Part shown: one piece after another, positions 1 through 64,000 of the stretch
Layout of the letters: every line of letters begins with the position of its first letter
Position numbering within the stretch: position 1 is the first letter of the stretch
Assembly: GCF_036250065.1 (NCBI RefSeq)
Contig: NZ_CP109199.1
Coordinates: forward strand, 434,001-498,000
DNA: 64,000 bases
Direction: 5' to 3'
Source: Micromonospora sp. NBC_01699
GTDB lineage: Bacteria; Actinomycetota; Actinomycetes; Mycobacteriales; Micromonosporaceae
Notes under the pieces: generated by a model
Databases searched by the model: none
Told to the model about the DNA's origin: nothing
What the model saw: the letters and a program-made list of their open reading frames with translations, nothing else
Position numbers and translations under genes: made by a program

Positions 1-377
1 AGATCGGGCTTCCAGCTCTGGGCGTACTCGATGAAGTCGTCGAACAGCGGATCCGGGCAGACCAGCGGAAAGAAGCCCGAGGAGATCGACGCCAGGTGGC
101 CGTGCGGGTCCTCCGGAAAGGTGCCCTGGACGGGCTTCTCCCACCGCTGCGGGCGCGACTCGCCCGGCTTCGCCGGCTCCGCCGGTCCGAGCTTCTCGCT
201 GATCCGCAGCACCTGACCGACCGGCACCGGAGTGAACCCGGTCTGCGCCACGTCGTCGGCCAGGTCCGGCTGGCTGGCGACGCGTACCTGGTGCCCCGCG
301 ATCTGGAGGGCCCAGGCCAGCGGGGTCATCGCGTACAGGTGCGACTTGTTGATTCCGGCTAGGAAGAGTACGCGCAT
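1..377 (-). CDS. Glycosyltransferase, activator-dependent (EryCIII/DesVII-like), N-terminal part only
   Basis: Only the N-terminal ~125 residues are inside the window; the rest lies to the left. Translation from the ATG at 377 starts MRVLFLAG and continues with a segment (LAWALQIAGHQVRVASQP) typical of the N-terminal, acceptor-binding domain of GT1 antibiotic glycosyltransferases. It would move a deoxysugar from an NDP-sugar to an aglycone in the cytoplasm. A GGGGAGGA ribosome site lies just upstream. It follows the P450 gene on the same strand after 28 bp, so the two are probably co-transcribed. In macrolide and anthracycline clusters this family often works with a P450-like auxiliary protein. 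The family assignment is firm; sugar and acceptor are unknown. Confidence 0.85.
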   Translation of the reverse strand, partial: MRVLFLAGINKSHLYAMTPLAWALQIAGHQVRVASQPDLADDVAQTGFTPVPVGQVLRISEKLGPAEPAKPGESRPQRWEKPVQGTFPEDPHGHLASISSGFFPLVCPDPLFDDFIEYAQSWKPD

Positions 378-405
378 GGGTGTCCTCCCCGCGTGCAGCG
401 ATCGG

Positions 406-1674
406 TCATCGGTTCAGTGCCAGGGGGAGCGACCCGAGGCCGCGCATGATGTTCGGCCCGCCGATTCGCCAGTCCAACTCCTCCGGCGGGCAGGCAAGCG
501 CCATGTTCGGGAAGTTGTCCAGCAGAGCGCGGAACGCGATCTGACCCTCGATCCGGGCCAGGGGCGCGCCGATGCAGTAGTGGATGCCGTGGCCGAAGGC
601 GATGTGCGGGTTCTCCTCGCGGGCGATGTCGAGGCGGTCCGGCGCGTCGAACCGCGTCGGGTCGCGGTCCGCCGCGGCCAGGACGATGTTGACCGCGCTG
701 CCCTCCGGGATGGTGACGCCGGCGATCTCGATGTCCTCGGTGGTGAACCGCATCGGCACCCGCTCGATCGGGCCGTCGTAGCGCAGCAGCTCGTCGATTG
801 CCGCCGGCATCAGCTCGGGCCGGTCGCGCAGCAGTTGGATCTGGTCCGGGTGGCGGAGCAGGGCCACCGTGCCGTTGCCGATGAGGTTGACGGTGGTCTC
901 GTGGCCGGCGACGAGCAGCAGCTTGATCATGCCGAGCAGTTCGCGTTCCGAGAGCTGGTCCGCCTTGCCCGGCACGATCAACGCGCTGAGCATGTTGGGC
1001 TGTGCGTCGTAGTCGAGGTCCGGGTCGACCTCGGCCCGCAGCTTGCTGACCAGGTCGGTCAGGTACCGGTCCATGTTCTGGTTGCCCTGCCGCCGGCTCT
1101 CGACACCCTCCTTGGTCATGGGTGACGCGAGCAGCATCCGGGTCCAGGTACCGAAGTCGTCGCGGTCCTCACCGGGGATGCCGAGCAGTTCGCAGATCAC
1201 GGTGATCGGCAGCGGGTACGCCAGCGCGGTGATCAGGTCCACCTCGCTCTTGGTCGCCATCGCCGCGATCAGCTCGTCGGTGATCTCCTGGACCCGTGGC
1301 CGCAGCAGGTCGATCCGGCGACGGGTGAAGGCCATGCTGATCAGGCGGCGTTGCCGGGTGTGGTCGGGCGGGTCGCTGTTGAGCATGTTGGCGCCGAGCG
1401 GTCCTTCGTCCCCGACTCCGGCGGCCATCATCTTCGCCCATTGGGGCGCGCGTTTCGGGTCCTTCGAGAATCGGGAATCGGCGAGCGCGGCCCGGGCGTC
1501 CTCGTAGCGGGTGATCAGCCAGATCTCCGAGCCCATCGGCCCGCTGACGTGGTAGACCGGCGCGTCCTGTCGCAGTTGGGCGTAGCTCAGGTAGGGGTTC
1601 GACTGGAAGTCCTTGCTGAACAGGTCGACCGAGGTCATTTGGTAGCCATCCCTGAGAGGAGCGAATGCGGACAT
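406..1674 (-). CDS. Cytochrome P450
   Basis: A 422-aa bacterial class I P450 with every hallmark: I-helix oxygen-binding motif AGHETT (256-261), ExxR motif ELLR (295-298) and heme loop FGHGIHYCIG with the ligand Cys at 367. It is cytosolic and needs ferredoxin and reductase partners that are not seen here. Context suggests hydroxylation or epoxidation of the aglycone or a sugar. It heads a minus-strand operon with the glycosyltransferase at the left edge. EryCII/DesVIII-type glycosyltransferase activators are P450 relatives that have lost the heme Cys; this one keeps it, so it is more likely a real monooxygenase. The start used (ATG 1674) has AAAGG upstream; the Met at residue 13 is an alternative. 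Confidence 0.95.
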   Translation of the reverse strand: MSAFAPLRDGYQMTSVDLFSKDFQSNPYLSYAQLRQDAPVYHVSGPMGSEIWLITRYEDARAALADSRFSKDPKRAPQWAKMMAAGVGDEGPLGANMLNSDPPDHTRQRRLISMAFTRRRIDLLRPRVQEITDELIAAMATKSEVDLITALAYPLPITVICELLGIPGEDRDDFGTWTRMLLASPMTKEGVESRRQGNQNMDRYLTDLVSKLRAEVDPDLDYDAQPNMLSALIVPGKADQLSERELLGMIKLLLVAGHETTVNLIGNGTVALLRHPDQIQLLRDRPELMPAAIDELLRYDGPIERVPMRFTTEDIEIAGVTIPEGSAVNIVLAAADRDPTRFDAPDRLDIAREENPHIAFGHGIHYCIGAPLARIEGQIAFRALLDNFPNMALACPPEELDWRIGGPNIMRGLGSLPLALNR

Positions 1675-2038
1675 GAGACCTTTGCGCCGGACGAATCAGG
1701 GTGTCGTGGGGACGAGCTACGCCCGATGTTCGGCAGTCCTCCCGATACATCCTCGGGGTGGGCGGTCCAGGACCGCATCTCTTGGGTTGCGGTCTCACTT
1801 GTCGGGACCGAGCGGGCCCGCCGACGCGCCGAACGCAGCCCGTTCGTCGGGCCGTCGGCGCCCGCCCTGCGATACGCTGGTGCCGGTCGGTTGATACCGC
1901 AGGCAGCGGCAACCGACCATAAACGGCGGTCATTGTGTTACACGCATTCTCTGCCACGCGCCGGATCGCATTCGGGCGGGCGCTTTGGTTGGCGGTCCTG
2001 AAACCGGCGGGCACCTGTTAAGCGATGGAGGGCGTTTC
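1675..2038. promoter_or_regulatory. Divergent intergenic region between P450 and sigma factor
   Basis: This 364-bp gap separates the leftward P450 gene from the rightward sigma-factor gene and must hold both promoters. I could not pick out a convincing -35/-10 pair. A GGAGGG ribosome site sits at its right end, 8 bp before the GTG at 2039. No credible small gene is present. Confidence 0.4.
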
Positions 2039-3094
2039 GTGAGCGGCATCGGAGCGGACACGAGCAGGTCCGAGCAGAGCACCGTCGTCGACGCCGTACG
2101 GGTGGGTGACGAACTGGCGTTCACCGATCTCAGCGAGCGATACCGGCGCGAGTTGCAGGTGCACTGCTACCGGATGCTCGGTTCGTTCGACGACTCGGAG
2201 GACCTGGTCCAGGAGACGTTCCTGCGCGCCTGGCGCAGGCGGGAGAGCTTCCAGGGACGATCCACCTTCCGGGCCTGGCTGTACCGGATCGCCACGAACG
2301 CCTGCCTGGACTTCCTCGAACGCCACCAGCGCCACGCGCGTCAGCCGTTCGCCCCGGTCGGGGGCGGCCTCGCGGGCGTGGACCGGCTGCCGTTGCCGCA
2401 GGTCGAGGTGCCCTGGTTGCAGCCGTACCCGGACCGGTTGCTCGAACCGGTGGCGCCGTCCGAGGTCCAGCCGGACGCGGCGGTCGTCGCCAAGGAGACG
2501 ATCGAGCTGGCCTTCCTCGCCGCGATCCAGCACCTGCCGCCCAAACAGCGGGCGGTGCTGATCATGCGGGACGTGCTCGGCTGGTCGGCCAATGACACGG
2601 CGGCGTTGCTGGACGGCACCGTCGCGGCGGTCAACAGCGCGCTGCAACGGGCGAGGGCCACGCTCAAGCTCCACCTGCCGGAGCGGCGGATCGAGTGGTC
2701 GTCGTCCACCGACCCGAGCGAGGAGGAACGGGCGGTGTTGCAGCGCTATGTCGAGGCGACCGAGCGGGCCGACATGGTCGGGCTGGCGGCGCTGCTGCGG
2801 GAGGACGCCCGGTTCACGATGCCGCCCAAGCCGACCTGGTTCGAGGGGCGGTCGGCCATCATCGCGAGCTGGGCGCCGGCGATGGTCGGTCCCGGGGCGT
2901 GGCCGGGCTGGCGGCACGTGCTCACCCGGGCCAACCGGCAGCCGGCGGCCGCCTGCTACGTACGCGGGCCGGGCGAGTCCGCGTACCGGGCGCTGGGTCT
3001 GGACGTGCTGCGGATCGAGGGTGGCGTGGTAGCGGAGATCACCACCTTCCAGCCGCAGGTCTTCCCCGCCTTCGGGCTGCCGCTGACGCTCTGA
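2039..3094 (+). CDS. ECF sigma factor with C-terminal SnoaL-like domain
   Basis: 351 aa from the GTG at 2039, chosen for the GGAGGG upstream. The N-terminal half is an ECF sigma factor. Region 2 includes ELQVHCYRMLGSFDDSEDLVQ, with the DSEDLVQETFLRAW segment. Region 4 includes LPPKQRAVLIMRDVLGWS and an HTH. A ~130-aa SnoaL/NTF2-like domain follows from about residue 225. This layout is the SigG/TIGR02960-like actinobacterial class, whose C-terminal domain is thought to replace an anti-sigma factor by sensing or gating. The gene overlaps the following cupin gene (TGATG), so the two are translationally coupled. Whether it controls the biosynthetic cluster is not shown by the sequence. Confidence 0.88.
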   Translation: MSGIGADTSRSEQSTVVDAVRVGDELAFTDLSERYRRELQVHCYRMLGSFDDSEDLVQETFLRAWRRRESFQGRSTFRAWLYRIATNACLDFLERHQRHARQPFAPVGGGLAGVDRLPLPQVEVPWLQPYPDRLLEPVAPSEVQPDAAVVAKETIELAFLAAIQHLPPKQRAVLIMRDVLGWSANDTAALLDGTVAAVNSALQRARATLKLHLPERRIEWSSSTDPSEEERAVLQRYVEATERADMVGLAALLREDARFTMPPKPTWFEGRSAIIASWAPAMVGPGAWPGWRHVLTRANRQPAAACYVRGPGESAYRALGLDVLRIEGGVVAEITTFQPQVFPAFGLPLTL

Positions 3095-3405
3095 TGGACG
3101 GCGGCCGGGGCGACCGTGTCTCCTTTCTCAACCGGCGGCTCCCGCCGTCGTTCGAGCTGCTGGTGATCGTCGTCGCGCCCGGACGCACCCCCGAGGTCGA
3201 CGACACGGACTGGCGCCGCGCCATCGTGGTGATCGAGTACGGCGAGGTCGAGATCGAGTACGCCGACGGCGGCCGGCAGCGGTACGGGCGCGGCGACGTG
3301 CTGTGCCTGGACGGGGTGTCGCCGTTCGTGATCCGTAATCAGGAGCGGGAGCCCGCGGTGCTGGCCGCCGTCTCCCGCCGTGACCAGCCAACCGGTCCGC
3401 GCTGA
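3094..3405 (+). CDS. Small cupin-domain protein
   Basis: 103 aa, start ATG overlapping the stop of the sigma gene by one base. The sequence GEVEIEYADGG...YGRGDVLCLDG is a single cupin barrel signature in which a turn Gly pair and Asp-rich strand replace the usual metal-binding His residues, so metal binding is doubtful. It is short for an enzyme and has no signal peptide. Because it is coupled to an ECF sigma-SnoaL gene, it may be a ligand-sensing partner or a small isomerase. The function is not recognised further. Confidence 0.65.
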   Translation: MDGGRGDRVSFLNRRLPPSFELLVIVVAPGRTPEVDDTDWRRAIVVIEYGEVEIEYADGGRQRYGRGDVLCLDGVSPFVIRNQEREPAVLAAVSRRDQPTGPR

Positions 3406-3646
3406 GGCCCGTTTTCGATCGGCTTCCGTCGAAGCGATGAGTTTTTCCGGCCACCACCGTCTCAAGTAGGGCCACGTCGGAACGACGGCCGAGGGAGATG
3501 GTCCGGGATGAGATAACGCCACATGTTCGACCAGTAGTTGGTCTTCGTCAGCTTATGCCCGTTCTAGAGCGATCTTCGGTGGGTCCGGCGACGACGGTGG
3601 CGAGCCGGACCTGGGTTACGACAACGATTCTGCGGGAGAGACACGG

Positions 3647-4291
3647 ATGAAGTTACCGAAAACAGTCAGTCGGGAAGAGTGGGTCGCCGCCCGAGGAGAA
3701 CTGCTGGTCAAGGAGAAGGAACTGACCCGGGCGCGGGACGCGCTGAGTGCCCTTCGGCGCGAGCTGCCAATGGTCAAGATCGACAAGGAGTACGTCTTCG
3801 AGGGGCCGAACGGCAAGACGGACCTGCTGGGTCTGTTCGACGGCCGTAGCCAGCTCATCGTCCGGCACTTCATGTTCCATCCGAACTGGAGCGAGGGTTG
3901 CGTCGGCTGCTCACTCCAGGTCGACAACCTGGGCCACCCGGCTCACCTGCACGCCCGGGACACCAATTTGGTGCTGGTGTCCCGCGCACCGCTGGCCAAG
4001 CTGGAGGCGTTCCGGCAGCGGATGGAATGGACGGCGCCCTGGTTCTCGTCGTTCGGCAGCGACTTCAACCCCGACTTCGGGGTCACCGTCAACGATTCCG
4101 AAACCTCGGGACTGAGTGTCTTCCTCCGTGACGGCACGGACATCTTCCACACGTACTCGTCGTTCTCCCGTGGCGGAGACGCGCTGATCAACATCTACAA
4201 CTACCTCGACCTGACCCCGCTGGGGCGGCAGGAAGAGGAGCTGGACTACCCGCAGCAGTGGTGGCGGCACCACGACCGGTACGACGAGTAA
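3647..4291 (+). CDS. DUF899 family thioredoxin-like protein
   Basis: 214 aa. The N-terminal VSREEWVAARGELLVKEKEL and the central FMFHPNWSEGCVGCS segment, with a CVGC pair at about residue 88, are characteristic of DUF899, a thioredoxin-fold family common in actinomycetes. It is often annotated as a dithiol-disulfide oxidoreductase-like protein, but no reaction is established. No signal peptide is present. A GGGAGAG ribosome site precedes ATG 3647. It is 56 bp upstream of the MFS exporter on the same strand, so the two may form an operon. Confidence 0.85.
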   Translation: MKLPKTVSREEWVAARGELLVKEKELTRARDALSALRRELPMVKIDKEYVFEGPNGKTDLLGLFDGRSQLIVRHFMFHPNWSEGCVGCSLQVDNLGHPAHLHARDTNLVLVSRAPLAKLEAFRQRMEWTAPWFSSFGSDFNPDFGVTVNDSETSGLSVFLRDGTDIFHTYSSFSRGGDALINIYNYLDLTPLGRQEEELDYPQQWWRHHDRYDE

Positions 4292-4347
4292 CACCCGCTC
4301 GCGCCCCCCGTACTCATCAGCTCGAACTGTTCACAGAAGGGTTTTCC

Positions 4348-5943
4348 ATGGACGCGAACACGGCAATTCCGGAAGCCGGGCCCAAGGCCGGCCGCCGGGA
4401 GTGGCTGGGTCTGGCGGTGCTGGCTCTGCCAACCCTGCTGCTGTCGCTGGACCTCAGCGTGTTGCACCTGGCGCTGCCGCAGTTGAGTGCCGATCTCGGC
4501 GCGGGCAGCATCCAGCAGTTGTGGATCATCGACATCTACGGCTTCATGATCGCCGGCTTCCTGATCACGATGGGTAGCCTCGGCGACCGGATCGGCCGCC
4601 GGAAACTGATGTTGATCGGCGCGGCACTCTTCGCCGTCGCCTCGGTGGCGGCCGCGCTCTCCACCTCGCCCGAGATGTTGATCGTGACCCGGGCGCTGAT
4701 GGGCATCGCCGGTGCCACCCTGATGCCATCCACCCTGGCACTGATCATGAACATGTTCCACGACCCGGCCCAGCGCGGATCGGCCATCGGGGTGTGGGTG
4801 GCGTGCTTCATGGGCGGCATGGCCCTCGGCCCCCTGATCGGCGGGACGGTCCTCCAGTTCTTCTGGTGGGGCGCGGTGTTCCTGCTGGCGGTTCCGGTGA
4901 TGGTGCTGTTGCTGGTGGCGGGCCCGGTGCTGCTGCCGGAGTTCAGGGACGAGAGTTCGAGCGGCCGGATCGACCTGCTCAGCGTTGCGCTGTCCCTGGG
5001 CACGATCCTGTCCACCGTGTACGGCATCAAGGAACTGGCCAAGGACGGCGTGCAGCCGGTCCCGGTGGCGGCCATCGTGGTCGGCCTGGTCCTGGGTGTG
5101 CTGTTCGTGCTCCGGCAGAACCGCCTCGCCGAGCCGCTGATCGACCTGCGCCTGTTCAAGATCAAGTCGTTCAGCGGGGCCCTGGTGATCGCGCTGTTCG
5201 GCGCGTCCGTCGGTGGCGGGACCATCCTGGTCGTCAACCTCTACCTCCAGACGGTCGAGGGGCTCACGCCGCTGCGGGCCGGTCTGCTGACGCTGCCCTC
5301 CGGCTTCGCCATGGTGGCCGCCGCGATGATCGCCCCGGCGATCGCCCGTACGGTCCGCCCGGCCTACGTGGTCGCGGTCGGACTGCTCGTCGCGGCCGGC
5401 GGATACCTGATGCTGACCCAGGTGGACACCGGTGGCGGAGTGGTCCTCCTGGTCATCGCCCTCATCCTGAGCAGCGCCGGCAGCGGGCCGCAGGCCGCGC
5501 TGAGCACCGAGCTGGTGCTCCGGTCCGCACCGCCGGAGAAGGCCGGCTCGGCCGCCTCCGTCTCCGAGACCGGCGGCGAACTCGGCATGGCCCTCGGCTT
5601 CGCGGTGATGGGCAGCATCGCCACCGCCGTGTACGGCAGCGCGCTGAGCGGGAACCTGCCCAGCGCCGCCGGTGAGGAGGCGACGCGGAGCGCGGAGGAG
5701 AGCATCGTCGGTGCGCTCACCGCGGCCGGGCAACTTCCCGGCGAGGTCGGTGCCGAACTGCTCCAGAGCGCTCGTGACGCGTTCACCACCGGCATGCACG
5801 TCGTCGCCGCCATCAGTGCCGTCCTGCTCGTCGGCCTGGCCCTGATCGCGGTCGTCACCCTGCGTCATGCGCCGCCGACCGGCGCGGCGCCGGAAGCCGA
5901 GGAGGCCGACGCCGACGAGCCGGCGGTCCAGGTCGGCGGCTGA
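4348..5943 (+). CDS. MFS drug exporter, DHA2 (EmrB/QacA) type
   Basis: 531 aa, with the hydrophobic pattern of a 14-helix DHA2 antiporter. The first segment LAVLALPTLLLSLDLSVLHLALP carries the conserved acidic position of this family. Motif A appears as GSLGDRIGRRKLM after helix 2, and motif C (GALMGIAGATLMPS-like) follows. The start at 4348 has AGAAGGG upstream; an in-frame upstream extension has no ribosome site. It probably exports the cluster's product and gives self-resistance, as such genes do in most glycosylated antibiotic clusters. The substrate is inferred from location only. A strong hairpin follows the stop codon. Confidence 0.93.
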   Translation: MDANTAIPEAGPKAGRREWLGLAVLALPTLLLSLDLSVLHLALPQLSADLGAGSIQQLWIIDIYGFMIAGFLITMGSLGDRIGRRKLMLIGAALFAVASVAAALSTSPEMLIVTRALMGIAGATLMPSTLALIMNMFHDPAQRGSAIGVWVACFMGGMALGPLIGGTVLQFFWWGAVFLLAVPVMVLLLVAGPVLLPEFRDESSSGRIDLLSVALSLGTILSTVYGIKELAKDGVQPVPVAAIVVGLVLGVLFVLRQNRLAEPLIDLRLFKIKSFSGALVIALFGASVGGGTILVVNLYLQTVEGLTPLRAGLLTLPSGFAMVAAAMIAPAIARTVRPAYVVAVGLLVAAGGYLMLTQVDTGGGVVLLVIALILSSAGSGPQAALSTELVLRSAPPEKAGSAASVSETGGELGMALGFAVMGSIATAVYGSALSGNLPSAAGEEATRSAEESIVGALTAAGQLPGEVGAELLQSARDAFTTGMHVVAAISAVLLVGLALIAVVTLRHAPPTGAAPEAEEADADEPAVQVGG

Positions 5944-5970
5944 CCAGCCGACGAGGGACCGAACCGTTCC

Positions 5971-6013
5971 GTGCTGCCGGGAGGCCAGTTCGTCGTCGGC
6001 CTCCCGGCAGCAC
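5971..6013 (+). terminator. Hairpin terminator after MFS exporter
   Basis: A perfect 16-bp stem (5971-5986 with 5998-6013) closes an 11-nt loop, 27 bp after the exporter stop codon. There is no clear U-tract, as is usual in actinomycetes. It lies between convergent genes (MFS and GMC oxidoreductase), so it may serve both strands. Confidence 0.8.
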
Positions 6014-6174
6014 GACGGTCGTCCCGGCCCGGCGGCCGGGAAGCCGAACGGGCTCGGCGCGGCCAGCACCACCGGTCGCTCAGCGAACGGCCCGGGGGCG
6101 GCGGTTGTCCGTCGCACCCGGGCCGTCGAGATATCAGTAGTAGGTTCGGTACCCGCTCGTGGGATTGCCGGGTG

Positions 6175-7782
6175 TCACGCGCTCCGGCTCGCGCCGCTGG
6201 CGGGCTGGCCGGCGAGGGCCGCGGTCGCCGGCGACAGTGGCGTCGCGCCGCTGATCAGGTCGGCCGCCTTCTCGGCGATCGCGATGACCGCGGCGTTCGG
6301 GTTGCCCCGGACCGGAGCGGGCATGACCGACGCGTCCACCACCCGGAGCCCGTCGATCCCCTGGACTTTCAGCTCGGCGTCGACCACGCTGCCCATCGCG
6401 CAGGTGCCGCCCGGGTGGAAGATCGAGTGTGCGTACTGACGGATGTACGTGCGCAGGTCGGCGTCGGAATCGGAGGCCGGCGGCTCGAACGTACCCTCGG
6501 TGTAGGGCTCCAGCGCCTTCTGCCGGGCGATCTCCAGGCCGATCCGGATCCCCGCGATCGCGACCTCGACATCCGCGTCCTCGGAGAAGTAGTTGTGCAC
6601 GATCTTCGGCTTCGCCGTCGGGTCGTCCAGGGCGAGCAGCACGCTGCCCCGACTGCGCGGGGTGAGAATGGACGGGCCGAACGAGAAGGCGTGCTGGGTG
6701 GGGGTGCCGAGGCCGCTGTCGGCGAACATGACCGGCGCCCCGAGGTATTCGACATCCGGTGCGGGAAGGTCGGCACTGGTCCGGACGAAGCCACCGGACT
6801 CGGGGCCGTTCGAGGTCAGCGGGCCCCGACCCTCCTCCATGAACTGGGCGACGTTGGCCGGCTCACCCGCCACCAGCAGGCTGATCGGGTGCGAGTGGGT
6901 GAAGATGAGCGGCACCAGCGCGTGGTCGTACAGGTTCTGGCCGACCAGCGGCTGATCCAGGGTGACCGGCACGCCCAGCGCGTTCAACAGCCAGGCGGGA
7001 CCGATGCCCGAGAGCATCAGCAGCTGCGGCGAGTTGTACGCGCCGCCGGCGAGGATGACCTCCCGCCGCGCCTCGATCGTGATCTCCTCTTCCAGCCGGC
7101 GGCCGACCACACCGGTGGCGCGGCCCTGGTTGATGAGCACCCGGTGCACCTGGAGGTTCGACTGCACGGTGAGGTTCGGCCGGTCCAGCGCGGGGTGCAG
7201 GAACGCGGTCGAGGTGCTCACCCGCTTGCCGTCGCGCTGGGTCACCTGGAAGAACCCGAATCCGTCCTGCTCGGACCCGTTGAAGTCGGGGTTGACGGCG
7301 TACCCGGCCTGGCTGGCGGCCTCGACGAACGCCGCCGACATCGGGTTTTTCGCCCGCCCCTCGGAGACGGTGAGCGGCCCGCCGACCGCGTGGTACGTGG
7401 ACTCGCCCCGCTCGTTGTCCTCGGAACGCTTGAAGTACGGCAGCAGGTCGTCGTAGCGCCACCCCGGCTGGTTCCACTCGTCGAAGTCGAGCCGGTTGCC
7501 GCGGACGTAGACCATCGTGTTGATCGAACTCGTGCCGCCCAGCACCCGACCACGGGGCAGGTAGATCCGGCGGCGGTCCAGGAACGGCTCCTCGTGGGTG
7601 CTGAAGTCCCAGTCGAGTTCCGTACGGAACAGCCGGCCGAACGAGGCCGGCACGTGGATGTTCGGCGCGGTGTCCCTCGGGCCAGCCTCGACCAGGCACA
7701 CCGTCACCGAGGGATCCTCGCTCAGCCGAGCCGCGAGTACACATCCGGCCGACCCGGCACCGACGATCACATAGTCGTACAT
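6175..7782 (-). CDS. GMC-family FAD-dependent oxidoreductase
   Basis: 535 aa. The N-terminal YVIVGAGSAGCVLAARLSE is the FAD-binding Rossmann motif. LPRGRVLGGTSSINTMVYVRG at about residue 80 is GMC signature 1, and GAYNSPQLLMLSGIGP is signature 2. The C-terminal active-site region contains HPGGTCAMG (catalytic His) and a NPNAAVIAIAEKAA segment. Family members oxidise alcohols, choline or sugars. The start at 7782 is preferred over an upstream ATG because GGAGGA lies 5 bp before it. It points away from the neighbouring membrane-protein gene. It could oxidise a hydroxyl of the product or sugar, or be a housekeeping choline-dehydrogenase-like enzyme. Confidence 0.92.
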   Translation of the reverse strand: MYDYVIVGAGSAGCVLAARLSEDPSVTVCLVEAGPRDTAPNIHVPASFGRLFRTELDWDFSTHEEPFLDRRRIYLPRGRVLGGTSSINTMVYVRGNRLDFDEWNQPGWRYDDLLPYFKRSEDNERGESTYHAVGGPLTVSEGRAKNPMSAAFVEAASQAGYAVNPDFNGSEQDGFGFFQVTQRDGKRVSTSTAFLHPALDRPNLTVQSNLQVHRVLINQGRATGVVGRRLEEEITIEARREVILAGGAYNSPQLLMLSGIGPAWLLNALGVPVTLDQPLVGQNLYDHALVPLIFTHSHPISLLVAGEPANVAQFMEEGRGPLTSNGPESGGFVRTSADLPAPDVEYLGAPVMFADSGLGTPTQHAFSFGPSILTPRSRGSVLLALDDPTAKPKIVHNYFSEDADVEVAIAGIRIGLEIARQKALEPYTEGTFEPPASDSDADLRTYIRQYAHSIFHPGGTCAMGSVVDAELKVQGIDGLRVVDASVMPAPVRGNPNAAVIAIAEKAADLISGATPLSPATAALAGQPASGASRSA

Positions 7783-8335
7783 GTGCTCCTCCATCAGTCG
7801 AGCTCCGCAGGGACGAGCCAGCGGGTTGGGTGGTTGGTTGGCGAACACGGCCCACTCCCCGGGCCGCTCGTCCGCGAGATGGCGCTCGCCGGCTGCATGC
7901 GGATTCGTCGGAGCGTGCCCAGGCCCGTCGGGCCCGACGTTGCCATCGTCTTTGGATATTGACCCACCCGCATCTCTACGATTGCGGTCTTGGCGAGGCG
8001 CGCCGCTGAACCGATCCGGGTCCGCGTCCGACGGCGGGAGAGCGGGCAAACGGTGGCCGATGGTCGCCGTCGGTTCCGCCGCCGCCCCTGCCGCCGGGTG
8101 CCGGGTGCCGGGTGCCGGGTGCCGGGTGCCGACGATCCTAGGCCCGACACCGATCGACCGCCATCACATTGAGCATTTTCGAAGGAGCTTCGTCCGGCCC
8201 GCCTTGTCATTCTTGATGGGCCGTCCGGCGGCCACCCCGCCGGCACGCGTCGAACGTGAAGTCGATCAGTCCGACGATCGCTGTCGGAGGTTCTTTCTTG
8301 CTGCTCAAGCACCTCAGACGAACAGGGGAACAACC
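7783..8335. other. 553-bp divergent intergenic region with a heptamer tandem repeat
   Basis: No convincing gene was found between the GMC oxidoreductase and the DUF2306 gene. The most visible feature is the run of five CCGGGTG units near its middle, listed separately. Promoters of both flanking genes must be here, but I cannot place them. Confidence 0.4.
8094..8128 (+). repeat. Five tandem copies of CCGGGTG
   Basis: Five exact 7-bp units run head to tail, followed by a broken sixth. The unit is not a multiple of three and is not inside a credible gene. It could be a slippage-prone array or a protein-binding array upstream of 8336. Confidence 0.9.
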
Positions 8336-9091
8336 GTGACGCAGCCCCCGGCAATCGGTGTCTCTACGAGGGAAGCCGATCCACAGTCGACGGAACCGAC
8401 ACCGGACGGCAGAGCCAGCTCCCCGCCGGTACGTCGGCGGAGCTGGTGGCGCCGTCCCTGGATCCTGCCCGTCGCGGTGATCGCGTACCTCTTCATCCTG
8501 ATGTTCGTTCCGGCGTACCTGACCTTCGATCCCAGCCAGGCCCGGGTGAACCTGCGCGAGGACGTACCGTGGCACTACGGGGTCCTGGCCGCGCACGTCA
8601 TCTTCGGCACGGTGGCGATGGCGACGGTGCCGTTCCAGTTGTGGCCCCGCTTCCGGCAGCGCTTCCCGGCGGCGCACCGCTTCATGGGTCGGGCCTACGT
8701 CTTCGTGGGAGTGATCCCGTCCTCGCTGCTGGCGTTGGCGATCGTGCCGTTCGCCGCGGGCCCGGCGGGTAACGCGATCGGGGCGCTGCTCTGGCTCGCG
8801 GCCAGCCTCTACGGCTGGCGGATGGCCCGCCTGCGTCGGTACCAGCAGCACCGCCGGTTCATGATCTACAGCTTCGCGCTGTGCATGCAGATCATCGAGG
8901 GCCGAGTCATGGTGCTGACCATTCCGCACCTGCCCGGATTCGACCCGTCGTCCTTCCCCCTGCTGCTGGAGACGGCCAGCTGGATCGGGATCGTGCTCAA
9001 CCTGCTCGCCGCCCAGTGGTGGTTGGAGTGGACCGCCCGCCGGAACAAGGGCTCGTTGGCGCCGGCCCGGGTGGGCACCTCGACCCGCTAG
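8336..9091 (+). CDS. DUF2306 integral membrane protein
   Basis: 251 aa from the GTG at 8336 (GGGGAA upstream). After a proline-rich cytosolic N-terminus there are about six hydrophobic segments beginning with ILPVAVIAYLFILMFVPAYL. Conserved histidines (HRFMGRAYV, YQQHRRFMIYSFALCMQI) match DUF2306, a membrane family of unknown role with possible heme- or quinone-linked redox function. It is followed 47 bp later by an alcohol dehydrogenase on the same strand, so co-transcription is likely. Its role in the cluster is unknown. Confidence 0.8.
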   Translation: MTQPPAIGVSTREADPQSTEPTPDGRASSPPVRRRSWWRRPWILPVAVIAYLFILMFVPAYLTFDPSQARVNLREDVPWHYGVLAAHVIFGTVAMATVPFQLWPRFRQRFPAAHRFMGRAYVFVGVIPSSLLALAIVPFAAGPAGNAIGALLWLAASLYGWRMARLRRYQQHRRFMIYSFALCMQIIEGRVMVLTIPHLPGFDPSSFPLLLETASWIGIVLNLLAAQWWLEWTARRNKGSLAPARVGTSTR

Positions 9092-9138
9092 TCGCGTCAG
9101 GGTGCGGCGGGTGACCGAACAACGAAGGCGGTGGAATC

Positions 9139-10161
9139 ATGCAGGCAGCGGTCGTTCCGAAGGTCAACGCCAGGTGGGAGATCCAGGAGATCCCGACTCC
9201 CCGACCGGGTCCCGGAGATGTGCTGATCCGGGTGCACGCCTCGGGTATCTGCGTCAACGACGTGCTGGCCACCCGGGGTGTCATCCCCTTCCCGGCCGTC
9301 ACCCCGGCGGTGACCGGGCACGAGCCGGTCGGTGAGGTCGTCGAGGTCGGCGCCGGGGTCACCTCCCGGGCGGTCGGGGACCGGGTCGGCACCACCTGGG
9401 TACAGGCCACCTGCGGTCGCTGCGACTACTGCCGGCTCAACCTGCCCGTCTCGGGACAGGCCGCGATGAACTGCGTGGCACCCCGTACGACGGGGTTCAG
9501 CGTCGCCGGCGGTCATGCCGAGTACGTGGTCGCCGCCGCGGACGCGACGGTGCTGCTGCCGGACGGGCTCGCGTACGAACTCGCGGCGCCGATGATGTGC
9601 GCGGGTTACACGAGTTGGAGCGCGCTGCGCCAGAGCGAGCCGAAGCCGCACGAACGGATCGCCGTGCTGGGCGTCGGCGCGCTGGGGCACCTGGCGGTGC
9701 AGTTCGCCCACGCCTGCGGGTACGAGACCATCGCCGTCACCCGTTCTCCGGACAAGCACGAGGTCGCCAAACAGCTCGGTGCCGACATCGTGGTGAGCGA
9801 CGGGGCGGAATTGCGTGACGTGGGCGGCGCCGACGTCATCCTGGAAACCTGCGGTTCCTACCAGGCCGCCTCCGACAGCCTGCGCGGCCTGCGGGTCGAC
9901 GGTCGACTCGTGCTGGTGGGCCTGGACAACGCCGCCGGATTCAATCTCGCGCCGGAGCGGACCAAGCCGTTCTTCACCCAGCGGCACCGCATCATGGGTG
10001 CCACCCACGGCGGGTTGCGTTACCTCACCGAGGCGCTGCAATTGGTCGCCCGTGGCCGTTGCACGCCGGTGGTCGAGACCTTCACCAAGGACCGGATCCC
10101 CGACGCGCTCGACCGGGTGGCAAACGGCGACGTGCGCTTTCGTGCCGTAGTGACCTGGTGA
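9139..10161 (+). CDS. Zinc-dependent alcohol dehydrogenase (MDR superfamily)
   Basis: 340 aa. The GroES-like N-terminal domain has the catalytic zinc region GHEPVGEVVEVGAGV (GHE motif) and structural-zinc cysteines CGRCDYC. The Rossmann domain carries VLGVGALGHLAVQFA (GxGxxG, about residue 178). It would oxidise an alcohol or reduce an aldehyde or ketone with NAD(P)H. Catalytic ligands appear present (Cys in ASGICVNDV, GHE). Located just upstream of a glycosyltransferase and downstream of DUF2306, it may tailor the aglycone or a sugar; this is inferred from position only. Confidence 0.92.
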   Translation: MQAAVVPKVNARWEIQEIPTPRPGPGDVLIRVHASGICVNDVLATRGVIPFPAVTPAVTGHEPVGEVVEVGAGVTSRAVGDRVGTTWVQATCGRCDYCRLNLPVSGQAAMNCVAPRTTGFSVAGGHAEYVVAAADATVLLPDGLAYELAAPMMCAGYTSWSALRQSEPKPHERIAVLGVGALGHLAVQFAHACGYETIAVTRSPDKHEVAKQLGADIVVSDGAELRDVGGADVILETCGSYQAASDSLRGLRVDGRLVLVGLDNAAGFNLAPERTKPFFTQRHRIMGATHGGLRYLTEALQLVARGRCTPVVETFTKDRIPDALDRVANGDVRFRAVVTW

Positions 10162-10500
10162 TATCGGTAGTCCCGGTTCGTCCCGGTCGCGCCGATGACC
10201 AGAAGTGCAATCTCAAAGATGCGGATTCGTCCCGGCCCGAGCGCCGCCCGGCGGCGCGGGTCCACGGTGGACGGCCGCGAGCGGCCTACCGTAGGCGGGA
10301 AAGCTGACTGGCGGATTATTTCTCGGCAACCGAGGCCGCTAAAGGGTTGACCGGGGCGGCGGGGCATGTTATGGAGCGATGATCATGGATATGACGTATG
10401 GTGGTACGGCGCCCCGGCGATGCCACCACGCCGCACATTCCGGGGACACGTCGCTCCGGCCTGGTCATACCAAAGCCACGTCGCAAAAGGGAGAATTTTA
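10162..10500. other. Intergenic region upstream of glycosyltransferase
   Basis: A 339-bp gap that carries no recognisable gene. It is likely the promoter region for the glycosyltransferase; an AAAGGGAG ribosome site lies directly before 10501. Confidence 0.4.
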
Positions 10501-11820
10501 ATGCGAGTCATGTTCGCCGTCTGGCCCGCCATTGCGCACCTCTATCCGTCGGTGACCCTCGCCTGGGCCTTCAAGGCCGCCGGACACGAGGTGTGCGTCG
10601 TGTCCGGACCGGCGGTCGTGAAGCACATCACCGAGGCCGGTCTGACCGCGGTGTCGCTCGGCGACGACCTACCCGAGACGGTCGGCGCCGGCAGCGCGGA
10701 GCTGAGGGGCCTCGCCGCGGAGCGGTACGGTGACGCGGCGAGCCAGCTGGCCATCGACGATCCGGGCGAGGCGTACGCCTGGGACTTCTTCCGGATGTTC
10801 ATGCTGCCGTGCATCTGGAACTTCCACCCTGTCGACGACGCGACGGCGGTGCAGGACTCCGGGGTGGAGAACTTCGTCCGGCTCGCGCGCGGCTGGCAGC
10901 CGGACCTGATCGTCTGGGAGCCCTGCTGGCCTTCGGCGGCGATCGCGGCCCGGGCCAGTGGTGCGGCGCACGCGCGCCTGCTGTGGGGTCACGACATGTT
11001 CGCGGCGAGCTATGACCGCTGGCAGAAGGCCCGCCAGCTGCCCGGCTCCACGTTGGGCGAGGACCCGCTGACCAGCGCCATGCGGCCGCAGGCCGAGCCG
11101 TACGGGTTCGAGGTCGACGACGAGTTGCTCTTCGGGCAGTGGACGATCGACCCCACTCCGGCCGGGATGCGCCTGCCGACCACCCGTTCGGCGCTGTCGG
11201 TGCGGTGGGAACCCTACAACGGCACCGCCGTCATGCCGGAGTGGTTGTACGACAAGCCCAGCCGACCGCGCGTCGCGCTGTGCCTGGGCGCCTCCATGCG
11301 CGAGTTCGGCAAGGGCGCGGAGGACCTCCAGGCGGCGGTCCGTTCCCTGGTCACGGACATGTTCGAGATGGTGGCCGACCTGGACGTCGAGCTGGTGGCG
11401 ACGCTGAACGAGTCGCAGCTTGAGGGCGTTCCCCGCGTACCGGACAACGTGCGCATCGTCGAGTACATCCCGCTCGACCTGCTGCTGCCCACCTGTTCGG
11501 CATTCATCCACCACGGTGGCCTCGGAACCTGGGCGTCGGCCATTCCGTTCCAGGTGCCGCAGATCATTCCGGTCGAGCTGTGGGGCATCGAGTCGCCGGT
11601 GACCGGTCCTTACATGGCCGCCCGTGGTGCCGGTGTCGCGCTCGACCGGTCCACCCAGTCGGTGGAGGACATGCGTAAGCAACTCATCCAGGTGCTGGAG
11701 GATCCCTCGTACCGGGAGGGTGCGGCTCGGGTGCACCAGGAGTGGCTCTCGGCGCCGAACTCGCACGACATCATTCCGATCCTGGAGCGGTTGACCGCGC
11801 ATAACCGCAGCCGCCCCTGA
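10501..11820 (+). CDS. Glycosyltransferase, activator-dependent family (EryCIII/DesVII-like)
   Basis: 439 aa. It starts at ATG 10501 (MRVMFAVWPAIAHLYPS), directly after AAAGGGAG; an upstream in-frame extension has no homology. The GT-B fold is evident. The N-terminal domain has the LAWAFKAAGHEV segment. The C-terminal NDP-sugar-binding domain has HHGGLGTWASAIPFQVPQI, whose His-rich loop binds the diphosphate. EPYNGTAVMPEW in the middle is typical of macrolide and anthracycline enzymes. It transfers a deoxysugar to the aglycone. It is a paralogue of the partial gene at the left edge, which implies at least two glycosylations. It probably needs a P450-like auxiliary protein. Confidence 0.93.
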   Translation: MRVMFAVWPAIAHLYPSVTLAWAFKAAGHEVCVVSGPAVVKHITEAGLTAVSLGDDLPETVGAGSAELRGLAAERYGDAASQLAIDDPGEAYAWDFFRMFMLPCIWNFHPVDDATAVQDSGVENFVRLARGWQPDLIVWEPCWPSAAIAARASGAAHARLLWGHDMFAASYDRWQKARQLPGSTLGEDPLTSAMRPQAEPYGFEVDDELLFGQWTIDPTPAGMRLPTTRSALSVRWEPYNGTAVMPEWLYDKPSRPRVALCLGASMREFGKGAEDLQAAVRSLVTDMFEMVADLDVELVATLNESQLEGVPRVPDNVRIVEYIPLDLLLPTCSAFIHHGGLGTWASAIPFQVPQIIPVELWGIESPVTGPYMAARGAGVALDRSTQSVEDMRKQLIQVLEDPSYREGAARVHQEWLSAPNSHDIIPILERLTAHNRSRP

Positions 11821-12146
11821 CGCGTCGCCGATCAAGCCGCGTCGCCGATCAAGCCGCGTCGGGGACCGACCGGTAAATGCCTCTAGATCGTTTCCGGGTC
11901 ACCTGTACCGGGCGTTCTGGAGGCATTTTCGGTGGTGGGCCGGCTCCTTTCGCCGGGCCGGACACAATCGACGTACGCGATGAGAATCGGCCGGGTCGAC
12001 GTACGGGCTGTCCGCCTGGCGGTGCCGGTGAAGTGCGATAGGCTCGGGCGGATCACGTCGGCGCGATATCGGCGGGCCCAACGTGTGCTCCCCGGCCTGC
12101 TGGGCGCGGTTGCCGACCGTTCGTCTACCCTGGAGGATCGCTGACT
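11821..12146. other. 326-bp intergenic region with short repeats
   Basis: Holds two exact 17-bp tandem units (11821-11854, CGCGTCGCCGATCAAGC) plus a partial third directly after the glycosyltransferase stop. An inverted repeat AAATGCCTC (11875-11883) pairs with 11920-11928. No gene was found. The inverted repeat may act as a weak terminator, and the right part presumably has the hydrolase promoter. Confidence 0.5.
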
Positions 12147-12833
12147 ATGGCGACGTACGTGTTGATTCCGCCGGCCGGGAATGGTCCCTGGTATTGGCAG
12201 CCGCTGGAGGCCGAACTGCGGGACAAGGGCCATGAGGTGGTAGTGGTTGATCTACCATGCGACGACGATTCGGCCGGGCTGGCCGAATACACCGACGTCG
12301 CCGTCAAGGCGATCGGTGATCGCACCGACCTGGTGGTGGTGGCCCAGTCCTTCGGGGCGTACACCGGTGCGTTGGTCTGTGACCGGGTGCCGGCGGACCT
12401 GCTGGTGCTGTTGACGCCCATGGTGCCGGCGCCCGGCGAGTCGCCCGGCGAGTGGTGGGGCAGCAGCGGCTACCCGCAGGCCCGGCAGGCGCAGGCCGAG
12501 CGGAACGGCTGGACGCCCGAGCAGGACCAGGATCCGAATCTCATCTTCTTCAACGACCTGTCGCCGGAGCTGGTCGAGGCGTCCGCCGAGAACGCCCGGG
12601 AGCAGTCCGGCACGCCGTTCGAGAAGCCGTGGCCGCTCGACGCGTGGCCGAACGTGCCGACCCGGGCGCTGATCTGCCGCGATGACCACTTCTTCCCGGT
12701 CGATTTCCTCCGCCAGCTGGTCAAGGACCGGATCGGCATCACCGCCGACGAGATGGGTGGGGGCCACCCGGTTGCCCTGAGTCGCCCGAAGGAGCTGGCC
12801 GACCAGCTTGAGGCGCTCCGCCTCAAGGCATAG
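12147..12833 (+). CDS. Alpha/beta-fold hydrolase
   Basis: 228 aa, with a compact alpha/beta hydrolase pattern. The N-terminal strand VLIPPAGNGPWYW gives the oxyanion region. The nucleophile elbow AQSFGAY at about residue 68 places Ser in a G/A-x-S-x-G context. The acid is CRDDHFFP and the base is the His of GGGHPVALSRP. Lengths and motifs fit the AB_hydrolase_6 type, related to RdmC/EstC-like esterases. A role as esterase, thioesterase or lactone-forming enzyme in the cluster is possible but unproven. It ends at a strong hairpin shared with the convergent gene. Confidence 0.85.
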   Translation: MATYVLIPPAGNGPWYWQPLEAELRDKGHEVVVVDLPCDDDSAGLAEYTDVAVKAIGDRTDLVVVAQSFGAYTGALVCDRVPADLLVLLTPMVPAPGESPGEWWGSSGYPQARQAQAERNGWTPEQDQDPNLIFFNDLSPELVEASAENAREQSGTPFEKPWPLDAWPNVPTRALICRDDHFFPVDFLRQLVKDRIGITADEMGGGHPVALSRPKELADQLEALRLKA

Positions 12834-12907
12834 GAAGACCAGGACCTCCTGCCGGACGGTCAACGAGAGCCGGCAATCCCCGGAGAGAACGAGAGCCGGC
12901 ATCCCCG

Positions 12908-12956
12908 GAAAGGACGCCGGGCCAGCGAGCGACCCGCTGGCCCGGCGTCCTTTCCC
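12908..12956. terminator. Bidirectional hairpin terminator
   Basis: A perfect 21-bp stem (12908-12928 with 12936-12956) with a 7-nt loop lies between the convergent hydrolase and ThuA/sugar-dehydrogenase genes. It is one of the strongest hairpins in the window and fits a bidirectional terminator. Confidence 0.88.
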
Positions 12957-12963
12957 CGGTTGG

Positions 12964-15900
12964 TCAGCCGCCCACGCCGGGACCGTCGAACCGGATGCTG
13001 TCCAGATTGAACAGTCCGCCGCTCGGTCCGGTGAAGATCAGGTACAGCGGTTCCGTGCCGCCCGGATCGGTCAGCGGTGCGATCGGCAGGTCGACGAAGG
13101 CGTCCGGGCCGCCGGTGGCGGGGACGTCCACGGTCAGCACCGTCGGCCCACCCACCTCGTGGTTCTGGACGACGATCTTCCCGCCGGGCGCGGTGGCCGA
13201 CACCCGCAGCCCGATTCCGGTGACGCCGCTCAGGTTCACCGGGTCGATCTTGATCCAGTCGGCCGGATCGATGTCACCGACGTACGCGCCACCGCTGGCG
13301 GCGCCGTGCGGCACCACCCGTACGCCGAACGCCTCCACCACGGACTCGGCCTCCCGCGACATCGGTTGCAGGACGTGTCGCGCGGTGCCGGTGAGCCGGG
13401 GCGCGGCCCGGTTACCCCGGTCGGTGTAGCTGGCGGTGATCACGCCGGCGGTCGTACCCGGGGTCCGTGCCCCCGGGGTGTCGATCACCCCTGCGCAGCC
13501 GGTGGCCCGGCTCAACGGCGGACCGTCCGCCAACCGGTACTCGACCACCACCCGGTCACACCAGCCCCCGGTGTCCTCCGGATCGCTGACCGAGACCCGG
13601 TACGGCACCCGGTCGCCGGCGGCGAGCAGCCCGCCGTTGACCGGGGCGGTCAGGCTCACGGCCGGGCGGGTGTTGCCGGCGGTGACCGCCACCCGCGCCG
13701 TGCCGGTACGTCCGGTCGGGTCGGTGACGGTGAGCCGCGCCTGGTAGCCGCCCGGCCGGGGGTAGCGGAAGGTCACCGGCCCGGCCCCGGTCGCGTCGGT
13801 ACGCCCGTCGCCGTCGAAGTCCCAGGAGTAGCGCAACCGGCCACCGTCCGGGTCGTACGAGCCGGCGGAGTGGAACGTCACCACCTGCCCCACCGGCCCG
13901 CTGTCCCCGTCGACGGTCGCGGTGGCCAGTGGTGCGCGGCGGCCCTTCGCGTAGTCGATCCGGTAGAGAGCGGAGTCGGTGCCGGCCCGTCCGCGATCCA
14001 GCACATAGAGCGAGCCGTCCGGCCCGAACTCCAGGTCCGTCGGCGCGGTCAGCCGCAGCTGGTTGCCGAACGGGAGGATCTCGCCCCGCCGGCCGTCCGT
14101 ACCGACCCCGATCTCCTTGATCCAGGCCCGGTCCCGGTCGACGGCGAAGGTCCGTCCGTCGTACGAGCGGGGGAAGCCGGTCGGCGACGACAGGCGCGGA
14201 TCGAAGCGGTAGGTCGGCCCGCCGATCGGGGCCTCGCCACCGTTGCCGAACGGCGGCGTCGAACCGCCGGTGGTGAACTCGGGAACCGAGAGGCCGTCGT
14301 AGCTGATCCACGCGCCCTGCGCGGGCGGCAGGCCGACCAGCCCGGTGTTGTGCGGGCTGGTGTTCACCGGTGCCGCGCAGTCGAACGTGCCGCCCGACCC
14401 TCCGGTGGCGAAGTCGTGGTCCCGGTAGCCCTGGTTCGCCCCGACGCAGTACGGCCACCCCAGGTTCGCCGGACCCTTGAGCAGGTTGAACTCCGCCTGA
14501 CCGGCCGGACCACGGTCGGCATCGGCGGCACCGGCGGCCGGGCCGGCGTCACCGAGCTGGATCCAGCCGGTGGCCGGGTCGACGGTGAAACGGGACGGGT
14601 TGCGCAGGCCCATCGCGTAGATCTCCGGCCGGGTCTTCGCGGTGCCGGCCGGGAACAGGTTGTGCGCCGGGATCCGGTAGCCGCCGTCCGGCTTCACCGT
14701 GATCCGCAGCAGCTTGCCGCGCAGGTCGTTGGTGTTGCCGGCGGTGCGCTGGGCGTCGTAGACCGGGCTACGGCCGGGCCGTTCGTCGATCGGGGTGAAC
14801 CCGTCCGAGGCGGACGGGTCGGTGTTGTCGCCGGTCGACAGCAGCAGGTTGCCCGCCCGGTCGAAACCGATGTCGCCGCCCGCGTGGCAGCAGAGCCCAC
14901 GGTCGGTCGGGACCCGCAGGATCTTCTGCTCGTGCCGGAGGTCCAGCCGGTTGTCGCGGCCCAGGGTGACCCGCGAGAGCTGGTCGTAGCCCTGGTAGCG
15001 GGCGCGTAGCAGCGGGTTCGCGTCCGCCGGTACGTCGCCGGCCGGGGTGTTCAGCGGCGGCGCGTAGTACAGGTAGACCTGACGGTTGGTGTCGAAGTCG
15101 GGGTCGAGGGCGATCGCGTACAGGCCGTTCTCCCGGTGGGTGTACACCGGCAGCTTCCCGGCCAGCGTGGTGTTCCCGTTCGGGGTGGTCAGCCGTACCT
15201 CGCCGGTACGCGCGGCGTGCAGCACCCGCCGGTCCGGCAACACGGCCAGCGCGGTCGCCTCGCCGATCCGCGCCCCGCCCTCGGCGAGGGTCACCTGCTC
15301 GAACGCGTTGTCGCTGTCGGTGTTGCGGCCCGAGCAGTCGCCCGCCGCCCAGCCGGCCGCGTACGAGATGCCGCCGAGCAGGTGGCCCCGGAACGCCGGG
15401 TCGGCGTAGCTGCCGACGCTGTGCCCGAGGTTGGTGTACCAGGAGCGGCCGCCGGCCACCTCCCGGCACCAGGTGACCGGGTGATCACCCATCGCGCCGG
15501 TGCCCGGGTCGTAGCTGGACTCGTCCAGCGAGGCGAGCACGTGCACGTCCTGCCGGGGGCTCTGGTAGAAGTTCCACCACTCCTCGGCGAACGCCCACTC
15601 CGCCGGCAGGGCGGTGGTCGACGGGTGCCCGCGATCCTCGACCCGGATCAGCGCCGGCTGGGTCTCGGGAAAGGCGGGCTGGGCCGGGTGCGACTCGTAG
15701 AAGCTGCCCATCAGGTCGTTGTAGAACCACGGCCAGTTGGTCTCCATGCCGCCGGGGCCGTGCACACCGGCGTACCCGCCGCCGCCCCGGACGTAGCGTT
15801 CGAAGGCCGCCTGCTGGTCGCGGTCCAGCACCACACCGATCGCGTTGAGCCAGATGACCGCGTCGAACCGGGCCAGGTTGGCGTCGGTGAACGCGGACGA

Positions 15901-16182
15901 CTCCTGGGTTTCCTCCATGGTGAAGCCGTTCTGCTCACCCATCTCCCGGATGGCGGCGAGACCGTACTCGATGGAGGCGTGGCGGAGGAAGGGGCCGGTC
16001 TGGTGGAACACCAGGATCCGGTCGGTGCGCCCCGCGCCGGACGGGGCAGGCGAGTCCGCCGAGGCGGGAGTCGGCTGGAAGCCGCCGCCAAGGGTCAGAC
16101 ACAGCGCCACCACGGCCGTCGCCAGTCGACGGCGCCCGCTGGCGGACGGATGTCCTCGGTTGCTGCTGCTCCCTTGCACCAT
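12964..16182 (-). CDS. Secreted multidomain protein: ThuA, PQQ-type sugar dehydrogenase, PKD and carbohydrate-binding domains
   Basis: 1072 aa. An N-terminal signal peptide (basic GRRRLATAVVALCLTLGGG core, cleavage near ASA-DS) sends it out of the cell. A ThuA-like domain (RILVFHQTGPFLRHASI, GVHGPGGMETNWPWF) is at about 50-270. A glucose/sorbosone dehydrogenase-type beta-propeller (CCHAGGDIGFDRAGNLLLSTGDN) is at about 295-740. A PKD domain (YSWDFDGDGRTDATG) is near 780. A C-terminal CBM6-like beta-sandwich (DWIKIDPVNLSGVTGI) is at about 910-1072. This architecture belongs to extracellular carbohydrate utilisation in actinomycetes. It interrupts the biosynthetic genes and is probably not part of the pathway, though an extracellular sugar-modifying role cannot be excluded. 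Confidence 0.9.
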   Translation of the reverse strand: MVQGSSSNRGHPSASGRRRLATAVVALCLTLGGGFQPTPASADSPAPSGAGRTDRILVFHQTGPFLRHASIEYGLAAIREMGEQNGFTMEETQESSAFTDANLARFDAVIWLNAIGVVLDRDQQAAFERYVRGGGGYAGVHGPGGMETNWPWFYNDLMGSFYESHPAQPAFPETQPALIRVEDRGHPSTTALPAEWAFAEEWWNFYQSPRQDVHVLASLDESSYDPGTGAMGDHPVTWCREVAGGRSWYTNLGHSVGSYADPAFRGHLLGGISYAAGWAAGDCSGRNTDSDNAFEQVTLAEGGARIGEATALAVLPDRRVLHAARTGEVRLTTPNGNTTLAGKLPVYTHRENGLYAIALDPDFDTNRQVYLYYAPPLNTPAGDVPADANPLLRARYQGYDQLSRVTLGRDNRLDLRHEQKILRVPTDRGLCCHAGGDIGFDRAGNLLLSTGDNTDPSASDGFTPIDERPGRSPVYDAQRTAGNTNDLRGKLLRITVKPDGGYRIPAHNLFPAGTAKTRPEIYAMGLRNPSRFTVDPATGWIQLGDAGPAAGAADADRGPAGQAEFNLLKGPANLGWPYCVGANQGYRDHDFATGGSGGTFDCAAPVNTSPHNTGLVGLPPAQGAWISYDGLSVPEFTTGGSTPPFGNGGEAPIGGPTYRFDPRLSSPTGFPRSYDGRTFAVDRDRAWIKEIGVGTDGRRGEILPFGNQLRLTAPTDLEFGPDGSLYVLDRGRAGTDSALYRIDYAKGRRAPLATATVDGDSGPVGQVVTFHSAGSYDPDGGRLRYSWDFDGDGRTDATGAGPVTFRYPRPGGYQARLTVTDPTGRTGTARVAVTAGNTRPAVSLTAPVNGGLLAAGDRVPYRVSVSDPEDTGGWCDRVVVEYRLADGPPLSRATGCAGVIDTPGARTPGTTAGVITASYTDRGNRAAPRLTGTARHVLQPMSREAESVVEAFGVRVVPHGAASGGAYVGDIDPADWIKIDPVNLSGVTGIGLRVSATAPGGKIVVQNHEVGGPTVLTVDVPATGGPDAFVDLPIAPLTDPGGTEPLYLIFTGPSGGLFNLDSIRFDGPGVGG

Positions 16183-16513
16183 GACTCCTTACTCTCGCGA
16201 TCTTTCTGTCGCCCCCCTGTCTAGCGGCGTGCGGCCGGGTTGTCTTATCCGATCGTGCTCGATCAAAGCGGGCCCCGGCCGCGACGGTCGCGGCCCGGAC
16301 CGCCGGTGCGAGCTGGGGACCCACAGGAGCGACGGTCATCGGGTACGCGCGAATCACGGTGCCCAGGAGGGCACGGTCGAAGAAGTCACGGGGTGGGTTG
16401 CCGGTACATGCTTGCCTGGCCCGGTCAACAGCCGGTGCGACGTGCTCCGGAGCCCGAAGCCGGGCCCCGCCATCGCAGCCGACCCCGGTCGGCCCCTCAC
16501 GAGGGGAGGCACC
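16183..16513. other. Intergenic region before glycosyltransferase
   Basis: The 331-bp gap between divergent genes contains no recognisable gene. The right end has GAGGGGAGG as ribosome site for the GTG at 16514. Confidence 0.4.
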
Positions 16514-17656
16514 GTGCGGATTCTCTTCACCACCGTGGCGCTGTCCGGCCACTTCTTCCCGCTGGTACCACTGGCCTGGGCCGGCCGGTTGGCCGGTCAC
16601 GAGGTGCTGGTGGCGACCTCGGACCGGTTCGTACCGGTGGTACTGCGGTCCGGGTTGCCGGCGTCCTCGTGCGGGCCGGACGTCGACTTCGTCGAGCTGG
16701 CCGCCGCCGCGACCGGGCACGGGCCGGACGACCGGCGGTACGCCCACGGTCGCGCGTTCGGGCAGCTCGCCGAGGCCCGGTTGGCGCACGTACGGGAGCT
16801 GGTCGAGTCCTGGCAACCGGACGTGGTCGTGTCCGAGCGGGCCGAGTTCGCCGGGCCGCTGGCCGCCGCCGCGCACGGCATCCCGCAGGTGGAGATGCAC
16901 TGGGGCGTCCCGGAGCTACCCGAGTACCGGGCGGGTGCGCAGGCCGAACTGCGCGGGGTGCTGGCCGACCTCGGTCGGGACACGCTGCCCCGCCCCGCGC
17001 GGGTGATCAACCCGTGGCCGCCGAGCCTGCGGCTGCCGCACACCACCGAACACCAGGGCATCCGGTACGTGCCGTACAACGGCGACGCGTACGTGCCCCG
17101 CTGGGTGCTCGAACCGCGCGAACGGGCGCGGGTCTGCCTGACCGTCGGCACGCTGGTGCCGCGGCTCGGCGCGGACACGGTGCCGGGGCTGGTCATCCCG
17201 GTGCTGGAGGCCCTGGCCCGGCTCGGGCTCGACGTCGTCGTCGCGGTCGACGACGATGTCGTCAACACCTGGCCACCGTTGCCCACCGCGGTCCGGCACG
17301 CCGGCCGGCTGCCCCTGGCCCAGGTGCTCGGAGCCTGCGACGTCGTGATCCACCACGGGGGACAGGGCACCGCGCTGACCGCGCTGGCGAGCGGTGTGCC
17401 GCAGCTCGTCCTGCCCCAGTTCGACGACCAGGCCGACAACGCCCAGGCGGTCGTGGCATCCGGCGCCGGGCTGAGCCTCGCCCCCGGCAACGCCACCGCG
17501 CAGACGGTCACCGAGTACACCCGTGAGCTGCTGGGCACGGTCGGATTCGCCCTGGCCGCGGCCGAGGTCGCCGACGAGGTCGCCGCGCAGCCCACCCCGG
17601 CGGAGATCGTCGACCGGCTGCCGGAACTGGTAGTCGCGGCGGCCCTGCCGAGCTGA
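16514..17656 (+). CDS. Glycosyltransferase (GT1, GtfA/EryCIII superfamily)
   Basis: 380 aa from the GTG at 16514, positioned by GAGGGGAGG. The N-terminal FTTVALSGHFFPLVPLAWAG and the C-terminal HHGGQGTALTALASGVPQL (donor phosphate-binding loop, followed by PQFDDQADNA) are diagnostic of GT1 natural-product glycosyltransferases. At 380 aa it is slightly shorter than the other two in the window and lacks the longer middle insert of activator-dependent members. It is the third glycosyltransferase, consistent with two or three sugars on the product. It converges on the Gfo/Idh gene with a 3-bp gap. Confidence 0.93.
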   Translation: MRILFTTVALSGHFFPLVPLAWAGRLAGHEVLVATSDRFVPVVLRSGLPASSCGPDVDFVELAAAATGHGPDDRRYAHGRAFGQLAEARLAHVRELVESWQPDVVVSERAEFAGPLAAAAHGIPQVEMHWGVPELPEYRAGAQAELRGVLADLGRDTLPRPARVINPWPPSLRLPHTTEHQGIRYVPYNGDAYVPRWVLEPRERARVCLTVGTLVPRLGADTVPGLVIPVLEALARLGLDVVVAVDDDVVNTWPPLPTAVRHAGRLPLAQVLGACDVVIHHGGQGTALTALASGVPQLVLPQFDDQADNAQAVVASGAGLSLAPGNATAQTVTEYTRELLGTVGFALAAAEVADEVAAQPTPAEIVDRLPELVVAAALPS

Positions 17657-17659
17657 CGA

Positions 17660-18763
17660 TCAGCTCGACCGTACCGGCTCGCCGAGTGCGACCGAGGTTC
17701 CGGTCCGCGCCGACTCCAGCAGCGCGTCCAACACACGGGCCGTGGGCATCTGGTCGTGCAGGAACGACCCCACCGCCAGCGCCTCGCGCTGGTCGTCGAG
17801 CACCGCACTGACCAGTGCGCGGGCCAGTTGGACGAACGAGGACTTGAACACGGACGTACGGTTGTGCACCTCGTCGGGATCGACACCCTCGGGCCGGTCG
17901 ACCGTCCGGTGCCCGCCCGACGTGGTCAGCCGCAACTTGTCGGTCAGGCTGAAGTGCGCCTCGCCGGCGCTGCCGAGCAGGTCGACGTCGAACAGGTTCT
18001 CGGACGCGGCGGCGGCACTCGCGGAGAGCAGCGCGGTGACGTCGCCGACCCGGTGCACCGACGAGAACGCCGAATCAGCGCTCACCCGATGCGTTCGTCC
18101 GGCCGAGTCGCGCCGGGTCGGCACCACGACGTCCAGGGTGCCGAAGACGGTGTCGGTGGACGCGCCGCCGAGCAGGAACTCCACCAGGTCGACCAGGTGG
18201 GAGCCCATGGCGAGGCGTACGCCGCCGCCGCGCTCCGCGTCGAAGCGCCACGAGTACGGCACGTCCGGCGACAGCAGGCCCACGCCCTGCTGGTGGATGC
18301 GCAGGTGGTACGGCGTACCCAGCTCGCCCGAGGCGATGCGGTCGCGCAGCACCCGCAGGTAGGGATTGAACCGGAGCTGATGGTCGACCAGCACTATCTG
18401 GTCGGCGGCGGTCGGAATCTCCAGGAACTTCGCCAGCTCCTCGGCGTCGTGCGCGGCCGGTTTCTCCACGATCACGTGCTTGCCGGACGCGGCGGCGGCC
18501 AGGTAGTGCTCGTAGTGGTACTGGTTCGGCGACGCGACGCAGATGACGTCGAGCGACGGGTCGGCGCACAGCTGTCGGTAGTTGTCGTACGCGGTGGGAA
18601 TGCCGGCCGCCGCGGCCACCTCGCGGGCCCGGCCGGCACTGCTACCGGACAGCGCGACCACGTCGGCCCGTCCGGTGGCGGCGAAACCCGGCAGGTACGT
18701 CCGGATACCGACGCCCGTGCCGATCAGGCCGACCCGCAGGCGCCGCCCACTCGTGCTGCTCAA
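17660..18763 (-). CDS. Gfo/Idh/MocA oxidoreductase, probable NDP-hexose 3-ketoreductase
   Basis: 367 aa. The Rossmann motif VGLIGTGVGIRTYLP is at residues ~10-25, and the EKPAA motif (conserved Lys for NAD(P)-linked reduction) is at about 98. A downstream GSHLVDLVEFL segment is typical of the sugar oxidoreductase family. In deoxysugar pathways such enzymes reduce the 3-keto group made by NDP-hexose 2,3-dehydratase, giving a 2,6-dideoxy-4-ketohexose. It is the last gene of a minus-strand operon after E1 alpha and E1 beta, so it may act on the same sugar as the two-carbon transferase. The exact position reduced is inferred. Confidence 0.85.
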   Translation of the reverse strand: MSSTSGRRLRVGLIGTGVGIRTYLPGFAATGRADVVALSGSSAGRAREVAAAAGIPTAYDNYRQLCADPSLDVICVASPNQYHYEHYLAAAASGKHVIVEKPAAHDAEELAKFLEIPTAADQIVLVDHQLRFNPYLRVLRDRIASGELGTPYHLRIHQQGVGLLSPDVPYSWRFDAERGGGVRLAMGSHLVDLVEFLLGGASTDTVFGTLDVVVPTRRDSAGRTHRVSADSAFSSVHRVGDVTALLSASAAAASENLFDVDLLGSAGEAHFSLTDKLRLTTSGGHRTVDRPEGVDPDEVHNRTSVFKSSFVQLARALVSAVLDDQREALAVGSFLHDQMPTARVLDALLESARTGTSVALGEPVRSS

Positions 18764-18808
18764 TGTCGTCCCCTCGTCGCTCCGACCGCCGGTGGCCCGG
18801 TGAGCCGC

Positions 18809-19843
18809 TCAGTACGGGCCGATGAAGTCGCGTGCCAGTTCATCCAACTCGACCGAGACCTTCTGGTCCATCCCCAGTACCTCCAGGCACGCCTTGGCGA
18901 TCGCCTCGGCGTCGGGGTTGAACGCCTGCTCCAGTGGCCAGGACACCGGTGCCGGGCTGTCCGGCAGGGTCACCCGGCGCACCGGGGCGCGCAGCGATCC
19001 GAGTACGTTCTCCGCGACCACGGCGGCCACCTCGGCGCTGAATCCGTACCGGGCCCAGCTGGTGTCGGCCACCACCAGGTGCCCGGTCTTCGCCACCGAG
19101 GTACAGATGATCTCCTCGTCCAGCGGGCGGATGCTGCGAACATCCACCACCTCGGCGTTGACGCCCCACTCGGTCAGCGCCTCGGCGGCCCGCTCGGCCT
19201 CGCGGACCATCAGCGAGGCGGCCACGATGGTGATGTCCTGCCCGGCTCGGGCGATCCGACCCACGCCGAAGGGAACCGCCACCGGCTCCTCGGGCACCTC
19301 ACCCTCGACCTCGTACAGACCTCGGTTCTCCAGCAGGACCACGGGGTTGTCCCCCTGAAGGGCGCTGATCAGCAGCCCCTTGGCGTCCGCCGGGGTGGCC
19401 GGGGTGGCCACGTACAGGCCGGGGAAGTGCCCGAAGATCGACTGGAGGCTCTGCGAGTGGGTGGCTCCCTGGCCCCAGCCGTGGCCGACCACACCACGCA
19501 GTACGACCGGCACGCCGCCCTGGTTGCCGTACATGTAGCGCCACTTCGCGGCCAGGTTGAAGATCGCGTCCATGGCCAGGAACATGAAGTCGTCGCGGGA
19601 GTAGACCACCAACGGCCGCATCCCCCTCGACGCCGCCCCGACGGCGATCCCGGCGAAGGCGTTCTCGCAGTTCGGGGTGTCGTGCATCCGGGTCGTCCCG
19701 AAACGTTCGGTGGGGGCGACGGTCGTACCGTAGATGCCCTTGCGGTCCGCGATGCTCTGGCCGGCGACGAAGATCCGTGGGTCGGCCTCCATGCATTGCA
19801 GGGTGGCCTCGCCGATCGCCTCGGAATACTTCAGCTTGCGCAT
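18809..19843 (-). CDS. Thiamine-diphosphate enzyme, E1 beta subunit (transketolase-like)
   Basis: 344 aa. It carries the Transket_pyr domain beginning LKYSEAIGEATLQCMEADPRIFV and the C-terminal transketolase domain (about 205-325, GRIARAGQDITIVAASLMV). This is the E1-beta layout of pyruvate/2-oxoacid dehydrogenases. The conserved Glu that activates ThDP is provided by this subunit. It pairs with E1 alpha 3 bp upstream, but no E2 lipoyl or E3 gene is near. So the pair probably does acyl transfer rather than acyl-CoA formation. In avilamycin and trioxacarcin-type clusters such pairs attach a two-carbon unit to a keto sugar. Confidence 0.92.
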   Translation of the reverse strand: MRKLKYSEAIGEATLQCMEADPRIFVAGQSIADRKGIYGTTVAPTERFGTTRMHDTPNCENAFAGIAVGAASRGMRPLVVYSRDDFMFLAMDAIFNLAAKWRYMYGNQGGVPVVLRGVVGHGWGQGATHSQSLQSIFGHFPGLYVATPATPADAKGLLISALQGDNPVVLLENRGLYEVEGEVPEEPVAVPFGVGRIARAGQDITIVAASLMVREAERAAEALTEWGVNAEVVDVRSIRPLDEEIICTSVAKTGHLVVADTSWARYGFSAEVAAVVAENVLGSLRAPVRRVTLPDSPAPVSWPLEQAFNPDAEAIAKACLEVLGMDQKVSVELDELARDFIGPY

Positions 19844-19846
19844 GTC

Positions 19847-20827
19847 TCACGCCTTCCCGCTGGGTCCGTACGCGCCGACGAGCAGGTTCTCGATCGCCGG
19901 GAACGGGCTCAGCTTCGCCTTGGTGATGGCCTGCCGCACCTCGTCCCGGAACTCCTGTTCCCAGGCGGCGACCTGATCGTCGATGGTGGAGGTTCGCTCC
20001 CGGACCACTTCGGTGGCCCGGCGGATCGGGCAGCGCTCGATCCACGAGTCGACCTCCGCCCTGGTCCGGAAATCGACGTCGTAGTCCCAGTTCGGGCCGA
20101 CGTGCTCGCGCCAGCGGTACGTCTCCAACTCCAGGAAGTACGGACCGTTGCCGGCCCGGCACCACTCGGCGGCCTGCTCGGCCGCGGCGCGTACCGCCAG
20201 GACGTCGTTGCCGTCGACCCGCTGGGCCGGCATGCCGTAGCCCCGGGCCCACCCGGTGATGCTGTTCCCCGGCGGCTGCCGGTACTCCAGCGGCGAGGAC
20301 AGCGAGTAGCCGTTGTTCTCGCAGACGAAGATGATCGGGACGTGCCGGACCATGGCGAAGTTCAGCGCCTCGTGGAACACGCCCTCCTCGGTCGCGCCGT
20401 CGCCGAAGAAGGTGGCGACCACGCCCGGCGAGCCCTCCAGCGCCATGGCCCACGCGGCACCGGTGGCGACCGAGATCATCTCGCCCAGGATGGCCGACGA
20501 GGCACCGAACCCGGCCTCGGTGTCGATCAGGTGCACCGAGCCGCCCCGGCCGTGCGTGCAGCCGCTTTCCCGGCCGTACAACTCGGCCACCATGGCGGAC
20601 AGGTCGCCCCCCTTGGCCAGGTACTGGGCGTGGCAGCGGTGGCTGCTGTAGACGAGGTCGCCGCGGCCCAGCGCGGCACACACGCCGACCGCCGCGGCCT
20701 CCTGACCGATGGACAGGTGCATCGGCGTACGCATCTCCTGCTCGTCGCGGTAAACCTCGGCGAGCGTCTCCTCAATGCAGCGGATGCGTACCATTTCGCG
20801 CAGCAGTTGCGCTGTGTCGACTGTCAC
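19847..20827 (-). CDS. Thiamine-diphosphate enzyme, E1 alpha subunit
   Basis: 326 aa. The ThDP/Mg2+ motif begins GDGATEEGVFHEALNFAM and ends with NN of FVCENNGYS at about residues 143-176. MHLSIGQEAAAVGVCAAL and YSSHRCHAQYLAKGGD near the N-terminus match the dehydrogenase E1 component family. Together with E1 beta it would decarboxylate pyruvate and transfer the C2 unit. It is the first gene of the operon E1 alpha-E1 beta-Gfo/Idh and is divergent from the sugar epimerase across a 302-bp promoter region. Assignment to sugar branching is inference from context; a fatty-acid starter-unit role is the main alternative. Confidence 0.92.
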   Translation of the reverse strand: MTVDTAQLLREMVRIRCIEETLAEVYRDEQEMRTPMHLSIGQEAAAVGVCAALGRGDLVYSSHRCHAQYLAKGGDLSAMVAELYGRESGCTHGRGGSVHLIDTEAGFGASSAILGEMISVATGAAWAMALEGSPGVVATFFGDGATEEGVFHEALNFAMVRHVPIIFVCENNGYSLSSPLEYRQPPGNSITGWARGYGMPAQRVDGNDVLAVRAAAEQAAEWCRAGNGPYFLELETYRWREHVGPNWDYDVDFRTRAEVDSWIERCPIRRATEVVRERTSTIDDQVAAWEQEFRDEVRQAITKAKLSPFPAIENLLVGAYGPSGKA

Positions 20828-21129
20828 TGGCTGACCCCCATTCTGGTGCCCGATCCGGCTGGGTGGACGGATTCCGGCGCGACGTGCGGGTAGATCGTCA
20901 TCCTGAATCTTAGGAATCCGGATCGTCGGCCAAAACCCCTATCAACCCTTGTTCTGTAAACAGGGGTGCGGCTAATTGGATCGCCCTTGACATCGGGTCG
21001 TACGGAAAACATATTTGACGGTGAGGTGCCGGGGCGTATGGCGCCAGCGGGAGTGTGCATCGCACTCCGGTGCGATGACTATTGATATCCCTTCTGCTGC
21101 CGTCCGAAGGCTCTGCTGAGGAGGATCTG
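20828..21129. promoter_or_regulatory. Divergent promoter region, E1 operon and epimerase
   Basis: This 302-bp region is A/T-richer than its surroundings. A half-site CCCCT (about 20936) is inverted relative to CAGGGG at about 20961, which would suit a dimeric activator. The rightward promoter is listed separately. It is a plausible target of the LAL regulator encoded at 21785-24538. Confidence 0.5.
20987..21015 (+). promoter_or_regulatory. Sigma-70 type promoter for the epimerase gene
   Basis: TTGACA (20987-20992, perfect -35) is 17 bp from CATATT (21010-21015, four of six matches to the -10). The start codon of the epimerase is 115 bp downstream. Optimal spacing makes this the best promoter seen in the window. 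Confidence 0.7.
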
Positions 21130-21747
21130 GTGAAGGTACGTGAACTCGCGGTCGCCGGCGCATTCGAATTCACGCCGAGCGTGCTGCCGGACAACCGGGG
21201 CGTCTTCTCGGAACTGCTACGCGTCGAATGGTGGCGCGAAATCCTGGGGCGGGACCTGCCGGTGGCCCAGGTGAACTGCACGGTCAACCACCGCAACGTG
21301 GTGCGCGGCGTGCACTTCACCAGACTCGTCGGACAGGCCAAGTTCGTGTGCTGCCTCTACGGATCCATGAACGACGTCATCGTGGACACCCGGATCGGCT
21401 CGCCGACCTTCGGCTGCCACGACTCGGTCCGGCTCGACTCGGACAGCCTCCGGATGGTCTACCTGCCGGAGGGGGTGGGCCACGGGATCGCCTCCCTGGC
21501 GGAACAGACCACCGCCTTCTACCTCTGCTCGGCGACCTACGACGCCTCGAACGAGTTCGGGGTGCATCCGCTCGACCCGCAGCTCGGCATCGACTGGCGG
21601 GGAATGCTCGGCGGCGCCGACCCCATCCTGTCCGTACGCGACAGCACCGCCCCACCCCTCCAGACCGTGCTGGAACAGGGCCTTCTGCCGCGCTACCAGG
21701 AGTGCCTGGAGGTCTACCGGACGGTCGGTGCGATGGAATCGAGGTGA
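21130..21747 (+). CDS. dTDP-4-keto-6-deoxyhexose 3,5-epimerase-like (RmlC family)
   Basis: 205 aa from the GTG at 21130 (GAGGAGG 7 bp upstream). The cupin fold of RmlC is clear: FTPSVLPDNRGVFSE at the start, NHRNVVRGVHFTR with the catalytic His, and GSMNDVIVDTRIGSPTFG. The YLPEGVGHGIASLAEQTTAFYLCS stretch holds the second active-site region and Tyr position. It epimerises C5, or C3 and C5, of a 4-keto sugar nucleotide, making L-configured sugars. In vancosamine-type pathways the homologue (EvaD) does C5 only. It would therefore decide the D/L series of one of the sugars. Confidence 0.92.
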   Translation: MKVRELAVAGAFEFTPSVLPDNRGVFSELLRVEWWREILGRDLPVAQVNCTVNHRNVVRGVHFTRLVGQAKFVCCLYGSMNDVIVDTRIGSPTFGCHDSVRLDSDSLRMVYLPEGVGHGIASLAEQTTAFYLCSATYDASNEFGVHPLDPQLGIDWRGMLGGADPILSVRDSTAPPLQTVLEQGLLPRYQECLEVYRTVGAMESR

Positions 21748-21784
21748 CCGGTCCGGACCCGGGGCGGCGCGGGTCCGCCGACGC

Positions 21785-24538
21785 TCAGCCGGCGTCGGCG
21801 ACCTCGTACCGGAGGCTGGCCGGCAGGTGCGTCCGCCGGCTCACCCGCAGCTTCCGGTACACCTGGGTGAGGTGCTGTTCCACCGTGCTCACGGTGATGT
21901 GTAGCCGACGGCTGATCTCGCGGTTGGTGTAGCCCAGCGCGGCCAGCGCGCCGACCCTGCGCTCGGCCGCGCTCAGCTCCTCCGTACCGGGCAACGGGGT
22001 GGCCGGGTCCCGGTCCGGCGGCGGCGGGCCGTCGGACTCGCCGCCGGTGGACCATCTCGCCGTACGGGCGGCCCGCCGCGCGGCCAACCGGGCCTTGTCG
22101 TGGTCGCCGAGCGCCTGGTACGCCTGGCTCAGCTCGGTGAGCGAGTGGGTCAGTTCGGACGGGTGCCCGACGGCCTCGAAGGCCCGGGTGGCCTCGCTCA
22201 GCAGCGTGATCCGGGCCTGCGGCGCACTGGTCCGGGCGATGATCCACAAAGCTCCGGCCCGGATCCGGCCGAACCCGGACGGGCAGCGGTCGAGCTGCTC
22301 ACCGGCCAGATCCCGGGCCCGGTCCGGCTGCCCCAACCGCAGGTACGCCGTTGCCGCGCCGAGCCGCCACGGCGCCAGCGTGGCCAGGTCGAGTCCCCAG
22401 TGGGCCATCAGCTCCCCGCAGGCGAGGAAGTCACCCAGGGCCGCCTGCGCGCGATCGACGGCCAGCCAGTAGTGGCCACGGGCGTAGCGGTAACGCAACC
22501 CGTCGCGGGTCTCCATCGCCGGCGCGGGCAGGTCGGACCAGGACACGTCGCCGAGCTCGTCGTACCGGCCGGTCAGGCTCAGCGACAGCAGTAGCGACGC
22601 CTGCGGCACGCTGACCGCCCAACCCCAACTCTCCCGGTCGAGCCGGTCGAGCGCGGTCCGGGCGTACCGCTCGGCCCCCGCCAGGTCGCCCTGTTGGCCG
22701 GCGATCTCCGACCGGATCCCGGCGAGGATCGCGGCCGCGGTCACCGCGCCCTGGTCGGTGGCCTGCTCCAGGAAGCCGTCGCACCACCGCGCGGCCTGGT
22801 CGGCCCGGTCGGCGTACACCAGCGCCTGTAGGGCGAAGACGACCGGTTCGAGGGCGGTCACGCCCACCTTCGCGCCCTCCAGGACCTGCTCGGCGGCGGC
22901 CAGGACCTGCTCGTCGGCGGTCCCGCGCAGCACCGCGACCAGGACGGCCGTCGCACGGCTGTACGGATCGACGGCCGGCCATCCGACCCCGCCCGACCCG
23001 GCGCCGCCGGCAAGGGCGGGGAAACGCCCCGCCACCGCCGGCATGGTGACGGCGAGCCATTCGCGCAGTGCCCGCAGCTCGCCGAGCAGCCAGGCCGAGG
23101 TCCCGTCCGAGGATCCGGCGAGCCGGCCGACCACGTCGAGCGCCTCCTCCACCCGGCCGTGCCAGAGCAGGCGGCGGGCCAGGTCGACGCCGCAACGCCC
23201 ACCTAGATCGCCGTCGCGCAGCGCCCGTCCGAGCCCGGCCAGGTGCCGACCGGCCGCGGCCGGGTTCACCTCCCATTCCGCACGGACCAGGAGGGCGGTG
23301 AGTTCCGCGCGCTGCCGGCCGTCGGTGGCGCACTCGCGGGCCAGCCTGAGCCGGTCGGCGGCCTCGGCCACCCGGCCGTCGGACAACGCTCGTTCGGCGA
23401 CCTCGCCGAGCACACCGGCGGCCCAGGGCTGGCCCGGCCCACCGGCCGCGACCAGGTGCCGGGCGACCGTCGAGGCCGGGGCGGCCTCGCGGTACAGCAG
23501 CTCGGCGGCGCGCTCGTGCCAACGGGCACGGGTCGCCCCGTCCATCTCGTCCAGCACGGCGGCGCGGGCGGCCGGATGACGGTAGGCGCCGGCGTGCAGC
23601 AGACCGGCGCGGTCCAGCAGCCGGAGCGCGCGTGCCGTGGTGCCGGTGTCGACCCCGGCGAGGCGGCCGACCAGCGCCGTCGCCGTACCGCCCCGGAGCA
23701 CGGCAATCGCCCTGGCCACCGCGAGCACGTCCGGCTCGGCCCGGTAGAGGCAGGTGACCACGGCCTGGGCGAAGGCTTCGCCGAGCACCGGCCCGGCCGG
23801 GCGAACCCCACCCGTGCCGGGCAGGCGCAGGTCCTCGACCAGCGCTTCGACCAGCGCCGGGTTTCCGCCGGTGACCCGGTGACAGGCGACGGCGAGCTGA
23901 CCCGCCGCCGGTTGACCGTGCTGGTCGACGAACAGTGCCCGTACCGCCGGCACGGACAGCGGTGCCAGCCGGAGCCGGTGGCAGCCCGGCTGCCGGACGA
24001 GTTCGGCCCGGAACCACGGGTCCATGACGGTCGAGGGGGCCTGGTCGCCGAGCACCAGCAGGATGCGGGCCGAATTCCGCCGACGCAGCAGCCAGAGCAG
24101 GCACTGCAACGACGGGTCGTCCGCGTGGTGCACGTCGTCCACGACGAGCACCACCGGCCGGTCGGTGGCGAGATCCAACAGTACGGAGCACCACTGCGCC
24201 ACCGGCGCCGCGCTCGCCCGTTCCGCTGCCGCCGGCCCGGCTCCCGTTGCCGGTTCCGTCGGTGTCACCAGGCCGTCCCGGACGTTCCCGGGGAGCCCGG
24301 CACCGGCGAGCAACTGGCGCAGCACACCGAGCGGTACGCCGCGTTCCGCCCGCGAGCCGGTCGCGGTGAGCAGGAGCGGACCGTCCCGTGTCCACCGTTG
24401 GGTGAAGGCGTTCAACAGCGCGGTCTTCCCGCTGCCCGGGGCACCGCTGACCAGTACCGCGCCGCCGTTGCCCCGTACGCACTGCGCCCGCAGGTCCTCC
24501 AGTCGTGCCAGCTCAAGGTCCCGTTCGACCAGATCCAT
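21785..24538 (-). CDS. LAL-family LuxR transcriptional regulator (AAA ATPase plus LuxR HTH)
   Basis: 917 aa. The start chosen (ATG 24538) is the MDLVERDLEL Met; a 14-residue upstream extension lacks homology. The N-terminal ATPase has Walker A GAPGSGKTALL at about 32 and Walker B VVLVVDDVHHADD near 125, followed by a long alpha-helical sensor region. A C-terminal LuxR HTH (LGYTNREISRRLHITVSTVE) lies in the last 70 residues. LAL proteins are usually pathway-specific activators of polyketide and macrolide clusters (PikD-like). It ends 37 bp from the epimerase stop. It likely activates the flanking divergent promoters in response to an unknown ligand and ATP. Confidence 0.93.
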   Translation of the reverse strand: MDLVERDLELARLEDLRAQCVRGNGGAVLVSGAPGSGKTALLNAFTQRWTRDGPLLLTATGSRAERGVPLGVLRQLLAGAGLPGNVRDGLVTPTEPATGAGPAAAERASAAPVAQWCSVLLDLATDRPVVLVVDDVHHADDPSLQCLLWLLRRRNSARILLVLGDQAPSTVMDPWFRAELVRQPGCHRLRLAPLSVPAVRALFVDQHGQPAAGQLAVACHRVTGGNPALVEALVEDLRLPGTGGVRPAGPVLGEAFAQAVVTCLYRAEPDVLAVARAIAVLRGGTATALVGRLAGVDTGTTARALRLLDRAGLLHAGAYRHPAARAAVLDEMDGATRARWHERAAELLYREAAPASTVARHLVAAGGPGQPWAAGVLGEVAERALSDGRVAEAADRLRLARECATDGRQRAELTALLVRAEWEVNPAAAGRHLAGLGRALRDGDLGGRCGVDLARRLLWHGRVEEALDVVGRLAGSSDGTSAWLLGELRALREWLAVTMPAVAGRFPALAGGAGSGGVGWPAVDPYSRATAVLVAVLRGTADEQVLAAAEQVLEGAKVGVTALEPVVFALQALVYADRADQAARWCDGFLEQATDQGAVTAAAILAGIRSEIAGQQGDLAGAERYARTALDRLDRESWGWAVSVPQASLLLSLSLTGRYDELGDVSWSDLPAPAMETRDGLRYRYARGHYWLAVDRAQAALGDFLACGELMAHWGLDLATLAPWRLGAATAYLRLGQPDRARDLAGEQLDRCPSGFGRIRAGALWIIARTSAPQARITLLSEATRAFEAVGHPSELTHSLTELSQAYQALGDHDKARLAARRAARTARWSTGGESDGPPPPDRDPATPLPGTEELSAAERRVGALAALGYTNREISRRLHITVSTVEQHLTQVYRKLRVSRRTHLPASLRYEVADAG

Positions 24539-24623
24539 CCCGTGCTGCCTCCCTCGACCGGGCCCGCGTGTCCCGTCCACGGGCCCGCGCCGACGGTTCC
24601 GCCGCTGTCGCCGCTGTCGCCGC

Positions 24624-25868
24624 TCAGACGATGTGGACGTCGGGGACGTAGAGGATCCAGCGGCCGCCGTTCTCCCGGAAGCGCCGCTCCTTGGCCATGA
24701 TCTCGTCGGCGTGGTTCCAGGCGAACAGCAGCGCGTAGTCGGGGTACGGGTTGCCGAACTCCTCGGGCGACAGCACCGGGATGTGCGAACCCGGGGTCAG
24801 TCGTCCCTGCTTCTCCGCGGTGGAGTCGAAGACGGCCGAGATCAGGTCCGGTCCGATGCCGCAGTAGTTCGCCACGGTCGCGCTCTTCGCGGTGGCCCCG
24901 TAACCGACGATGGTGTGGCCCTTCGAACGCAGGTCATGCAGCAGGGCGACCAGGTCGTCCCGGGTCCGGCTGATGTTCGCCGCGAACCGCTCGTACGTGT
25001 CCGGTGTGCCGAGCCCGAGGGCGTGCTCCCGGGCGAGCAGCTCCGCGACGGCGGGGTCGGGCTCCCGGGAGCCGGTACGGGCGACGGTGTACCGCACCGC
25101 GCCACCGTGTACGGACAGCCGCTCGGCGTTGATCAGCGAGAAGCCGTACGTGGCGGCCATCGCCTGGACCGACTGGATCGAGAAGAGATAGAAGTGCTCG
25201 TCGTAGATCTGGTCGAAGTAGGTGTGCTCGATGATGTCGCCGAGGTAGCGGTCCTCGAAGATGAACACCCCGTTCGGCGCGAGCAGCGCGTCCACGCCCC
25301 GGAAGATCGAGCCGATGTAGGCGATGTGGCTGATGGTGTTCGCGGAGAAGATGACGTCGGCGGGGCCATTCTCGGCCCGGATCGCCCGAGCGGACGTCTC
25401 CTCGAAGAACTCGACCCGTACCCGGATGCCCTTCGCCCGGGCGACGGTGGCCGCGCCGCCGGACGGGTCGACGCCCAGGTGCCGGATGCCCGCGTTGGCG
25501 ATGTCCTGGAGCAGGATGCCGTCGTTGCTGCCGACCTCGACCGCGAACGGGTCCGGCCCGGTCAGCTCGGTCTCCAGCAGGTGCCGGGCGGTCTGCTCGA
25601 AGTGCTTGCGCATCACCGCGGAGCCGGACGACCGGTACGGGTAGTCCAGGCGGAACATCTGGTCCCGGGGCACCTCCTCCAACTGTTGGACCATCGTGCA
25701 GGTCGTACAGAAGCCCACGGCCAGCCGGAAGAAGACCTCCGCGTCGGCCCGGTCGGGATCGACGAACGCGCTGGACACGGGCTGCTGCCCGAAGTCGAGG
25801 CATTCCTGGACGGCGCCGCCGCAGACGCGGCACTCGGCTACGGTCGGCGGTACGTCGTTGCCAAGCAC
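24624..25868 (-). CDS. NDP-hexose C-methyltransferase (TylCIII/EvaC type)
   Basis: 414 aa with the three-part layout of sugar 3-C-methyltransferases. An N-terminal zinc domain has CRVCGG at ~14 and CTTC at ~60. A SAM-binding domain has EVGSNDGILLQDI near 112. A C-terminal domain has GYGATAKSATVANYCGI near 310. The last part contains the His/Glu-containing HIPVLSPEEF region of the C_methyltransf family. It adds a methyl group from SAM to C3 (sometimes C5) of a 4-keto sugar nucleotide, as in vancosamine, mycarose and nogalose pathways. It is divergent from the aminotransferase, so the two are probably co-regulated. Confidence 0.94.
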   Translation of the reverse strand: MLGNDVPPTVAECRVCGGAVQECLDFGQQPVSSAFVDPDRADAEVFFRLAVGFCTTCTMVQQLEEVPRDQMFRLDYPYRSSGSAVMRKHFEQTARHLLETELTGPDPFAVEVGSNDGILLQDIANAGIRHLGVDPSGGAATVARAKGIRVRVEFFEETSARAIRAENGPADVIFSANTISHIAYIGSIFRGVDALLAPNGVFIFEDRYLGDIIEHTYFDQIYDEHFYLFSIQSVQAMAATYGFSLINAERLSVHGGAVRYTVARTGSREPDPAVAELLAREHALGLGTPDTYERFAANISRTRDDLVALLHDLRSKGHTIVGYGATAKSATVANYCGIGPDLISAVFDSTAEKQGRLTPGSHIPVLSPEEFGNPYPDYALLFAWNHADEIMAKERRFRENGGRWILYVPDVHIV

Positions 25869-26237
25869 TTAGGCAACCCCCTCGATAATTGTGGCGAGCC
25901 GGGACGAGGTCGGGCAGCCGTTGCTCGCCGCACGCGCCGGGCCCGGGTGGGAACAGTCACTGATTCCACGCTACGTGCGACAGCCTGTACCAGCGCATAT
26001 CCCCCTGTCATCTCCGAGTGTGCGCGTCGATACCGCAACACGGAAGATGCGGCGCCGGACAGCGAAGCTTGACGATATGCTTTGTGTTTGGCTCGACCAG
26101 TGGTAATGCGGAGCGAATTTTTCAGCTGTGACGTCTTTCCGTGCCTGGTTTGCTCGTCGCGGAGCGTAGCGGGCCGGGGCGGGAGTTCGGGCGCGGTACC
26201 GCACCGAACGGGGGACGTCCGCACCGTCGGAGGAAAG
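25869..26237. promoter_or_regulatory. Divergent region between C-methyltransferase and aminotransferase
   Basis: This 369-bp region contains no gene. It includes a CCCCCTGTC motif (about 26002), similar to the CAGGGG half-site in the epimerase promoter region, and a TTGACG at about 26069 that could be a rightward -35. Both are suggestive only. Confidence 0.4.
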
Positions 26238-27398
26238 ATGATCAATATCTCCCAGCCCAATCTCGGCGCCGAGGAACTCGAAGCCGTACGCGAGGTGTTC
26301 GCCGGAAACTGGCTGGGGTACGGCCCCCGGACCAAGAGGTTCGAGGCGGAGTTCGCCGAGTACCTGGACGTCGAGCCCGAGCGCCTCATCTTCATCAATT
26401 CGGCCACCTCCGGCCTGTTCCTGGCCATGGAGCTGCTCGACCTCGGCCCCGGCGACGACGTGCTGCTGCCGTCGGTCAGCTTCATCGCCGCGGCCAACGC
26501 CATCGCGTCCACCGGCGCCCGTCCGGTCTTCTGCGACGTGGACCCGCACACGCTCAACCCCTCGGTCGCCGACATCGAGCGGGCGCTGACCAAGCGGACC
26601 AGGGCGGTGCTGGTACTGCACTACGGCGGCCACCCCGGCGACCTGGTCAACATCGCCGCGTTCTGCCGGGAGCGCGGCCTTCCGCTGATCGAGGACGTGG
26701 CCGTGTCGATCGCCTCCGCGGTCGACGGCCAGCGCGTCGGCACCTTCGGCGACATCGCCACCTGGAGTTTCGACTCCCGCAAGGTGATCACTACGGGTGA
26801 CGGCGGCATGCTCTATGTACGCGACCCGGAACTCGGCTACCGTGCCCAGCGACTCGCCTACCACGGCGTGGACGACCGCAGCGCCTTCACCACCGCGTCC
26901 AAGGTGGCCCACCGCTGGTGGGAGCTGAGCATCCACGACGTCGGCCGGCGGCTCATCGGCAACGACATGACCGCGGCGATCGGCAGCGTACAGCTGCGTC
27001 GGCTGCCCGGCTTCGTGGAGTGGCGCCGCGCGATCAGCGAGACGTACGACCGGTTGCTGGGCGACGTCGAGGGCATCCGTCTCCCCCCACGGCTGCCGGC
27101 CGGGCACGAGTCGACCCACTACTTCTACTGGATCCAGCTCGACCCGGCCATCCGCGACCAGGTGGCCGAGGACCTGCTGGAACGCGGCATCTACACGACG
27201 TTCCGCTACGAGCCGCTGCACACCGTGCCGCTCTTCCAGTCCGACGCGGTCCTGCCCGGGACCGCGCAGGCATCCGCCGCCACCCTGCTGCTCCCCATCC
27301 ACCAGGGACTCGACGACGCCGAGGTCCGGACCGTGGCCGGCGAACTGTGCAAGGCCGTCGAACACCGACGGTCGGCCGTGAGGGGAGCACTGTCATGA
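26238..27398 (+). CDS. DegT/DnrJ/EryC1/StrS sugar aminotransferase
   Basis: 386 aa from the ATG at 26238 (GGAGGAAAG upstream). A PLP-dependent, fold-type I enzyme: NSATSGLFLAMELL binds the phosphate, EDVAVSIAS has the ring-stacking Asp, and WSFDSRKVITTGDGGML contains the Schiff-base Lys. It transfers an amino group from glutamate or glutamine to a 3- or 4-keto sugar nucleotide. With the 2,3-dehydratase, C-methyltransferase and N-methyltransferase it fits an EvaB-like role in a branched 3-amino sugar; regiochemistry cannot be read from the sequence. The stop overlaps the start of the next gene (ATGA). Confidence 0.93.
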   Translation: MINISQPNLGAEELEAVREVFAGNWLGYGPRTKRFEAEFAEYLDVEPERLIFINSATSGLFLAMELLDLGPGDDVLLPSVSFIAAANAIASTGARPVFCDVDPHTLNPSVADIERALTKRTRAVLVLHYGGHPGDLVNIAAFCRERGLPLIEDVAVSIASAVDGQRVGTFGDIATWSFDSRKVITTGDGGMLYVRDPELGYRAQRLAYHGVDDRSAFTTASKVAHRWWELSIHDVGRRLIGNDMTAAIGSVQLRRLPGFVEWRRAISETYDRLLGDVEGIRLPPRLPAGHESTHYFYWIQLDPAIRDQVAEDLLERGIYTTFRYEPLHTVPLFQSDAVLPGTAQASAATLLLPIHQGLDDAEVRTVAGELCKAVEHRRSAVRGALS

Positions 27399-28453
27399 AG
27401 GCACTGGTGTTGTCGGGCGGGTCGGGTACCCGCCTGAGACCTTTCAGCTACTCGATGCCCAAACAGCTCATCCCGATCGCCAACAAACCCGTGCTTGAGT
27501 ACGTCCTGGAAAGCATCCGCGATGCGGGCATCACCGACATTGGCATCGTCGTCGGTGATTGGGCGTCCGCCATCGACGAGGCCATCGGCGACGGGTCCCG
27601 CCTCGGCGTACGGGTCACCTACATCCGGCAGGACGAGCCGCGCGGCCTGGGGCACTGCGTCGCGATCGCCCGCGACTTCCTCGGCGACGACGACTTCGTG
27701 ATGTACCTGGGCGACAACTTCCTGCCGGACGGAATCCTCCGGAGCACCGAGGAGTTCACCGCCCGCCGGCCGGCCGCCCAGGTGCTGGTGTACAAGGTCG
27801 CCGACCCGCGTCAGTTCGGCATCGTGGAGCTGGACCAGCACGGCAACGTACGGGGGCTGGTGGAGAAACCCGAGCAGCCGGTCAGCGACCTGGCCGTGGT
27901 CGGGGTCTACTTCTTCACCTCGGCGATCCACGACGCGGTCGACGCGATCCCACCCAGCGCACGCGGCGAACTGGAGATCACCGACGCGATCCAGTGGCTG
28001 CTCACCAACGGTGCCGAGGTCAGGGCGATCGAATACCAGGGCTACTGGAAGGACACCGGACGTACCGAGGACGTGCTCGAATGCAACCGGCACCAGCTCG
28101 GGGCACTGCGGTCGGCCAACCTCGGTGACGTCGACGACGCCAGCGAGCTCGTCGGCCAGGTGGTGATCGGACCCGGTGCGCGGGTGCTGCGGTCCCGGAT
28201 CGAGGGACCGGTGGTCGTCGGGGCGAACACCGTGGTCGAGGCGAGCAACATCGGGCCGTACACCGCCATCGGCGAGAACTGCCTGGTCCGGACGACGAAC
28301 CTGGGCGACTCGATAGTGCTCGACGGCGCATCGATCTCGGACGTACCCGGACTGCGGGGATCGCTCATCGGCCGCTCGGCCACCATCCGCTCGCGGGCCA
28401 CCGGACGCCGGATGGTGGTCGGGGACGACGCGTGGATCGAGTTGGCCGCGTGA
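27395..28453 (+). CDS. Glucose-1-phosphate thymidylyltransferase, long form
   Basis: 352 aa. The nucleotidyltransferase signature LSGGSGTRLRPFSYSMPKQL is at residues 6-25, followed by KPVLEYVLESI and the metal-binding LGDNFLPDG. A C-terminal left-handed beta-helix (VVIGPGARVLRSRIEGPVVVG...) makes it the long form typical of actinomycete secondary-metabolite clusters. It converts glucose-1-phosphate and dTTP to dTDP-glucose, the entry step for all deoxysugars here. The next enzyme, the 4,6-dehydratase, is not in the window. It is translationally coupled to the aminotransferase by an ATGA overlap. Confidence 0.94.
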   Translation: MKALVLSGGSGTRLRPFSYSMPKQLIPIANKPVLEYVLESIRDAGITDIGIVVGDWASAIDEAIGDGSRLGVRVTYIRQDEPRGLGHCVAIARDFLGDDDFVMYLGDNFLPDGILRSTEEFTARRPAAQVLVYKVADPRQFGIVELDQHGNVRGLVEKPEQPVSDLAVVGVYFFTSAIHDAVDAIPPSARGELEITDAIQWLLTNGAEVRAIEYQGYWKDTGRTEDVLECNRHQLGALRSANLGDVDDASELVGQVVIGPGARVLRSRIEGPVVVGANTVVEASNIGPYTAIGENCLVRTTNLGDSIVLDGASISDVPGLRGSLIGRSATIRSRATGRRMVVGDDAWIELAA

Positions 28454-28525
28454 CAGCCGCGCCCCACCCCCGGCCGCACCTGGCGATACCGGGTACGGCC
28501 CGACCACGGCGGAACAGGGGGTCCG

Positions 28526-29248
28526 ATGTTCGGCGATGACCTCGCCCGGGTCTACGACCTGGTCTACCGGGCCCGTGGCCAGGACTTCGACCGCGAGGCC
28601 GAGCTGGTGACCGAGATCGTCCGCGCCCGCCGGCCGGACGCGACCTCGCTGCTCGATGTCGGCTGCGGAACCGGAGAGCACCTGCTGACCCTGAGCGGGG
28701 CATTCGACCACGTCGAGGGCCTCGACCTGTCCGGGCCGATGGTCTCGGTCGCCCGGACCAAGCTGCCCGGCGTCGAGATCCACCTGCGGGACATGCGCGA
28801 CTTCGACCTCGGTCGGCGCTTCGACGCGGTGATCTCGCTGTCCACCGCGGTCGCGTACCTGCCGTCGGTGGCGGCGCTGCGGGTCACGCTCACCCGAATG
28901 GTGGCGCACCTCGCGCCCGGCGGCGTACTGGTCGTGGAGCCCTGGTACTTCCCGGAGAACTACCTCGACGGCTACATCGCCGGCGACATCATCCGGCGCC
29001 CCGAGATGACCGTGGCCCGGGTGTCGCACAGCCGCGAGCGGGACGGAGCCACCCACATCGAGAGCCACTGGACGGTCGCCGACCGGCACGGCATTCGGCA
29101 CTTCACCGAGAACCACGTGTTCGGGCTGTGGACGCGGGAGCAGTACGAGGCCGCGTTCGAGAACGCCGGTTGCAAGACGGAGTACATCGGTGACGTCCAG
29201 GCCGGCCGTGGCCTGTTCGTCGGATGGCGGGGAGGAGACGTACGATGA
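28526..29248 (+). CDS. NDP-aminosugar N,N-dimethyltransferase (DesVI/TylM1-like)
   Basis: 240 aa SAM-dependent methyltransferase. The N-terminal ARVYDLVYRARGQDFDREA and glycine-rich motif I LLDVGCGTGEHLLTL are followed by the WYFPENYLDGYIAG segment, the pattern of DesVI-type sugar N-methyltransferases that methylate the amino group twice. It acts after the aminotransferase. It is coupled to the 2,3-dehydratase by an ATGA overlap and is in the same plus-strand operon as the aminotransferase and nucleotidylyltransferase. The product is thus likely to carry a dimethylamino sugar. Confidence 0.9.
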   Translation: MFGDDLARVYDLVYRARGQDFDREAELVTEIVRARRPDATSLLDVGCGTGEHLLTLSGAFDHVEGLDLSGPMVSVARTKLPGVEIHLRDMRDFDLGRRFDAVISLSTAVAYLPSVAALRVTLTRMVAHLAPGGVLVVEPWYFPENYLDGYIAGDIIRRPEMTVARVSHSRERDGATHIESHWTVADRHGIRHFTENHVFGLWTREQYEAAFENAGCKTEYIGDVQAGRGLFVGWRGGDVR

Positions 29249-30690
29249 CCGACCTTGACCTGGGCACCGGCTTCCCGGGCCGGGCGGCCCGGGAAGCGAC
29301 GTTCGTCCCACCCGGCCCACGGCTGCGGCCCCGCGAGGACACCACACTGCCCGGCCGGTTCACCTACTCCGCCCAGATCAGGACCACCGGGGCGGGCATG
29401 CCCACGGCGCGGTTCCCCGAGTGGCTCGCCGGCCGGAAGCAGGCCCACCACTTCCGGGTGGACCGCATCCCGTTCGACCAGCTCGACGGCTGGTCGTTCG
29501 ACCCGGACCGGGGCAACCTGGGGCACCGCAGCGGCCGGTTCTTCACGGTCGAGGGGCTGCACGTGACCGTCGAGGAGGGGCCGTTCCCGGAGTGGCAGCA
29601 GCCGATCATCGTCCAGCCGGAGGTCGGGATCCTGGGCATCCTGACGAAGGAGTTCAACGGCGTACTGCACTTCCTGATGCAGGCGAAGATGGAGCCGGGA
29701 AACCCGAACCTGCTGCAACTCTCCCCGACGGTCCAGGCCACCCGGAGCAACTACACAAGGGTGCACCAGGGCGGGGAGGTGAAGTACCTGGAGTACTTCA
29801 CCCGGCGGGACCGGGGGCGGGTGCTGGCCGACGTCCTACAGTCCGAGCACGGCTCCTGGTTCTTCCGCAAGGTCAACCGGAACATGATCGTCGAAACCGA
29901 CGAGGACGTCCCGCTCGACGACGACTTCTGCTGGCTGACCCTGGGCCAGATCGGTGAGCTGCTGCGCCTCGACAACGTGGTCAACATGGACTCCCGTACC
30001 GTCCTGGCCTGCGCGCCGGCCTGGCCCGCCGACTCCGGCGCGCTGCACTCCGACATCGACCTGCTGTCCTGGATCACCGACGAGCGGGCCCGGCACCAGG
30101 TGTCCGCCCGGCTGATCCCGCTGGACAGGGTCAGCGACTGGGTACGCGGCGGGTCCTCCATCGACCACGTGCGCAACTGGTACTTCCGGGTGATGGCGGT
30201 GGCGGTCCAGGCCGGGAACCGCGAGGTGGCCGGCTGGACCCAGCCGCTGTTCGAACCGCTCGGGACGGGTATCGCCGCCTTCCTGGTACGGCGCTTCGGC
30301 GGCGTACCCCACCTGCTGGCCCAGGCCAGGGTCGAGGGCGGCTTCCTCGACACGGTCGAACTGGGGCCGACGGTGCAGCTCACGCCGAACTACCACGACC
30401 ACCTGACCGGCCCGAGCCGCCCGCCGTTCCTCGACCTGGTACGCGACGCGGAGGCCCGGACGATCCGCTACGACGCCGTCCACTCCGAGGAGGGCGGCCG
30501 GTTCTACCACGCCGAAAGCCGCTACCTGATCATCGAGGCCGAGCCGGACCAGGCGCCGATCGATCCACCGCCCGGCTTCTGCTGGGTCACCAGCGGTCAG
30601 CTGAACTCGCTCGTACGGCACGGTCACTACGTCAACGTCCAGGCCCGCACCCTGCTGTCCGTACTCAACTCACGAGCGGTCGACCTCTGA
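29245..30690 (+). CDS. NDP-hexose 2,3-dehydratase (EvaA/TylX3 type)
   Basis: 481 aa from the ATG overlapping the previous stop. It consists of two similar halves, each with a WYFRVM or GRFFTVEGLHV-type core and a repeated LLAQARVEGGFLDTVELGPTVQ-like segment (cf. FLMQAKMEPGNPNLLQLSPTVQ in the first half). This internal duplication is the hallmark of EvaA-type 2,3-dehydratases. It removes the C2 hydroxyl of dTDP-4-keto-6-deoxyglucose to give a 3,4-diketo-2,6-dideoxy sugar, which is then aminated or reduced at C3. It is the last biosynthetic gene, and a terminator hairpin follows. Confidence 0.95.
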   Translation: MTDLDLGTGFPGRAAREATFVPPGPRLRPREDTTLPGRFTYSAQIRTTGAGMPTARFPEWLAGRKQAHHFRVDRIPFDQLDGWSFDPDRGNLGHRSGRFFTVEGLHVTVEEGPFPEWQQPIIVQPEVGILGILTKEFNGVLHFLMQAKMEPGNPNLLQLSPTVQATRSNYTRVHQGGEVKYLEYFTRRDRGRVLADVLQSEHGSWFFRKVNRNMIVETDEDVPLDDDFCWLTLGQIGELLRLDNVVNMDSRTVLACAPAWPADSGALHSDIDLLSWITDERARHQVSARLIPLDRVSDWVRGGSSIDHVRNWYFRVMAVAVQAGNREVAGWTQPLFEPLGTGIAAFLVRRFGGVPHLLAQARVEGGFLDTVELGPTVQLTPNYHDHLTGPSRPPFLDLVRDAEARTIRYDAVHSEEGGRFYHAESRYLIIEAEPDQAPIDPPPGFCWVTSGQLNSLVRHGHYVNVQARTLLSVLNSRAVDL

Positions 30691-30707
30691 TCCGCCCCCG
30701 GCCGACG

Positions 30708-30744
30708 CTGGCGCTCCCGCGTTGTGGGTACGCGGGAGCGCCAG
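30708..30744 (+). terminator. Hairpin terminator at the end of the sugar operon
   Basis: A perfect 14-bp stem (30708-30721 with 30731-30744) with a 9-nt loop starts 18 bp after the 2,3-dehydratase stop. It marks the probable right edge of the biosynthetic cluster and faces the convergent gene that follows. Confidence 0.85.
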
Positions 30745-30764
30745 TTGTGCGCCGGTCCCCTTCG

Positions 30765-31235
30765 TCAGGGAATCGTGGTGTTGGCGGCGAGCAGGAGAAG
30801 CCACTGGCCGCGTTCGTAGGTGAAGGTCTGTGACGTGATGAAATGCATGTTGATGCCGATCGCGGGATTGCTGAACCGCGACTCGAGAACCAGCAGCGCG
30901 GTTCCGCAACCGTCGACGATCCGCTGGTACTCCACAAAGGTGGACACGAAATCCACGGCGAAGAGGTTGGTCAGATGCGCCTCGATCGTCGCCTTGCCGG
31001 GAAGGTAGGCCCCGGTCGGATCGATCTCCACGGCGTCCTGCCGGTAGGTGGGCATCAGCCGAGTCAGGTCGCGGGCCTGGAAGGCCACGTCACGCTTTCG
31101 GACGACCTGGTCGAACCGCTGCGCGCATCCGGGGCGCCAGTGGTTCTGGTCCTGATGCTTCGGACCCGCCTGGGCCGGCGCTACCAGAAAACCACCCAGG
31201 ATTACTACCAGAAATACGGTGGCGAACTTCTTCAC
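30765..31235 (-). CDS. Secreted NTF2/SnoaL-like protein
   Basis: 156 aa from the GTG at 31235, placed by GGGAGGG upstream. A classic signal peptide (KKFATVFLVVILGGFLVAPAQA, cleavage after AQA) is followed by an NTF2-like domain: a long helix with FDQVVRKRDVAFQARDLTRLM, then strands such as FTYERGQWLLLLAANT at the end. Secreted members of the DUF4440/SnoaL group have varied or unknown roles. Two cysteines may form a disulfide. It is convergent with the biosynthetic cluster and divergent from an ECF sigma factor. Confidence 0.78.
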   Translation of the reverse strand: MKKFATVFLVVILGGFLVAPAQAGPKHQDQNHWRPGCAQRFDQVVRKRDVAFQARDLTRLMPTYRQDAVEIDPTGAYLPGKATIEAHLTNLFAVDFVSTFVEYQRIVDGCGTALLVLESRFSNPAIGINMHFITSQTFTYERGQWLLLLAANTTIP

Positions 31236-31620
31236 GCGATCCCTCCCTGCTGCGATATCGATGACTGTTTTCCTGTGCGGAAATATGTATCCGGTGGTGA
31301 GCGTCGGAGACGGGGCGGCGGCAGGCTGCCGTCGGCACCGGGCTCGGCCGGGGCCGCCGGCTGAAAAACTCGGCCGGGGCCGTCGGCTGAAGAATCGGTC
31401 GGTCGGCCGGAGCGGGCATGGGTCGTCCGGCCCGGACGATCGTCGGATGCCGTACCGGTCGGCTGGACGGGGGCCCACCCACTATGGGTCCAGCGACGAC
31501 CGATCGTCTTCTCCTGCCGTGCGCTAGCGTCGCGGGGGAGGACAGACGGGCCCTGCGGTCGGTCGAGGTCGCCGGGTGCCGGTTCTGCTTTGTGACCCAC
31601 GTCACGGAATATGGAGAACC
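31236..31620. promoter_or_regulatory. Divergent region before ECF sigma factor
   Basis: 385 bp without a gene. It contains two near-identical 26-bp direct repeats (31343-31368 and 31369-31394). It must hold the promoter of the sigma gene and of the secreted protein; no autoregulatory ECF motif is assignable. Confidence 0.4.
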
Positions 31621-32202
31621 GTGGCGGGCGTACCCGTCGTCTTGCTTGGTGTGAGACGAAGCTTGGACAAACTCGACGAGGGTGAGCTGCTGCGCTGCGT
31701 CGCACGCGGCGATCGGCGCGCCTTCGACGAGCTGTACCGGCGCACCGCGCCGTGGCTGACCGTACGGCTGCGTCGGCGCTGCACCGACCCGGACGTGGTG
31801 GCCGACGTGCTACAGGAGACGTACCTGGCGGTGTGGCGGTCGGCCGGCAGCCAGGCGCATGCCTCGACCGAGGGCAGCGCCCTGGGTTGGATGTGGACGA
31901 TCGCGGCCCACCGACTGGTCGACGCGTTCCGTCGGCGAGCCCGGCAGGAGCGGGTGCCGGCGGTACAGACCTTCGAGAACATGGCCCCGGCGGCCGAGGA
32001 CGAGGCGCTGGCCGGCGGCATCGACTCCCGCCTGGAAACAGCCCTGCTGGCACTGCCGGCGGAGTTGCGTCAGGTATTGCGGGCGATGGTCCTCGACGGG
32101 TTGACGGCACGGGAGACCTCGCTGCTGCTCGGTGTCCCGGAAGGAACTGTGAAGACCCGCGCGCGGCGGGCCCGGATCGCCATGCGGGAGGCGTTGTCAT
32201 GA
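31621..32202 (+). CDS. ECF RNA polymerase sigma factor
   Basis: 193 aa from the GTG at 31621 (GGAG 5 bp upstream). Region 2 includes AFDELYRRTAPWLTVRLRRR and DVVADVLQETYLAVWR. Region 4 includes LPAELRQVLRAMVLDGL and an HTH ending in PEGTVKTRARRARIAM. Its stop overlaps the ATG of a membrane zinc-finger anti-sigma factor, the usual pairing. It probably drives the downstream ABC transporter as part of an envelope or antibiotic stress response. Confidence 0.92.
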   Translation: MAGVPVVLLGVRRSLDKLDEGELLRCVARGDRRAFDELYRRTAPWLTVRLRRRCTDPDVVADVLQETYLAVWRSAGSQAHASTEGSALGWMWTIAAHRLVDAFRRRARQERVPAVQTFENMAPAAEDEALAGGIDSRLETALLALPAELRQVLRAMVLDGLTARETSLLLGVPEGTVKTRARRARIAMREALS

Positions 32203-32993
32203 CCACTCACCCAACACACGCCCTGATCTCCCGCTACGCCATGGGTGACGCCGGTGTCGACGACGCGACCGTCTGGGCGGTGGAGGCGCACCTGGAATCC
32301 TGCGCCGACTGCCGGGCGCTGCTGGCCGACGCCATCGACCCCGGCACGCGGGACCTGCTCGACCGGGTGGCCGACGGGGTCGCGGCGGGGATCGCCGCCA
32401 GTCCCGTCCGGAGGCGGCGCAGGCTGCTGCGGCGTACGGGGGCTGCGGCGCGGCTCCTGCCCTGGCTGGCCACGGCGGCCGGGTTGATGCTGCTCGCGGT
32501 CATGTTCGAGAAGGTCTTCGAGAGCCGACCGTCACTTGTGCTGCTGATCGCGCCGGTGGCGCCGCTGCTGCCGGTGGCCGCCGCGTGGAGCCGCTACACC
32601 GATCCCGCCTGGGAGCTGATGGCGAGCGTGCCCCGAGCCGGGTTGCGACTGCTGTTGCACCGTACGGCCGCGGTTCTGGCGGCGGTCGTGCCGATTCTGG
32701 CGGTGGCGGGCTGGGGGACCGGGCACTCGCCGGCCCAATGGTTGCTGCCGTGCCTGGCCTTCATCGCCGGCACCCTGGCGCTGGGCGGGTTGGTCGGGGT
32801 GGACCGGGCCGCACTCGGGCTGACGGTCACCTGGTCCGCGGGGGTGGTGCTGCCGAGCCTGGCCGGCAATCGACTCCCGAGCATCCTGAACGGCGACAGC
32901 TGGCCCGGATGGGTCGGGCTCACCCTGGCGTTGACGGCCGTGGTGCTCGTCCGCGCCGCAGACCACAACCGTCTCGGTACGGACCAGACCTGA
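32199..32993 (+). CDS. Membrane anti-sigma factor with zinc-finger (zf-HC2)
   Basis: 264 aa. The N-terminal cytosolic part has a HxxxCxxC motif (HLESCADC, about residues 31-38), the zinc-binding core of ZAS anti-sigma factors. About six hydrophobic segments follow (LLPWLATAAGLMLLAVMF onward). This is more membrane spans than simple anti-sigma factors, so it may sense the membrane directly. It overlaps the sigma gene by ATGA, and 170 bp separate it from the ABC transporter. Confidence 0.88.
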   Translation: MTTHPTHALISRYAMGDAGVDDATVWAVEAHLESCADCRALLADAIDPGTRDLLDRVADGVAAGIAASPVRRRRRLLRRTGAAARLLPWLATAAGLMLLAVMFEKVFESRPSLVLLIAPVAPLLPVAAAWSRYTDPAWELMASVPRAGLRLLLHRTAAVLAAVVPILAVAGWGTGHSPAQWLLPCLAFIAGTLALGGLVGVDRAALGLTVTWSAGVVLPSLAGNRLPSILNGDSWPGWVGLTLALTAVVLVRAADHNRLGTDQT

Positions 32994-33162
32994 CCTGACC
33001 CCGGCGCCCCGAGCGCCACCACGTTCCCCGCTCCACCGGCGGCACGCCACCACATCGGCGGCCCCGCCCTCCGGGCTGCCGATTTCACGTACGGGAAGCA
33101 CAGCCCCCGCCGGACATTCCACCCGCAGGTGGCGGATATGCCACACCACGAATGGAGAAATT

Positions 33163-33962
<800 letters not shown>

Positions 33963-33966
<4 letters not shown>

Positions 33967-35354
33967 TGGCCCGGATCCTGCGCATCGAACTGCGCCGCTC
34001 CCCGGCCGCGTTCATCGCACTGCTGTCCATCGTGCTCGGCACCGGCCTGCTGCTGTCCTACACCGTCGGGTTCGAAGGGCGCTGGATGCAGCTGGCGGTG
34101 GCCGTACGGATGAACCTGCTGTTGATGTTGCCCTTGGCACTGGCCGGCGGAGCGTGGCTGGGCCGGCGCGACACGCTCTACCGGGTCGACGAACTGTTCG
34201 CCAGCACCGTCAGACCGCGACGGCAACGAGTCGTGCCGGCGGCGGCCGCGCTCGCGCTCGCGATGGTGAGCGCCTACCTCCTGGTCTTCCTCATCGGGGT
34301 GCCATGGGTAGCCCCGACGTCGGGATACTTCCCGGTCGCCGCGATCGCCGTCACCGTGGTCGGTGCCATCTCGCTGATCGCCGCGGGCTGGCTCGGCATG
34401 GCCGCCGGTCGGGCCGTACCCCGGTTGTTCACCGCGCCGGCGCTCGCCGTGGTCGGCGCCGCCGTGGCCGGCATAATTCCGCTGTGGATGGGTGAGCCCA
34501 TGGTGGGCGGGGACGCCAAACCCGGTCCGGCGGCGCTCCTGCTCAGCCCGATCCACGACGGCAACATCGACGACTTCCAGACGATCGTGGCGCGGGTCAA
34601 CACCACCCAGGCGCTGTGGCTGACGGCCCTCGCCATCACCGCACTGCTCCTGGTCGGCGCGGCCAGCCGCCGCACGGTTGCGCTGGCGGTGCTCCCGGCG
34701 GTGGTCGGTGCCGTGATCGCGGTACCGCTCCTGCCCGCCGGTGGTTACTCCGCCGCGGCCGCAGTGGACCCGGTAGCCCGGGAGCTGGTGTGCGACAGCG
34801 ACGGCCCGCGGGTCTGCGTGACCCGGGTGCACGCCTACCTCCTGCCCGAGGTCGTCGGCCCGGCCCGGCAGGCCCTGACCATGCTGGCGGCGAAGTTGCC
34901 CGACGCCCCCACCCGAGTGGTGGAAAGCCCACAGCTTCACGACTGGGCACGGTCGAGCACGGACCCGGCCCCGGTCCCGCACCAGCCCGACACGCTCGGC
35001 TTCGGCCTTGCCTCGATCGGGATCGTCAGCAGCGAATTCGCCGACCCGATCTTCCTGACATTCCTGCTCGGGTCGGCCTGGGAGCAGGACTGCGACGCGA
35101 AGATGAGCGGAGAACCCGGCGGAACCGAGGGCCGGTACCTCTTCCAGGAGGTGGCCGCCGCCTGGCTGCGCGGGCAACCGAGCACCTGGCAGGCACTGAT
35201 GCCCGAGGAACGCGGGCAGGCGGAAGACGCGTACCGGACGTTGACCGGCCTGCCGCCGGCCGAGCAGGGACGCCGGATGGCGCAGGCCCGCGCCGCCGCG
35301 CTGAACTGCCAGGGCGAAGATCTAATGCCATTCCTGTACGGCGAGACGCCGTGA
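33963..35354 (+). CDS. ABC-2 type permease with large extracytoplasmic part
   Basis: 463 aa. About six to seven transmembrane helices occupy residues ~15-260 (FIALLSIVLGTGLLLSYTV, LLLMLPLALAGGAWLG and others). A soluble C-terminal part of about 200 residues follows (YRTLTGLPPAEQG...). The architecture suits the membrane partner of the ATPase encoded just upstream (ATGA overlap). No substrate can be assigned. It overlaps the next membrane gene by GTGA, so all three are one operon. Confidence 0.85.
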
Positions 35355-35965
35355 GGTGGCTCCGGCTCTACCTGCGGTCCCGACGGGTTCCCCTCGCGCT
35401 GACCCTCGCGACGGCGGCGATCGTGCTGGTGTGGGCGTTGTGGTTTGCCTACTCCGACTCGCGGGCGATCAACGTGCGTCTGATCAGCCTCACCGTGACG
35501 CTGGCGGTAGCCGCGTTCGGCGCCACCCTCAGCGGGGCCGACGATGCCCTCGACCACACCGCGTCGATGAACTGGCCGGTACGCCGTGCCGGACACCTGG
35601 TACTCGCCGCCGGAGCGATAGTCGGACTGCTGTTGCTCACCACGATCACCGAGGCGCGTTTCGAACCGCTCACCGTCGTACTGCGCAACACCGCGGGCAT
35701 GCTCGGACTCACCGCACTCGGCGCGGCGCTGCTCGGCGTCACCCGCGCCTGGATCGCCCCGCTGGCCTGGACCCTCATCGCGATCCTGCCGATGATGGGC
35801 CCCAGCGAGCACCTGAGGATGCAGGTTGCCGGTTGGTTGATCCAGCCCGCCGACACCACCGCCGCCACCGTCTGCGCCACCATCCTCGCCGCGACCGGGC
35901 TGCTCGCCTACACCCTGTACGGATGTCCCCGGCGCCCCGTGGCCCAGACGGCCCCGGACCACTGA
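35351..35965 (+). CDS. Integral membrane protein, second ABC permease-like subunit
   Basis: 204 aa from the GTG at 35351, which overlaps the previous stop. Around six hydrophobic helices are seen (LALTLATAAIVLVWALWFAY, LISLTVTLAVAAFGATLSGAD, and others). There is no recognisable enzyme motif. Its position suggests a second membrane component of the ABC transporter. Confidence 0.75.
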   Translation: MRWLRLYLRSRRVPLALTLATAAIVLVWALWFAYSDSRAINVRLISLTVTLAVAAFGATLSGADDALDHTASMNWPVRRAGHLVLAAGAIVGLLLLTTITEARFEPLTVVLRNTAGMLGLTALGAALLGVTRAWIAPLAWTLIAILPMMGPSEHLRMQVAGWLIQPADTTAATVCATILAATGLLAYTLYGCPRRPVAQTAPDH

Positions 35966-35972
35966 CCGGCTC

Positions 35973-36012
35973 CCGGGTGCCAGGTGCTGGTCCGTCGGCA
36001 CCTGGCACCCGG
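35973..36012 (+). terminator. Hairpin terminator after ABC operon
   Basis: A perfect 15-bp stem (35973-35987 with 35998-36012) closes a 10-nt loop, starting 8 bp after the last gene of the operon. Confidence 0.88.
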
Positions 36013-36138
36013 TTGGTCGTACAAAAGATTTCCAGGGTCCGTGAAACCGCCGGGCGACAGCAGGCGTGTTGAACCGACGCCGACACGCCATCTTGATTCC
36101 CAACCGACACCGATGTGACGGAGCGCTAGGAGGACGAC

Positions 36139-36768
36139 ATGTTCACCATGAAGTGGGTTACCGGTGCGGCGATGCTGGTGTGCACCGGCGCGCTGATGGC
36201 CTGCGGGCCCGCAATCGGCGCGACACCGGGTGCCCCGGTGGGGGCGGCATCAGCTCCGCTCGCCGCCGAGGCACCGCAAGCAGCGACAGACGCGATCGAC
36301 CCGGCACTCTCCGGTACGCGTGAGGTCACGATCGTGGCGGTGCAGGCGCCGGTGCAGGCTCGTGGGGGGCGGCTGGCGCTCGACGGCCGGCTCGTCGAAG
36401 CCGACGAGGTCGGTGGGCGCCAGCTGTTCGTCCCGACACCGCTCGACGGGGACACGTACCTGATCAAGGCGTACACCAGGGCCAACAACCATCCGGCCGC
36501 CGACGAACCGAGCTGCTGGCAGGAGTACGTCCCGGTGAACGCGAGGTCGTCAACCGTCGAGGCGGCCGTCTGCGACGCCACCAACCCGGCCCAACGGTTC
36601 ACCATCACCCCCAACGGCAGGGGAGCGTACGGGGTCAGCATCGGCTCGGCGTACCTCCAGTTCTCCTCCAACGACGGTCTGATCCTCGAAGAGCTCGGCG
36701 GCGCGCCCCTGCTGAGCCTGTTCCAGTTCGTCGACAACGGCCCCGCCCGCCGCCCGGCCGACGGGTGA
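36139..36768 (+). CDS. Small lipoprotein, unknown function
   Basis: 209 aa. A lipobox (LMAC at about residue 19-22, after a hydrophobic h-region) indicates membrane attachment outside the cell, and an Ala/Pro-rich linker follows. The mature part has one Cys pair (SCWQEYV...AVCDATNPAQRFTI), with a W/QRF rhythm reminiscent of beta-trefoil lectins. That resemblance is too weak to assign. It stands alone between the ABC operon and the tRNA remnant. A CTAGGAGGA ribosome site precedes the start. Confidence 0.7.
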   Translation: MFTMKWVTGAAMLVCTGALMACGPAIGATPGAPVGAASAPLAAEAPQAATDAIDPALSGTREVTIVAVQAPVQARGGRLALDGRLVEADEVGGRQLFVPTPLDGDTYLIKAYTRANNHPAADEPSCWQEYVPVNARSSTVEAAVCDATNPAQRFTITPNGRGAYGVSIGSAYLQFSSNDGLILEELGGAPLLSLFQFVDNGPARRPADG

Positions 36769-37267
36769 GCGAACTTGTCGGCTGCTTCATTGTCCGGCTG
36801 CGTGACGTGTAGCGCGATGATCAGGCGGGTTGTGGGATCGGGGTGGGGTTCCCGGGGTGGGGCGCGACGGGTGCCGGCAGCTGATGACGCGTACCGCTCC
36901 CTGTCGACGGGGACCGGCCGCGAGCGGGTACCCTGTAGCCTCGCGCCCTCGTAGCTCAGAGGATAGAGCATCGGTTTCCTAATAGTGATGCGAGGAAACC
37001 GTTGTAGCCGCACACCCCGCGTTTTCGGCATCCATTTGTTGCATTCGTGTACGACGATGGTCGTTGGGTGCTCCGTTGCAAATGCTTGGTCGTGCCATCG
37101 CCGATGACGGGATGGTCGGGATCGAGTGTTGCCGCAGGTGGTGAGTGGGCACTGGTCGGCGGACCGGTTGTGACCTTCGGGTACGGCGACAGGCTAAACC
37201 TGATCATGCGGGTGGGTGAGTTCCGTCCGGCTCGGAAAGGCCCTTTGGGCGATGTACATCTTGGCCT
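36769..37267. other. Intergenic region with the left tRNA remnant; left end of the island
   Basis: 499 bp holding the truncated tRNA-Arg half (listed separately) and about 290 bp of A/T-richer DNA after it. I found no gene in the right part. Base composition falls at the tRNA break point, consistent with foreign DNA starting there. Confidence 0.55.
36948..36980 (+). pseudogene. tRNA-Arg(CCT) 5' half, left copy (attachment-site repeat)
   Basis: The acceptor 5' strand, D arm and anticodon region of a tRNA-Arg with anticodon CCT are present; homology stops just after the anticodon (TTTCCTAA). The T arm and 3' acceptor strand are absent, so this is not functional. About 20 bp of upstream promoter-like DNA is also shared with the right copy at 61927 (two mismatches). 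A 9-bp inverted repeat (CGGTTTCCT, 36970-36978, with AGGAAACCG about 12 bp on) surrounds the break, as expected of a tyrosine-recombinase core. Boundaries are approximate by a few bases. Confidence 0.75.
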
Positions 37268-38605
37268 ATGGCTGCGATCCTCAGTCCTCAGGCTGGTCCA
37301 GATGGTGAGGGGTACGTTTTGGGGTATGAACCCGCCTGGCAGCTCGTTCTATCCGCTGCCCGCCGGCTCGCAGTGGAACAGCCAGAGTTCGGGCGAGCCG
37401 AGCTGATTGATGAGGTACGGCGAGTCGACCCGAGCCGACGGCCGGAATCACTCGGGCCAGTGATTCAGGGGATGACCAGGGACGCCAGCGGTGGGCCACC
37501 GAGCCCTTGCGGGACACCCCTGATCCGCCTCGGGCACGGGCGGTACGCCCTCGTCGAGACCGCCCTGCCACAGCAGACCCGCGTCGTGGCGCCAGCCCAG
37601 ACCCTCGGGCGTGCCGACATCGCGCTGATTGGCTGTGTGAAGACGAAAGCGGGCTATCCCATGCCCGCTCGAGATCTCTACCTGTCGCCACTGTTCCTAC
37701 GCCGTCGTGAGTACGCCGAGCAGCAGGCCTACCGCTGCTACATCCTGAGTGCCGAACACGCGCTGGTCCCGCCCGAGACGGTGCTCGCCCCGTACGACAC
37801 CGCGCTGGCCGATCAAACTTCTGAGTATCGGCGTGCCTGGGGTCAGTGGGTGCTGGCAAAGCTGGTGCGTGCCGAGGGTTCGCTGCGGGGCAGGATTGTC
37901 GAGGTTCATGCCGGCGACGAGTACAGCCGGCCGATCGCGCACCTTCTTGAGCAGGCCGGGGCGACCGTTCGTCGGCCGCTTGCCGGGCTGACGCTTGGCG
38001 AGCAACTGGCCTGGTACGACCAACAGCCGAAGGACCTGGTTCCGACGCAGGCTCGACCCGTCGAGACGCAGCCGTCCGTCGTACCGTCCACGAGTCAGGC
38101 CGTGGTGGCGGCGCTGCTGCGTTACGGGCGGGAGCACCAGGCCGAGAGGGCTGACGCTCCGCCTCGCTTTACCCCCGACCCGGACGCCAACACCCTCGTC
38201 CTCACCGACCCGTTCGCGTTCCTCCTGGCCGTCCTCTTCGACCAGGGCATACCCGCCGAGCGCGCCTGGCAGGCACCGTACGAGCTGCGGCGGCGTCTCG
38301 GTCACCTCGATCCGGCCGGTATCGTCGCCGATCCGAAAGGCGTGCGGGCCGCGGTGGCCCAGCAGCCCGCCCTGCATAGGTACGTGAACAACATGTCGGT
38401 GTGGGTCGTGGCCGCCGCCGGCTTGGTCGTGGACCGCTACGGCAGCGACGCCGGGCTGGTCTGGTCCGGCGAGCCACGAGCCGCCGACCTTGCGGCACGG
38501 CTGCGGACCTTACCCGGGATAGGGCAGAAGAAGGCTGCCATGGCGGTCGAGATCCTGGCCCGTGAGGTGCCCCGAGGACTCCGGACACGTCCCCAAGTAG
38601 GGTGA
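37268..38605 (+). pseudogene. DUF6884 (YaaA-like) - HhH DNA glycosylase fusion, 3' end cut by an IS3 element
   Basis: About 433 native residues remain. The middle (about 118-245) matches DUF6884: GCVKTKAGYPMPARDLYLSP and LSAEHALVPPETVLAPYD. The C-terminal part (about 290-430) resembles HhH-GPD DNA glycosylases of the EndoIII fold, ending in the helix-hairpin-helix LPGIGQKKAAMAVEILA. The IS3 left end at ~38567 cuts the frame here and adds about 12 foreign residues. The catalytic Asp that normally follows the hairpin is lost, so glycosylase activity is probably gone. A YaaA-like domain joined to a base-flipping glycosylase suggests base modification or repair. Confidence 0.7.
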
Positions 38606-38628
38606 TGAGAGTCCGGAAGGAACGGTAC

Positions 38629-38922
38629 GTGGCAAAGAAACCAGCAAGGTATTCACCGGAGTTGCGCGCCGAGGCGGTCAAGGCGGTGATCGAGGGGCAG
38701 CGCAGCTACGCTGATGTCGCCCGCGATTTCGGTCTGATTGCGGAGACGGTACGCAACTGGGTGATCGCGGAGAAGAAAAAGAACCCTGGTGGCAGTGATG
38801 ACGCCCGCGAGGCGATCGATCGGGTGCGGACAGCCGAGATGGAACGGCGCATTCGGGAACTGGAGCAAGAGAACGCGTTCCTGAAAAAAGCTGCGGCCTT
38901 CTTCGCGAGAGAACAACGGTGA
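38629..38922 (+). CDS. IS3-family transposase orfA
   Basis: 97 aa from the GTG at 38629 (GGAAGGA upstream). An HTH (YADVARDFGLIAETVRNWV) is followed by a leucine-zipper-like coiled coil (ERRIRELEQENAFLKKAAAFF), the standard InsE/OrfA layout. The stop overlaps the orfB start by ATGA-type coupling, where IS3 elements use frameshifting to make OrfAB. It binds the element ends. Confidence 0.93.
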   Translation: MAKKPARYSPELRAEAVKAVIEGQRSYADVARDFGLIAETVRNWVIAEKKKNPGGSDDAREAIDRVRTAEMERRIRELEQENAFLKKAAAFFAREQR

Positions 38923-39221
38923 GCGAGCGGTACGCTTTCATCTCCGGGGGGAAGGCCGACTTTGAGGTAAGCATGATGTGCCGGATGTTGGGTGTCTCCC
39001 GGTCGGGGTACTACGAGTGGCTCGACCGGCCTGTTTCGGCGCGGGCAACGCGGCGTCTGGAACTGACGAAGAGAATTCGGAGCGTCTTTGTCGGGTCTGG
39101 TCGTACCTATGGTTACCGGCGGGTCCACGCTGAACTCGCGCGTGCCGGCGTGGAGGTCGACGACGAGCTCGTGCGGCGGCTGATGGCGGCGGCCGGGTTG
39201 GTGCCTGTACAGGTCAAACGC
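38919..39221 (+). pseudogene. IS3 transposase orfB, 5' part
   Basis: About 101 native residues (SERYAFISGG... HTH_21 region YGYRRVHAEL) up to VQVKR, where the IS4-family element begins. The catalytic DDE core lies in the right part at 40763-41350. Removing the insertion and one 10-bp target copy joins the two parts in frame, so this break is recent. Confidence 0.92.
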
Positions 39222-40761
39222 CAATGCCGTTCAGTTAGGGCGTCTGCTGAGGTCAGTGTGGTGAGCTGACGTCGGTTGTGGAGGGCGGTACGGTGGCTGG
39301 CCGTGACGTCAGCGGTGGTAGAGACAGCGCAACGGCCGTGGGGCCGGTTGACCGACCATATCGGGCTGGGTGTGGTGTCGGCCCGTTTCGGGCGTGACCT
39401 GCTGGAGGAGGTCCTCAACCGCACCGAGCGGCGGGAGAAGCGGTCGAGGCGGCTGCCCGCGCATGTGATGATCCGCTACGTCATCGCGATGGGTTTGTTC
39501 TTCGCCGAGTCCTACGACGAGGTGATGCGCCGGTTGGTGGGTAACCTGCGCGCACTCGGTTCGTGGGACGACGACTGGCAGGTCCCGACCAAGTCGGCGA
39601 TCACCCAGGCCCGACAACGGCTCGGGCCAGAGCCGATGAAGGCGCTGTTCGAGCGGGCCGCGGTGCCTCTGGCGACCTCGGGCACCAAGGGCGCGTGGCT
39701 GGCCCGGCGCCGGTTGATGGCGATCGACGCGACCAGCTTCGACGTGGCCGACACCTCGGACAATGCCGAACGGTTCGGCCGGATGGGCTCCGGGCCGAAA
39801 GCGTCGGCGTATCCGAAACTGCACCTCGCCGCCATCGCCGAGTGCGGCAGCCACGCGATTGTCGGTGCCGTGCTGGGTAGCTGCCGCACCGGGGAGCGCA
39901 CCCTGGCCGCCGATCTGACCAGCACGGTCGGGCCGGGCATGCTGGTGATGGCCGACGCCGGCCTGTACTCCTACGACCTGTTCAACCGGTTCGCGGGCAC
40001 CGGCGCGGACCTGGCCTGGCGGATCGGCGCGTCGGTGTCGGTCGGGCACCTGAGCTGGCTTCCGGACGGCTCCTACCACGCGCTGATCTACACAGCCGGG
40101 CTGAGCGCCGCCAGCCGGGCCCGGCTGGCCGAACAGGCAAAAGCCGGCCACGATGTTCCCGCCGAGTTGGCTCGCCGGGTACGGGTGGTCGAGTACACCG
40201 TCCCGGACCGCAACCTCGATGGTGACCTGATCGTGGTGATCACCACGATCACCGACCCGCACGAGATCGGCGCCCTCACCCTGGCCGAGGCGTATCACCA
40301 ACGCTGGGAAGAGGAATCCGCGCTGGACGAGATCAAGACGGACCTACGCGGACGCGGTGAAGTCCTGCGCTCGAAGACCCCGGACCTGGTCGAACAACAG
40401 ATGTGGGGACTGCTACTGGCCCACTACGCCATCCGCGCCCTCCTGCTGGACGCCGCTGACCCGGCGGGCTACGACCCCGACCGCATGTCCTTCATCAAAG
40501 GCCTCCGGGTCACGCGCCGCCAGGTCACCGACCAGGCGGCCATCACCCCCTGAACACCTTTACACCGCCCTGACCGACGCGCTCGACGAGATTCGCCACC
40601 AGCCCAACCCACCCCGCCGCGACCGGACCTGCCCCCGCGTCATCAAACGCGCCCGACACAACTCCTACCGCGTCAAACGCCCCACCGACCGAACCACCCG
40701 CCACCCCAACCCGCCAACACCGCAACTGGCCTGCCCAAACATCCTTAACTGAACGGCATTG
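39222..40761 (+). mobile_element. IS4-family insertion sequence inserted in IS3 orfB
   Basis: 1540 bp with 19-bp terminal inverted repeats (left CAATGCCGTTCAGTTAGGG at 39222-39240, right 40743-40761, one mismatch). A 10-bp direct target duplication GGTCAAACGC lies at 39212-39221 and 40762-40771. Excision restores the host IS3 orfB exactly. Confidence 0.95.
39303..40752 (+). pseudogene. IS4-family transposase, probably frameshifted near its C-terminus
   Basis: From the GTG at 39303 the frame is open to a TGA at 40551 (416 aa). It has an IS4 N-terminal domain (GLGVVSARFGRDLLEEVL), a first catalytic Asp in LMAIDATSFDVAD and a second in VMADAGLYSYDL. The YREK signature YHQRWEEESALDEIK lies near residue 330. 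The expected basic C-terminal tail continues in the next frame (EHLYTALTDALDEIRHQ to 40752). The switch is at a run of five C (40546-40550): one extra C would explain it. The catalytic core is intact, so the truncated protein could still be active. Confidence 0.8.
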
Positions 40762-40762
40762 G

Positions 40763-41350
40763 GTCAAACGCCGTCGTGGCCTGACGGTGGCCGACCGGGC
40801 CGCCGGGCCGATCCCGGACCTCGTCGGCCGGGACTTCACCGCCGAGGCGCCCGGGGCGAAGATGGTCGGTGACATCACCCAGATCGACACCGGAGAAGGG
40901 CCGTTGTTCCTGGCTTCGGTCATCGATTGTTTCTCCAAGAGCGTGATCGGGTGGGCGGTCGATGACCGTTATCCGGCGTCGTTGGTGTGCGGGGCTCTGG
41001 ATATGGCCGCGCGGCGTTTCCCGTTGCCGACCGGAGCGATATTTCACTCCGACCGCGGTAGTCAATATACATCGCACGAGTTCGGTGTCGCGTTGAGTCG
41101 GCATAAGGTGCGGCAGTCGGTCGGGCGGACCGGTATCTGTTTCGATAATGCGATGGCCGAGTCGTTCTTCGGGAAGCTGAAGACGGAGTGGGTGCATCAC
41201 CGAACATTCGCCACTCGTGCCGAAGCGCGACGGGAGATCATCAGGTTCATCGAGGGCTTTTACAATCGGCGGCGTCTACATTCCGGTCTCGGGTACCGCC
41301 CGCCGTCGGAAATCCTCGAAGAATGGTTTGCTAATCGGCGGGCAGCTTGA
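40763..41350 (+). pseudogene. IS3 transposase orfB, 3' part (rve integrase core)
   Basis: 196 codons in frame from the insertion point. The DDE core is present: VGDITQIDTGEGPLFLASVID (first Asp), FHSDRGSQYTS (second Asp), and NAMAESFFGKLKTEW (Glu). It has no start of its own and is not expected to be made. Its sequence is otherwise intact, which again indicates recent disruption. Confidence 0.92.
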
Positions 41351-41563
41351 TAATGTGCATTTAGTTCGAGTCCGGATTTTTCGGGCCACGTCACCGCAGC
41401 CTGCCCCAAGGACGTGGGACGTGCGGCGGCGGTGTCATGACGCACTTCCGAGGTAGCGCATATCGGCCCTGGCACACATCATTGTGTCGTTGATCTTGCT
41501 TTTCGCATGTGGCGTTGAGGACGCGTTTGCGGAGTAGGTCGAGGTTCGCTCGTCCCGTTCAAA

Positions 41564-41589
41564 ACAGTTGCCGGTGCACCGGCAACTGT
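41564..41589. terminator. Palindromic hairpin downstream of the SMC operon
   Basis: A perfect 26-bp palindrome (11-bp stem around TGCA) lies 20 bp after the stop codon of the minus-strand Toprim nuclease gene. It probably ends the five-gene transcript, and could shield the operon from IS3 read-through. Confidence 0.78.
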
Positions 41590-41608
41590 GAGAAGGCGCC
41601 AGTGCGGT

Positions 41609-42901
41609 TTACGAAGGTGGCTGGCTCTTCAAAACGGTGTGAAGGGCGGCCCGTGCGGTGGCTTCCTGCTCGATCGCGTAGCCCCGGTTCAGGCAGCATT
41701 GCGCGAAGGCGCCGATTTGGTCCGGGCGTTGTGCGAGCTGCTCGAGGTGGGTACGGCTGTGGGTGTTGAATGTCCGGCCTTCGTCGTGCTGCACCGTGCC
41801 GACGTCCACGACGTGGATGGTGGTGCCCAGCGGCAGGTTGTCGTGGACGCGGGCGGTGATGCGGACGCCTCCGAGGTCGGCGTCCGCGCAGATGACGACT
41901 GCTGAGGTCTGCTGCGCGGCCTGGACGATCATCGACACGACGGCTGCGGGCGGCTGTCCGTGGCACCAGACGACCGGCAGGTCGGGCCGGGTGTCACAAA
42001 CCGTTTCGGCCGCCTGCCGGTTCTCCACGACCAGCAGGACGCCGGTGTGCCCGGAGACGGTCAGTCGCGGCAGCGCGTGGGGGCTCAGTCGGATGTCGTG
42101 CGGGCCGGGCATCGCCGACAGGTCGAGGACGGAGCCGGTGGTCGTGTGCAGCAGGATCGGGCCGCCGAGCCCGATGTACGGGTTGCGGGCCACGCCGAGC
42201 GCGATGAGTGTCTCGTGGTCGAAACCCATAGCGGCGAGCAGATGATGCACGTCGTCGCGGGCTTTCGTGTCGTTGGCGTGGCTCTGCACGAATGCGCGGA
42301 GGGAATCGTGGGTACGGCCCTCAGCGAGGTCGGCGGCGGCGCGCAGCGCCCACAACAGCCGGTCGGGGTGGTCGGTGACGCGTAGGGCCCGGCTGGCATC
42401 CGGCCAGTCATCGGCGATCGCCGATGCGATCTGCTCCGCCCTGGTTCGAAGGGTGCTGGTGTCGTCGCGTCGGCGGCTTCGGCGTGCTTGTTCTGCTGCC
42501 GCCAGGTCGGGGTGCGGGTACACCCGGCGTGGTGGCTGGGCCAGGGCGTTGCTGTTAAGGGTGTAGCCGATCGTCACACAGCCGGATGCGGCGAGTTCCA
42601 GCATGATGCGCAGCGCGTCAGCGCCGAACTTGTTGCTGACACCGGCCCAGCTGTGCTCGCTGCGAATGACCCAGGTCCAGTCGCTGTCGCTGAGTAGTCC
42701 GTCCGGTCGGCGTGGAGCCTGGCCAGGGTTTTCGGTGCGGAGGCGGGCGGATCGCGGTCTCGGCCGACCGCGGCTGTCCCGGGGGTAGTGCCCGCTGGGC
42801 GGCAGCGGCGCGTAGGCGACCAGGCCCGGGTAGTCACGGATCCAGCTGAGAGTGATTTCGGGGTCCGGTTCCTCTGGGACGGTGCCGTCGGTGTCGGTCA
42901 T
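41609..42901 (-). CDS. Wadjet-like JetD: Toprim-fold nuclease (DUF2399-like)
   Basis: 430 aa, last gene of the five-gene operon. The C-terminal third has the Toprim layout of JetD proteins: LLVVENRQAAETV with the catalytic Glu (E293), a WCHGQPPAAVV turn (314-320), and ICADADLGGVRI with metal-binding D340 and D342. The VENR...GQPPAA arrangement is closest to DUF2399 members, the JetD type of actinobacterial Wadjet II. The N-terminal ~250 residues are helical and winged-helix-like, for DNA binding (cf. GADALRIMLELAASGCVTI). In Wadjet, JetD cuts circular plasmid DNA after the SMC complex extrudes it. ATG 42901 overlaps the SMC stop by ATGA. Confidence 0.82.
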   Translation of the reverse strand: MTDTDGTVPEEPDPEITLSWIRDYPGLVAYAPLPPSGHYPRDSRGRPRPRSARLRTENPGQAPRRPDGLLSDSDWTWVIRSEHSWAGVSNKFGADALRIMLELAASGCVTIGYTLNSNALAQPPRRVYPHPDLAAAEQARRSRRRDDTSTLRTRAEQIASAIADDWPDASRALRVTDHPDRLLWALRAAADLAEGRTHDSLRAFVQSHANDTKARDDVHHLLAAMGFDHETLIALGVARNPYIGLGGPILLHTTTGSVLDLSAMPGPHDIRLSPHALPRLTVSGHTGVLLVVENRQAAETVCDTRPDLPVVWCHGQPPAAVVSMIVQAAQQTSAVVICADADLGGVRITARVHDNLPLGTTIHVVDVGTVQHDEGRTFNTHSRTHLEQLAQRPDQIGAFAQCCLNRGYAIEQEATARAALHTVLKSQPPS

Positions 42902-45900
42902 GTTTGCGGCTCCGGCCGGAACGAGGTCATCCAGTCGGAGAGCAGCTGCACCCGGGTGGTGTCGGCTTCGCTGCCGATGACGACCGGCGCCTGGTTGTAC
43001 GGCATGGTGTCGGACGGGCGTCTCAGCTTGATGTAGAGGCTGGACGCGCCGATCGCGTACCGCTCCATGTCATCCTGCAGGGCGCCGACGACGCTGATCG
43101 CACGGTCCCGGCCGATGTTCTCGAAGAGGGCGACGGCGTCACGGCGGTGTGCCGCACCCAGGTTGCGGCCGAGTTCGTCGAGGACCAGCAACAGCGGCCG
43201 GTCCTGGGCGCCGGCGAGTGCCGCCGCGCAGACGAGCTTCACCGCTTTGTCGTCCATCTGTGCCGTGTTGCCGCGCAGCCGGTACGACGACGGCGGTTTT
43301 CCCTCACCGCGCCGCCACCGTGGGGTGATCGTCCACTGCCACGGTTTCTCGGGGTCGGCGGGGGCTTCCGGTTCAGGGAAATCGAGGTTGCCGCCGTAGC
43401 CGCCGTAGGTCTGGTCGAGCCGGTCAAACTCGTCGGACACCTGACGCAGTTTCGCTTTGATGGCCTTGGCGGTGGTCGACCGCAGCGCCTCCGATGTTCG
43501 CCGGGCCTCGTCGAGTGCGGCCTTCGCGCCGGTCAGCGTGATGGTCTTGGCTTGCCGCTCCTGCTGGATCTGCGAGGCATTCTCCCGGTCGACGCGCTCA
43601 TGATCAGTCAGGAAGTTGCCGACGATCCTCAACACGTCGGGAATGAGCCGTACGTACGCTCCGGTGCGCCGGTCGGCGCGCTGCTCGTCGACGACCCGGA
43701 GTTCCTCCGGCCGGTTCTGCTCCGGGTCACCGGGCGGGAAACACACGGCGCGAACCTCATTGGCCAGCCGCGCGCACAGCTCGTCCCACTCCGCCGACGG
43801 CCGCAGCGCCTCACTCTCGTCGAGCGTAAGCAGGTGCTGTTCGGCGGACTCCACCGTTCCGGTCCACTGCGCGTGCAGGCGAGGCAAGTCAAGATCTGTA
43901 CGCAGCTGCAGCAGGGCTCGCCACTGGCTGCGGTTATCTTCGAGTTCCTTCTTTAGCCTGGTAAGGGTGCTGTTTGCCGCCTCGATCTGCTGAGCCCGGG
44001 CGGCTTTCTCGCCGAGGGCGGCCTCGTAGCCGACCTTGGCTTGCTGCAACGGCCCGCCGAGTTTGTTCAGCTCCAGTTCGGTTGCGGAGTTGCGATTGCG
44101 GAGCTTCGTCACCTTGTCGCGAACCACTGTGGCCTCGGCCTCGGCCTTCGCGCCGCGTAGGTGCGTGTCGGCGCGGCCCTTGATGCGTTTGGCCTCGCGG
44201 ATCCCCTCGTCGGCCTCGTCGTCCTCGCTGGCGGCTCCTTTCACCTGATCTTGAGCGCCTCGGATCCGGCCGGCACGGCCGGTCAGTGATTCCGGTAACC
44301 CGGCGATCCCGTGCACGCCAGCTACGGGATCGATGTGCTCGTCGGCTCCGGCTCGCTCGGCTAACGCCGCGAGGAACCGGCTCACCGGTAGGTCGGGGTC
44401 CGCAGCGGCGGGCAGGCCCGGCTCGGCCACATGATCGATGGGGTCTGCTTCGACCAGTAGGCTGCCTGGCAGTGCGGTCAGTAGTCGGACGGCATCCCGA
44501 GCTTGGTGGTGAGCGACGGCGACCGCGTGCCGATAGGGCAGCAGCCGCGCCTCCCACGTAGGCCGCTGCTGTTCGGTCAAGGAGATCGTGTCGACCAGCG
44601 GCGCTGCGGTGATGTCGTTCGCCCGTAGCAGCCGGACCTGGGCGACCGCGACATCCTCGCCCTTCTCTGCGGCGGACAGCGCCGCCTTGGCGACCCCCAG
44701 CGCGTGTTCGGTACGACCTTTGGCCCGTTCCGCCGCCTGGATCATCTTCTCGGCCTCGGTGATCTCATCCTCGGCCTGTTCAACGGTGCGCCCGTCCGCT
44801 ACGGCCGCGTCGGCTTTAAGGCGCCGCAGCTGTCCACCAAGGGTTTCGATCGAGCCGACGTTCTTGTTCTGCTCGTCCTGCAGTGCGGTTTCGGCAGCCT
44901 TGAGATCCTCGTACGCCTTGATCCGGGTGCGGCAGCTCTCATCGAATGCCTTGTCGTCGGATAGCCGATCCACCTCACCGCCGGCCGTCTCGATCTTCGC
45001 ATCCAGTTCTTCACGCCGACGTTCCTTCGCCTCGACATCCGCGGCGATCCGTTCGGCTTCGTGCACGCCGTCGACCAGGTACCGGGCACAGCGACTTCGC
45101 CAACCGTCACGTGCCTCGGCTAGCAACGTCCGGGACTGCTCCCGCGAGGCGATGCCATCCTCGACGACCTTCATCCGGCCGTCCCACAACTCGTACTCCG
45201 ACTCGGCCCGCTCGGCTTTCCCAGCCTGTTCGTACTCCTCGGCCCTGGACCGCTGCTCCTGTTCGATCTCGGCGGTCAAACCGGTCAGCGCTCCGATGGC
45301 CTCGAAGATCCGCTCCGGGGTCAGCTCGTTGAGCGGCTGGGCGAGCAGGTTCGCGGTCGGGCTGGCCCGTACCGAGGTCGACAGGAACGACACGCATCGA
45401 ACTGTCGAGCCGTACAGGGTGCGAGCGAGCCGGTTGGCGCGGATATCGGTACGGCCGTTGCTGCGCGGCAAGGCGTCCCACAACCCGTCGGCGCCGCCGG
45501 CTCGTTCGTCCTCCGTGTCACCGAACGGCACGTGTAGCCGATGGGCCCACCGCAGCTCAACGTGCGGGCTCTGCCGGTTGATCCGTAGCCACACCGTCAA
45601 CGCCGACGCGTCCAGTTCTTCCACCGTCTCGGCCTGCGACGGCACGAAAACGCCGATCAGGTAGCCGCGGTCGGCGTTGGCGTGCATCGCCTCCTGGCCG
45701 GCGAGTTCGGCGGTGAATAGCAACTCGGCAGCGGCCTGCGCCCCCGACTGCAACCGCCATTGCTCGTCGGCGTGCAGCAGGCTCAGCCCGGCGATGAACG
45801 ACGACTTGCCGGCCCCGTTGGAGTCAGAGGGCCCCTGACCCGCCATCGTGATCAGCCCACGGGCGGTGATCGGCACCGGATGAGTCGACAGCCGTGAGAT

Positions 45901-45984
45901 GTTGACCATCTGGATGCCGGCGAGGACGCGCGCTCCGACGATGTCCTCGACGACGCCGTCCGACGGCATGGCTACCGACGTCAA
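42898..45984 (-). CDS. Wadjet-like JetC: SMC-type ATPase
   Basis: 1028 aa from a TTG at 45984, chosen because GGGAGGA lies 6 bp before it and it overlaps the previous stop (TTGA); the nearest ATG is 15 bp further with no site of its own. Walker A GPSDSNGAGKSSF lies at ~50-62. Two long coiled-coil stretches (about 300-480 and 640-800, rich in E/K/A) flank a hinge-like middle. The C-terminal head has Walker B LLLVLDELGRN at ~931. The ATPase would extrude DNA loops together with the kleisin and winged-helix subunits. It is shorter than TIGR02680-type SMC proteins (~1350 aa), so it does not match classical type II. Confidence 0.85.
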   Translation of the reverse strand: MTSVAMPSDGVVEDIVGARVLAGIQMVNISRLSTHPVPITARGLITMAGQGPSDSNGAGKSSFIAGLSLLHADEQWRLQSGAQAAAELLFTAELAGQEAMHANADRGYLIGVFVPSQAETVEELDASALTVWLRINRQSPHVELRWAHRLHVPFGDTEDERAGGADGLWDALPRSNGRTDIRANRLARTLYGSTVRCVSFLSTSVRASPTANLLAQPLNELTPERIFEAIGALTGLTAEIEQEQRSRAEEYEQAGKAERAESEYELWDGRMKVVEDGIASREQSRTLLAEARDGWRSRCARYLVDGVHEAERIAADVEAKERRREELDAKIETAGGEVDRLSDDKAFDESCRTRIKAYEDLKAAETALQDEQNKNVGSIETLGGQLRRLKADAAVADGRTVEQAEDEITEAEKMIQAAERAKGRTEHALGVAKAALSAAEKGEDVAVAQVRLLRANDITAAPLVDTISLTEQQRPTWEARLLPYRHAVAVAHHQARDAVRLLTALPGSLLVEADPIDHVAEPGLPAAADPDLPVSRFLAALAERAGADEHIDPVAGVHGIAGLPESLTGRAGRIRGAQDQVKGAASEDDEADEGIREAKRIKGRADTHLRGAKAEAEATVVRDKVTKLRNRNSATELELNKLGGPLQQAKVGYEAALGEKAARAQQIEAANSTLTRLKKELEDNRSQWRALLQLRTDLDLPRLHAQWTGTVESAEQHLLTLDESEALRPSAEWDELCARLANEVRAVCFPPGDPEQNRPEELRVVDEQRADRRTGAYVRLIPDVLRIVGNFLTDHERVDRENASQIQQERQAKTITLTGAKAALDEARRTSEALRSTTAKAIKAKLRQVSDEFDRLDQTYGGYGGNLDFPEPEAPADPEKPWQWTITPRWRRGEGKPPSSYRLRGNTAQMDDKAVKLVCAAALAGAQDRPLLLVLDELGRNLGAAHRRDAVALFENIGRDRAISVVGALQDDMERYAIGASSLYIKLRRPSDTMPYNQAPVVIGSEADTTRVQLLSDWMTSFRPEPQT

Positions 45985-46634
45985 CGCTGTCCTCCCATGC
46001 GGTTGTGCCGGCGTTCCCGGATCGCCGCGGCCAGCGGATGGTCCGGTGCCGCGGCGAGAATCAACTGGTCCTGCAACTGCTCGCGGGCGGCCGGCGTCAG
46101 CCGCGACAGCTGCGGGCCCGGTACGTAGCCGCTGTCGTGGTCGCCGCCCCGGACTGTTCGGAGCAGCCCGCACGCGGTCAACCGGCCCAGGGCCGCTCTG
46201 ACCTCTCCAATCGGCACTTTGCTGTCACGAGTGACGTCCTGCAACGTGGTCGGGTACGGGCTGTCCCAGGAGTCCGCGGCGATTCGCTCCTCGCTGCGCG
46301 GGACCGCCACCGAGTGGACCAGCACCAGGACCAGAACGGCGCGGTCGGCCAACGACAGCGGCTGCCACCCGGTCTCGGCGAGCTCGGTCCGTACGGCGTC
46401 GTCGAATCCGGACGTGAAGTGCAGCGCGTCGACCGACACCAGTGTCCGGCCCGTTCGGCGAAGTAGCTCCTCCAGCCGTTCACGGCTCGTCGCGTCCCGC
46501 AGCGCGGGCAGGAACTGCCGGTGAACTGGGCCACTGCCGTGCTCTAGCAGCGCGTACGCGGCTTCGACCAGCTCTCGCTGCCGGTCGGGCAACGTCCCGA
46601 GCACCTCTTCGAAGATGGGATTCGGGCGGTTCAC
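45981..46634 (-). CDS. Wadjet-like JetB: winged-helix (KITE/MukE-like) subunit
   Basis: 217 aa from a GTG overlapping the upstream stop (GTGA). Helix-rich N-terminus, then a winged-helix region (IGEVRAALGRLTACGLLRTVRG) at about 145-170 and a conserved hydrophobic block SLADRAVLVLVLVHSVAVP. Position directly before the SMC gene, size and fold pattern match the JetB/MksE/MukE accessory subunit that holds kleisin to the SMC heads. No domain family can be named with certainty from sequence alone. Long upstream in-frame extensions overlap the neighbour and are rejected. Confidence 0.7.
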   Translation of the reverse strand: MNRPNPIFEEVLGTLPDRQRELVEAAYALLEHGSGPVHRQFLPALRDATSRERLEELLRRTGRTLVSVDALHFTSGFDDAVRTELAETGWQPLSLADRAVLVLVLVHSVAVPRSEERIAADSWDSPYPTTLQDVTRDSKVPIGEVRAALGRLTACGLLRTVRGGDHDSGYVPGPQLSRLTPAAREQLQDQLILAAAPDHPLAAAIRERRHNRMGGQR

Positions 46635-47170
46635 CACACCTCCGGCCCGCTGTCGGTGGTGTTGGGGATCAACCGCCACAGCTCCCTGAGAGTGCTCAGT
46701 TCCAACGATCCGAAGGAGGCGATTCGTGGCCCGATCCGCACCGTGTCCGTACCTTCCAGAAGGACCCAACCGGATGATGCGAGGCGCCTGAGCCCTGCGG
46801 ACAACAGTTGCTGGCGGCTCACCTTGTTGCGGCCTGGCACCAGCCGCTGCAACACCTGACCGACGTGGCCGGTCGAAGCCGGCAGCCCGGGCCACGGATC
46901 CGTCGCGGGGTCGGGCCAGCAGCATCGCAGAGTCGCGGCCAGCACTCGCAGGGTCCCCTTGCTGTCCATTATTGAGGAGCCAGGGATTCCGTACTCGCTC
47001 AGAACAGTCGGTCCCGCGCTGTCGGGCAGGTTCGGGATCAGCCACACTGCCTTGGCGTCGGCTTCCACCAGACGGCGCAGCCCGGCCGGTGTCGGCCCAC
47101 CGGCGGAGACCTGCTGTGGTCCGCCGGACCGAATCCTGGCCCACCACAGGGCCACGTCGCGCTCGTTCAC
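46631..47170 (-). CDS. Additional small winged-helix protein of the SMC operon
   Basis: 179 aa from a GTG overlapping the kleisin stop (GTGA); its own stop overlaps the next gene in the same way. The C-terminal half (VSRQQLLSAGLRRLASSGWVLLEG, TVRIGPRIASFGSLELSTLRELWRLIP) looks like a winged helix followed by a beta-wing and helix. Known Wadjet operons have four genes, and this one has no counterpart. It could be a second KITE-type subunit making a heterodimer with the next gene product, as Nse1/Nse3 do in Smc5/6, or a DNA-sensing subunit. No family is recognised. Confidence 0.72.
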   Translation of the reverse strand: MNERDVALWWARIRSGGPQQVSAGGPTPAGLRRLVEADAKAVWLIPNLPDSAGPTVLSEYGIPGSSIMDSKGTLRVLAATLRCCWPDPATDPWPGLPASTGHVGQVLQRLVPGRNKVSRQQLLSAGLRRLASSGWVLLEGTDTVRIGPRIASFGSLELSTLRELWRLIPNTTDSGPEVW

Positions 47171-48384
47171 GCTGTCTCCCGCTGGTCCCGGCGGAACCAG
47201 CCGTCGGAGACCCACGTCCGCGTGGATGTCACATCGACGCGCCATCCATTACCCCAGGTCACTATGTACGGCAGCTCCGGACGCAGATGAATCGCGGTCA
47301 GCTCCGACAACACCCGCCGACTGGTCGGCCAGTCACCGGCATCGGCGAGAAGCTGCGCCACCGTGACCACGTCCCGCCCGGTGAGCAGCTCCTCCGCGGG
47401 CCGGGCCAGCAGCGTCGCTTCCGAGTCGATGTCGACTTCCGTCGGCGGAGGCTCGTCATCGACACGCGGTCGCGGCGGCGGCACTCGGCCGGTTTCGGAC
47501 TGCAGTCCTTCCTCCACCGCGTCCAGCAGATCGTCGGCGGTGAAGAACGGCTCTGGCGCGTCGAACAGCAGACCGTTCAGAGCCTGAGCCAGGCCTTCCG
47601 TGCTGCTGTCACGCGCGAACGTGCGCCATCGCTCGGTCGGCAGCAACCCCAGCGCGCGAGTCTTGCCTGCGTGCGCCAGCAGCCGCCCGGCTGCGGTGTT
47701 CAACGCGTCGCGATATGCCGCCAGCGCCATCCTCAACTGCGTGCACTCCGGCAGCAGCTGCGGATGCCGGTCCGCCGCCGCGTTGTGATACACCCGCGCC
47801 TTGTCGAGTAGGTCGCTGTTACCCAGCAGCGGCTGCGCCTGCGTCTGCAAGGACTCGACCGTCGCCGACTTCGCCAACTGCATGATCGGGTTCGCCAGCA
47901 ACCGGAAGACCGTCGTCATCTCCAGCAGCTGCTCGCGCACCACTTCCGGGGTGGTGTCATCTTCGTCCAAGGCCAGCCGGGCCATCGACAACATCCGGTG
48001 CAGCTCCGCCTGACCCCCGGTCTGCGACAGGCGGCGCAGGAAGAGCAACATCACGTACGGCGCGAACGTCGCCTGGTAGAACATCTCGTGCGGCCGCTCG
48101 TTGACCCGGGTCACCGCTCGATACGAACGCAGCACCTCAAATCGGCGCCGGACCACATCGGCAGGCACGCTCGGACACGCCAGCACGACCTGCTCGACCG
48201 TCATCCCAGACGGGCCCCCGTCAGCGAACGCCTGCAAGATCGACTCATCGGCCCCGACCGAGTTTGCGTCGTCCACCATCGCGTTGGCGTTTCGCGCTAG
48301 CACCGCGAAGACCTGCCGGTAGATCCCGAGAACAGCCGATTCGGCAGCGTAGTCGTCGAACGTCAAGGCCGCTGCATCGCTCAT
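47167..48384 (-). CDS. Wadjet-like JetA: kleisin-like subunit
   Basis: 405 aa, first gene of the operon, start ATG 48384. An N-terminal winged helix (GMTVEQVVLACPSVPADVVRR) is followed by long helices (about 105-240) like the middle of MukF/MksF. An acidic, proline-rich linker (PPPRPRVDDEPPPTEVDIDSE) lies at about 305-325. The C-terminal ~80 residues form a small domain with LPYIVTWGNGWRVDVTS. A kleisin bridges the two SMC heads and carries the KITE subunits. The assignment rests on order, length and fold pattern; no diagnostic motif exists. Translation of all five genes is coupled by 4-base overlaps. Confidence 0.72.
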   Translation of the reverse strand: MSDAAALTFDDYAAESAVLGIYRQVFAVLARNANAMVDDANSVGADESILQAFADGGPSGMTVEQVVLACPSVPADVVRRRFEVLRSYRAVTRVNERPHEMFYQATFAPYVMLLFLRRLSQTGGQAELHRMLSMARLALDEDDTTPEVVREQLLEMTTVFRLLANPIMQLAKSATVESLQTQAQPLLGNSDLLDKARVYHNAAADRHPQLLPECTQLRMALAAYRDALNTAAGRLLAHAGKTRALGLLPTERWRTFARDSSTEGLAQALNGLLFDAPEPFFTADDLLDAVEEGLQSETGRVPPPRPRVDDEPPPTEVDIDSEATLLARPAEELLTGRDVVTVAQLLADAGDWPTSRRVLSELTAIHLRPELPYIVTWGNGWRVDVTSTRTWVSDGWFRRDQRETA

Positions 48385-48459
48385 AGGAGATCGAGGATAT
48401 CGCGGCAAGCCAACGAGCAGGAGACTCTTCGTACGCCGGGGCTACCGGATGCTCCTCCG

Positions 48460-48735
48460 GGCTTTTTCGACAAGCTCATCGGGACCGCCCTTCCACCCGT
48501 CGGCGATCTGGTCGGCGAGCACCCGTTCAAAGGCGGCATCAAGCAGCTCAAACCGTTCTTCCTGCCCGCGTTCGTAGCCCTATCCGACCCGCATAGCCGC
48601 GCCTACTACGACCGCAAAGTCATCTGCCTCGCCCGCCGTCGCGTCGACGTCCTGCACGCCATGCCCCGGACTCGTACGCCTTATCAGCGCCAAACAGCAG
48701 GAGAACTCACCCTCGCCGCCGGACAAGATCCATAG
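48460..48735 (+). pseudogene. IS110-family transposase C-terminal remnant
   Basis: Open translation ends ...FFLPAFVALSDPHSRAYYDRK then jumps to VICLARRRVDVLHAM. This is the C-terminal part of IS110/IS1111 transposases, with about ten residues missing between YYDRK and ICLARRR compared with the family. The N-terminal DEDD domain and element ends are gone. It lies directly between the SMC operon and ApeA, marking an old insertion and deletion there. Confidence 0.8.
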
Positions 48736-48772
48736 AGACGCCTCACTCTCCTCGCTGGCAGAAGACGAGGCT

Positions 48773-50257
48773 TCAGGAGTCGGCTCCCGGGACAACCAGC
48801 CATTCGCGCGCGCTCCTGGCCGTCGCACGGAGCTGCGGATGCTTCTGCACGATCTCGCGCTGTCGCTCGGGGGGCAACCCGAGCTCGTGCAGCACGTTGA
48901 GGATCACGACGGCTGTGGTCACCTCCACAACGGCGATCAACTCCTCCATGGAGTGATCCGGGGTGCTACCCTCGTGCGCCAGGTCGTTCCGTGCCCGAGT
49001 GGTCCTCCTCGCCCATCGGTCCACGTCCGGCATGAGCAGCCCGACGGCCACATCATCAGGACGCGCAGCGAGCGCGTACAGCCGGTCCCGCAGGGTCGGG
49101 TCGTTGCGGATAGCTCGCTTGAATCTCTCTCGGTGGTCCTCGGGCACGTGCGTCAGCATGGCTTCGCGCATCGGCTTGAACTCATCTGCGGGCATCGGGC
49201 GCTCATCGATGCCGAGACGGCGATGCAGCACCTCGGCTGCGCCCACCGCCGTCAGAAGATTGTTCTCGACATAGCGAGCCGGTGCGTAGCGGAGGCCTAA
49301 GATCATGTTGATCGCCGCCTGTAGCCGCCCGTGTGCCTCGCACCAGCGTGGAACGACCTCCTCGAACGGGAACGATGCGCACGTGAAGAACACGCGGTGG
49401 TGGTCGGCGGCCTTGGCATCGTGCTTACCAAGCACAGAGGGCGAGTAGAGAACATCAGCATCTCGGCGCAGCGAAGGGCGGTCACCACGCGGCACAGAGT
49501 CCGCTTCTGCCACCTCCAGCCGCAACCAGATCACGCCGGCGGCACGGTGTGTCGCGAGAGCGATCAAATCTTGCACCAGGCTGGCCGTGCCCAGCGCACC
49601 GCTCAAGGAGAACGGGTCCGTAGGGACGATTCGCACGAACGCGGTGTCGCGCACGCGGCCGACGGTCCCGCCCCTCCGCTGATCGAAGAACGGCAGCGTG
49701 TGCCGGTGCGAGAGGCGGAACTCAGTTCCATCAACCACGATCGACTGGGTCTCCGACGGCTTCACGGAGATGCTTCCGCTTCCGTCCGGTTTGCCGTCGG
49801 GGGCTCCGAGAAAGCCCTCGAACACCGACGAGGCTGCCCAGAGCCCGAGGTCCTCGACCGACACCTCGGCCGCGGAGAACGCTGCGTCGTCCTCGCCGCT
49901 GACGTGCGCCCCGATGAGCGCCGTCGTCGCCATCACGGTCTGCTTGTCCGGACTTTTCACTCGCGCACCAATGGTCCGCTTGCTGCTATTCGGGACGCAG
50001 GCAAGAAGAGTGATCTCGCGCTGCTCGGCCGCACCGTGGATCACGTCCCACACCCGGTGCCCTTCGTGGACCGCAACGACACCAGGAGAAGGGCTCGACA
50101 TGATGCGGTCCTCGAACGCGCCGATCAACGAGAGCACCAGGCCGCCCTCCGGCTCGTACCGGAGCACACCGGGGATCTGCTCGTCAGGGTCGTCCGGCAA
50201 CCACCAGAGACCTGCCCACTCGCCGGACTTGTCGAGGTTCAGAGGATCGTTGGCCAT
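48773..50257 (-). CDS. apeA: ApeA-like anti-phage HEPN ribonuclease
   Basis: 494 aa. The N-terminal ApeA domain (GEWAGLWWLPDDPDEQIPG, typical of ApeA_NTD1) is a predicted sensor. The C-terminal Apea-like HEPN domain contains the catalytic RNxxxH motif RNDLAH at 423-428, preceded by RWARRTTRA. ApeA is a single-gene defence protein thought to cleave RNA upon infection and halt phage growth. The gene stands alone, convergent with the IS110 remnant. It is a little shorter than the ~585-aa founding member, mostly in the linker. All HEPN catalytic residues are present, so it is probably active. Confidence 0.87.
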   Translation of the reverse strand: MANDPLNLDKSGEWAGLWWLPDDPDEQIPGVLRYEPEGGLVLSLIGAFEDRIMSSPSPGVVAVHEGHRVWDVIHGAAEQREITLLACVPNSSKRTIGARVKSPDKQTVMATTALIGAHVSGEDDAAFSAAEVSVEDLGLWAASSVFEGFLGAPDGKPDGSGSISVKPSETQSIVVDGTEFRLSHRHTLPFFDQRRGGTVGRVRDTAFVRIVPTDPFSLSGALGTASLVQDLIALATHRAAGVIWLRLEVAEADSVPRGDRPSLRRDADVLYSPSVLGKHDAKAADHHRVFFTCASFPFEEVVPRWCEAHGRLQAAINMILGLRYAPARYVENNLLTAVGAAEVLHRRLGIDERPMPADEFKPMREAMLTHVPEDHRERFKRAIRNDPTLRDRLYALAARPDDVAVGLLMPDVDRWARRTTRARNDLAHEGSTPDHSMEELIAVVEVTTAVVILNVLHELGLPPERQREIVQKHPQLRATARSAREWLVVPGADS

Positions 50258-50597
50258 GATGTTCGCTGTCGCTGCGTAGGACAGCTACTCCCTCCCGATC
50301 CCAGATGTTCCTCCCTCTGAAACTCTACGACGTCGCCGTCCTTAATGACGTAGCCCTTGCCCTTCACGCGGACCCTGCCGGCCGTTTTGGCAGCGGGACG
50401 CAGGCCTACCAGGGCTCGGCCTAGGCAACATGCCTTCGCCGCTTGACGAAGCCCATAGGGACGCCCCCCGTGCTCGCGGGCTAGGGATGCCGCCCCGGTG
50501 TTGTCCGCCGCCCCATCGCGACTTGTACGACCCGTTAGGACAACATGTCTGGGCGGTCACTTCGTGGTGTTTGAGAGGGCGTCGCATGGCGTGTCCG
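50258..50597. other. Intergenic region containing a ychF fragment
   Basis: 340 bp between ApeA and the DUF4259 gene. It holds the ychF-like fragment listed separately; the rest has no recognisable gene. The ApeA promoter must lie in its left part. Confidence 0.5.
50320..50391 (-). pseudogene. Fragment of ychF 3' end (TGS domain)
   Basis: Read on the minus strand, about 24 residues (AKTAGRVRVKGKGYVIKDGD then VVEF) match the C-terminal TGS region of the YchF/OLA1 GTPase, whose E. coli form reads AKDAGKMRAEGKDYIVKDGD. The final FNV and the stop are missing and nothing upstream matches, so only a piece remains. It is likely residue of an insertion at the 3' end of ychF or of a mobile element that carried it. 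Confidence 0.55.
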
Positions 50598-51119
50598 TCA
50601 GGTAGGTAGATCTTCCGGGCCGTCGCCGACCTCCTGCCCGAACTGGAGAGCGCGCTCGCGTGGCATCTGGCCTGACACTACCTTCGAACGATGAGGCCTT
50701 GGCGAGCCCGTGGCGAGGGAAGTGCTAAGTTTTTTGACGACGCTCAGCGCCTCCTCCTCCTCGATGTTTCCGGCCCACCGCAGGCGCCACGCCGATCCTT
50801 CGGCGAGCACTGCCTCGAGCGCCCGTGTGGCCAGGTCTCGCAGCGACGGATCGACGTATACGTCGGCGCGGCCAAGGAGGAAGCGGGGGGCGTAGGCCGA
50901 TTCCGATGATGGCATGCCGGTGAGCGACTGGATTACGGTTGCGGCGGCGGCGATGGCTTGCGCGGCTCTTTCCGGCGGAAGTGCGGGCCCGGCCAGGGCT
51001 GCTGCTTCGAGCGTGCGGCGCACGAGTTCCGTGCGTTGGTCGGGCGCGCTGCCTTCCAATATGGCGCACCACTCGACCGCGTCGTCGTTGTCGAACGGAC
51101 CGAACTGCCAGGTCGCCAT
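50598..51119 (-). CDS. DUF4259 protein
   Basis: 173 aa from ATG 51119, preceded by GAGGAGGAG. The N-terminal WQFGPFDNDDAVEWC is the defining DUF4259 motif (W-x-G-x-F-x-N-D-D-A). A helical region ends in a W-rich stretch LRWAGNIEEEEALS at about 130, where DUF4259 proteins normally stop. The last ~35 residues are extra. The family is widespread, often near toxins or defence genes, with no proven role. It is divergent from the methyltransferase gene. Confidence 0.78.
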   Translation of the reverse strand: MATWQFGPFDNDDAVEWCAILEGSAPDQRTELVRRTLEAAALAGPALPPERAAQAIAAAATVIQSLTGMPSSESAYAPRFLLGRADVYVDPSLRDLATRALEAVLAEGSAWRLRWAGNIEEEEALSVVKKLSTSLATGSPRPHRSKVVSGQMPRERALQFGQEVGDGPEDLPT

Positions 51120-51303
51120 CGCTCCTCCTCGGGATCGCGTAACCAAACCACACGGTCCTCGTGGCTTGCCCCGGGGCTCGGGCTCTGGCGTTCGGCGACC
51201 TCTGGGTAGCGCGTCCCGTGGCGTGTCGGCGGCCTATCGGTCCGTTCGTCGATAGCAGGGCGCGTTACTGGAAAGATCGACAACTCCGCGGTATGCTTCC
51301 GGG

Positions 51304-52608
51304 ATGCTTGAGCCGCTAAAAGAGCCAGTCAATGACCGCACTTCGGTGGAGTTGTTCGCTGGTGGTGGCGGTCTGGCGATGGCCGTGCATCGAGCTGGGT
51401 TCCGGCCCCTGCTGGTCAACGAGCTTGTGAGGCACGCCTGCGACACCCTCAAGGCCAACGCTGCGGTTTCGAGGGGCGACGAGGAGTGGATCCCTGACCC
51501 GGGCGAGCGGTGGCCCCTGATCGAGGGGGATGTGAGCCGGGTCCGGTTCGAGTATCTGTGGGGCCGCGTGGACTTGCTCGCCGGGGGACCACCCTGTCAG
51601 CCGTTCAGCCTCGGTGGGGTGGCGAAGGGCGACGAGGACAAACGCAACATGTTCCCGGAGATGTTCCGCGCCATCCGCAAGATTCAACCCGAGGCCGTCA
51701 TCTGCGAGAACGTCCGCGGCTTGCTGCGCCCCTCCTTCAGACCGTACTTCGAGTACATCGAGCGTGAGTTGCAGCTGCCGTTCGTGGAACGTGACGACGA
51801 CACTTCGTGGCGTGAGCATGACGAGGTGTTACAGGGGCGACTGGCCGAAGAGCCGTCGGATCCGAAGCAGCGATACGAGGTAGTGACCACGACAGTGAAC
51901 GCCGCCGACTACGGTGTTCCACAGATTCGCAACAGGATCATCATCGTGGCGTTCAGGGCGGACCGCGGGGTTGACATCGAACGCTTCAAGCAGGCCGTGA
52001 GCCCTCGCTACTCAGAGACGGCGTTGGTCCGATCGATGTTGGACGGCTCGTATTGGGACCGACACCCGGACGTGCCCGACCACGTGCGCGAGCGTGTCAT
52101 GTCCCGGCTGCCGGATACTCCTCCAAAGGACGACGGCAAGCTTCCATGGCGCACTCTGCGGGACGCGCTTAAGGGCCTTGACGGACAGCCCCCGCTACCA
52201 GCGGTGCCTTGGGACAGACTCGACCGGCGGGAGTACCGACTCGGTGGATTCACCGGCCACATCGGCTGGCCTGACGCGCGAATCTACGCCGGCCACACCC
52301 CGAACGAGCTCGACCGGCCGGCGAAGACAGTGAAGGCGGGCGTGCACGGCGTACCTGGCGGGGAGTCGGTGATGTTGACCGACGAACTGCTACCCGAGCC
52401 ACTAGAGGGCTCGCCCTACGCCTACAAGCACCGGTATATGACCGTACGTGAGACAGCACGGGTTATGACCTTCCCCGACGACTGGAAGCTGGCCGGTCCT
52501 CGGAGCGAGCAAATGCGCCAACTCGGCAACGCTGTGCCCGTCATGCTTGGTGAGTTCTTCGCTCGGGCCATTGCCACCGCCCTCGACGAGACTACGAGCC
52601 AGCGGTGA
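51304..52608 (+). CDS. DNA cytosine-C5 methyltransferase (Eco29kI-type)
   Basis: 434 aa with all main C5-MTase motifs. Motif I is VELFAGGGGLAMAVHRAGF. Motif IV is GGPPCQPFSLGG with the catalytic Cys at about 101. Motif VI is the ENV of ICENVRGLL. Motif VIII is QIRNRIIIVA, and motif X is RQLGNAVPV. It methylates cytosine in DNA and would protect against the two GIY-YIG restriction enzymes nearby. Eco29kI-family partners usually recognise CCGCGG; that is a family-based guess here. The stop overlaps the Vsr start (GTGA), so repair and methylation are coupled. Confidence 0.95.
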   Translation: MLEPLKEPVNDRTSVELFAGGGGLAMAVHRAGFRPLLVNELVRHACDTLKANAAVSRGDEEWIPDPGERWPLIEGDVSRVRFEYLWGRVDLLAGGPPCQPFSLGGVAKGDEDKRNMFPEMFRAIRKIQPEAVICENVRGLLRPSFRPYFEYIERELQLPFVERDDDTSWREHDEVLQGRLAEEPSDPKQRYEVVTTTVNAADYGVPQIRNRIIIVAFRADRGVDIERFKQAVSPRYSETALVRSMLDGSYWDRHPDVPDHVRERVMSRLPDTPPKDDGKLPWRTLRDALKGLDGQPPLPAVPWDRLDRREYRLGGFTGHIGWPDARIYAGHTPNELDRPAKTVKAGVHGVPGGESVMLTDELLPEPLEGSPYAYKHRYMTVRETARVMTFPDDWKLAGPRSEQMRQLGNAVPVMLGEFFARAIATALDETTSQR

Positions 52609-53405
52609 CTTCGGCCATCGCCCCGTCCGACAATCGTTGGGCGGACAAGACCCCCGATCCGAGAGCGTGGAAGGGCCGGCAGGGCCGTAGCAGGAGAGCG
52701 GCGTCGCTTGAGCAGGACCGAGCCGCTGGCGGGGCCGACCGGCGGTTGGTCGATCTCGGCGACGGACGGCGGGCCCGCGCGTCCGTCGAACTCAAACTGC
52801 TGCCCCGGACTCGTCGCATCCGGGCCTACCTACGCTGGTCCGATAAGGGCCGCTCACCCGCTCGCTACCTCGGTGAGGTCGAACACGCTACCCGGGCCGA
52901 GAATCTGGCCCAGGGGTGGCGCTTGGCGTGGGACCGAGGTCTTCTCGTCGCGCCGGACGTCACCACGAGCTCTTGGGCGAAGACCCCCGCCGTACGGGCG
53001 GTGATGCGCGCCAACAAGGCCCGCGATACCGGCCCCGAACTGCGCCTGCGCTCGCTTCTGCATAAGAGAGGTCTGCGGTACCGAGTCAACGCCAAACCCC
53101 TACCGTCCCTGCGCCGCACCGCCGACGTGGTGTTCCCGGCCGCCCGCATCGCGATCTTCGTTGATGGCTGCTACTGGCATGGATGTCCCGAGCACTATCG
53201 TCCGGCCCACGCCAACGGCGGCTTCTGGCGGGAGAAGATCGATGGAAACCGCGCTCGTGATCGGGAGACCGACCAGTTACTCGCCGACGCGGACTGGACC
53301 GTGATCCGAATCTGGGAGCACGAGGATCCCACGGAGGCCGCCAACCGCGTTGAGGAGGTGGTCCGAGGCGAGGGTCATGTTCGGCCATTGCGTCCAGGGC
53401 GCTAG
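52605..53405 (+). CDS. vsr: Very short patch repair endonuclease (Vsr) with long N-terminal extension
   Basis: 266 aa from the overlapping GTG. The Vsr domain occupies about 130-250: KARDTGPELRLRSLL, TADVVFPAARIAIFVDGCYWHGC with the catalytic Asp and zinc-site Cys/His, and WTVIRIWEHE. It nicks at T:G mismatches that arise from deamination of 5-methylcytosine. The first ~125 residues (LKLLPRTRRIRAYLRWSDKGRSPARYLGEVEHATRA) form an extra basic domain missing in the ~150-aa E. coli enzyme; it may add DNA affinity. Follows its methyltransferase, as in many R-M operons. A hairpin follows. Confidence 0.92.
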   Translation: MTSAIAPSDNRWADKTPDPRAWKGRQGRSRRAASLEQDRAAGGADRRLVDLGDGRRARASVELKLLPRTRRIRAYLRWSDKGRSPARYLGEVEHATRAENLAQGWRLAWDRGLLVAPDVTTSSWAKTPAVRAVMRANKARDTGPELRLRSLLHKRGLRYRVNAKPLPSLRRTADVVFPAARIAIFVDGCYWHGCPEHYRPAHANGGFWREKIDGNRARDRETDQLLADADWTVIRIWEHEDPTEAANRVEEVVRGEGHVRPLRPGR

Positions 53406-53451
53406 ACGAGGCAAATGACGCGCGCTCGAGGGTACGATCGAGAGCCGAACC

Positions 53452-53480
53452 CGGCTGCGACCGAGATTCGGTCGCAGCCG
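53452..53480 (+). terminator. Hairpin terminator after vsr
   Basis: A 12-bp perfect stem (53452-53463 with 53469-53480) with a 5-nt loop lies 47 bp after the vsr stop. It ends the methyltransferase-vsr transcript before the convergent HNH gene. Confidence 0.8.
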
Positions 53481-53641
53481 AGGGGGGCTACCGTCACGGC
53501 CTGGGCTTGAGCGCCATCGGCGTGAGGTCGGAGGACAATTGAGTCACGTCCCGACGGGCGTGCCGCCGGACTCGGGGGCGGTTGATCGCTACGAGCGATC
53601 GCACCGACAGGCTGTCTACGCCGTCGAACGCGTGCTCTGGG

Positions 53642-54658
53642 TTAGAGGGCGAGCGGTAGAGCGGGTGCCGGTGTTTCTCGGTAGACATGCTGGTGGTGCC
53701 AGGCCAGGTATTTGGCGCGTGGGGGCAGGGCGGCGGCGGGCAGGAGGAGACGGTCAGCCAATGGTGGTCGGCCAAACGCGGCTCGGGTCGCCGGATCTGT
53801 GCCAACGGCGGCGGTGAGAGAGGGCTTGAGGTGAATGCGTAGGCCTCCGTTGACGGTCATGAGCCCCGTATCGAACGCGACATCGTGCGTTGGGCAGGCG
53901 GTGAGGCCGTTCCGCGCGTCCAGCCGCTCGGCGTGGTTACTCGATCGCCACGCCTTGATGTGGCTGGCTACCAACATCCGCACCGCGCGGCTTCCTTCCA
54001 CGCTGATGGAGAGGCCGCAGAAGACACACCGGTGTCCGTGGTTGCGTAACACCTCGTGGGCGAATCGGTGCTGGCCAACCCGTACGGCGGCCACGAGTAG
54101 CCGCTCTGTCGTCCGCTCATCGAGGTCGGCTCGCGACTCAAGCCAGTTCGCCGAGCTGGCCTGTACGGCGAGTTCGACCTCCGCGCTGTCGAGCTGGCCT
54201 TGACCGAGCAGGAGCAGTTCGGAGTCGTTGTCGGCGAGTCCGAGAAAGTCGGGCAGACGCGCCGGCCCGATGCCGACGTCCCGCGCTGCGGCGAGTATGA
54301 CGCGGTAAACAGCGCCGAGACTTCCCGGACCCGCCAGGAGGTGAGCGGCTACCTCGATCTCGTGCTTCGCACCGTTGCGTCGGCTGCCGTCGAGGTTCGC
54401 CATCTTCGCCAGGACGCTGCTGTTGGGCCGCTGAAACAACCGCGCGAGTGCGGGCACCGGCGCTTCGGCCCTATGGGCCGTGGAGCCACCGTACTTTCGA
54501 TGGTTAACCAGCAGGCTTGCGGCGAGGCAGGTCAACGTCTCCACCGGGAGGAAGGCCACCTGCCGGCCGACCATGACCGGCGTGCGGGCGAGAATCGACC
54601 GCCACTGCTCCCGCGCGGAAGAGGTACCGATCTCCACGTAGTCCTGGGCAGTAGGCAC
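53642..54658 (-). CDS. HNH endonuclease (HNH_2 type) of the restriction cluster
   Basis: 338 aa from the GTG at 54658. The N-terminal ~190 residues are helical with no known motif (Asp/Leu-rich DFLGLADNDSELLLLGQG). The C-terminal HNH_2 domain has the zinc Cys pair CVFCG at about 208, the catalytic His in ASHIKAW and the final HNH residues in NGLTACPTHDVAFDTGL. The layout is that of putative restriction endonucleases of the HNH_2 group. It sits between vsr and the first GIY-YIG gene, with 27 bp to the latter, and may be a third nuclease for the same methyltransferase. It is all on the minus strand with that gene. Confidence 0.87.
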   Translation of the reverse strand: MPTAQDYVEIGTSSAREQWRSILARTPVMVGRQVAFLPVETLTCLAASLLVNHRKYGGSTAHRAEAPVPALARLFQRPNSSVLAKMANLDGSRRNGAKHEIEVAAHLLAGPGSLGAVYRVILAAARDVGIGPARLPDFLGLADNDSELLLLGQGQLDSAEVELAVQASSANWLESRADLDERTTERLLVAAVRVGQHRFAHEVLRNHGHRCVFCGLSISVEGSRAVRMLVASHIKAWRSSNHAERLDARNGLTACPTHDVAFDTGLMTVNGGLRIHLKPSLTAAVGTDPATRAAFGRPPLADRLLLPAAALPPRAKYLAWHHQHVYRETPAPALPLAL

Positions 54659-54684
54659 CGGGATGAGCCCTTCTGGCAGGCTGC

Positions 54685-55551
54685 CTACGCGTCGAGTTCG
54701 AAGAGCGGATCGGCCTCAGTCGTGCCCTCGTCGGCCGCGTCCGCGTCCACCCTGCCTGCGGCGAATTGGCGCGGGCCCGGGGCGTACAGGACCTGACCAT
54801 CCGACTCACGCCGCCACCAGCCGAGCGCGCTGTCGTACCGCCGACGCTCTTGATACATGATGAGGTAGCCGGGCAACGCGGTCAGCTGCCATCCAACGGG
54901 CAAGGCGGCGATAACCTGGTGCGCGAGGTTCCTCGCGTTCATGGGCTGGTCGGAAGGGGTCAACGAGGTGTCTCGGTAGGTCTTCCTGGCCCCAGCGCTG
55001 CTGTCGAATCGCAGAAGGTAGGGCAATTGGCCCTTGGCCGAGTCCAAGATCGCCGTGAGTGGCTGGGAGCCTGGGTGCAGTCGACAGCGGTAGTCAAGGT
55101 CGATGGGATAGGTTGCGTCGAAATGTACCGCCTTGACCACGCTTGTATCCCGATTGCGCCCCGGGTCCTTGTTGCCGAAGCCATTAGTGTTCCAGGGAAT
55201 ACTGTCGTGTTCCCGATACTTCTTGATAAGCAGCTTCTCGGGCGCTGCGGCGTCGAGGTCCTCGTCCACGTAGACGCACACGAAGCCAACAGCTGCCGGA
55301 TCGAGCCCGGAACGACCGGAGAGCTTGCGGAGGTGTTGGGTCAGCCGGTCCTGCAGCGAACTCGCGGCCTTGCCGACGTAGACACGTTGACCGTTGAAGA
55401 ACAGCGTGTACACGCCGGGACGACCCAGAACCCTGGACAGGTGCGTCGTCGTCAAGGGTGCGGGCTTAAGTGGCCGCAGGGTGGTCTCCAACTGGTCGGC
55501 CAGAGCTCGCGTGATGCTGAGGCGAAACTCGGCAGTCCAATGGTCAGTCAC
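54685..55551 (-). CDS. Eco29kI-family GIY-YIG restriction endonuclease, copy 1
   Basis: 288 aa from the GTG at 55551, placed by GGAGG. The GIY-YIG core has PGVYTLFFNGQRVYVGKA (both tyrosine motifs), the LQDRLTQHLRKL segment with the Arg and His typical of Eco29kI, the Glu in AAPEKLLIKKYRE and Asn in PWNTNGFGNKDPG. These match the family's catalytic set. The C-terminal ~110 residues form the specificity part. It cuts unmethylated DNA, and the C5 methyltransferase upstream is the likely partner. It is the first gene of the minus-strand pair with the HNH gene. An identical fold is encoded again 600 bp to the right. Confidence 0.92.
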   Translation of the reverse strand: MTDHWTAEFRLSITRALADQLETTLRPLKPAPLTTTHLSRVLGRPGVYTLFFNGQRVYVGKAASSLQDRLTQHLRKLSGRSGLDPAAVGFVCVYVDEDLDAAAPEKLLIKKYREHDSIPWNTNGFGNKDPGRNRDTSVVKAVHFDATYPIDLDYRCRLHPGSQPLTAILDSAKGQLPYLLRFDSSAGARKTYRDTSLTPSDQPMNARNLAHQVIAALPVGWQLTALPGYLIMYQERRRYDSALGWWRRESDGQVLYAPGPRQFAAGRVDADAADEGTTEADPLFELDA

Positions 55552-56152
55552 CGCTGCCTCCACAGACTCGCCAAGCCGGGTCCCCGTAGTCTGACAGGTT
55601 AGTCTTCGAGATCCAACTACAACCCAGGCGGACCAGGCGCGCTCGACAAATCGTCGTTCATCTGCCCGCCCAGTGGCCCCGGAGCACGGCATGGCAACAA
55701 CTGTCTACAGGGACCCACTCACCCGCACTAGCTTGATCCTGCCCAGCCCATGCGCCCCGATCTCTATCGAGGCCAGGATCGATCCCGTCATCCACCAACC
55801 GGTTTACGGTTGCATCGGTGCACAATGGTCCGAGTCCATCAAATATTATAAATCGGGCGAATCCAGCCTAAGGGATGCTTCTTGGGGGACGGGGTTGAAC
55901 TGTCACCCCGTCGCGGCTGGCGGTGCTACTTAGGCGACTCCCGGTTCGACACGATTTCACGCTGGCGGCGGAGTCCACCAGTAGCAGTGCAGCGTCTGCT
56001 GCCCTCACCGCAGTCCAAGGGCCTATCGCCCCGGCTCCTTGTGGCGCATAATCATGCTCGAGGTGATCAAGTCAGGGCTTCGACCCGATGGACCGCAGAT
56101 GGGGGAAGACGGTGCTGGAGTCTGGCAGTAGCGATGACGTGAGGGTTTCGTG
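55552..56152. other. 601-bp region between the two divergent GIY-YIG genes
   Basis: The upstream regions of both restriction genes lie here. An A/T-rich patch (AATATTATAAA, about 55841) could hold a promoter for copy 2. I see no controller (C) protein gene and no credible ORF, although a 79-codon open frame exists around 55691-55930. Timing of restriction must therefore use another mechanism. Confidence 0.5.
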
Positions 56153-57010
56153 ATGGTTCCTCGGCAACGCGCCCGCGGAGAGCTCCTGTCGTATGCGGAT
56201 GTCTTCGCTATCGACCTGAACGCCGCTCTATTGGAGCAACTGCCGCAGGCATTGGATTCCCTGGAGCCGGTCTCATTGACGGAGGAAAATCTCTCCGCGC
56301 TTGGACCGGAGCATGGCGTTTACCAGCTGTTCCACGCTGGCGAGTCAGTCTATATAGGAAAGTCCCAGGATACTTTGCGTGTCCGGTTGAATCAGCACCG
56401 GCGACGCTGCATGGGGCGGCTTGGTATCGATGTGAGCGACATGTCGTTCCGGTGTTTATACGTTGATAAATTCGTTGACGCAGCGTCCCCGGAGTCGGTG
56501 CTTATCAAGCGGTACAGAGAGGCGGGTCTCGCACCCTGGAACGTTGCCGAAGGCTTTGCCCCGAAGGATGTCGGGCGCGGCCGTGCGTCTGGTAAGCCTG
56601 GACAATGGTTTCTTGATCGACCCGTGGATCACCTGGTCACGGTTAGAGTGGCGGGGGCAGGTGGACCGATGCCTGTATTGGGGGCACTGGCAGCCCTTAA
56701 AGCTGCCGTGCCATTCGATCTCTTCCGGTACGCATCGGACCGCAGTGGCAGTGAGAGTGACAAGGCTAGTGTGGTTGACTACGTGGGACGAGAGGTCACG
56801 CTGGAGCGTGGCAAAGCTCCGCTAATGTCTCACCTGCGACGGGTGGTCGCCGCGCTGCCGGTTGGTTGGCAAGCCACAGTGGAGCCGCCAGGTGTGCAGA
56901 TCTATCGGGAAGAGGTGAACTACCCCTACGCGATGGATGGTTGGCGCCATGAGTCACATGGATTGGCGCGCCTTGAACGCGGCCAGTCACTCCGTATGCC
57001 TACGATCTGA
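56153..57010 (+). CDS. Eco29kI-family GIY-YIG restriction endonuclease, copy 2
   Basis: 285 aa from ATG 56153 (GAGGG 7 bp upstream; a GTG one codon earlier is possible). The core HGVYQLFHAGESVYIGKS, the LRVRLNQHRRRC segment with Arg/His, the Glu of ASPESVLIKRYRE and Asn of APWNVAEGF match copy 1 residue for residue at the catalytic sites. Overall identity is moderate, so this is a diverged paralogue, not a recent duplication. Codon use contains more A/T than its neighbours (TTATATAGG, GATAAA), suggesting separate acquisition. No second methyltransferase accompanies it. Confidence 0.9.
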   Translation: MVPRQRARGELLSYADVFAIDLNAALLEQLPQALDSLEPVSLTEENLSALGPEHGVYQLFHAGESVYIGKSQDTLRVRLNQHRRRCMGRLGIDVSDMSFRCLYVDKFVDAASPESVLIKRYREAGLAPWNVAEGFAPKDVGRGRASGKPGQWFLDRPVDHLVTVRVAGAGGPMPVLGALAALKAAVPFDLFRYASDRSGSESDKASVVDYVGREVTLERGKAPLMSHLRRVVAALPVGWQATVEPPGVQIYREEVNYPYAMDGWRHESHGLARLERGQSLRMPTI

Positions 57011-57125
57011 CCCAATACTAGGTTGGCTGGAGGCAACTCCTAAATGCCCTTAGTGTGTGAAGGTAAAGTCCTCCCCAGACGTGCAAGAGTAGCGAATGGC
57101 TAATCGGGGGGCTGCTAACGGCAGG

Positions 57126-58085
57126 CTACACGCGGTCGATGATCGCCGCCTCGGTATGGAGGCTGTCGTGGCTGCGGAAGGTAACGAGCGGTTGCGTCTC
57201 CTTGATTGCCGACGAGGGGGCGACGAGACAGAACGCCATGACCACCTGTCGTGCGTCAATGGGATGCTTGGTTTGGCCAGACACCTGATTGGCTATGGTT
57301 GTCGGATAGAGGACAATCGCCCCGGTCTTCGGCCGGATACGCAATCGTGGCAGCTCGTTGTGCCTTCCGTGGGCGATGTCGATGGCCCACTGGCGGTGTA
57401 TGGAGTCGGCAACGGTGTTTAAATACCCGGGCCTGACTTCGCTGCGTGTTGCGATGGCAATAGGTCCACGTCCATTCAGCATTCGGTCATGGTCCATTGT
57501 GCGCTGTTGTGGAAGGAGGACCACCCACCCATCTACGTCGTGGTCGGTGAGGGACATGACCCATCGGAGATCCGGTGCAACATTGGCTGGATCGCTCCAC
57601 TTAAGCCCGCTTAGGGCGGCGGTGAGCGTGCGATGCGGCACTTGGCCGACGAGCACGGCGTCGGGGTGCTCGCTGCGACCGGGTAGCTGAGTCCGAATTG
57701 TTGCCGCGTCTACGAGCGGCAGGAATCGTTCGACGTTATACGCGCGTTGACTGCGTTCAGTAGGGTATGCTCTCGGTTCGAACGGTTTGCCAGGTGAACG
57801 GCGTTCGACCAGCTCGGCGTTGTACATCTTGTTTGCGGCGGTGGGCTTGAGCCACGGCAGTCGCTGAGCTACCAGCGGGGGTATCTTCGCGGGGGTGACC
57901 TGAGGGCGCCCGTCGATGAGTCGCGCATACTGATGTAGTTCCTCGCGGAAGAATTCCTCGTCCCGACAGACGGCCTCGAAGGCCTCCCGAAGCTCGTCGG
58001 TGACGTAAAGCCGGACGAGGTCGCGGTAGCCAGGTCGGAAACCGAACCAGCGGCCCATCTGCAGCGCGTCGACCAGGTGCGAGCC
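57126..58085 (-). pseudogene. Z1-domain protein, C-terminal remnant
   Basis: About 315 residues begin with DALQMGRWFGFRPGYRDLVRLYVT, the end of the Z1 ATPase/endonuclease domain (family form LLQMGRWFGYRPGYEDL). They run to a natural stop. The ~600 upstream residues, including the helicase-like Walker motifs and the LSRGLT segment, are missing; the sequence before 58085 is unrelated. Z1 proteins typically accompany C5-methyltransferase, Vsr, HATPase, DUF4420 nuclease and AIPR genes as a restriction-like system. This fragment next to a methyltransferase-vsr pair suggests a larger cluster that decayed. Confidence 0.8.
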
Positions 58086-58793
58086 AATGCAGCTTGCGAC
58101 GCCACCACCAAGACCTTGGCGATCACATGCGACCGCTTTCACCGGTCGTTCGCGCGAACACGCGACGCCAGGCATGGGTGAGCAAAGGGGGATCAGCCCA
58201 GACGGCACCGGCTCGGCCGATCGCCGATGATTCTGTGTGCGCGGGCGCCGCCGGGCGCGGCCTGGAGACCGTGCCGGTGGTGGCGTTTTGGGAGACGTAG
58301 AGGGTCATGGCCACATCGCCGTCTGATGAATCCCGTTCGGGTCGTTCCGGAGCGGGCTCAGTACGACATCGGGCAGTAGGCGATCCAGCCGGCCGTGGTG
58401 GATCCACCGATGTCCCGGTGGATCCACCACCGCGATGCGGCGGCCGGGAGCGCCGCGCCGGTCACCCGCCCGCGCAACCCCGACGGCTGTACGCAGACGA
58501 GGGATCAACCCCACGACAAACGGGCCAGCCGCTACGGTCGGCTGGATCGGCTCACTGAGCGCCTTGAAATGTGCGATCAATCTATCCACCATGAAGTCCT
58601 CGGCGTTGTGACGAGTTGTCGGTGAGCTGGTCCGCTTGATCACCGGCGGCCGTTGATGCTCGTCAACAGGAAACCGTTGACAGGACTGGGGCGGTACCGT
58701 CCACTACCCATCCGTTCGCAACCAGGTAGTGACGATCTGTCGCCACGGTGGCTAGCGTGAACCCATCGACATCCGATCCGCGGAGGTACCCGG
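58086..58793. other. 708-bp region without an assignable gene
   Basis: Open frames on the minus strand (58305-58643, NAEDFMVDRLIAHFKALSEP) might be a remnant of a mobile-element gene, but I do not recognise it. A TGGTGGATCCACC palindrome (about 58391) and its near-repeat (about 58419) are visible. The right end is the promoter region of the XRE regulator (GCGGAGG before 58794). Confidence 0.4.
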
Positions 58794-60128
58794 ATGACCG
58801 GACGGCGCTATCCACCAAACCGTCGGCTAGCGTGGGAGAGGCTCCAGCGGGGCTGGTCCTACGAAGAGGTCGCCGAACGCATCCGTACCGAGATGAGCCG
58901 TGCCGGAGAGGCCGACAGCGGCCTCAACGCCAACACGGTGCGGCGATGGGAGACCGGCGAGCGGTGGCCAGACCCGCGCTACCGAAAGCACCTGGTCACC
59001 ATCCTCGGGATGCCGGCCGCCGACCTGGGTCTGCTCACCCCGGACGAGATGGCCGTGCGTCCGCAAGCCGAAACACTGCACGAGTTCAGGAGGTTGTGGG
59101 ACATGCTCACCGGAGACGAAAACGGCACGGGCTGGGACCGGGCATCCGTACTGCGAGCGCTGTTCGGCGCCAGCATGCTGCCCATGGTCGCACCACTGTT
59201 GTCACTCGACCCGCAAGCCCCCCACGCGCACGGCAAGACCATCGACCCAGACTCGTACACCCAGATCGTGCGGTGCCAGCGCGAGCTGTACTGGACCAGC
59301 CCTTCGCGGCCGCTTTACGAGGCGGCGTACGCCCACACCCAGCTCGGGATCGGCCTCCTGCGTGCGGCCGGCGACAACAGTCGATCCAGCCTCGCTACCG
59401 CGCTCGCCGAATCCGCGCTGCTCACCGCCCGGCTCGCCTTCTTCGACCTGAGCCAACCCGCCATTGCCGAACGCTGCTACGACGTCGCCCTGGCAGCGAC
59501 ACGCGAGGCGGGCGACCACTCCCTGGCGGCTGCCGTCCTCGGCCACATGGCCTTCATCCCCGCCTTCAGCAACGACCCATCCGGCGCCCGACCCCTGATC
59601 GACGCAGCCCTCCAGCACACCTGGCACGGTGTCAGCCCCATGGTCCGCTCCTGGCTGCACTGCGTCGCCTCAGAGGTCGAAGCGCGTGCCGGGGCGGGGC
59701 TGGCCAGTCGCCACCACATCGACCTCGCCGCCAACGCGATCGACACCAGCAGCACGCCACCCGGATGGCTCGACTTCTACAACGCCGGGCGCCTCCACTC
59801 CTTCGCCGGCTACTCGGCGCTCGCGGCAGGTGACGACGCCGGGGCTGCGGACCAGCTCACGAGGGCCCTCGCTGGTCTGAGCGGCCACGGTGCAAAGCAA
59901 CGCAGCGTCGTTCTGGCCGATCTCGCCACCGCGCACCGCGCTGATGGTGACCACGCCGCCGACTACCTCAACCGGGCCGTCGACGTGCTGCACACCGACT
60001 GGTACGGAACCGGCCTGGACCGAGTCAGAGCCGTACGCCCCGTACTTGGCGACGGTCGACAGGGCGCTCAGCTCGACGAACGAATCGCCGCCCTCACGAC
60101 CGCCCGGGCAGCCCTGCCTGGAAGTTAG
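58794..60128 (+). CDS. XRE-type HTH regulator with TPR-like C-terminal domain
   Basis: 444 aa, ATG with GGAGG 7 bp upstream. The N-terminal XRE HTH (WERLQRGWSYEEVAERIR ... NTVRRWETGERWPDPR) is followed by a 340-residue helical domain with Ala-rich repeats (ALLTARLAFFDLSQPAIAERC), a TPR-type sensor fold common in Streptomyces regulators. Many such proteins sit next to NUDIX or hydrolase genes and respond to small ligands. It ends by overlapping the convergent HAD gene by four bases. Confidence 0.87.
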   Translation: MTGRRYPPNRRLAWERLQRGWSYEEVAERIRTEMSRAGEADSGLNANTVRRWETGERWPDPRYRKHLVTILGMPAADLGLLTPDEMAVRPQAETLHEFRRLWDMLTGDENGTGWDRASVLRALFGASMLPMVAPLLSLDPQAPHAHGKTIDPDSYTQIVRCQRELYWTSPSRPLYEAAYAHTQLGIGLLRAAGDNSRSSLATALAESALLTARLAFFDLSQPAIAERCYDVALAATREAGDHSLAAAVLGHMAFIPAFSNDPSGARPLIDAALQHTWHGVSPMVRSWLHCVASEVEARAGAGLASRHHIDLAANAIDTSSTPPGWLDFYNAGRLHSFAGYSALAAGDDAGAADQLTRALAGLSGHGAKQRSVVLADLATAHRADGDHAADYLNRAVDVLHTDWYGTGLDRVRAVRPVLGDGRQGAQLDERIAALTTARAALPGS

Positions 60129-60781
60129 GCGACCGATTCGTTGTGCTTGCGTACCAGCTCGGGAAGGTCGGCCAGCGAGTCGAGTCGGAACAGACAGCGC
60201 TCGCTGATCGCCCTGTCGTCAAGGATGTATCCCCAAGGCCCGCGGCGAATCAGGGCGGTCGCGATCCCGGCCTCCTGCGCCGGCCGGATGTCGTTGTCCA
60301 GGCGGTCACCGACATAGAGCACCTGATCGGCCCGGCAGCCCGCTTCAGCTACGACCCGATCGAAGAATGCCGCCGACGGCTTCTCCACACCCCAACCGTC
60401 CGACGTGCCGATCACGTCAACCGGCAGGTCCAGGGCACGTAGGATCGTTTCCGCCCGTGCCGTCTGGTTACCTGCCAGGCCGACTTGTACCCCCATTTCC
60501 CGCAGCGTGGCCAGGCACGGCCGCGTGTCGAGGTACAGGTCATCTTCGGAGAAGTGCTCTGGCTGCCCGGCTGCGGTACGACGTTCCCGCTCCTTGGCCA
60601 GGTCGAACCCGGGCTGGAACACCTGGAACGTCTCCCGGTAGTCCAAGCCCCGCGCGATCACCGCACCGAAGACGGCAGAGAACGTGTGTCGAGGTACGCC
60701 CAACCAGTCCGCCCACGTCCCGTATTCCCGAGACTCGTCAACGATCGTTTCACCCACATCGAAGAAGACACTAGCGATCAT
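60125..60781 (-). CDS. HAD-superfamily hydrolase
   Basis: 218 aa from the ATG at 60781 (MIASVFFDVGET). Motif I FFDVGET: the nucleophile Asp is present, but the second Asp of the usual DxD is replaced by Glu-Thr as in DVGET members. Motif II is GLAGNQ, the motif III Lys is in VEKPSAAFF, and motif IV is YVGDRLDND. It dephosphorylates a small metabolite. The longer upstream frame lacks a ribosome site and homology. It is convergent with the XRE-TPR gene and divergent from the NUDIX gene. Confidence 0.87.
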   Translation of the reverse strand: MIASVFFDVGETIVDESREYGTWADWLGVPRHTFSAVFGAVIARGLDYRETFQVFQPGFDLAKERERRTAAGQPEHFSEDDLYLDTRPCLATLREMGVQVGLAGNQTARAETILRALDLPVDVIGTSDGWGVEKPSAAFFDRVVAEAGCRADQVLYVGDRLDNDIRPAQEAGIATALIRRGPWGYILDDRAISERCLFRLDSLADLPELVRKHNESVA

Positions 60782-61165
60782 CCGAACAGTTTGCCCTGCC
60801 GGCCTTGCCAGCTCCAGTGGCCCCGCGCCGGTGTCGAGTCCCTTCTCCGGTATCTCCCGGACCAGGCCGACGGTCATGGAGCAGCCAGGTACCACATTGA
60901 TCAAGTGGGCTCGTTCAGGCAGTTGCCGGCGACGTCATCTGCTACTGCGAAGTGCGACCCCGCGAGCGCCGCGCAGACCTGATCGCTGGCGGCAGGACCT
61001 GTCATCCGACGGCCGGCAGATCGGCCCGGTTCGGCGCTTGTCGCGAACAGTTTCTTGGGTGAGCTCACGGTTACCGCTTGTCATCGGCCTGCCGTCTCCA
61101 GCGATGCGTTCTACTTGTGGCGACGGTGCTGATCCGGCCCGGCCTCAGGCCAAGGAGAGGACGTC
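60782..61165. promoter_or_regulatory. Divergent region between HAD and NUDIX genes
   Basis: 384 bp without a gene, containing the promoters of both. The NUDIX ribosome site AAGGAGAGG is at its right end. Confidence 0.4.
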
Positions 61166-61600
61166 ATGCCCGAGCGGGTCGTCAAGCACAAGGTGCTCTG
61201 CTACATCGTGCGCGACGGGCGGCTGCTCGTCTTCCGGCATACCGACTACAGCTACGAAGAGGTGGGCATCCAGGTTCCGGCCGGCAGCGTCCGCCCAGGC
61301 GAGGCGCCGGAAGATGCGGCCCTGCGTGAGGCCCGCGAGGAGACCGGGCTCGACGGCTTCAAGATCGTTCGTAAGCTGGGTGAGATCGAGTACGACATCA
61401 GCCCGTACCGGTTCGAGATTCAGCATCGTCACGTCTTTCAACTGGAACTCACCCAGTCTGCGCCCCATCGGTGGGCAAGCCAGGAAGATCATGACGGTGA
61501 GCGGGAGCCCACCCGTTTCGAGTGCTTCTGGCTGCCGTTGGAGGCGGCGCACATCCTCCAGTCCGGCCAGGGAGCGCTCCTGGGGCGGCTGTTCGACTGA
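61166..61600 (+). CDS. NUDIX hydrolase
   Basis: 144 aa. The Nudix box is complete: G at about 33, then E in PGEAPEDAALREAREETGL (REAREETG), which binds Mg2+. The core KVLCYIVRDGRLLVFRHTDYSYEEVG resembles MutT-like NTP or NDP-sugar hydrolases. The substrate is unknown; it may clean up modified nucleotides. It is cargo at the right side of the island. Confidence 0.92.
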   Translation: MPERVVKHKVLCYIVRDGRLLVFRHTDYSYEEVGIQVPAGSVRPGEAPEDAALREAREETGLDGFKIVRKLGEIEYDISPYRFEIQHRHVFQLELTQSAPHRWASQEDHDGEREPTRFECFWLPLEAAHILQSGQGALLGRLFD

Positions 61601-61926
61601 CCTGGACACTGTGGGAAGGAGGCGATCGTGTCGCGCAACCGCCGGGGGAGGTTCGGTGTCGTCGAGCCCCGGCCAGTCGGGGCCCCAGGTCTGTTCCGAA
61701 TTGGCCCGTTCCGCCCGATGTTGTTGATCTTCGTGGGTGTGCGCGTTGTGTGCTCGGGCGCCGGTGAGCGTCGGTGAGCGGCAGCGCGCGAACGTGTGCG
61801 ACGGCGGCCCGGCTCCGGTCGCATGCGGTCGTTGTGTGATCCCCGGGTGGCACTGCCAGCGCTGATAGATTTTGAGGGTCCCTGTGGCGCGTCGGCGGCT
61901 GCTGGTAGGTACCCTGGACCCTCGCG
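61601..61926. other. Intergenic region at the right end of the island
   Basis: 326 bp. I see no gene. Its last ~20 bp (GGTACCCTGGACCCTCGC) match the region upstream of the left tRNA remnant. Confidence 0.45.
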
Positions 61927-61970
61927 CCCTCGTAGCTCAGGGGATAGAGCATCGGTTTCCTAAACCGAGA
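61927..61970 (+). pseudogene. tRNA-Arg(CCT) 5' half, right copy (attachment-site repeat)
   Basis: Acceptor 5' strand, D arm and a complete anticodon arm are present: stem TCGGT/ACCGA around loop TTCCTAA (anticodon CCT). The variable loop, T arm and 3' acceptor strand are missing, so this is not a working tRNA. It matches the left copy from about 20 bp upstream to the anticodon with three mismatches in all. It lies about 330 bp before the integrase, the usual position of an attL for tyrosine-integrase elements. Confidence 0.8.
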
Positions 61971-62297
61971 GTTTTGCTCTCCGCCGAGTCTTGATCAAGG
62001 CCCTGACCTGTGGGCTAGCAAATTAGAAGTGAGTTCGGGGGCAAATGTGGGCCCCTCGTGGGAGCCGTTGTCGGAACTCAATCGCTCAAGATCCACATCT
62101 CATCGCAAGTCGTCCATATTGCCTGCTCATTGGGTATGTAGTTGAAGACTGCTGACTCCGGGCGGCGCACCTTTTGAGCTGTATTGCGTTGAACGTCTTG
62201 AGCGGCTCGCTCGCTGGTTGGACTGCACCAGGTGGACTGCGGGCGGTATCGGTCCTGGTCCGTAGCGATCGCGCTGCTGTCAGCATGGAGGTCATCG
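61971..62297. other. Left end of integrase-bearing element
   Basis: 327 bp between the tRNA half and the integrase start. It contains A/T-richer DNA and short repeats (GGGGGCAAATGTGGGCCCC) that could be integrase arm sites. No gene was found. Confidence 0.45.
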
Positions 62298-63728
62298 GTG
62301 GGCACTACTGGCTGTTTCAAGCGGTGCGGCTGCCGCCCGACGGGATCGTCCGAGGGGCCCTGTCCGAGACTGCGCCGCGTAGGCGGGACGTGGAGCATCG
62401 ACCACGGGACCTGGTACTACCAGCTGGAACTGCCCCGGGTGAGTGGTGGTCGCCGACGGCAACTATGCCGGGGCGGGTTCCGGATACGGCGCGACGCGCT
62501 CGCCGCCCGGGACCATGCCCGTGCCCTGCTCGACCTTGCTCAGGGCGATGCCACCCTGCTCGGCGAGATCACGGATCTACTGGTCGCGAGCCGTCGGATG
62601 CGGCCGCTTGCCTCCGTTGACGCCGTACGCCGCAAAGTTGAGGCTCGGCGCAGTCTCGGTGGTTCCACCTCGGTCGCCACCTACCTGCGACGCTGGCTCC
62701 AGTGGTGCAGGGTCGATCCGAACACGCTGCTTGCCTACGAGGGGCACGTCCGGGTCCACCTGATCCCGCATTTGGGTGAGTTGTCCCTCGACCAGCTGCG
62801 GGTCGACGACATCCGGATCATGTTCGATGCCATCGAGAGCAACGGTGCGAAAATCCGTTTGTCGCAGGCTTCGCGTGACGCTGCGGTGCGGGCCTCGGTC
62901 CGTGGACTGAGGCCCGCCGGCCCCTCCACCTGCCAACGGATCCGCGCGACTCTCCGCAAGGCGCTCAACGACGCCATCGCCGAGGGCCTGATCGCGACGA
63001 ACCCGGCCACACACGTCCGGATGCGCCGGGCTGGATCGGCCGGACCACTGCTCTGGACCGAAGAGCGGGTCGACCACTGGCGAGACACCGGACAGGTCCC
63101 CGCTTCGGTCATGGTGTGGACGCCGCAGCAGACTGGTGCGTTTCTCGATCACGCCGCCAAGCATGACCCGGACCTCTACCCGCTGTTCCACCTCATCGCG
63201 TACCGGGGACTGCGCCGCGGAGAGGCAGTCGGCCTGCGTGACCTCGACACCGCACTCGATCGCGCCGAGATCACCATCGCCAATCAGATCACCGCCATCG
63301 GCCGCGGACTGCACCGGAAGCGCCCGAAGAGCGAATCCAGCAACCGGAGTATCGGACTCGACACTGTGACCGTCGCCGTCCTACGCGCCTACCGCAGCCG
63401 GCGGCCCCGTGATCGCAATGAGGGACTCTTCTTCACCCGCCCCGATGGGTTCGCCTGGCATCCGGCCGCCGTCAGTCGCCGATTCCGTAGGCTCGTCGCG
63501 TTGGCTGACCTACCACGTGGTCGTCTGCACGACCTCCGCCACGGCGCCGCCACCCTCGCCCTCGCCGCCGGCGTCGATCTCAAAGTCATCCAGGCCACCC
63601 TCGGTCACTCCACGTTGGCGCTCACGGCCGATACGTACACCAACGTGCTGCCCGAACTCAGCCACGCCGCTGCCGAGGCCGTAGCCGCACTTGTGCCCCG
63701 CCGGCTGCCGACACCTGTGGCCGCGTAA
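62298..63728 (+). CDS. Tyrosine recombinase / site-specific integrase
   Basis: 476 aa from the GTG at 62298, set by GGAGG 6 bp upstream; it begins with the TGCFKRCGCRPTG motif typical of actinobacterial element integrases. A SAM-like core-binding domain lies at ~130-235. The catalytic domain has R306 (GLRRGEAVGL), HxxR at 411-414 (LHDLRH), H437 (LGHSTLALT) and the nucleophile Tyr at 447 (ADTYTNV). All residues are intact, so it is probably active. It sits just right of the tRNA-Arg half and would integrate its element there. It points away from the defence island, so it may belong to the adjacent right element. Confidence 0.94.
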   Translation: MGTTGCFKRCGCRPTGSSEGPCPRLRRVGGTWSIDHGTWYYQLELPRVSGGRRRQLCRGGFRIRRDALAARDHARALLDLAQGDATLLGEITDLLVASRRMRPLASVDAVRRKVEARRSLGGSTSVATYLRRWLQWCRVDPNTLLAYEGHVRVHLIPHLGELSLDQLRVDDIRIMFDAIESNGAKIRLSQASRDAAVRASVRGLRPAGPSTCQRIRATLRKALNDAIAEGLIATNPATHVRMRRAGSAGPLLWTEERVDHWRDTGQVPASVMVWTPQQTGAFLDHAAKHDPDLYPLFHLIAYRGLRRGEAVGLRDLDTALDRAEITIANQITAIGRGLHRKRPKSESSNRSIGLDTVTVAVLRAYRSRRPRDRNEGLFFTRPDGFAWHPAAVSRRFRRLVALADLPRGRLHDLRHGAATLALAAGVDLKVIQATLGHSTLALTADTYTNVLPELSHAAAEAVAALVPRRLPTPVAA

Positions 63729-63881
63729 CAGCCGAGCGGCGTGGCGGGGGCCGGCCTCGGGATGCGGTCTACGCCTGCACGGACCCGCAAGGTTCGAGAC
63801 TAGATCGATGGTCTACTCGCTGGCTCCCGCGGCGACTTTCATCCGCGCTTTCTGCACGCTAACGTGAGCCACAACAGGACG

Positions 63882-63904
63882 GAAACTACATCTCCGTAGT
63901 TTTC
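63882..63904 (+). other. Small hairpin upstream of queC-like gene
   Basis: An 8-bp stem GAAACTAC/GTAGTTTTC (one bulged T) with loop ATCTCC lies 37 bp before the ATG. It does not match the known preQ1 riboswitch consensus. It could be a leader or a terminator. Confidence 0.4.
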
Positions 63905-63940
63905 GATCCCGGCACAGTTTCCTGGAGTTTGGGGGCGGCA

Positions 63941-64000
63941 ATGCTAGCACCGAAGGCAGTGGTCCTGCTCAGCGGTGGTTTGGACTCGACGACGGTGCTT
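63941..64000 (+). CDS. queC: QueC-like 7-cyano-7-deazaguanine synthase, first 20 codons
   Basis: Only 20 residues are visible before the window ends: MLAPKAVVLLSGGLDSTTVL. The PP-loop SGGLDS is the ATP-pyrophosphatase signature, and the short N-terminus with LLSGGLDSTT is characteristic of QueC rather than GuaA, ArgG or TilS. QueC turns 7-carboxy-7-deazaguanine into preQ0. In a mobile element it may serve 7-deazaguanine DNA modification, a QueC-containing defence system or nucleoside biosynthesis. Family call good; system unknown. GGGGGCGG is a weak ribosome site. Confidence 0.75.
   Translation, partial: MLAPKAVVLLSGGLDSTTVL

Follow-up and report, generated by a model that had tools for sequence, protein, structure and literature searches.

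A Wadjet-like SMC operon with two KITE-like genes and an exchangeable fifth gene

A cluster of five genes in Micromonospora sp. NBC_01699, in which an SMC ATPase gene is followed by a Toprim nuclease gene, raises the question of whether it is another Wadjet, a system in which one SMC sensor is paired with one nuclease, or a machine of a lineage of its own. We addressed this question starting from the window, that is, the whole stretch of 64,000 nucleotides that was analysed. The cluster probably encodes a ring-shaped DNA-handling machine with two unlike small partner proteins and a DNA-cutting enzyme. The five minus-strand genes that an earlier note on this DNA had described were found as ORFs of 405, 179, 217, 1028 and 430 aa (Table 1), and the 4-base overlap claimed for every junction was read at all four: GTGA between JA and W1 (47167-47170), GTGA between W1 and W2 (46631-46634), TTGA between W2 and SMC (45981-45984), and ATGA between SMC and TOP (42898-42901, deduced from where the ORFs end and from the ATG start). 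If the 4-base W2/SMC overlap is used, the SMC start codon is therefore TTG; an alternative start, ATG, lies 15 bases downstream of it.

Table 1. Features of the five-gene operon, with positions in the window and the evidence for each assignment
Feature	Position	Strand	Evidence
JA, kleisin-like (JetA-position) protein, 405 aa	47167..48384	(-)	ORF; homologues adjoin SMC in 61/65 loci among the matches listed; kleisin role judged solely by gene order
W1, KITE-like winged-helix protein, 179 aa, MukE/JetB-like	46631..47170	(-)	AlphaFold2 + Foldseek
W2, KITE-like tandem winged-helix protein, 217 aa, ScpB/MukE-like	45981..46634	(-)	AlphaFold2 + Foldseek
SMC ATPase, 1028 aa	42898..45984	(-)	Walker A/B; hhalign to type I JetC
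SMC Walker A, residues 49-62, GQGPSDSNGAGKSS	45799..45840	(-)	pattern in 75/75 SMC rows
SMC residues 906-908 (NTA, then Q), ABC signature position	43261..43269	(-)	hhalign alignment
SMC Walker B, residues 931-939, LLLVLDELG	43168..43194	(-)	D936/E937 invariant
TOP, JetD-like Toprim nuclease, 430 aa	41609..42901	(-)	Pfam DUF2399, JetD_C; PADLOC JetD
TOP residues 1-165, N-terminal domain common to kinase forms, proposed docking domain	42407..42901	(-)	blastp/hhalign, Toprim vs kinase forms
TOP residues 285-418, Toprim catalytic domain (E293, D340, D342)	41648..42049	(-)	hhalign to type II JetD; residue conservation

By sequence, only the SMC head and the Toprim domain can be recognised as kin to Wadjet. 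The hhalign references were type I and type II JetABCD sets from the host and other genomes, in which the remaining subunits were named by their position beside the family match; type III Wadjet was compared through PADLOC models only. The SMC aligned with type I JetC at P=70 (E 4e-5) and with type II JetC at P=36.5, its best PADLOC JetC model score was to JetC1 (E 7.6), and it was not among the TIGR02680 matches at E<=0.001. The Walker A and B motifs reported in the earlier note are both present: the Walker A pattern recurs in all 75 SMC rows and a stricter Walker B pattern (DE[LF]G.N) in 69 of the 75, D936/E937 being invariant in an 11-row alignment and the D-E pair likewise in a second, 9-row one. 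Where type I JetC has SGGQ or SGGE at the ABC signature position, the hhalign alignment places NTAQ or NTAE; NTA[QE] is found in 70/75 rows, [LFY]SGG after residue 700 is absent from all 75, and the predicted signature is non-canonical. Searches of PDB sequences with the SMC, JA and effector profiles returned no convincing SMC-complex relative, the best matches of the SMC profile being FhuC (E 0.015) and a stretch of SMC3 (E 0.038).

TOP is predicted to be a JetD-type Toprim nuclease with catalytic E/D residues. The DUF2399 likeness proposed earlier holds, as TOP scores above the Pfam cut-offs for both DUF2399 (28.4 bits, cut-off 23.4) and JetD_C (23.7 bits, cut-off 22); it also matches PADLOC JetD (4.9e-11), and its Toprim domain aligns with type II JetD (hhalign P=91.7, E=7.8e-7), with the N-terminal domain outside the match. 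The JetD-like set E293/D340/D342 that had been picked out by eye is invariant in 11/11 aligned Toprim forms. Outside this 11-row alignment, the D-x-D pattern was not seen in the Toprim form L151; another Toprim form, L088, is a fragment.

JA, W1, and W2 stayed below cut-off with every Pfam and NCBIfam model and drew no PADLOC match (for JA, at E<=10), and such loci are therefore easily missed. No match of JA to JetA was obtained, either with PADLOC JetA models at E<=10 or by hhalign against type I (E 0.035, P 1.5%) and type II (E 0.039, P below 2%), and no match of its profile to MukF was found among PDB sequences; W1 and W2 matched neither PADLOC JetB models nor the type I/II profiles. Assignment to a known Wadjet subtype was thus rejected, only SMC and Toprim matching across PADLOC, Pfam, NCBIfam, and hhalign against type I/II JetABCD, and a described Wadjet subtype of five genes was not encountered in these sources or in the literature searched. 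The remark that the subunits other than the nuclease are shorter than those of type II Wadjet was right when set against the type II set of the host genome (532, 407, 1390, and 425 aa from a crude gene caller, with JetA, B, and D named by position). The earlier description of the operon as a Wadjet relative with an extra winged-helix gene therefore stands for the SMC/Toprim kinship and the additional KITE-type gene; for JA, W1, and W2, which match no JetA/JetB model of PADLOC or type I/II profile, it is incomplete or not right.

Structure prediction, which had been suggested as a check on the small proteins, placed both of them near KITE subunits. The AlphaFold2 model of W1 (pLDDT 86.4, pTM 0.80), whose first winged-helix domain looks degenerate in secondary structure, had chains of MukE-MukF (3rpu) and JetABC (8as8_C, 8dk1_E/F) as its top seven matches in a Foldseek search of 350,542 PDB chains, with weak E-values (3.4e-3 to 3.5e-2) and low TM scores (0.36-0.50); from their length, we take the matching chains of 3rpu, 8as8, and 8dk1 for MukE and JetB. 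Below them in the list come MAGE (Nse3-type) and Nse1-Nse3 complex chains. W2 is modelled as two winged-helix-like units (pLDDT 87.1, pTM 0.74), and its nearest fold is ScpB (6juv_A, E 1.1e-4, with a low TM of 0.33), followed by the ScpAB complex 3w6j and, lower in the list, by MukE-MukF complex chains and also non-KITE winged-helix proteins, including regulators. These models support the reading of W1 and W2 as both KITE-like, giving two KITEs per operon, which may act as a heterodimeric pair. Compared by hhalign, W1 and W2 show no match (E 0.05-0.08). Among pairs of operon proteins other than the effector, JA with W2 scored best (E 0.0014-0.002, P 14-17%), which we read as a stretch of winged helix common to both. 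JA would be the kleisin, judging from gene order only.

Relatives were collected in one scan of bacterial genomes, which gave at least 65 loci, and all locus counts below are among the matches listed. The order JA-W1-W2-SMC on one strand is kept in 61/65 of the listed loci, with about 1.8-2.1 kb separating W2 from the SMC part in three of these 61 (L061, L069, and L081). Because the closest SMC relatives listed reach 91% identity and the order is common to 61/65 listed loci, chance or mis-called ORFs could be excluded. In L025/L071 JA, W1, and W2 look fused, probably through a frameshift artefact, and this form was left aside. The SMC/effector junction is a 4-base overlap in 13/13 Toprim and 7/7 kinase loci counted among the matches listed, with starts chosen by homology in the script. 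JA was found in none of 50,697 records of a phage collection, and the SMC in one of 72,556 records of a plasmid collection, namely an 11.85-Mb replicon filed as a plasmid.

The fifth gene is exchangeable, which is a new finding. Among the matches listed, a Toprim nuclease is present in 15/65 loci (two of them fragments), the TOP-type N-terminal domain is fused to a Hanks-type kinase in 8/65, always with a sixth gene 3' of the kinase-form effector (8/8), and neither Toprim nor kinase is found in 42/65. With a kinase in 8 of these listed loci and neither effector in 42, the core is therefore not dedicated to plasmid cutting. The Wadjet-like nuclease operon seen in the earlier note is thus correct for the window and only one form of the system; likewise, the gene order expected elsewhere was recovered for the JA-W1-W2-SMC part, the five-gene set being just one of three forms. 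Exchange is clearest in the kinase locus L077 and the Toprim locus L039, in which SMC (84%), JA (88%), and the effector N-domain (74%) are alike and the C-termini unrelated; conversely, L077 and L065, both kinase forms, share 90% identity in the kinase and 88% in the sixth gene, yet only 47% in the SMC. Effector state has to change 11 times on the SMC tree of 75 rows. These exchanges suggest a common DNA sensor with plug-in outputs, and the close pair L039/L077 makes the effector swap directly testable. The kinase domain of L065 matches the models PD-T4-6 (1.5e-29) and Stk2 (1.5e-23), and the sixth gene had no significant match in Pfam, PADLOC, or PDB. By eye only, a C-terminal motif of the sixth protein looks restriction-endonuclease-like.

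As 42/65 listed loci lack both Toprim and kinase, a defence role cannot be assumed for the core everywhere. JA is present in 12/12 genomes of genus g377 (a genus to which a Jiangella protein gives a 100% match), where 2/12 matches carry an in-frame TGA, and in 4/4 genomes of genus g56. No Toprim relative was found in the four-gene genomes searched (in ten of them the search covered the Toprim form only), nor in 22/22 genomes of the family of genus g377; the same query had recovered its two positive controls in the search of those ten. In the Jiangella loci L046, L047, L070, and L076, which carry neither Toprim nor kinase, an alpha/beta-hydrolase-type gene (one was scanned) overlaps SMC by 4 bases and may be a further effector, in which case the locus is not effector-free. 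In 4/4 loci of genus g56 the core is followed by a member of an M20 peptidase gene family (three were scanned; the fourth is a 117-aa piece), and in L045 SMC has a 4-base overlap with a CoA-binding gene. Genes of MFS, SDR, and glycosidase type also occur among the core neighbours. Because sharing between genera beside SMC was not seen for any of these types of gene, we take them for probable ordinary neighbours, though any of them may be a further effector.

The window operon sits in a defence island, with ApeA, C5 methylase, Vsr, and GIY-YIG genes as well as an integrase and IS elements. Defence-type neighbours also occur at L028 (GajA, type I R-M-like), L039 (PDC-S68, LmuB/mad3-like), L074 (OLD/GajA-like), and L027 (HEC-05-like), and 11/19 picked neighbour proteins of the Toprim and kinase loci had no PADLOC match at 1e-5.

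We consider that the operon is somewhat better explained than not as a Wadjet-like SMC complex of a separate lineage, a foreign-DNA sensor with plug-in effectors, for which we infer complex formation, loop extrusion, the heterodimer, docking, substrate, activation, and defence. In its favour speak the conserved gene order, the 4-base SMC/effector overlaps, the KITE-like folds, the invariant Toprim E/D/D, the profile matches to JetC and JetD, the domain exchange, and the defence-type neighbours. Against it weigh the poor alignment of JA with JetA, the weak KITE scores, the many loci with neither effector (four with an overlapping hydrolase gene), the non-canonical ABC signature, and the picked neighbours that matched no PADLOC model. 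A divergent Wadjet subtype with a duplicated JetB (KITE) gene, working as JetABCD and with the kinase exchange as a side branch, would account for the SMC and Toprim profiles matching JetC and JetD, for the JetD model matches, and for a similar gene order with the nuclease last. However, the nearest folds of the two small proteins differ (MukE/JetB complexes for W1, ScpB for W2) and the pair scores poorly by hhalign, JA, W1, and W2 lack any match to JetA/JetB, and both small genes occur in all 61 JA loci among the matches listed, nuclease-free ones included, and we regard such a duplication as unlikely. An accessory regulator of the operon, a transcription factor rather than a complex subunit, would suit the winged-helix fold and small gene of W1, but SMC-complex chains fill the first seven Foldseek places, and in all 61 loci W1 is placed between JA and W2, with a 4-base JA-W1 overlap in 46/59 and a W1-W2 overlap of 4 or 8 bases in 56/59 loci counted (again among the matches listed), which makes this reading very improbable.

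A chromosome-maintenance complex of MksBEF type that occasionally recruited a nuclease or kinase, with the window operon serving chromosome topology and not defence, has on its side the 42/65 listed loci with neither effector, the constancy of JA in g377 and g56, the absence of any Toprim relative among the 22 genomes searched of the family of g377, and several metabolic or transport neighbours. The window copy itself speaks against it, having defence genes, IS elements, and an integrase around it as parts of a defence island, being patchy in its own family (28/350 genomes), and keeping all catalytic residues of TOP, and some four-gene forms may carry other effectors; we hold it to be quite improbable for this operon.

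In the favoured reading of a separate lineage with plug-in effectors, an SMC dimer would be closed by JA acting as kleisin, and JA would bind W1 and W2, one copy of each, in an asymmetric KITE pair. The SMC motor would translocate or extrude DNA until foreign DNA, probably small circular or phage, led to a stalled or fully extruded state. This state would switch on the fifth protein, docked through its N-terminal domain, and in the window operon the activated Toprim domain would cut DNA. The docking domain would thus be a socket, which in relatives bears a protein kinase with the sixth protein as partner or target; core-only loci would perhaps do chromosome work or carry effectors not yet recognised.

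Such a machine resembles several known systems in part. Like Wadjet types I-III, it has an SMC ATPase, winged-helix partner(s), and a Toprim nuclease as last gene; unlike them, it has two KITE-like genes for one JetB, NTAQ for SGGQ, and an effector that is exchanged or not found in relatives. It recalls MukBEF/MksBEF in that some relatives lack both nuclease and kinase, JA in one case being kept throughout a genus, and in the MukE-MukF complex as best fold match of W1, whereas MukBEF has a single KITE and here there are two unlike KITE-like genes, a nuclease in the window, and plug-in effectors elsewhere. Two different KITE-like proteins are also found in eukaryotic Smc5/6 (Nse1/Nse3), a likeness of plan, not established as descent: here one SMC gene stands for two, a homodimer being expected, and a RING domain was not seen. 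Lamassu (LmuABC) also joins an SMC-like ATPase sensor to exchangeable effector domains; however, the operon has KITE-like and kleisin-like genes, its SMC matches LmuB at E 0.0035 only (PADLOC, best stretch residues 245-433), and its other four proteins gave no PADLOC match to LmuA or LmuC. The likeness to PD-T4-6, Stk2, and other kinase defence genes lies in the matching kinase domain of L065, but in the relatives the kinase is joined to the proposed docking domain belonging to an SMC operon, and a sixth gene comes after it. No two-KITE or kinase-bearing SMC defence system was found in the literature searched, bioRxiv and most subscription journals lying outside its scope.

From a broader perspective, the chances seem to us evenly balanced that a separate bacterial SMC lineage, its KITE pair being asymmetric, acts as a shared sensor of DNA topology, into which a Toprim nuclease or a Hanks-type kinase with a sixth protein, and perhaps hydrolases, plug in, the first two through one docking domain, and which some genera have fixed without nuclease or kinase as a chromosomal complex. 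If so, the kinase forms would be, as far as we have searched, the first SMC machines signalling by phosphorylation on foreign DNA. One sensor with a nuclease, a kinase, or neither offers natural domain swaps with which to ask by what means an SMC motor distinguishes foreign DNA from its own and relays the signal. A two-KITE prokaryotic complex, if real, would give a simple system in which to study the Nse1/Nse3 plan of Smc5/6, and nuclease- and kinase-free forms that a whole genus retains would connect an immune SMC machine with a chromosomal one.

Reading of the ORFs and their junctions confirmed five minus-strand genes with a 4-base overlap at each of the four junctions, as the earlier note had it: a kleisin-like protein (JA), two small winged-helix proteins (W1 and W2), an SMC ATPase and a JetD-like Toprim nuclease (TOP). 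If the overlap is used at the W2/SMC junction, the SMC start would be TTG. The description of the nuclease as DUF2399-like holds as well. TOP is the sole operon protein above a Pfam cut-off (DUF2399, 28.4 bits against 23.4; JetD_C, 23.7 against 22). No NCBIfam match above cut-off was found for the five proteins. In PADLOC, TOP matched JetD models (best 4.9e-11), the SMC showed a weak LmuB stretch (0.0035), and JA, W1 and W2 had no match at E<=10.

Genes of the window operon, its surroundings in the window and the hydrolase-type genes of Jiangella loci
Feature	Location	Positions	Strand	Remarks
DUF6884/DUF7669 protein	window	37268-38605		matches candidate defence model PDC-M57A, 4.7e-29
IS4-type transposase gene and rve transposase gene	window	between 39276 and 41350
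TOP	window	41609-42901	minus	430 aa; ORF listing
SMC	window	42898-45984	minus	1028 aa; ORF listing
W2	window	45981-46634	minus	217 aa; ORF listing
W1	window	46631-47170	minus	179 aa; ORF listing
JA	window	47167-48384	minus	405 aa; ORF listing
ApeA-type HEPN gene	window	48773-50257		directly upstream of operon; ApeA_NTD1 1e-54, HEPN_Apea 2.8e-21
C5 methylase gene with Vsr gene	window	51304-53405
Two adjoining GIY-YIG / Eco29kI-like genes	window	54685-55692, 56150-57010	opposite strands	near the C5 methylase with Vsr
Phage-type integrase gene	window	62232-63728
Alpha/beta-hydrolase-type gene	L046 (Jiangella)	12000-12938		4-base overlap with SMC stop
Alpha/beta-hydrolase-type gene	L047 (Jiangella)	12018-12956		4-base overlap with SMC stop
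Alpha/beta-hydrolase-type gene	L070 (Jiangella)	10633-11580		4-base overlap with SMC stop
Alpha/beta-hydrolase-type gene	L076 (Jiangella)	12021-12971		4-base overlap with SMC stop

The system is real and conserved. An SMC alignment was run against genome contigs; keeping the best 80 of the 82 stretches that matched left 65 loci, whose titles all point to Actinomycetota. The first four genes of the proposed five-gene order, JA-W1-W2-SMC, are kept on one strand in 61 of these 65 loci; the remaining four are L040, which is without JA, W1 and W2, and the fragments L086, L088 and L090. About 1.8-2.1 kb separates W2 from the SMC part found in L061, L069 and L081. JA was matched in 12/151 related genomes, and further surveys gave 3/396 genomes phylum-wide (both counts including the window's own genome), 28/350 in the family, one by a JA fragment only (L153), and 23/296 in the class; these surveys overlap (L018 and L077, for example, are one contig) and their counts are not additive. 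The same plan recurs in two divergent subfamilies, one around L026, L099, L100, L135, L136 and L137 and the other made up of L104 and L151. L104, from a genome that has only its phylum in common with that of the window, has all five genes in order, and the fifth gene of L151 scores just 37 bits and is without the D-x-D pattern. In L069 and L098 a gene is inserted into the SMC gene, with the kinase and sixth genes still open; in L098, W2 too is broken and lies in two frames. In L024 an Exo_endo_phos nuclease gene (3961-4731) lies upstream with a 4-base overlap with JA, and the contig breaks within SMC.

The extra winged-helix gene is borne out by AlphaFold2 models of W1 (pLDDT 86.4, pTM 0.80, 38 aligned sequences) and W2 (pLDDT 87.1, pTM 0.74, 34 sequences), compared by Foldseek with 350,542 PDB chains. 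The first seven chains for W1 belong to MukE-MukF (3rpu) and Wadjet JetABC (8as8_C, 8dk1_E and F) entries, and were taken for MukE and JetB by length, the table naming entries and not molecules; MAGE and Nse1-complex chains follow below. For W2, the top hit was ScpB (6juv_A, E 1.1e-4), followed by the ScpAB complex 3w6j; chains of MukE-MukF appear lower in the list, interspersed with other winged-helix proteins. As E-values and TM-scores are modest, we claim for both predicted models a KITE-like fold, that of the tandem winged-helix partners of SMC complexes, and not close kinship. Their joint presence in 61 loci suggests that W1 and W2 would form one heterodimer.

The kinship to Wadjet, the JetABCD plasmid-restriction system, stood for part of the operon. 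According to a review (PMC10586767), Wadjet has types I-III, with JetA, JetB and JetC as kleisin, KITE and SMC. Alignments of the JetABCD proteins of types I and II were made for comparison by hhalign; the SMC matched type I JetC (P=70.2, E=4e-5) and, within the coiled coil, type II JetC (P=36.5), and TOP matched type II JetD over the Toprim domain only (P=91.7, E=7.8e-7), but JA, W1 and W2 matched no type I or II Jet profile significantly (best E 0.035, P 1.5%). Type I JetC carries the signature SGGQ/SGGE, whereas the aligned position of the window SMC reads NTAQ; NTA[QE] occurs in 70 of 75 SMC rows (exceptions L042, L067, L068, L104 and L151), and [LFY]SGG after residue 700 is absent from all 75. 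The same genome also encodes an ordinary type II Wadjet (L166, G000:C1:4237706-4241722; TIGR02680 SMC, 1271.6 bits), with products of 532, 407, 1390 and 425 aa from a crude gene caller, three of the four named by position.

The fifth gene is exchangeable. Among the 65 loci (best 80 of 82 stretches), 15 carry TOP (13 complete, plus the fragmentary L088 and L090), 8 a kinase form, in which a protein kinase domain is joined to the N-terminal domain of TOP, and 42 neither. In each of these 42 the sequence runs on for at least 1,154 bases past the SMC stop; they take in the fragment L086 and the frameshifted L071. Three kinase forms (L018, L065, L064) were scanned with Pfam, and L018, on the same contig as L077, gave Pkinase at 2.5e-27; in PADLOC the kinase domain of L065 fell near PD-T4-6 (1.5e-29) and Stk2 (1.5e-23). 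HRD is found in 11/12 kinase-form proteins (HRN in L074) and DWG in 12/12. With starts chosen by homology and L069, L071, L088 and L090 left out, SMC and effector overlap by 4 bases in 13/13 Toprim and 7/7 kinase loci. L077 (kinase) and L039 (Toprim) share 84% identity in SMC, 88% in JA and 74% over effector residues 1-165, with unrelated C-termini; in blastp, L039 TOP aligns with L077 over residues 1-187 at 69% and no further. L077 and L065, both kinase loci, share 47% in SMC, 43% in JA and 55% in the N-domain but 90% in the kinase and 88% in the sixth gene. At the sequence level, these comparisons are direct evidence of module exchange. Among the matches listed, the L026-type subfamily gave no Toprim-to-kinase blastp match at 1e-3, so the common N-domain is demonstrated in the main subfamily only. 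A quick-method SMC tree of 75 rows with SH-aLRT support places kinase loci L043 and L077 in one starred group with Toprim loci L039 and L044; it needs 11 effector-state changes, at least three forced for the kinase, the exact number being uncertain because of long branches (e.g. L023, placed with the kinase group of L063) and 14/72 open inner forks.

The same sixth gene adjoins the kinase gene in 8/8 kinase loci of the 65 (best 80 of 82 stretches) and in four L026-type kinase loci; in L099 and L135 these two genes are oriented divergently to the core. In L065 the kinase effector and then the sixth gene occupy 12069-14519, and the sixth genes of the eight loci encode 337-388 aa. A search with it matched 6/298 genomes, and all three strong matches lie beside such a core. 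Conserved motifs are KDWGGE(R/K)SDLY, KGPG, GDQI and DG.DT. Database searches with the sixth gene gave no significant match; by eye, its product looks restriction-endonuclease-like.

In 8 of the 42 loci with neither effector, another same-strand gene starts no more than 60 bases from where SMC stops: the four Jiangella hydrolase-type genes (that of L047, the one scanned, gave Abhydrolase_1 at 9.4e-28), a CoA-binding gene in L045 with a 4-base overlap, and other genes in L031, L049 and L067. Such genes may be effectors not recognised as such, or just ordinary neighbours. In all four loci of genus g56 (L019, L020, L021 and L022), genes of an M20 peptidase family come after the four-gene core, in two cases at a distance of 4-12 bases from SMC. 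A search with TOP, not the kinase form, in 10 genomes with four-gene cores (positive controls G000 and G017) found no relative except a weak Toprim match (E 0.006) in one. JA was present in 14/22 genomes of one family, including 12/12 of genus g377, where a Jiangella protein matched it at 100% and 2/12 matches had an in-frame TGA; a TOP relative was found in 0/22. Genus g56 had JA in 4/4 genomes, with all four core genes in those loci, and several neighbours of four-gene forms are metabolic or transport genes by Pfam scan. This pattern suggests that the four-gene form may be a chromosomal complex maintained by vertical inheritance. Kribbella contigs (among L052-L062, L066, L072, L073, L075 and L078-L084) repeatedly end about 1-7 kb after SMC, where there may be a repeat or replicon end.

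Defence genes lie beside several Toprim or kinase loci: GajA and type I R-M-like genes (L028), HEC-05-like (L027), OLD/GajA-like (L074), and PDC-S68 and LmuB/mad3-like genes (L039); 11/19 picked neighbour proteins had no PADLOC match at 1e-5. One set of upstream genes, of about 440, 421 and 1000 aa, adjoins the SMC operon in L033, L034 and L039 (at about 0-6.2 kb); it occurs in Micromonospora and Amycolatopsis, and the one scanned (L039) gave MkoA/MkoC-like and LmuB/mad3-like matches. The window island also holds an HNH gene and a Z1-domain gene.

The genes, the predicted folds, the catalytic residues and the effector exchange are established here, and the mechanism proposed from them goes further. 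Most likely, the proteins would assemble into a DNA-extruding SMC motor that has an asymmetric KITE pair; this motor would sense foreign DNA and thereby switch on a docked effector in defence of the cell. As the effector of the window operon is a Toprim nuclease, DNA cleavage would be expected by analogy with Wadjet. Kinase forms would be expected to halt either the invader or the cell by phosphorylation, with the sixth protein perhaps relaying the signal. We give even odds to a bolder reading in which the SMC machine is a general sensor and effectors plug into it. No SMC defence operon with two KITEs or with a kinase was found described in the literature searched, including portions of PMC10586767, PMC10482375, PMC10853773 and PMC12839542. 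The motor and nuclease are related to those of Wadjet, and what sets the system apart from known Wadjet is that its partner proteins are distinct, its KITE-like subunits are two and its output can be exchanged.
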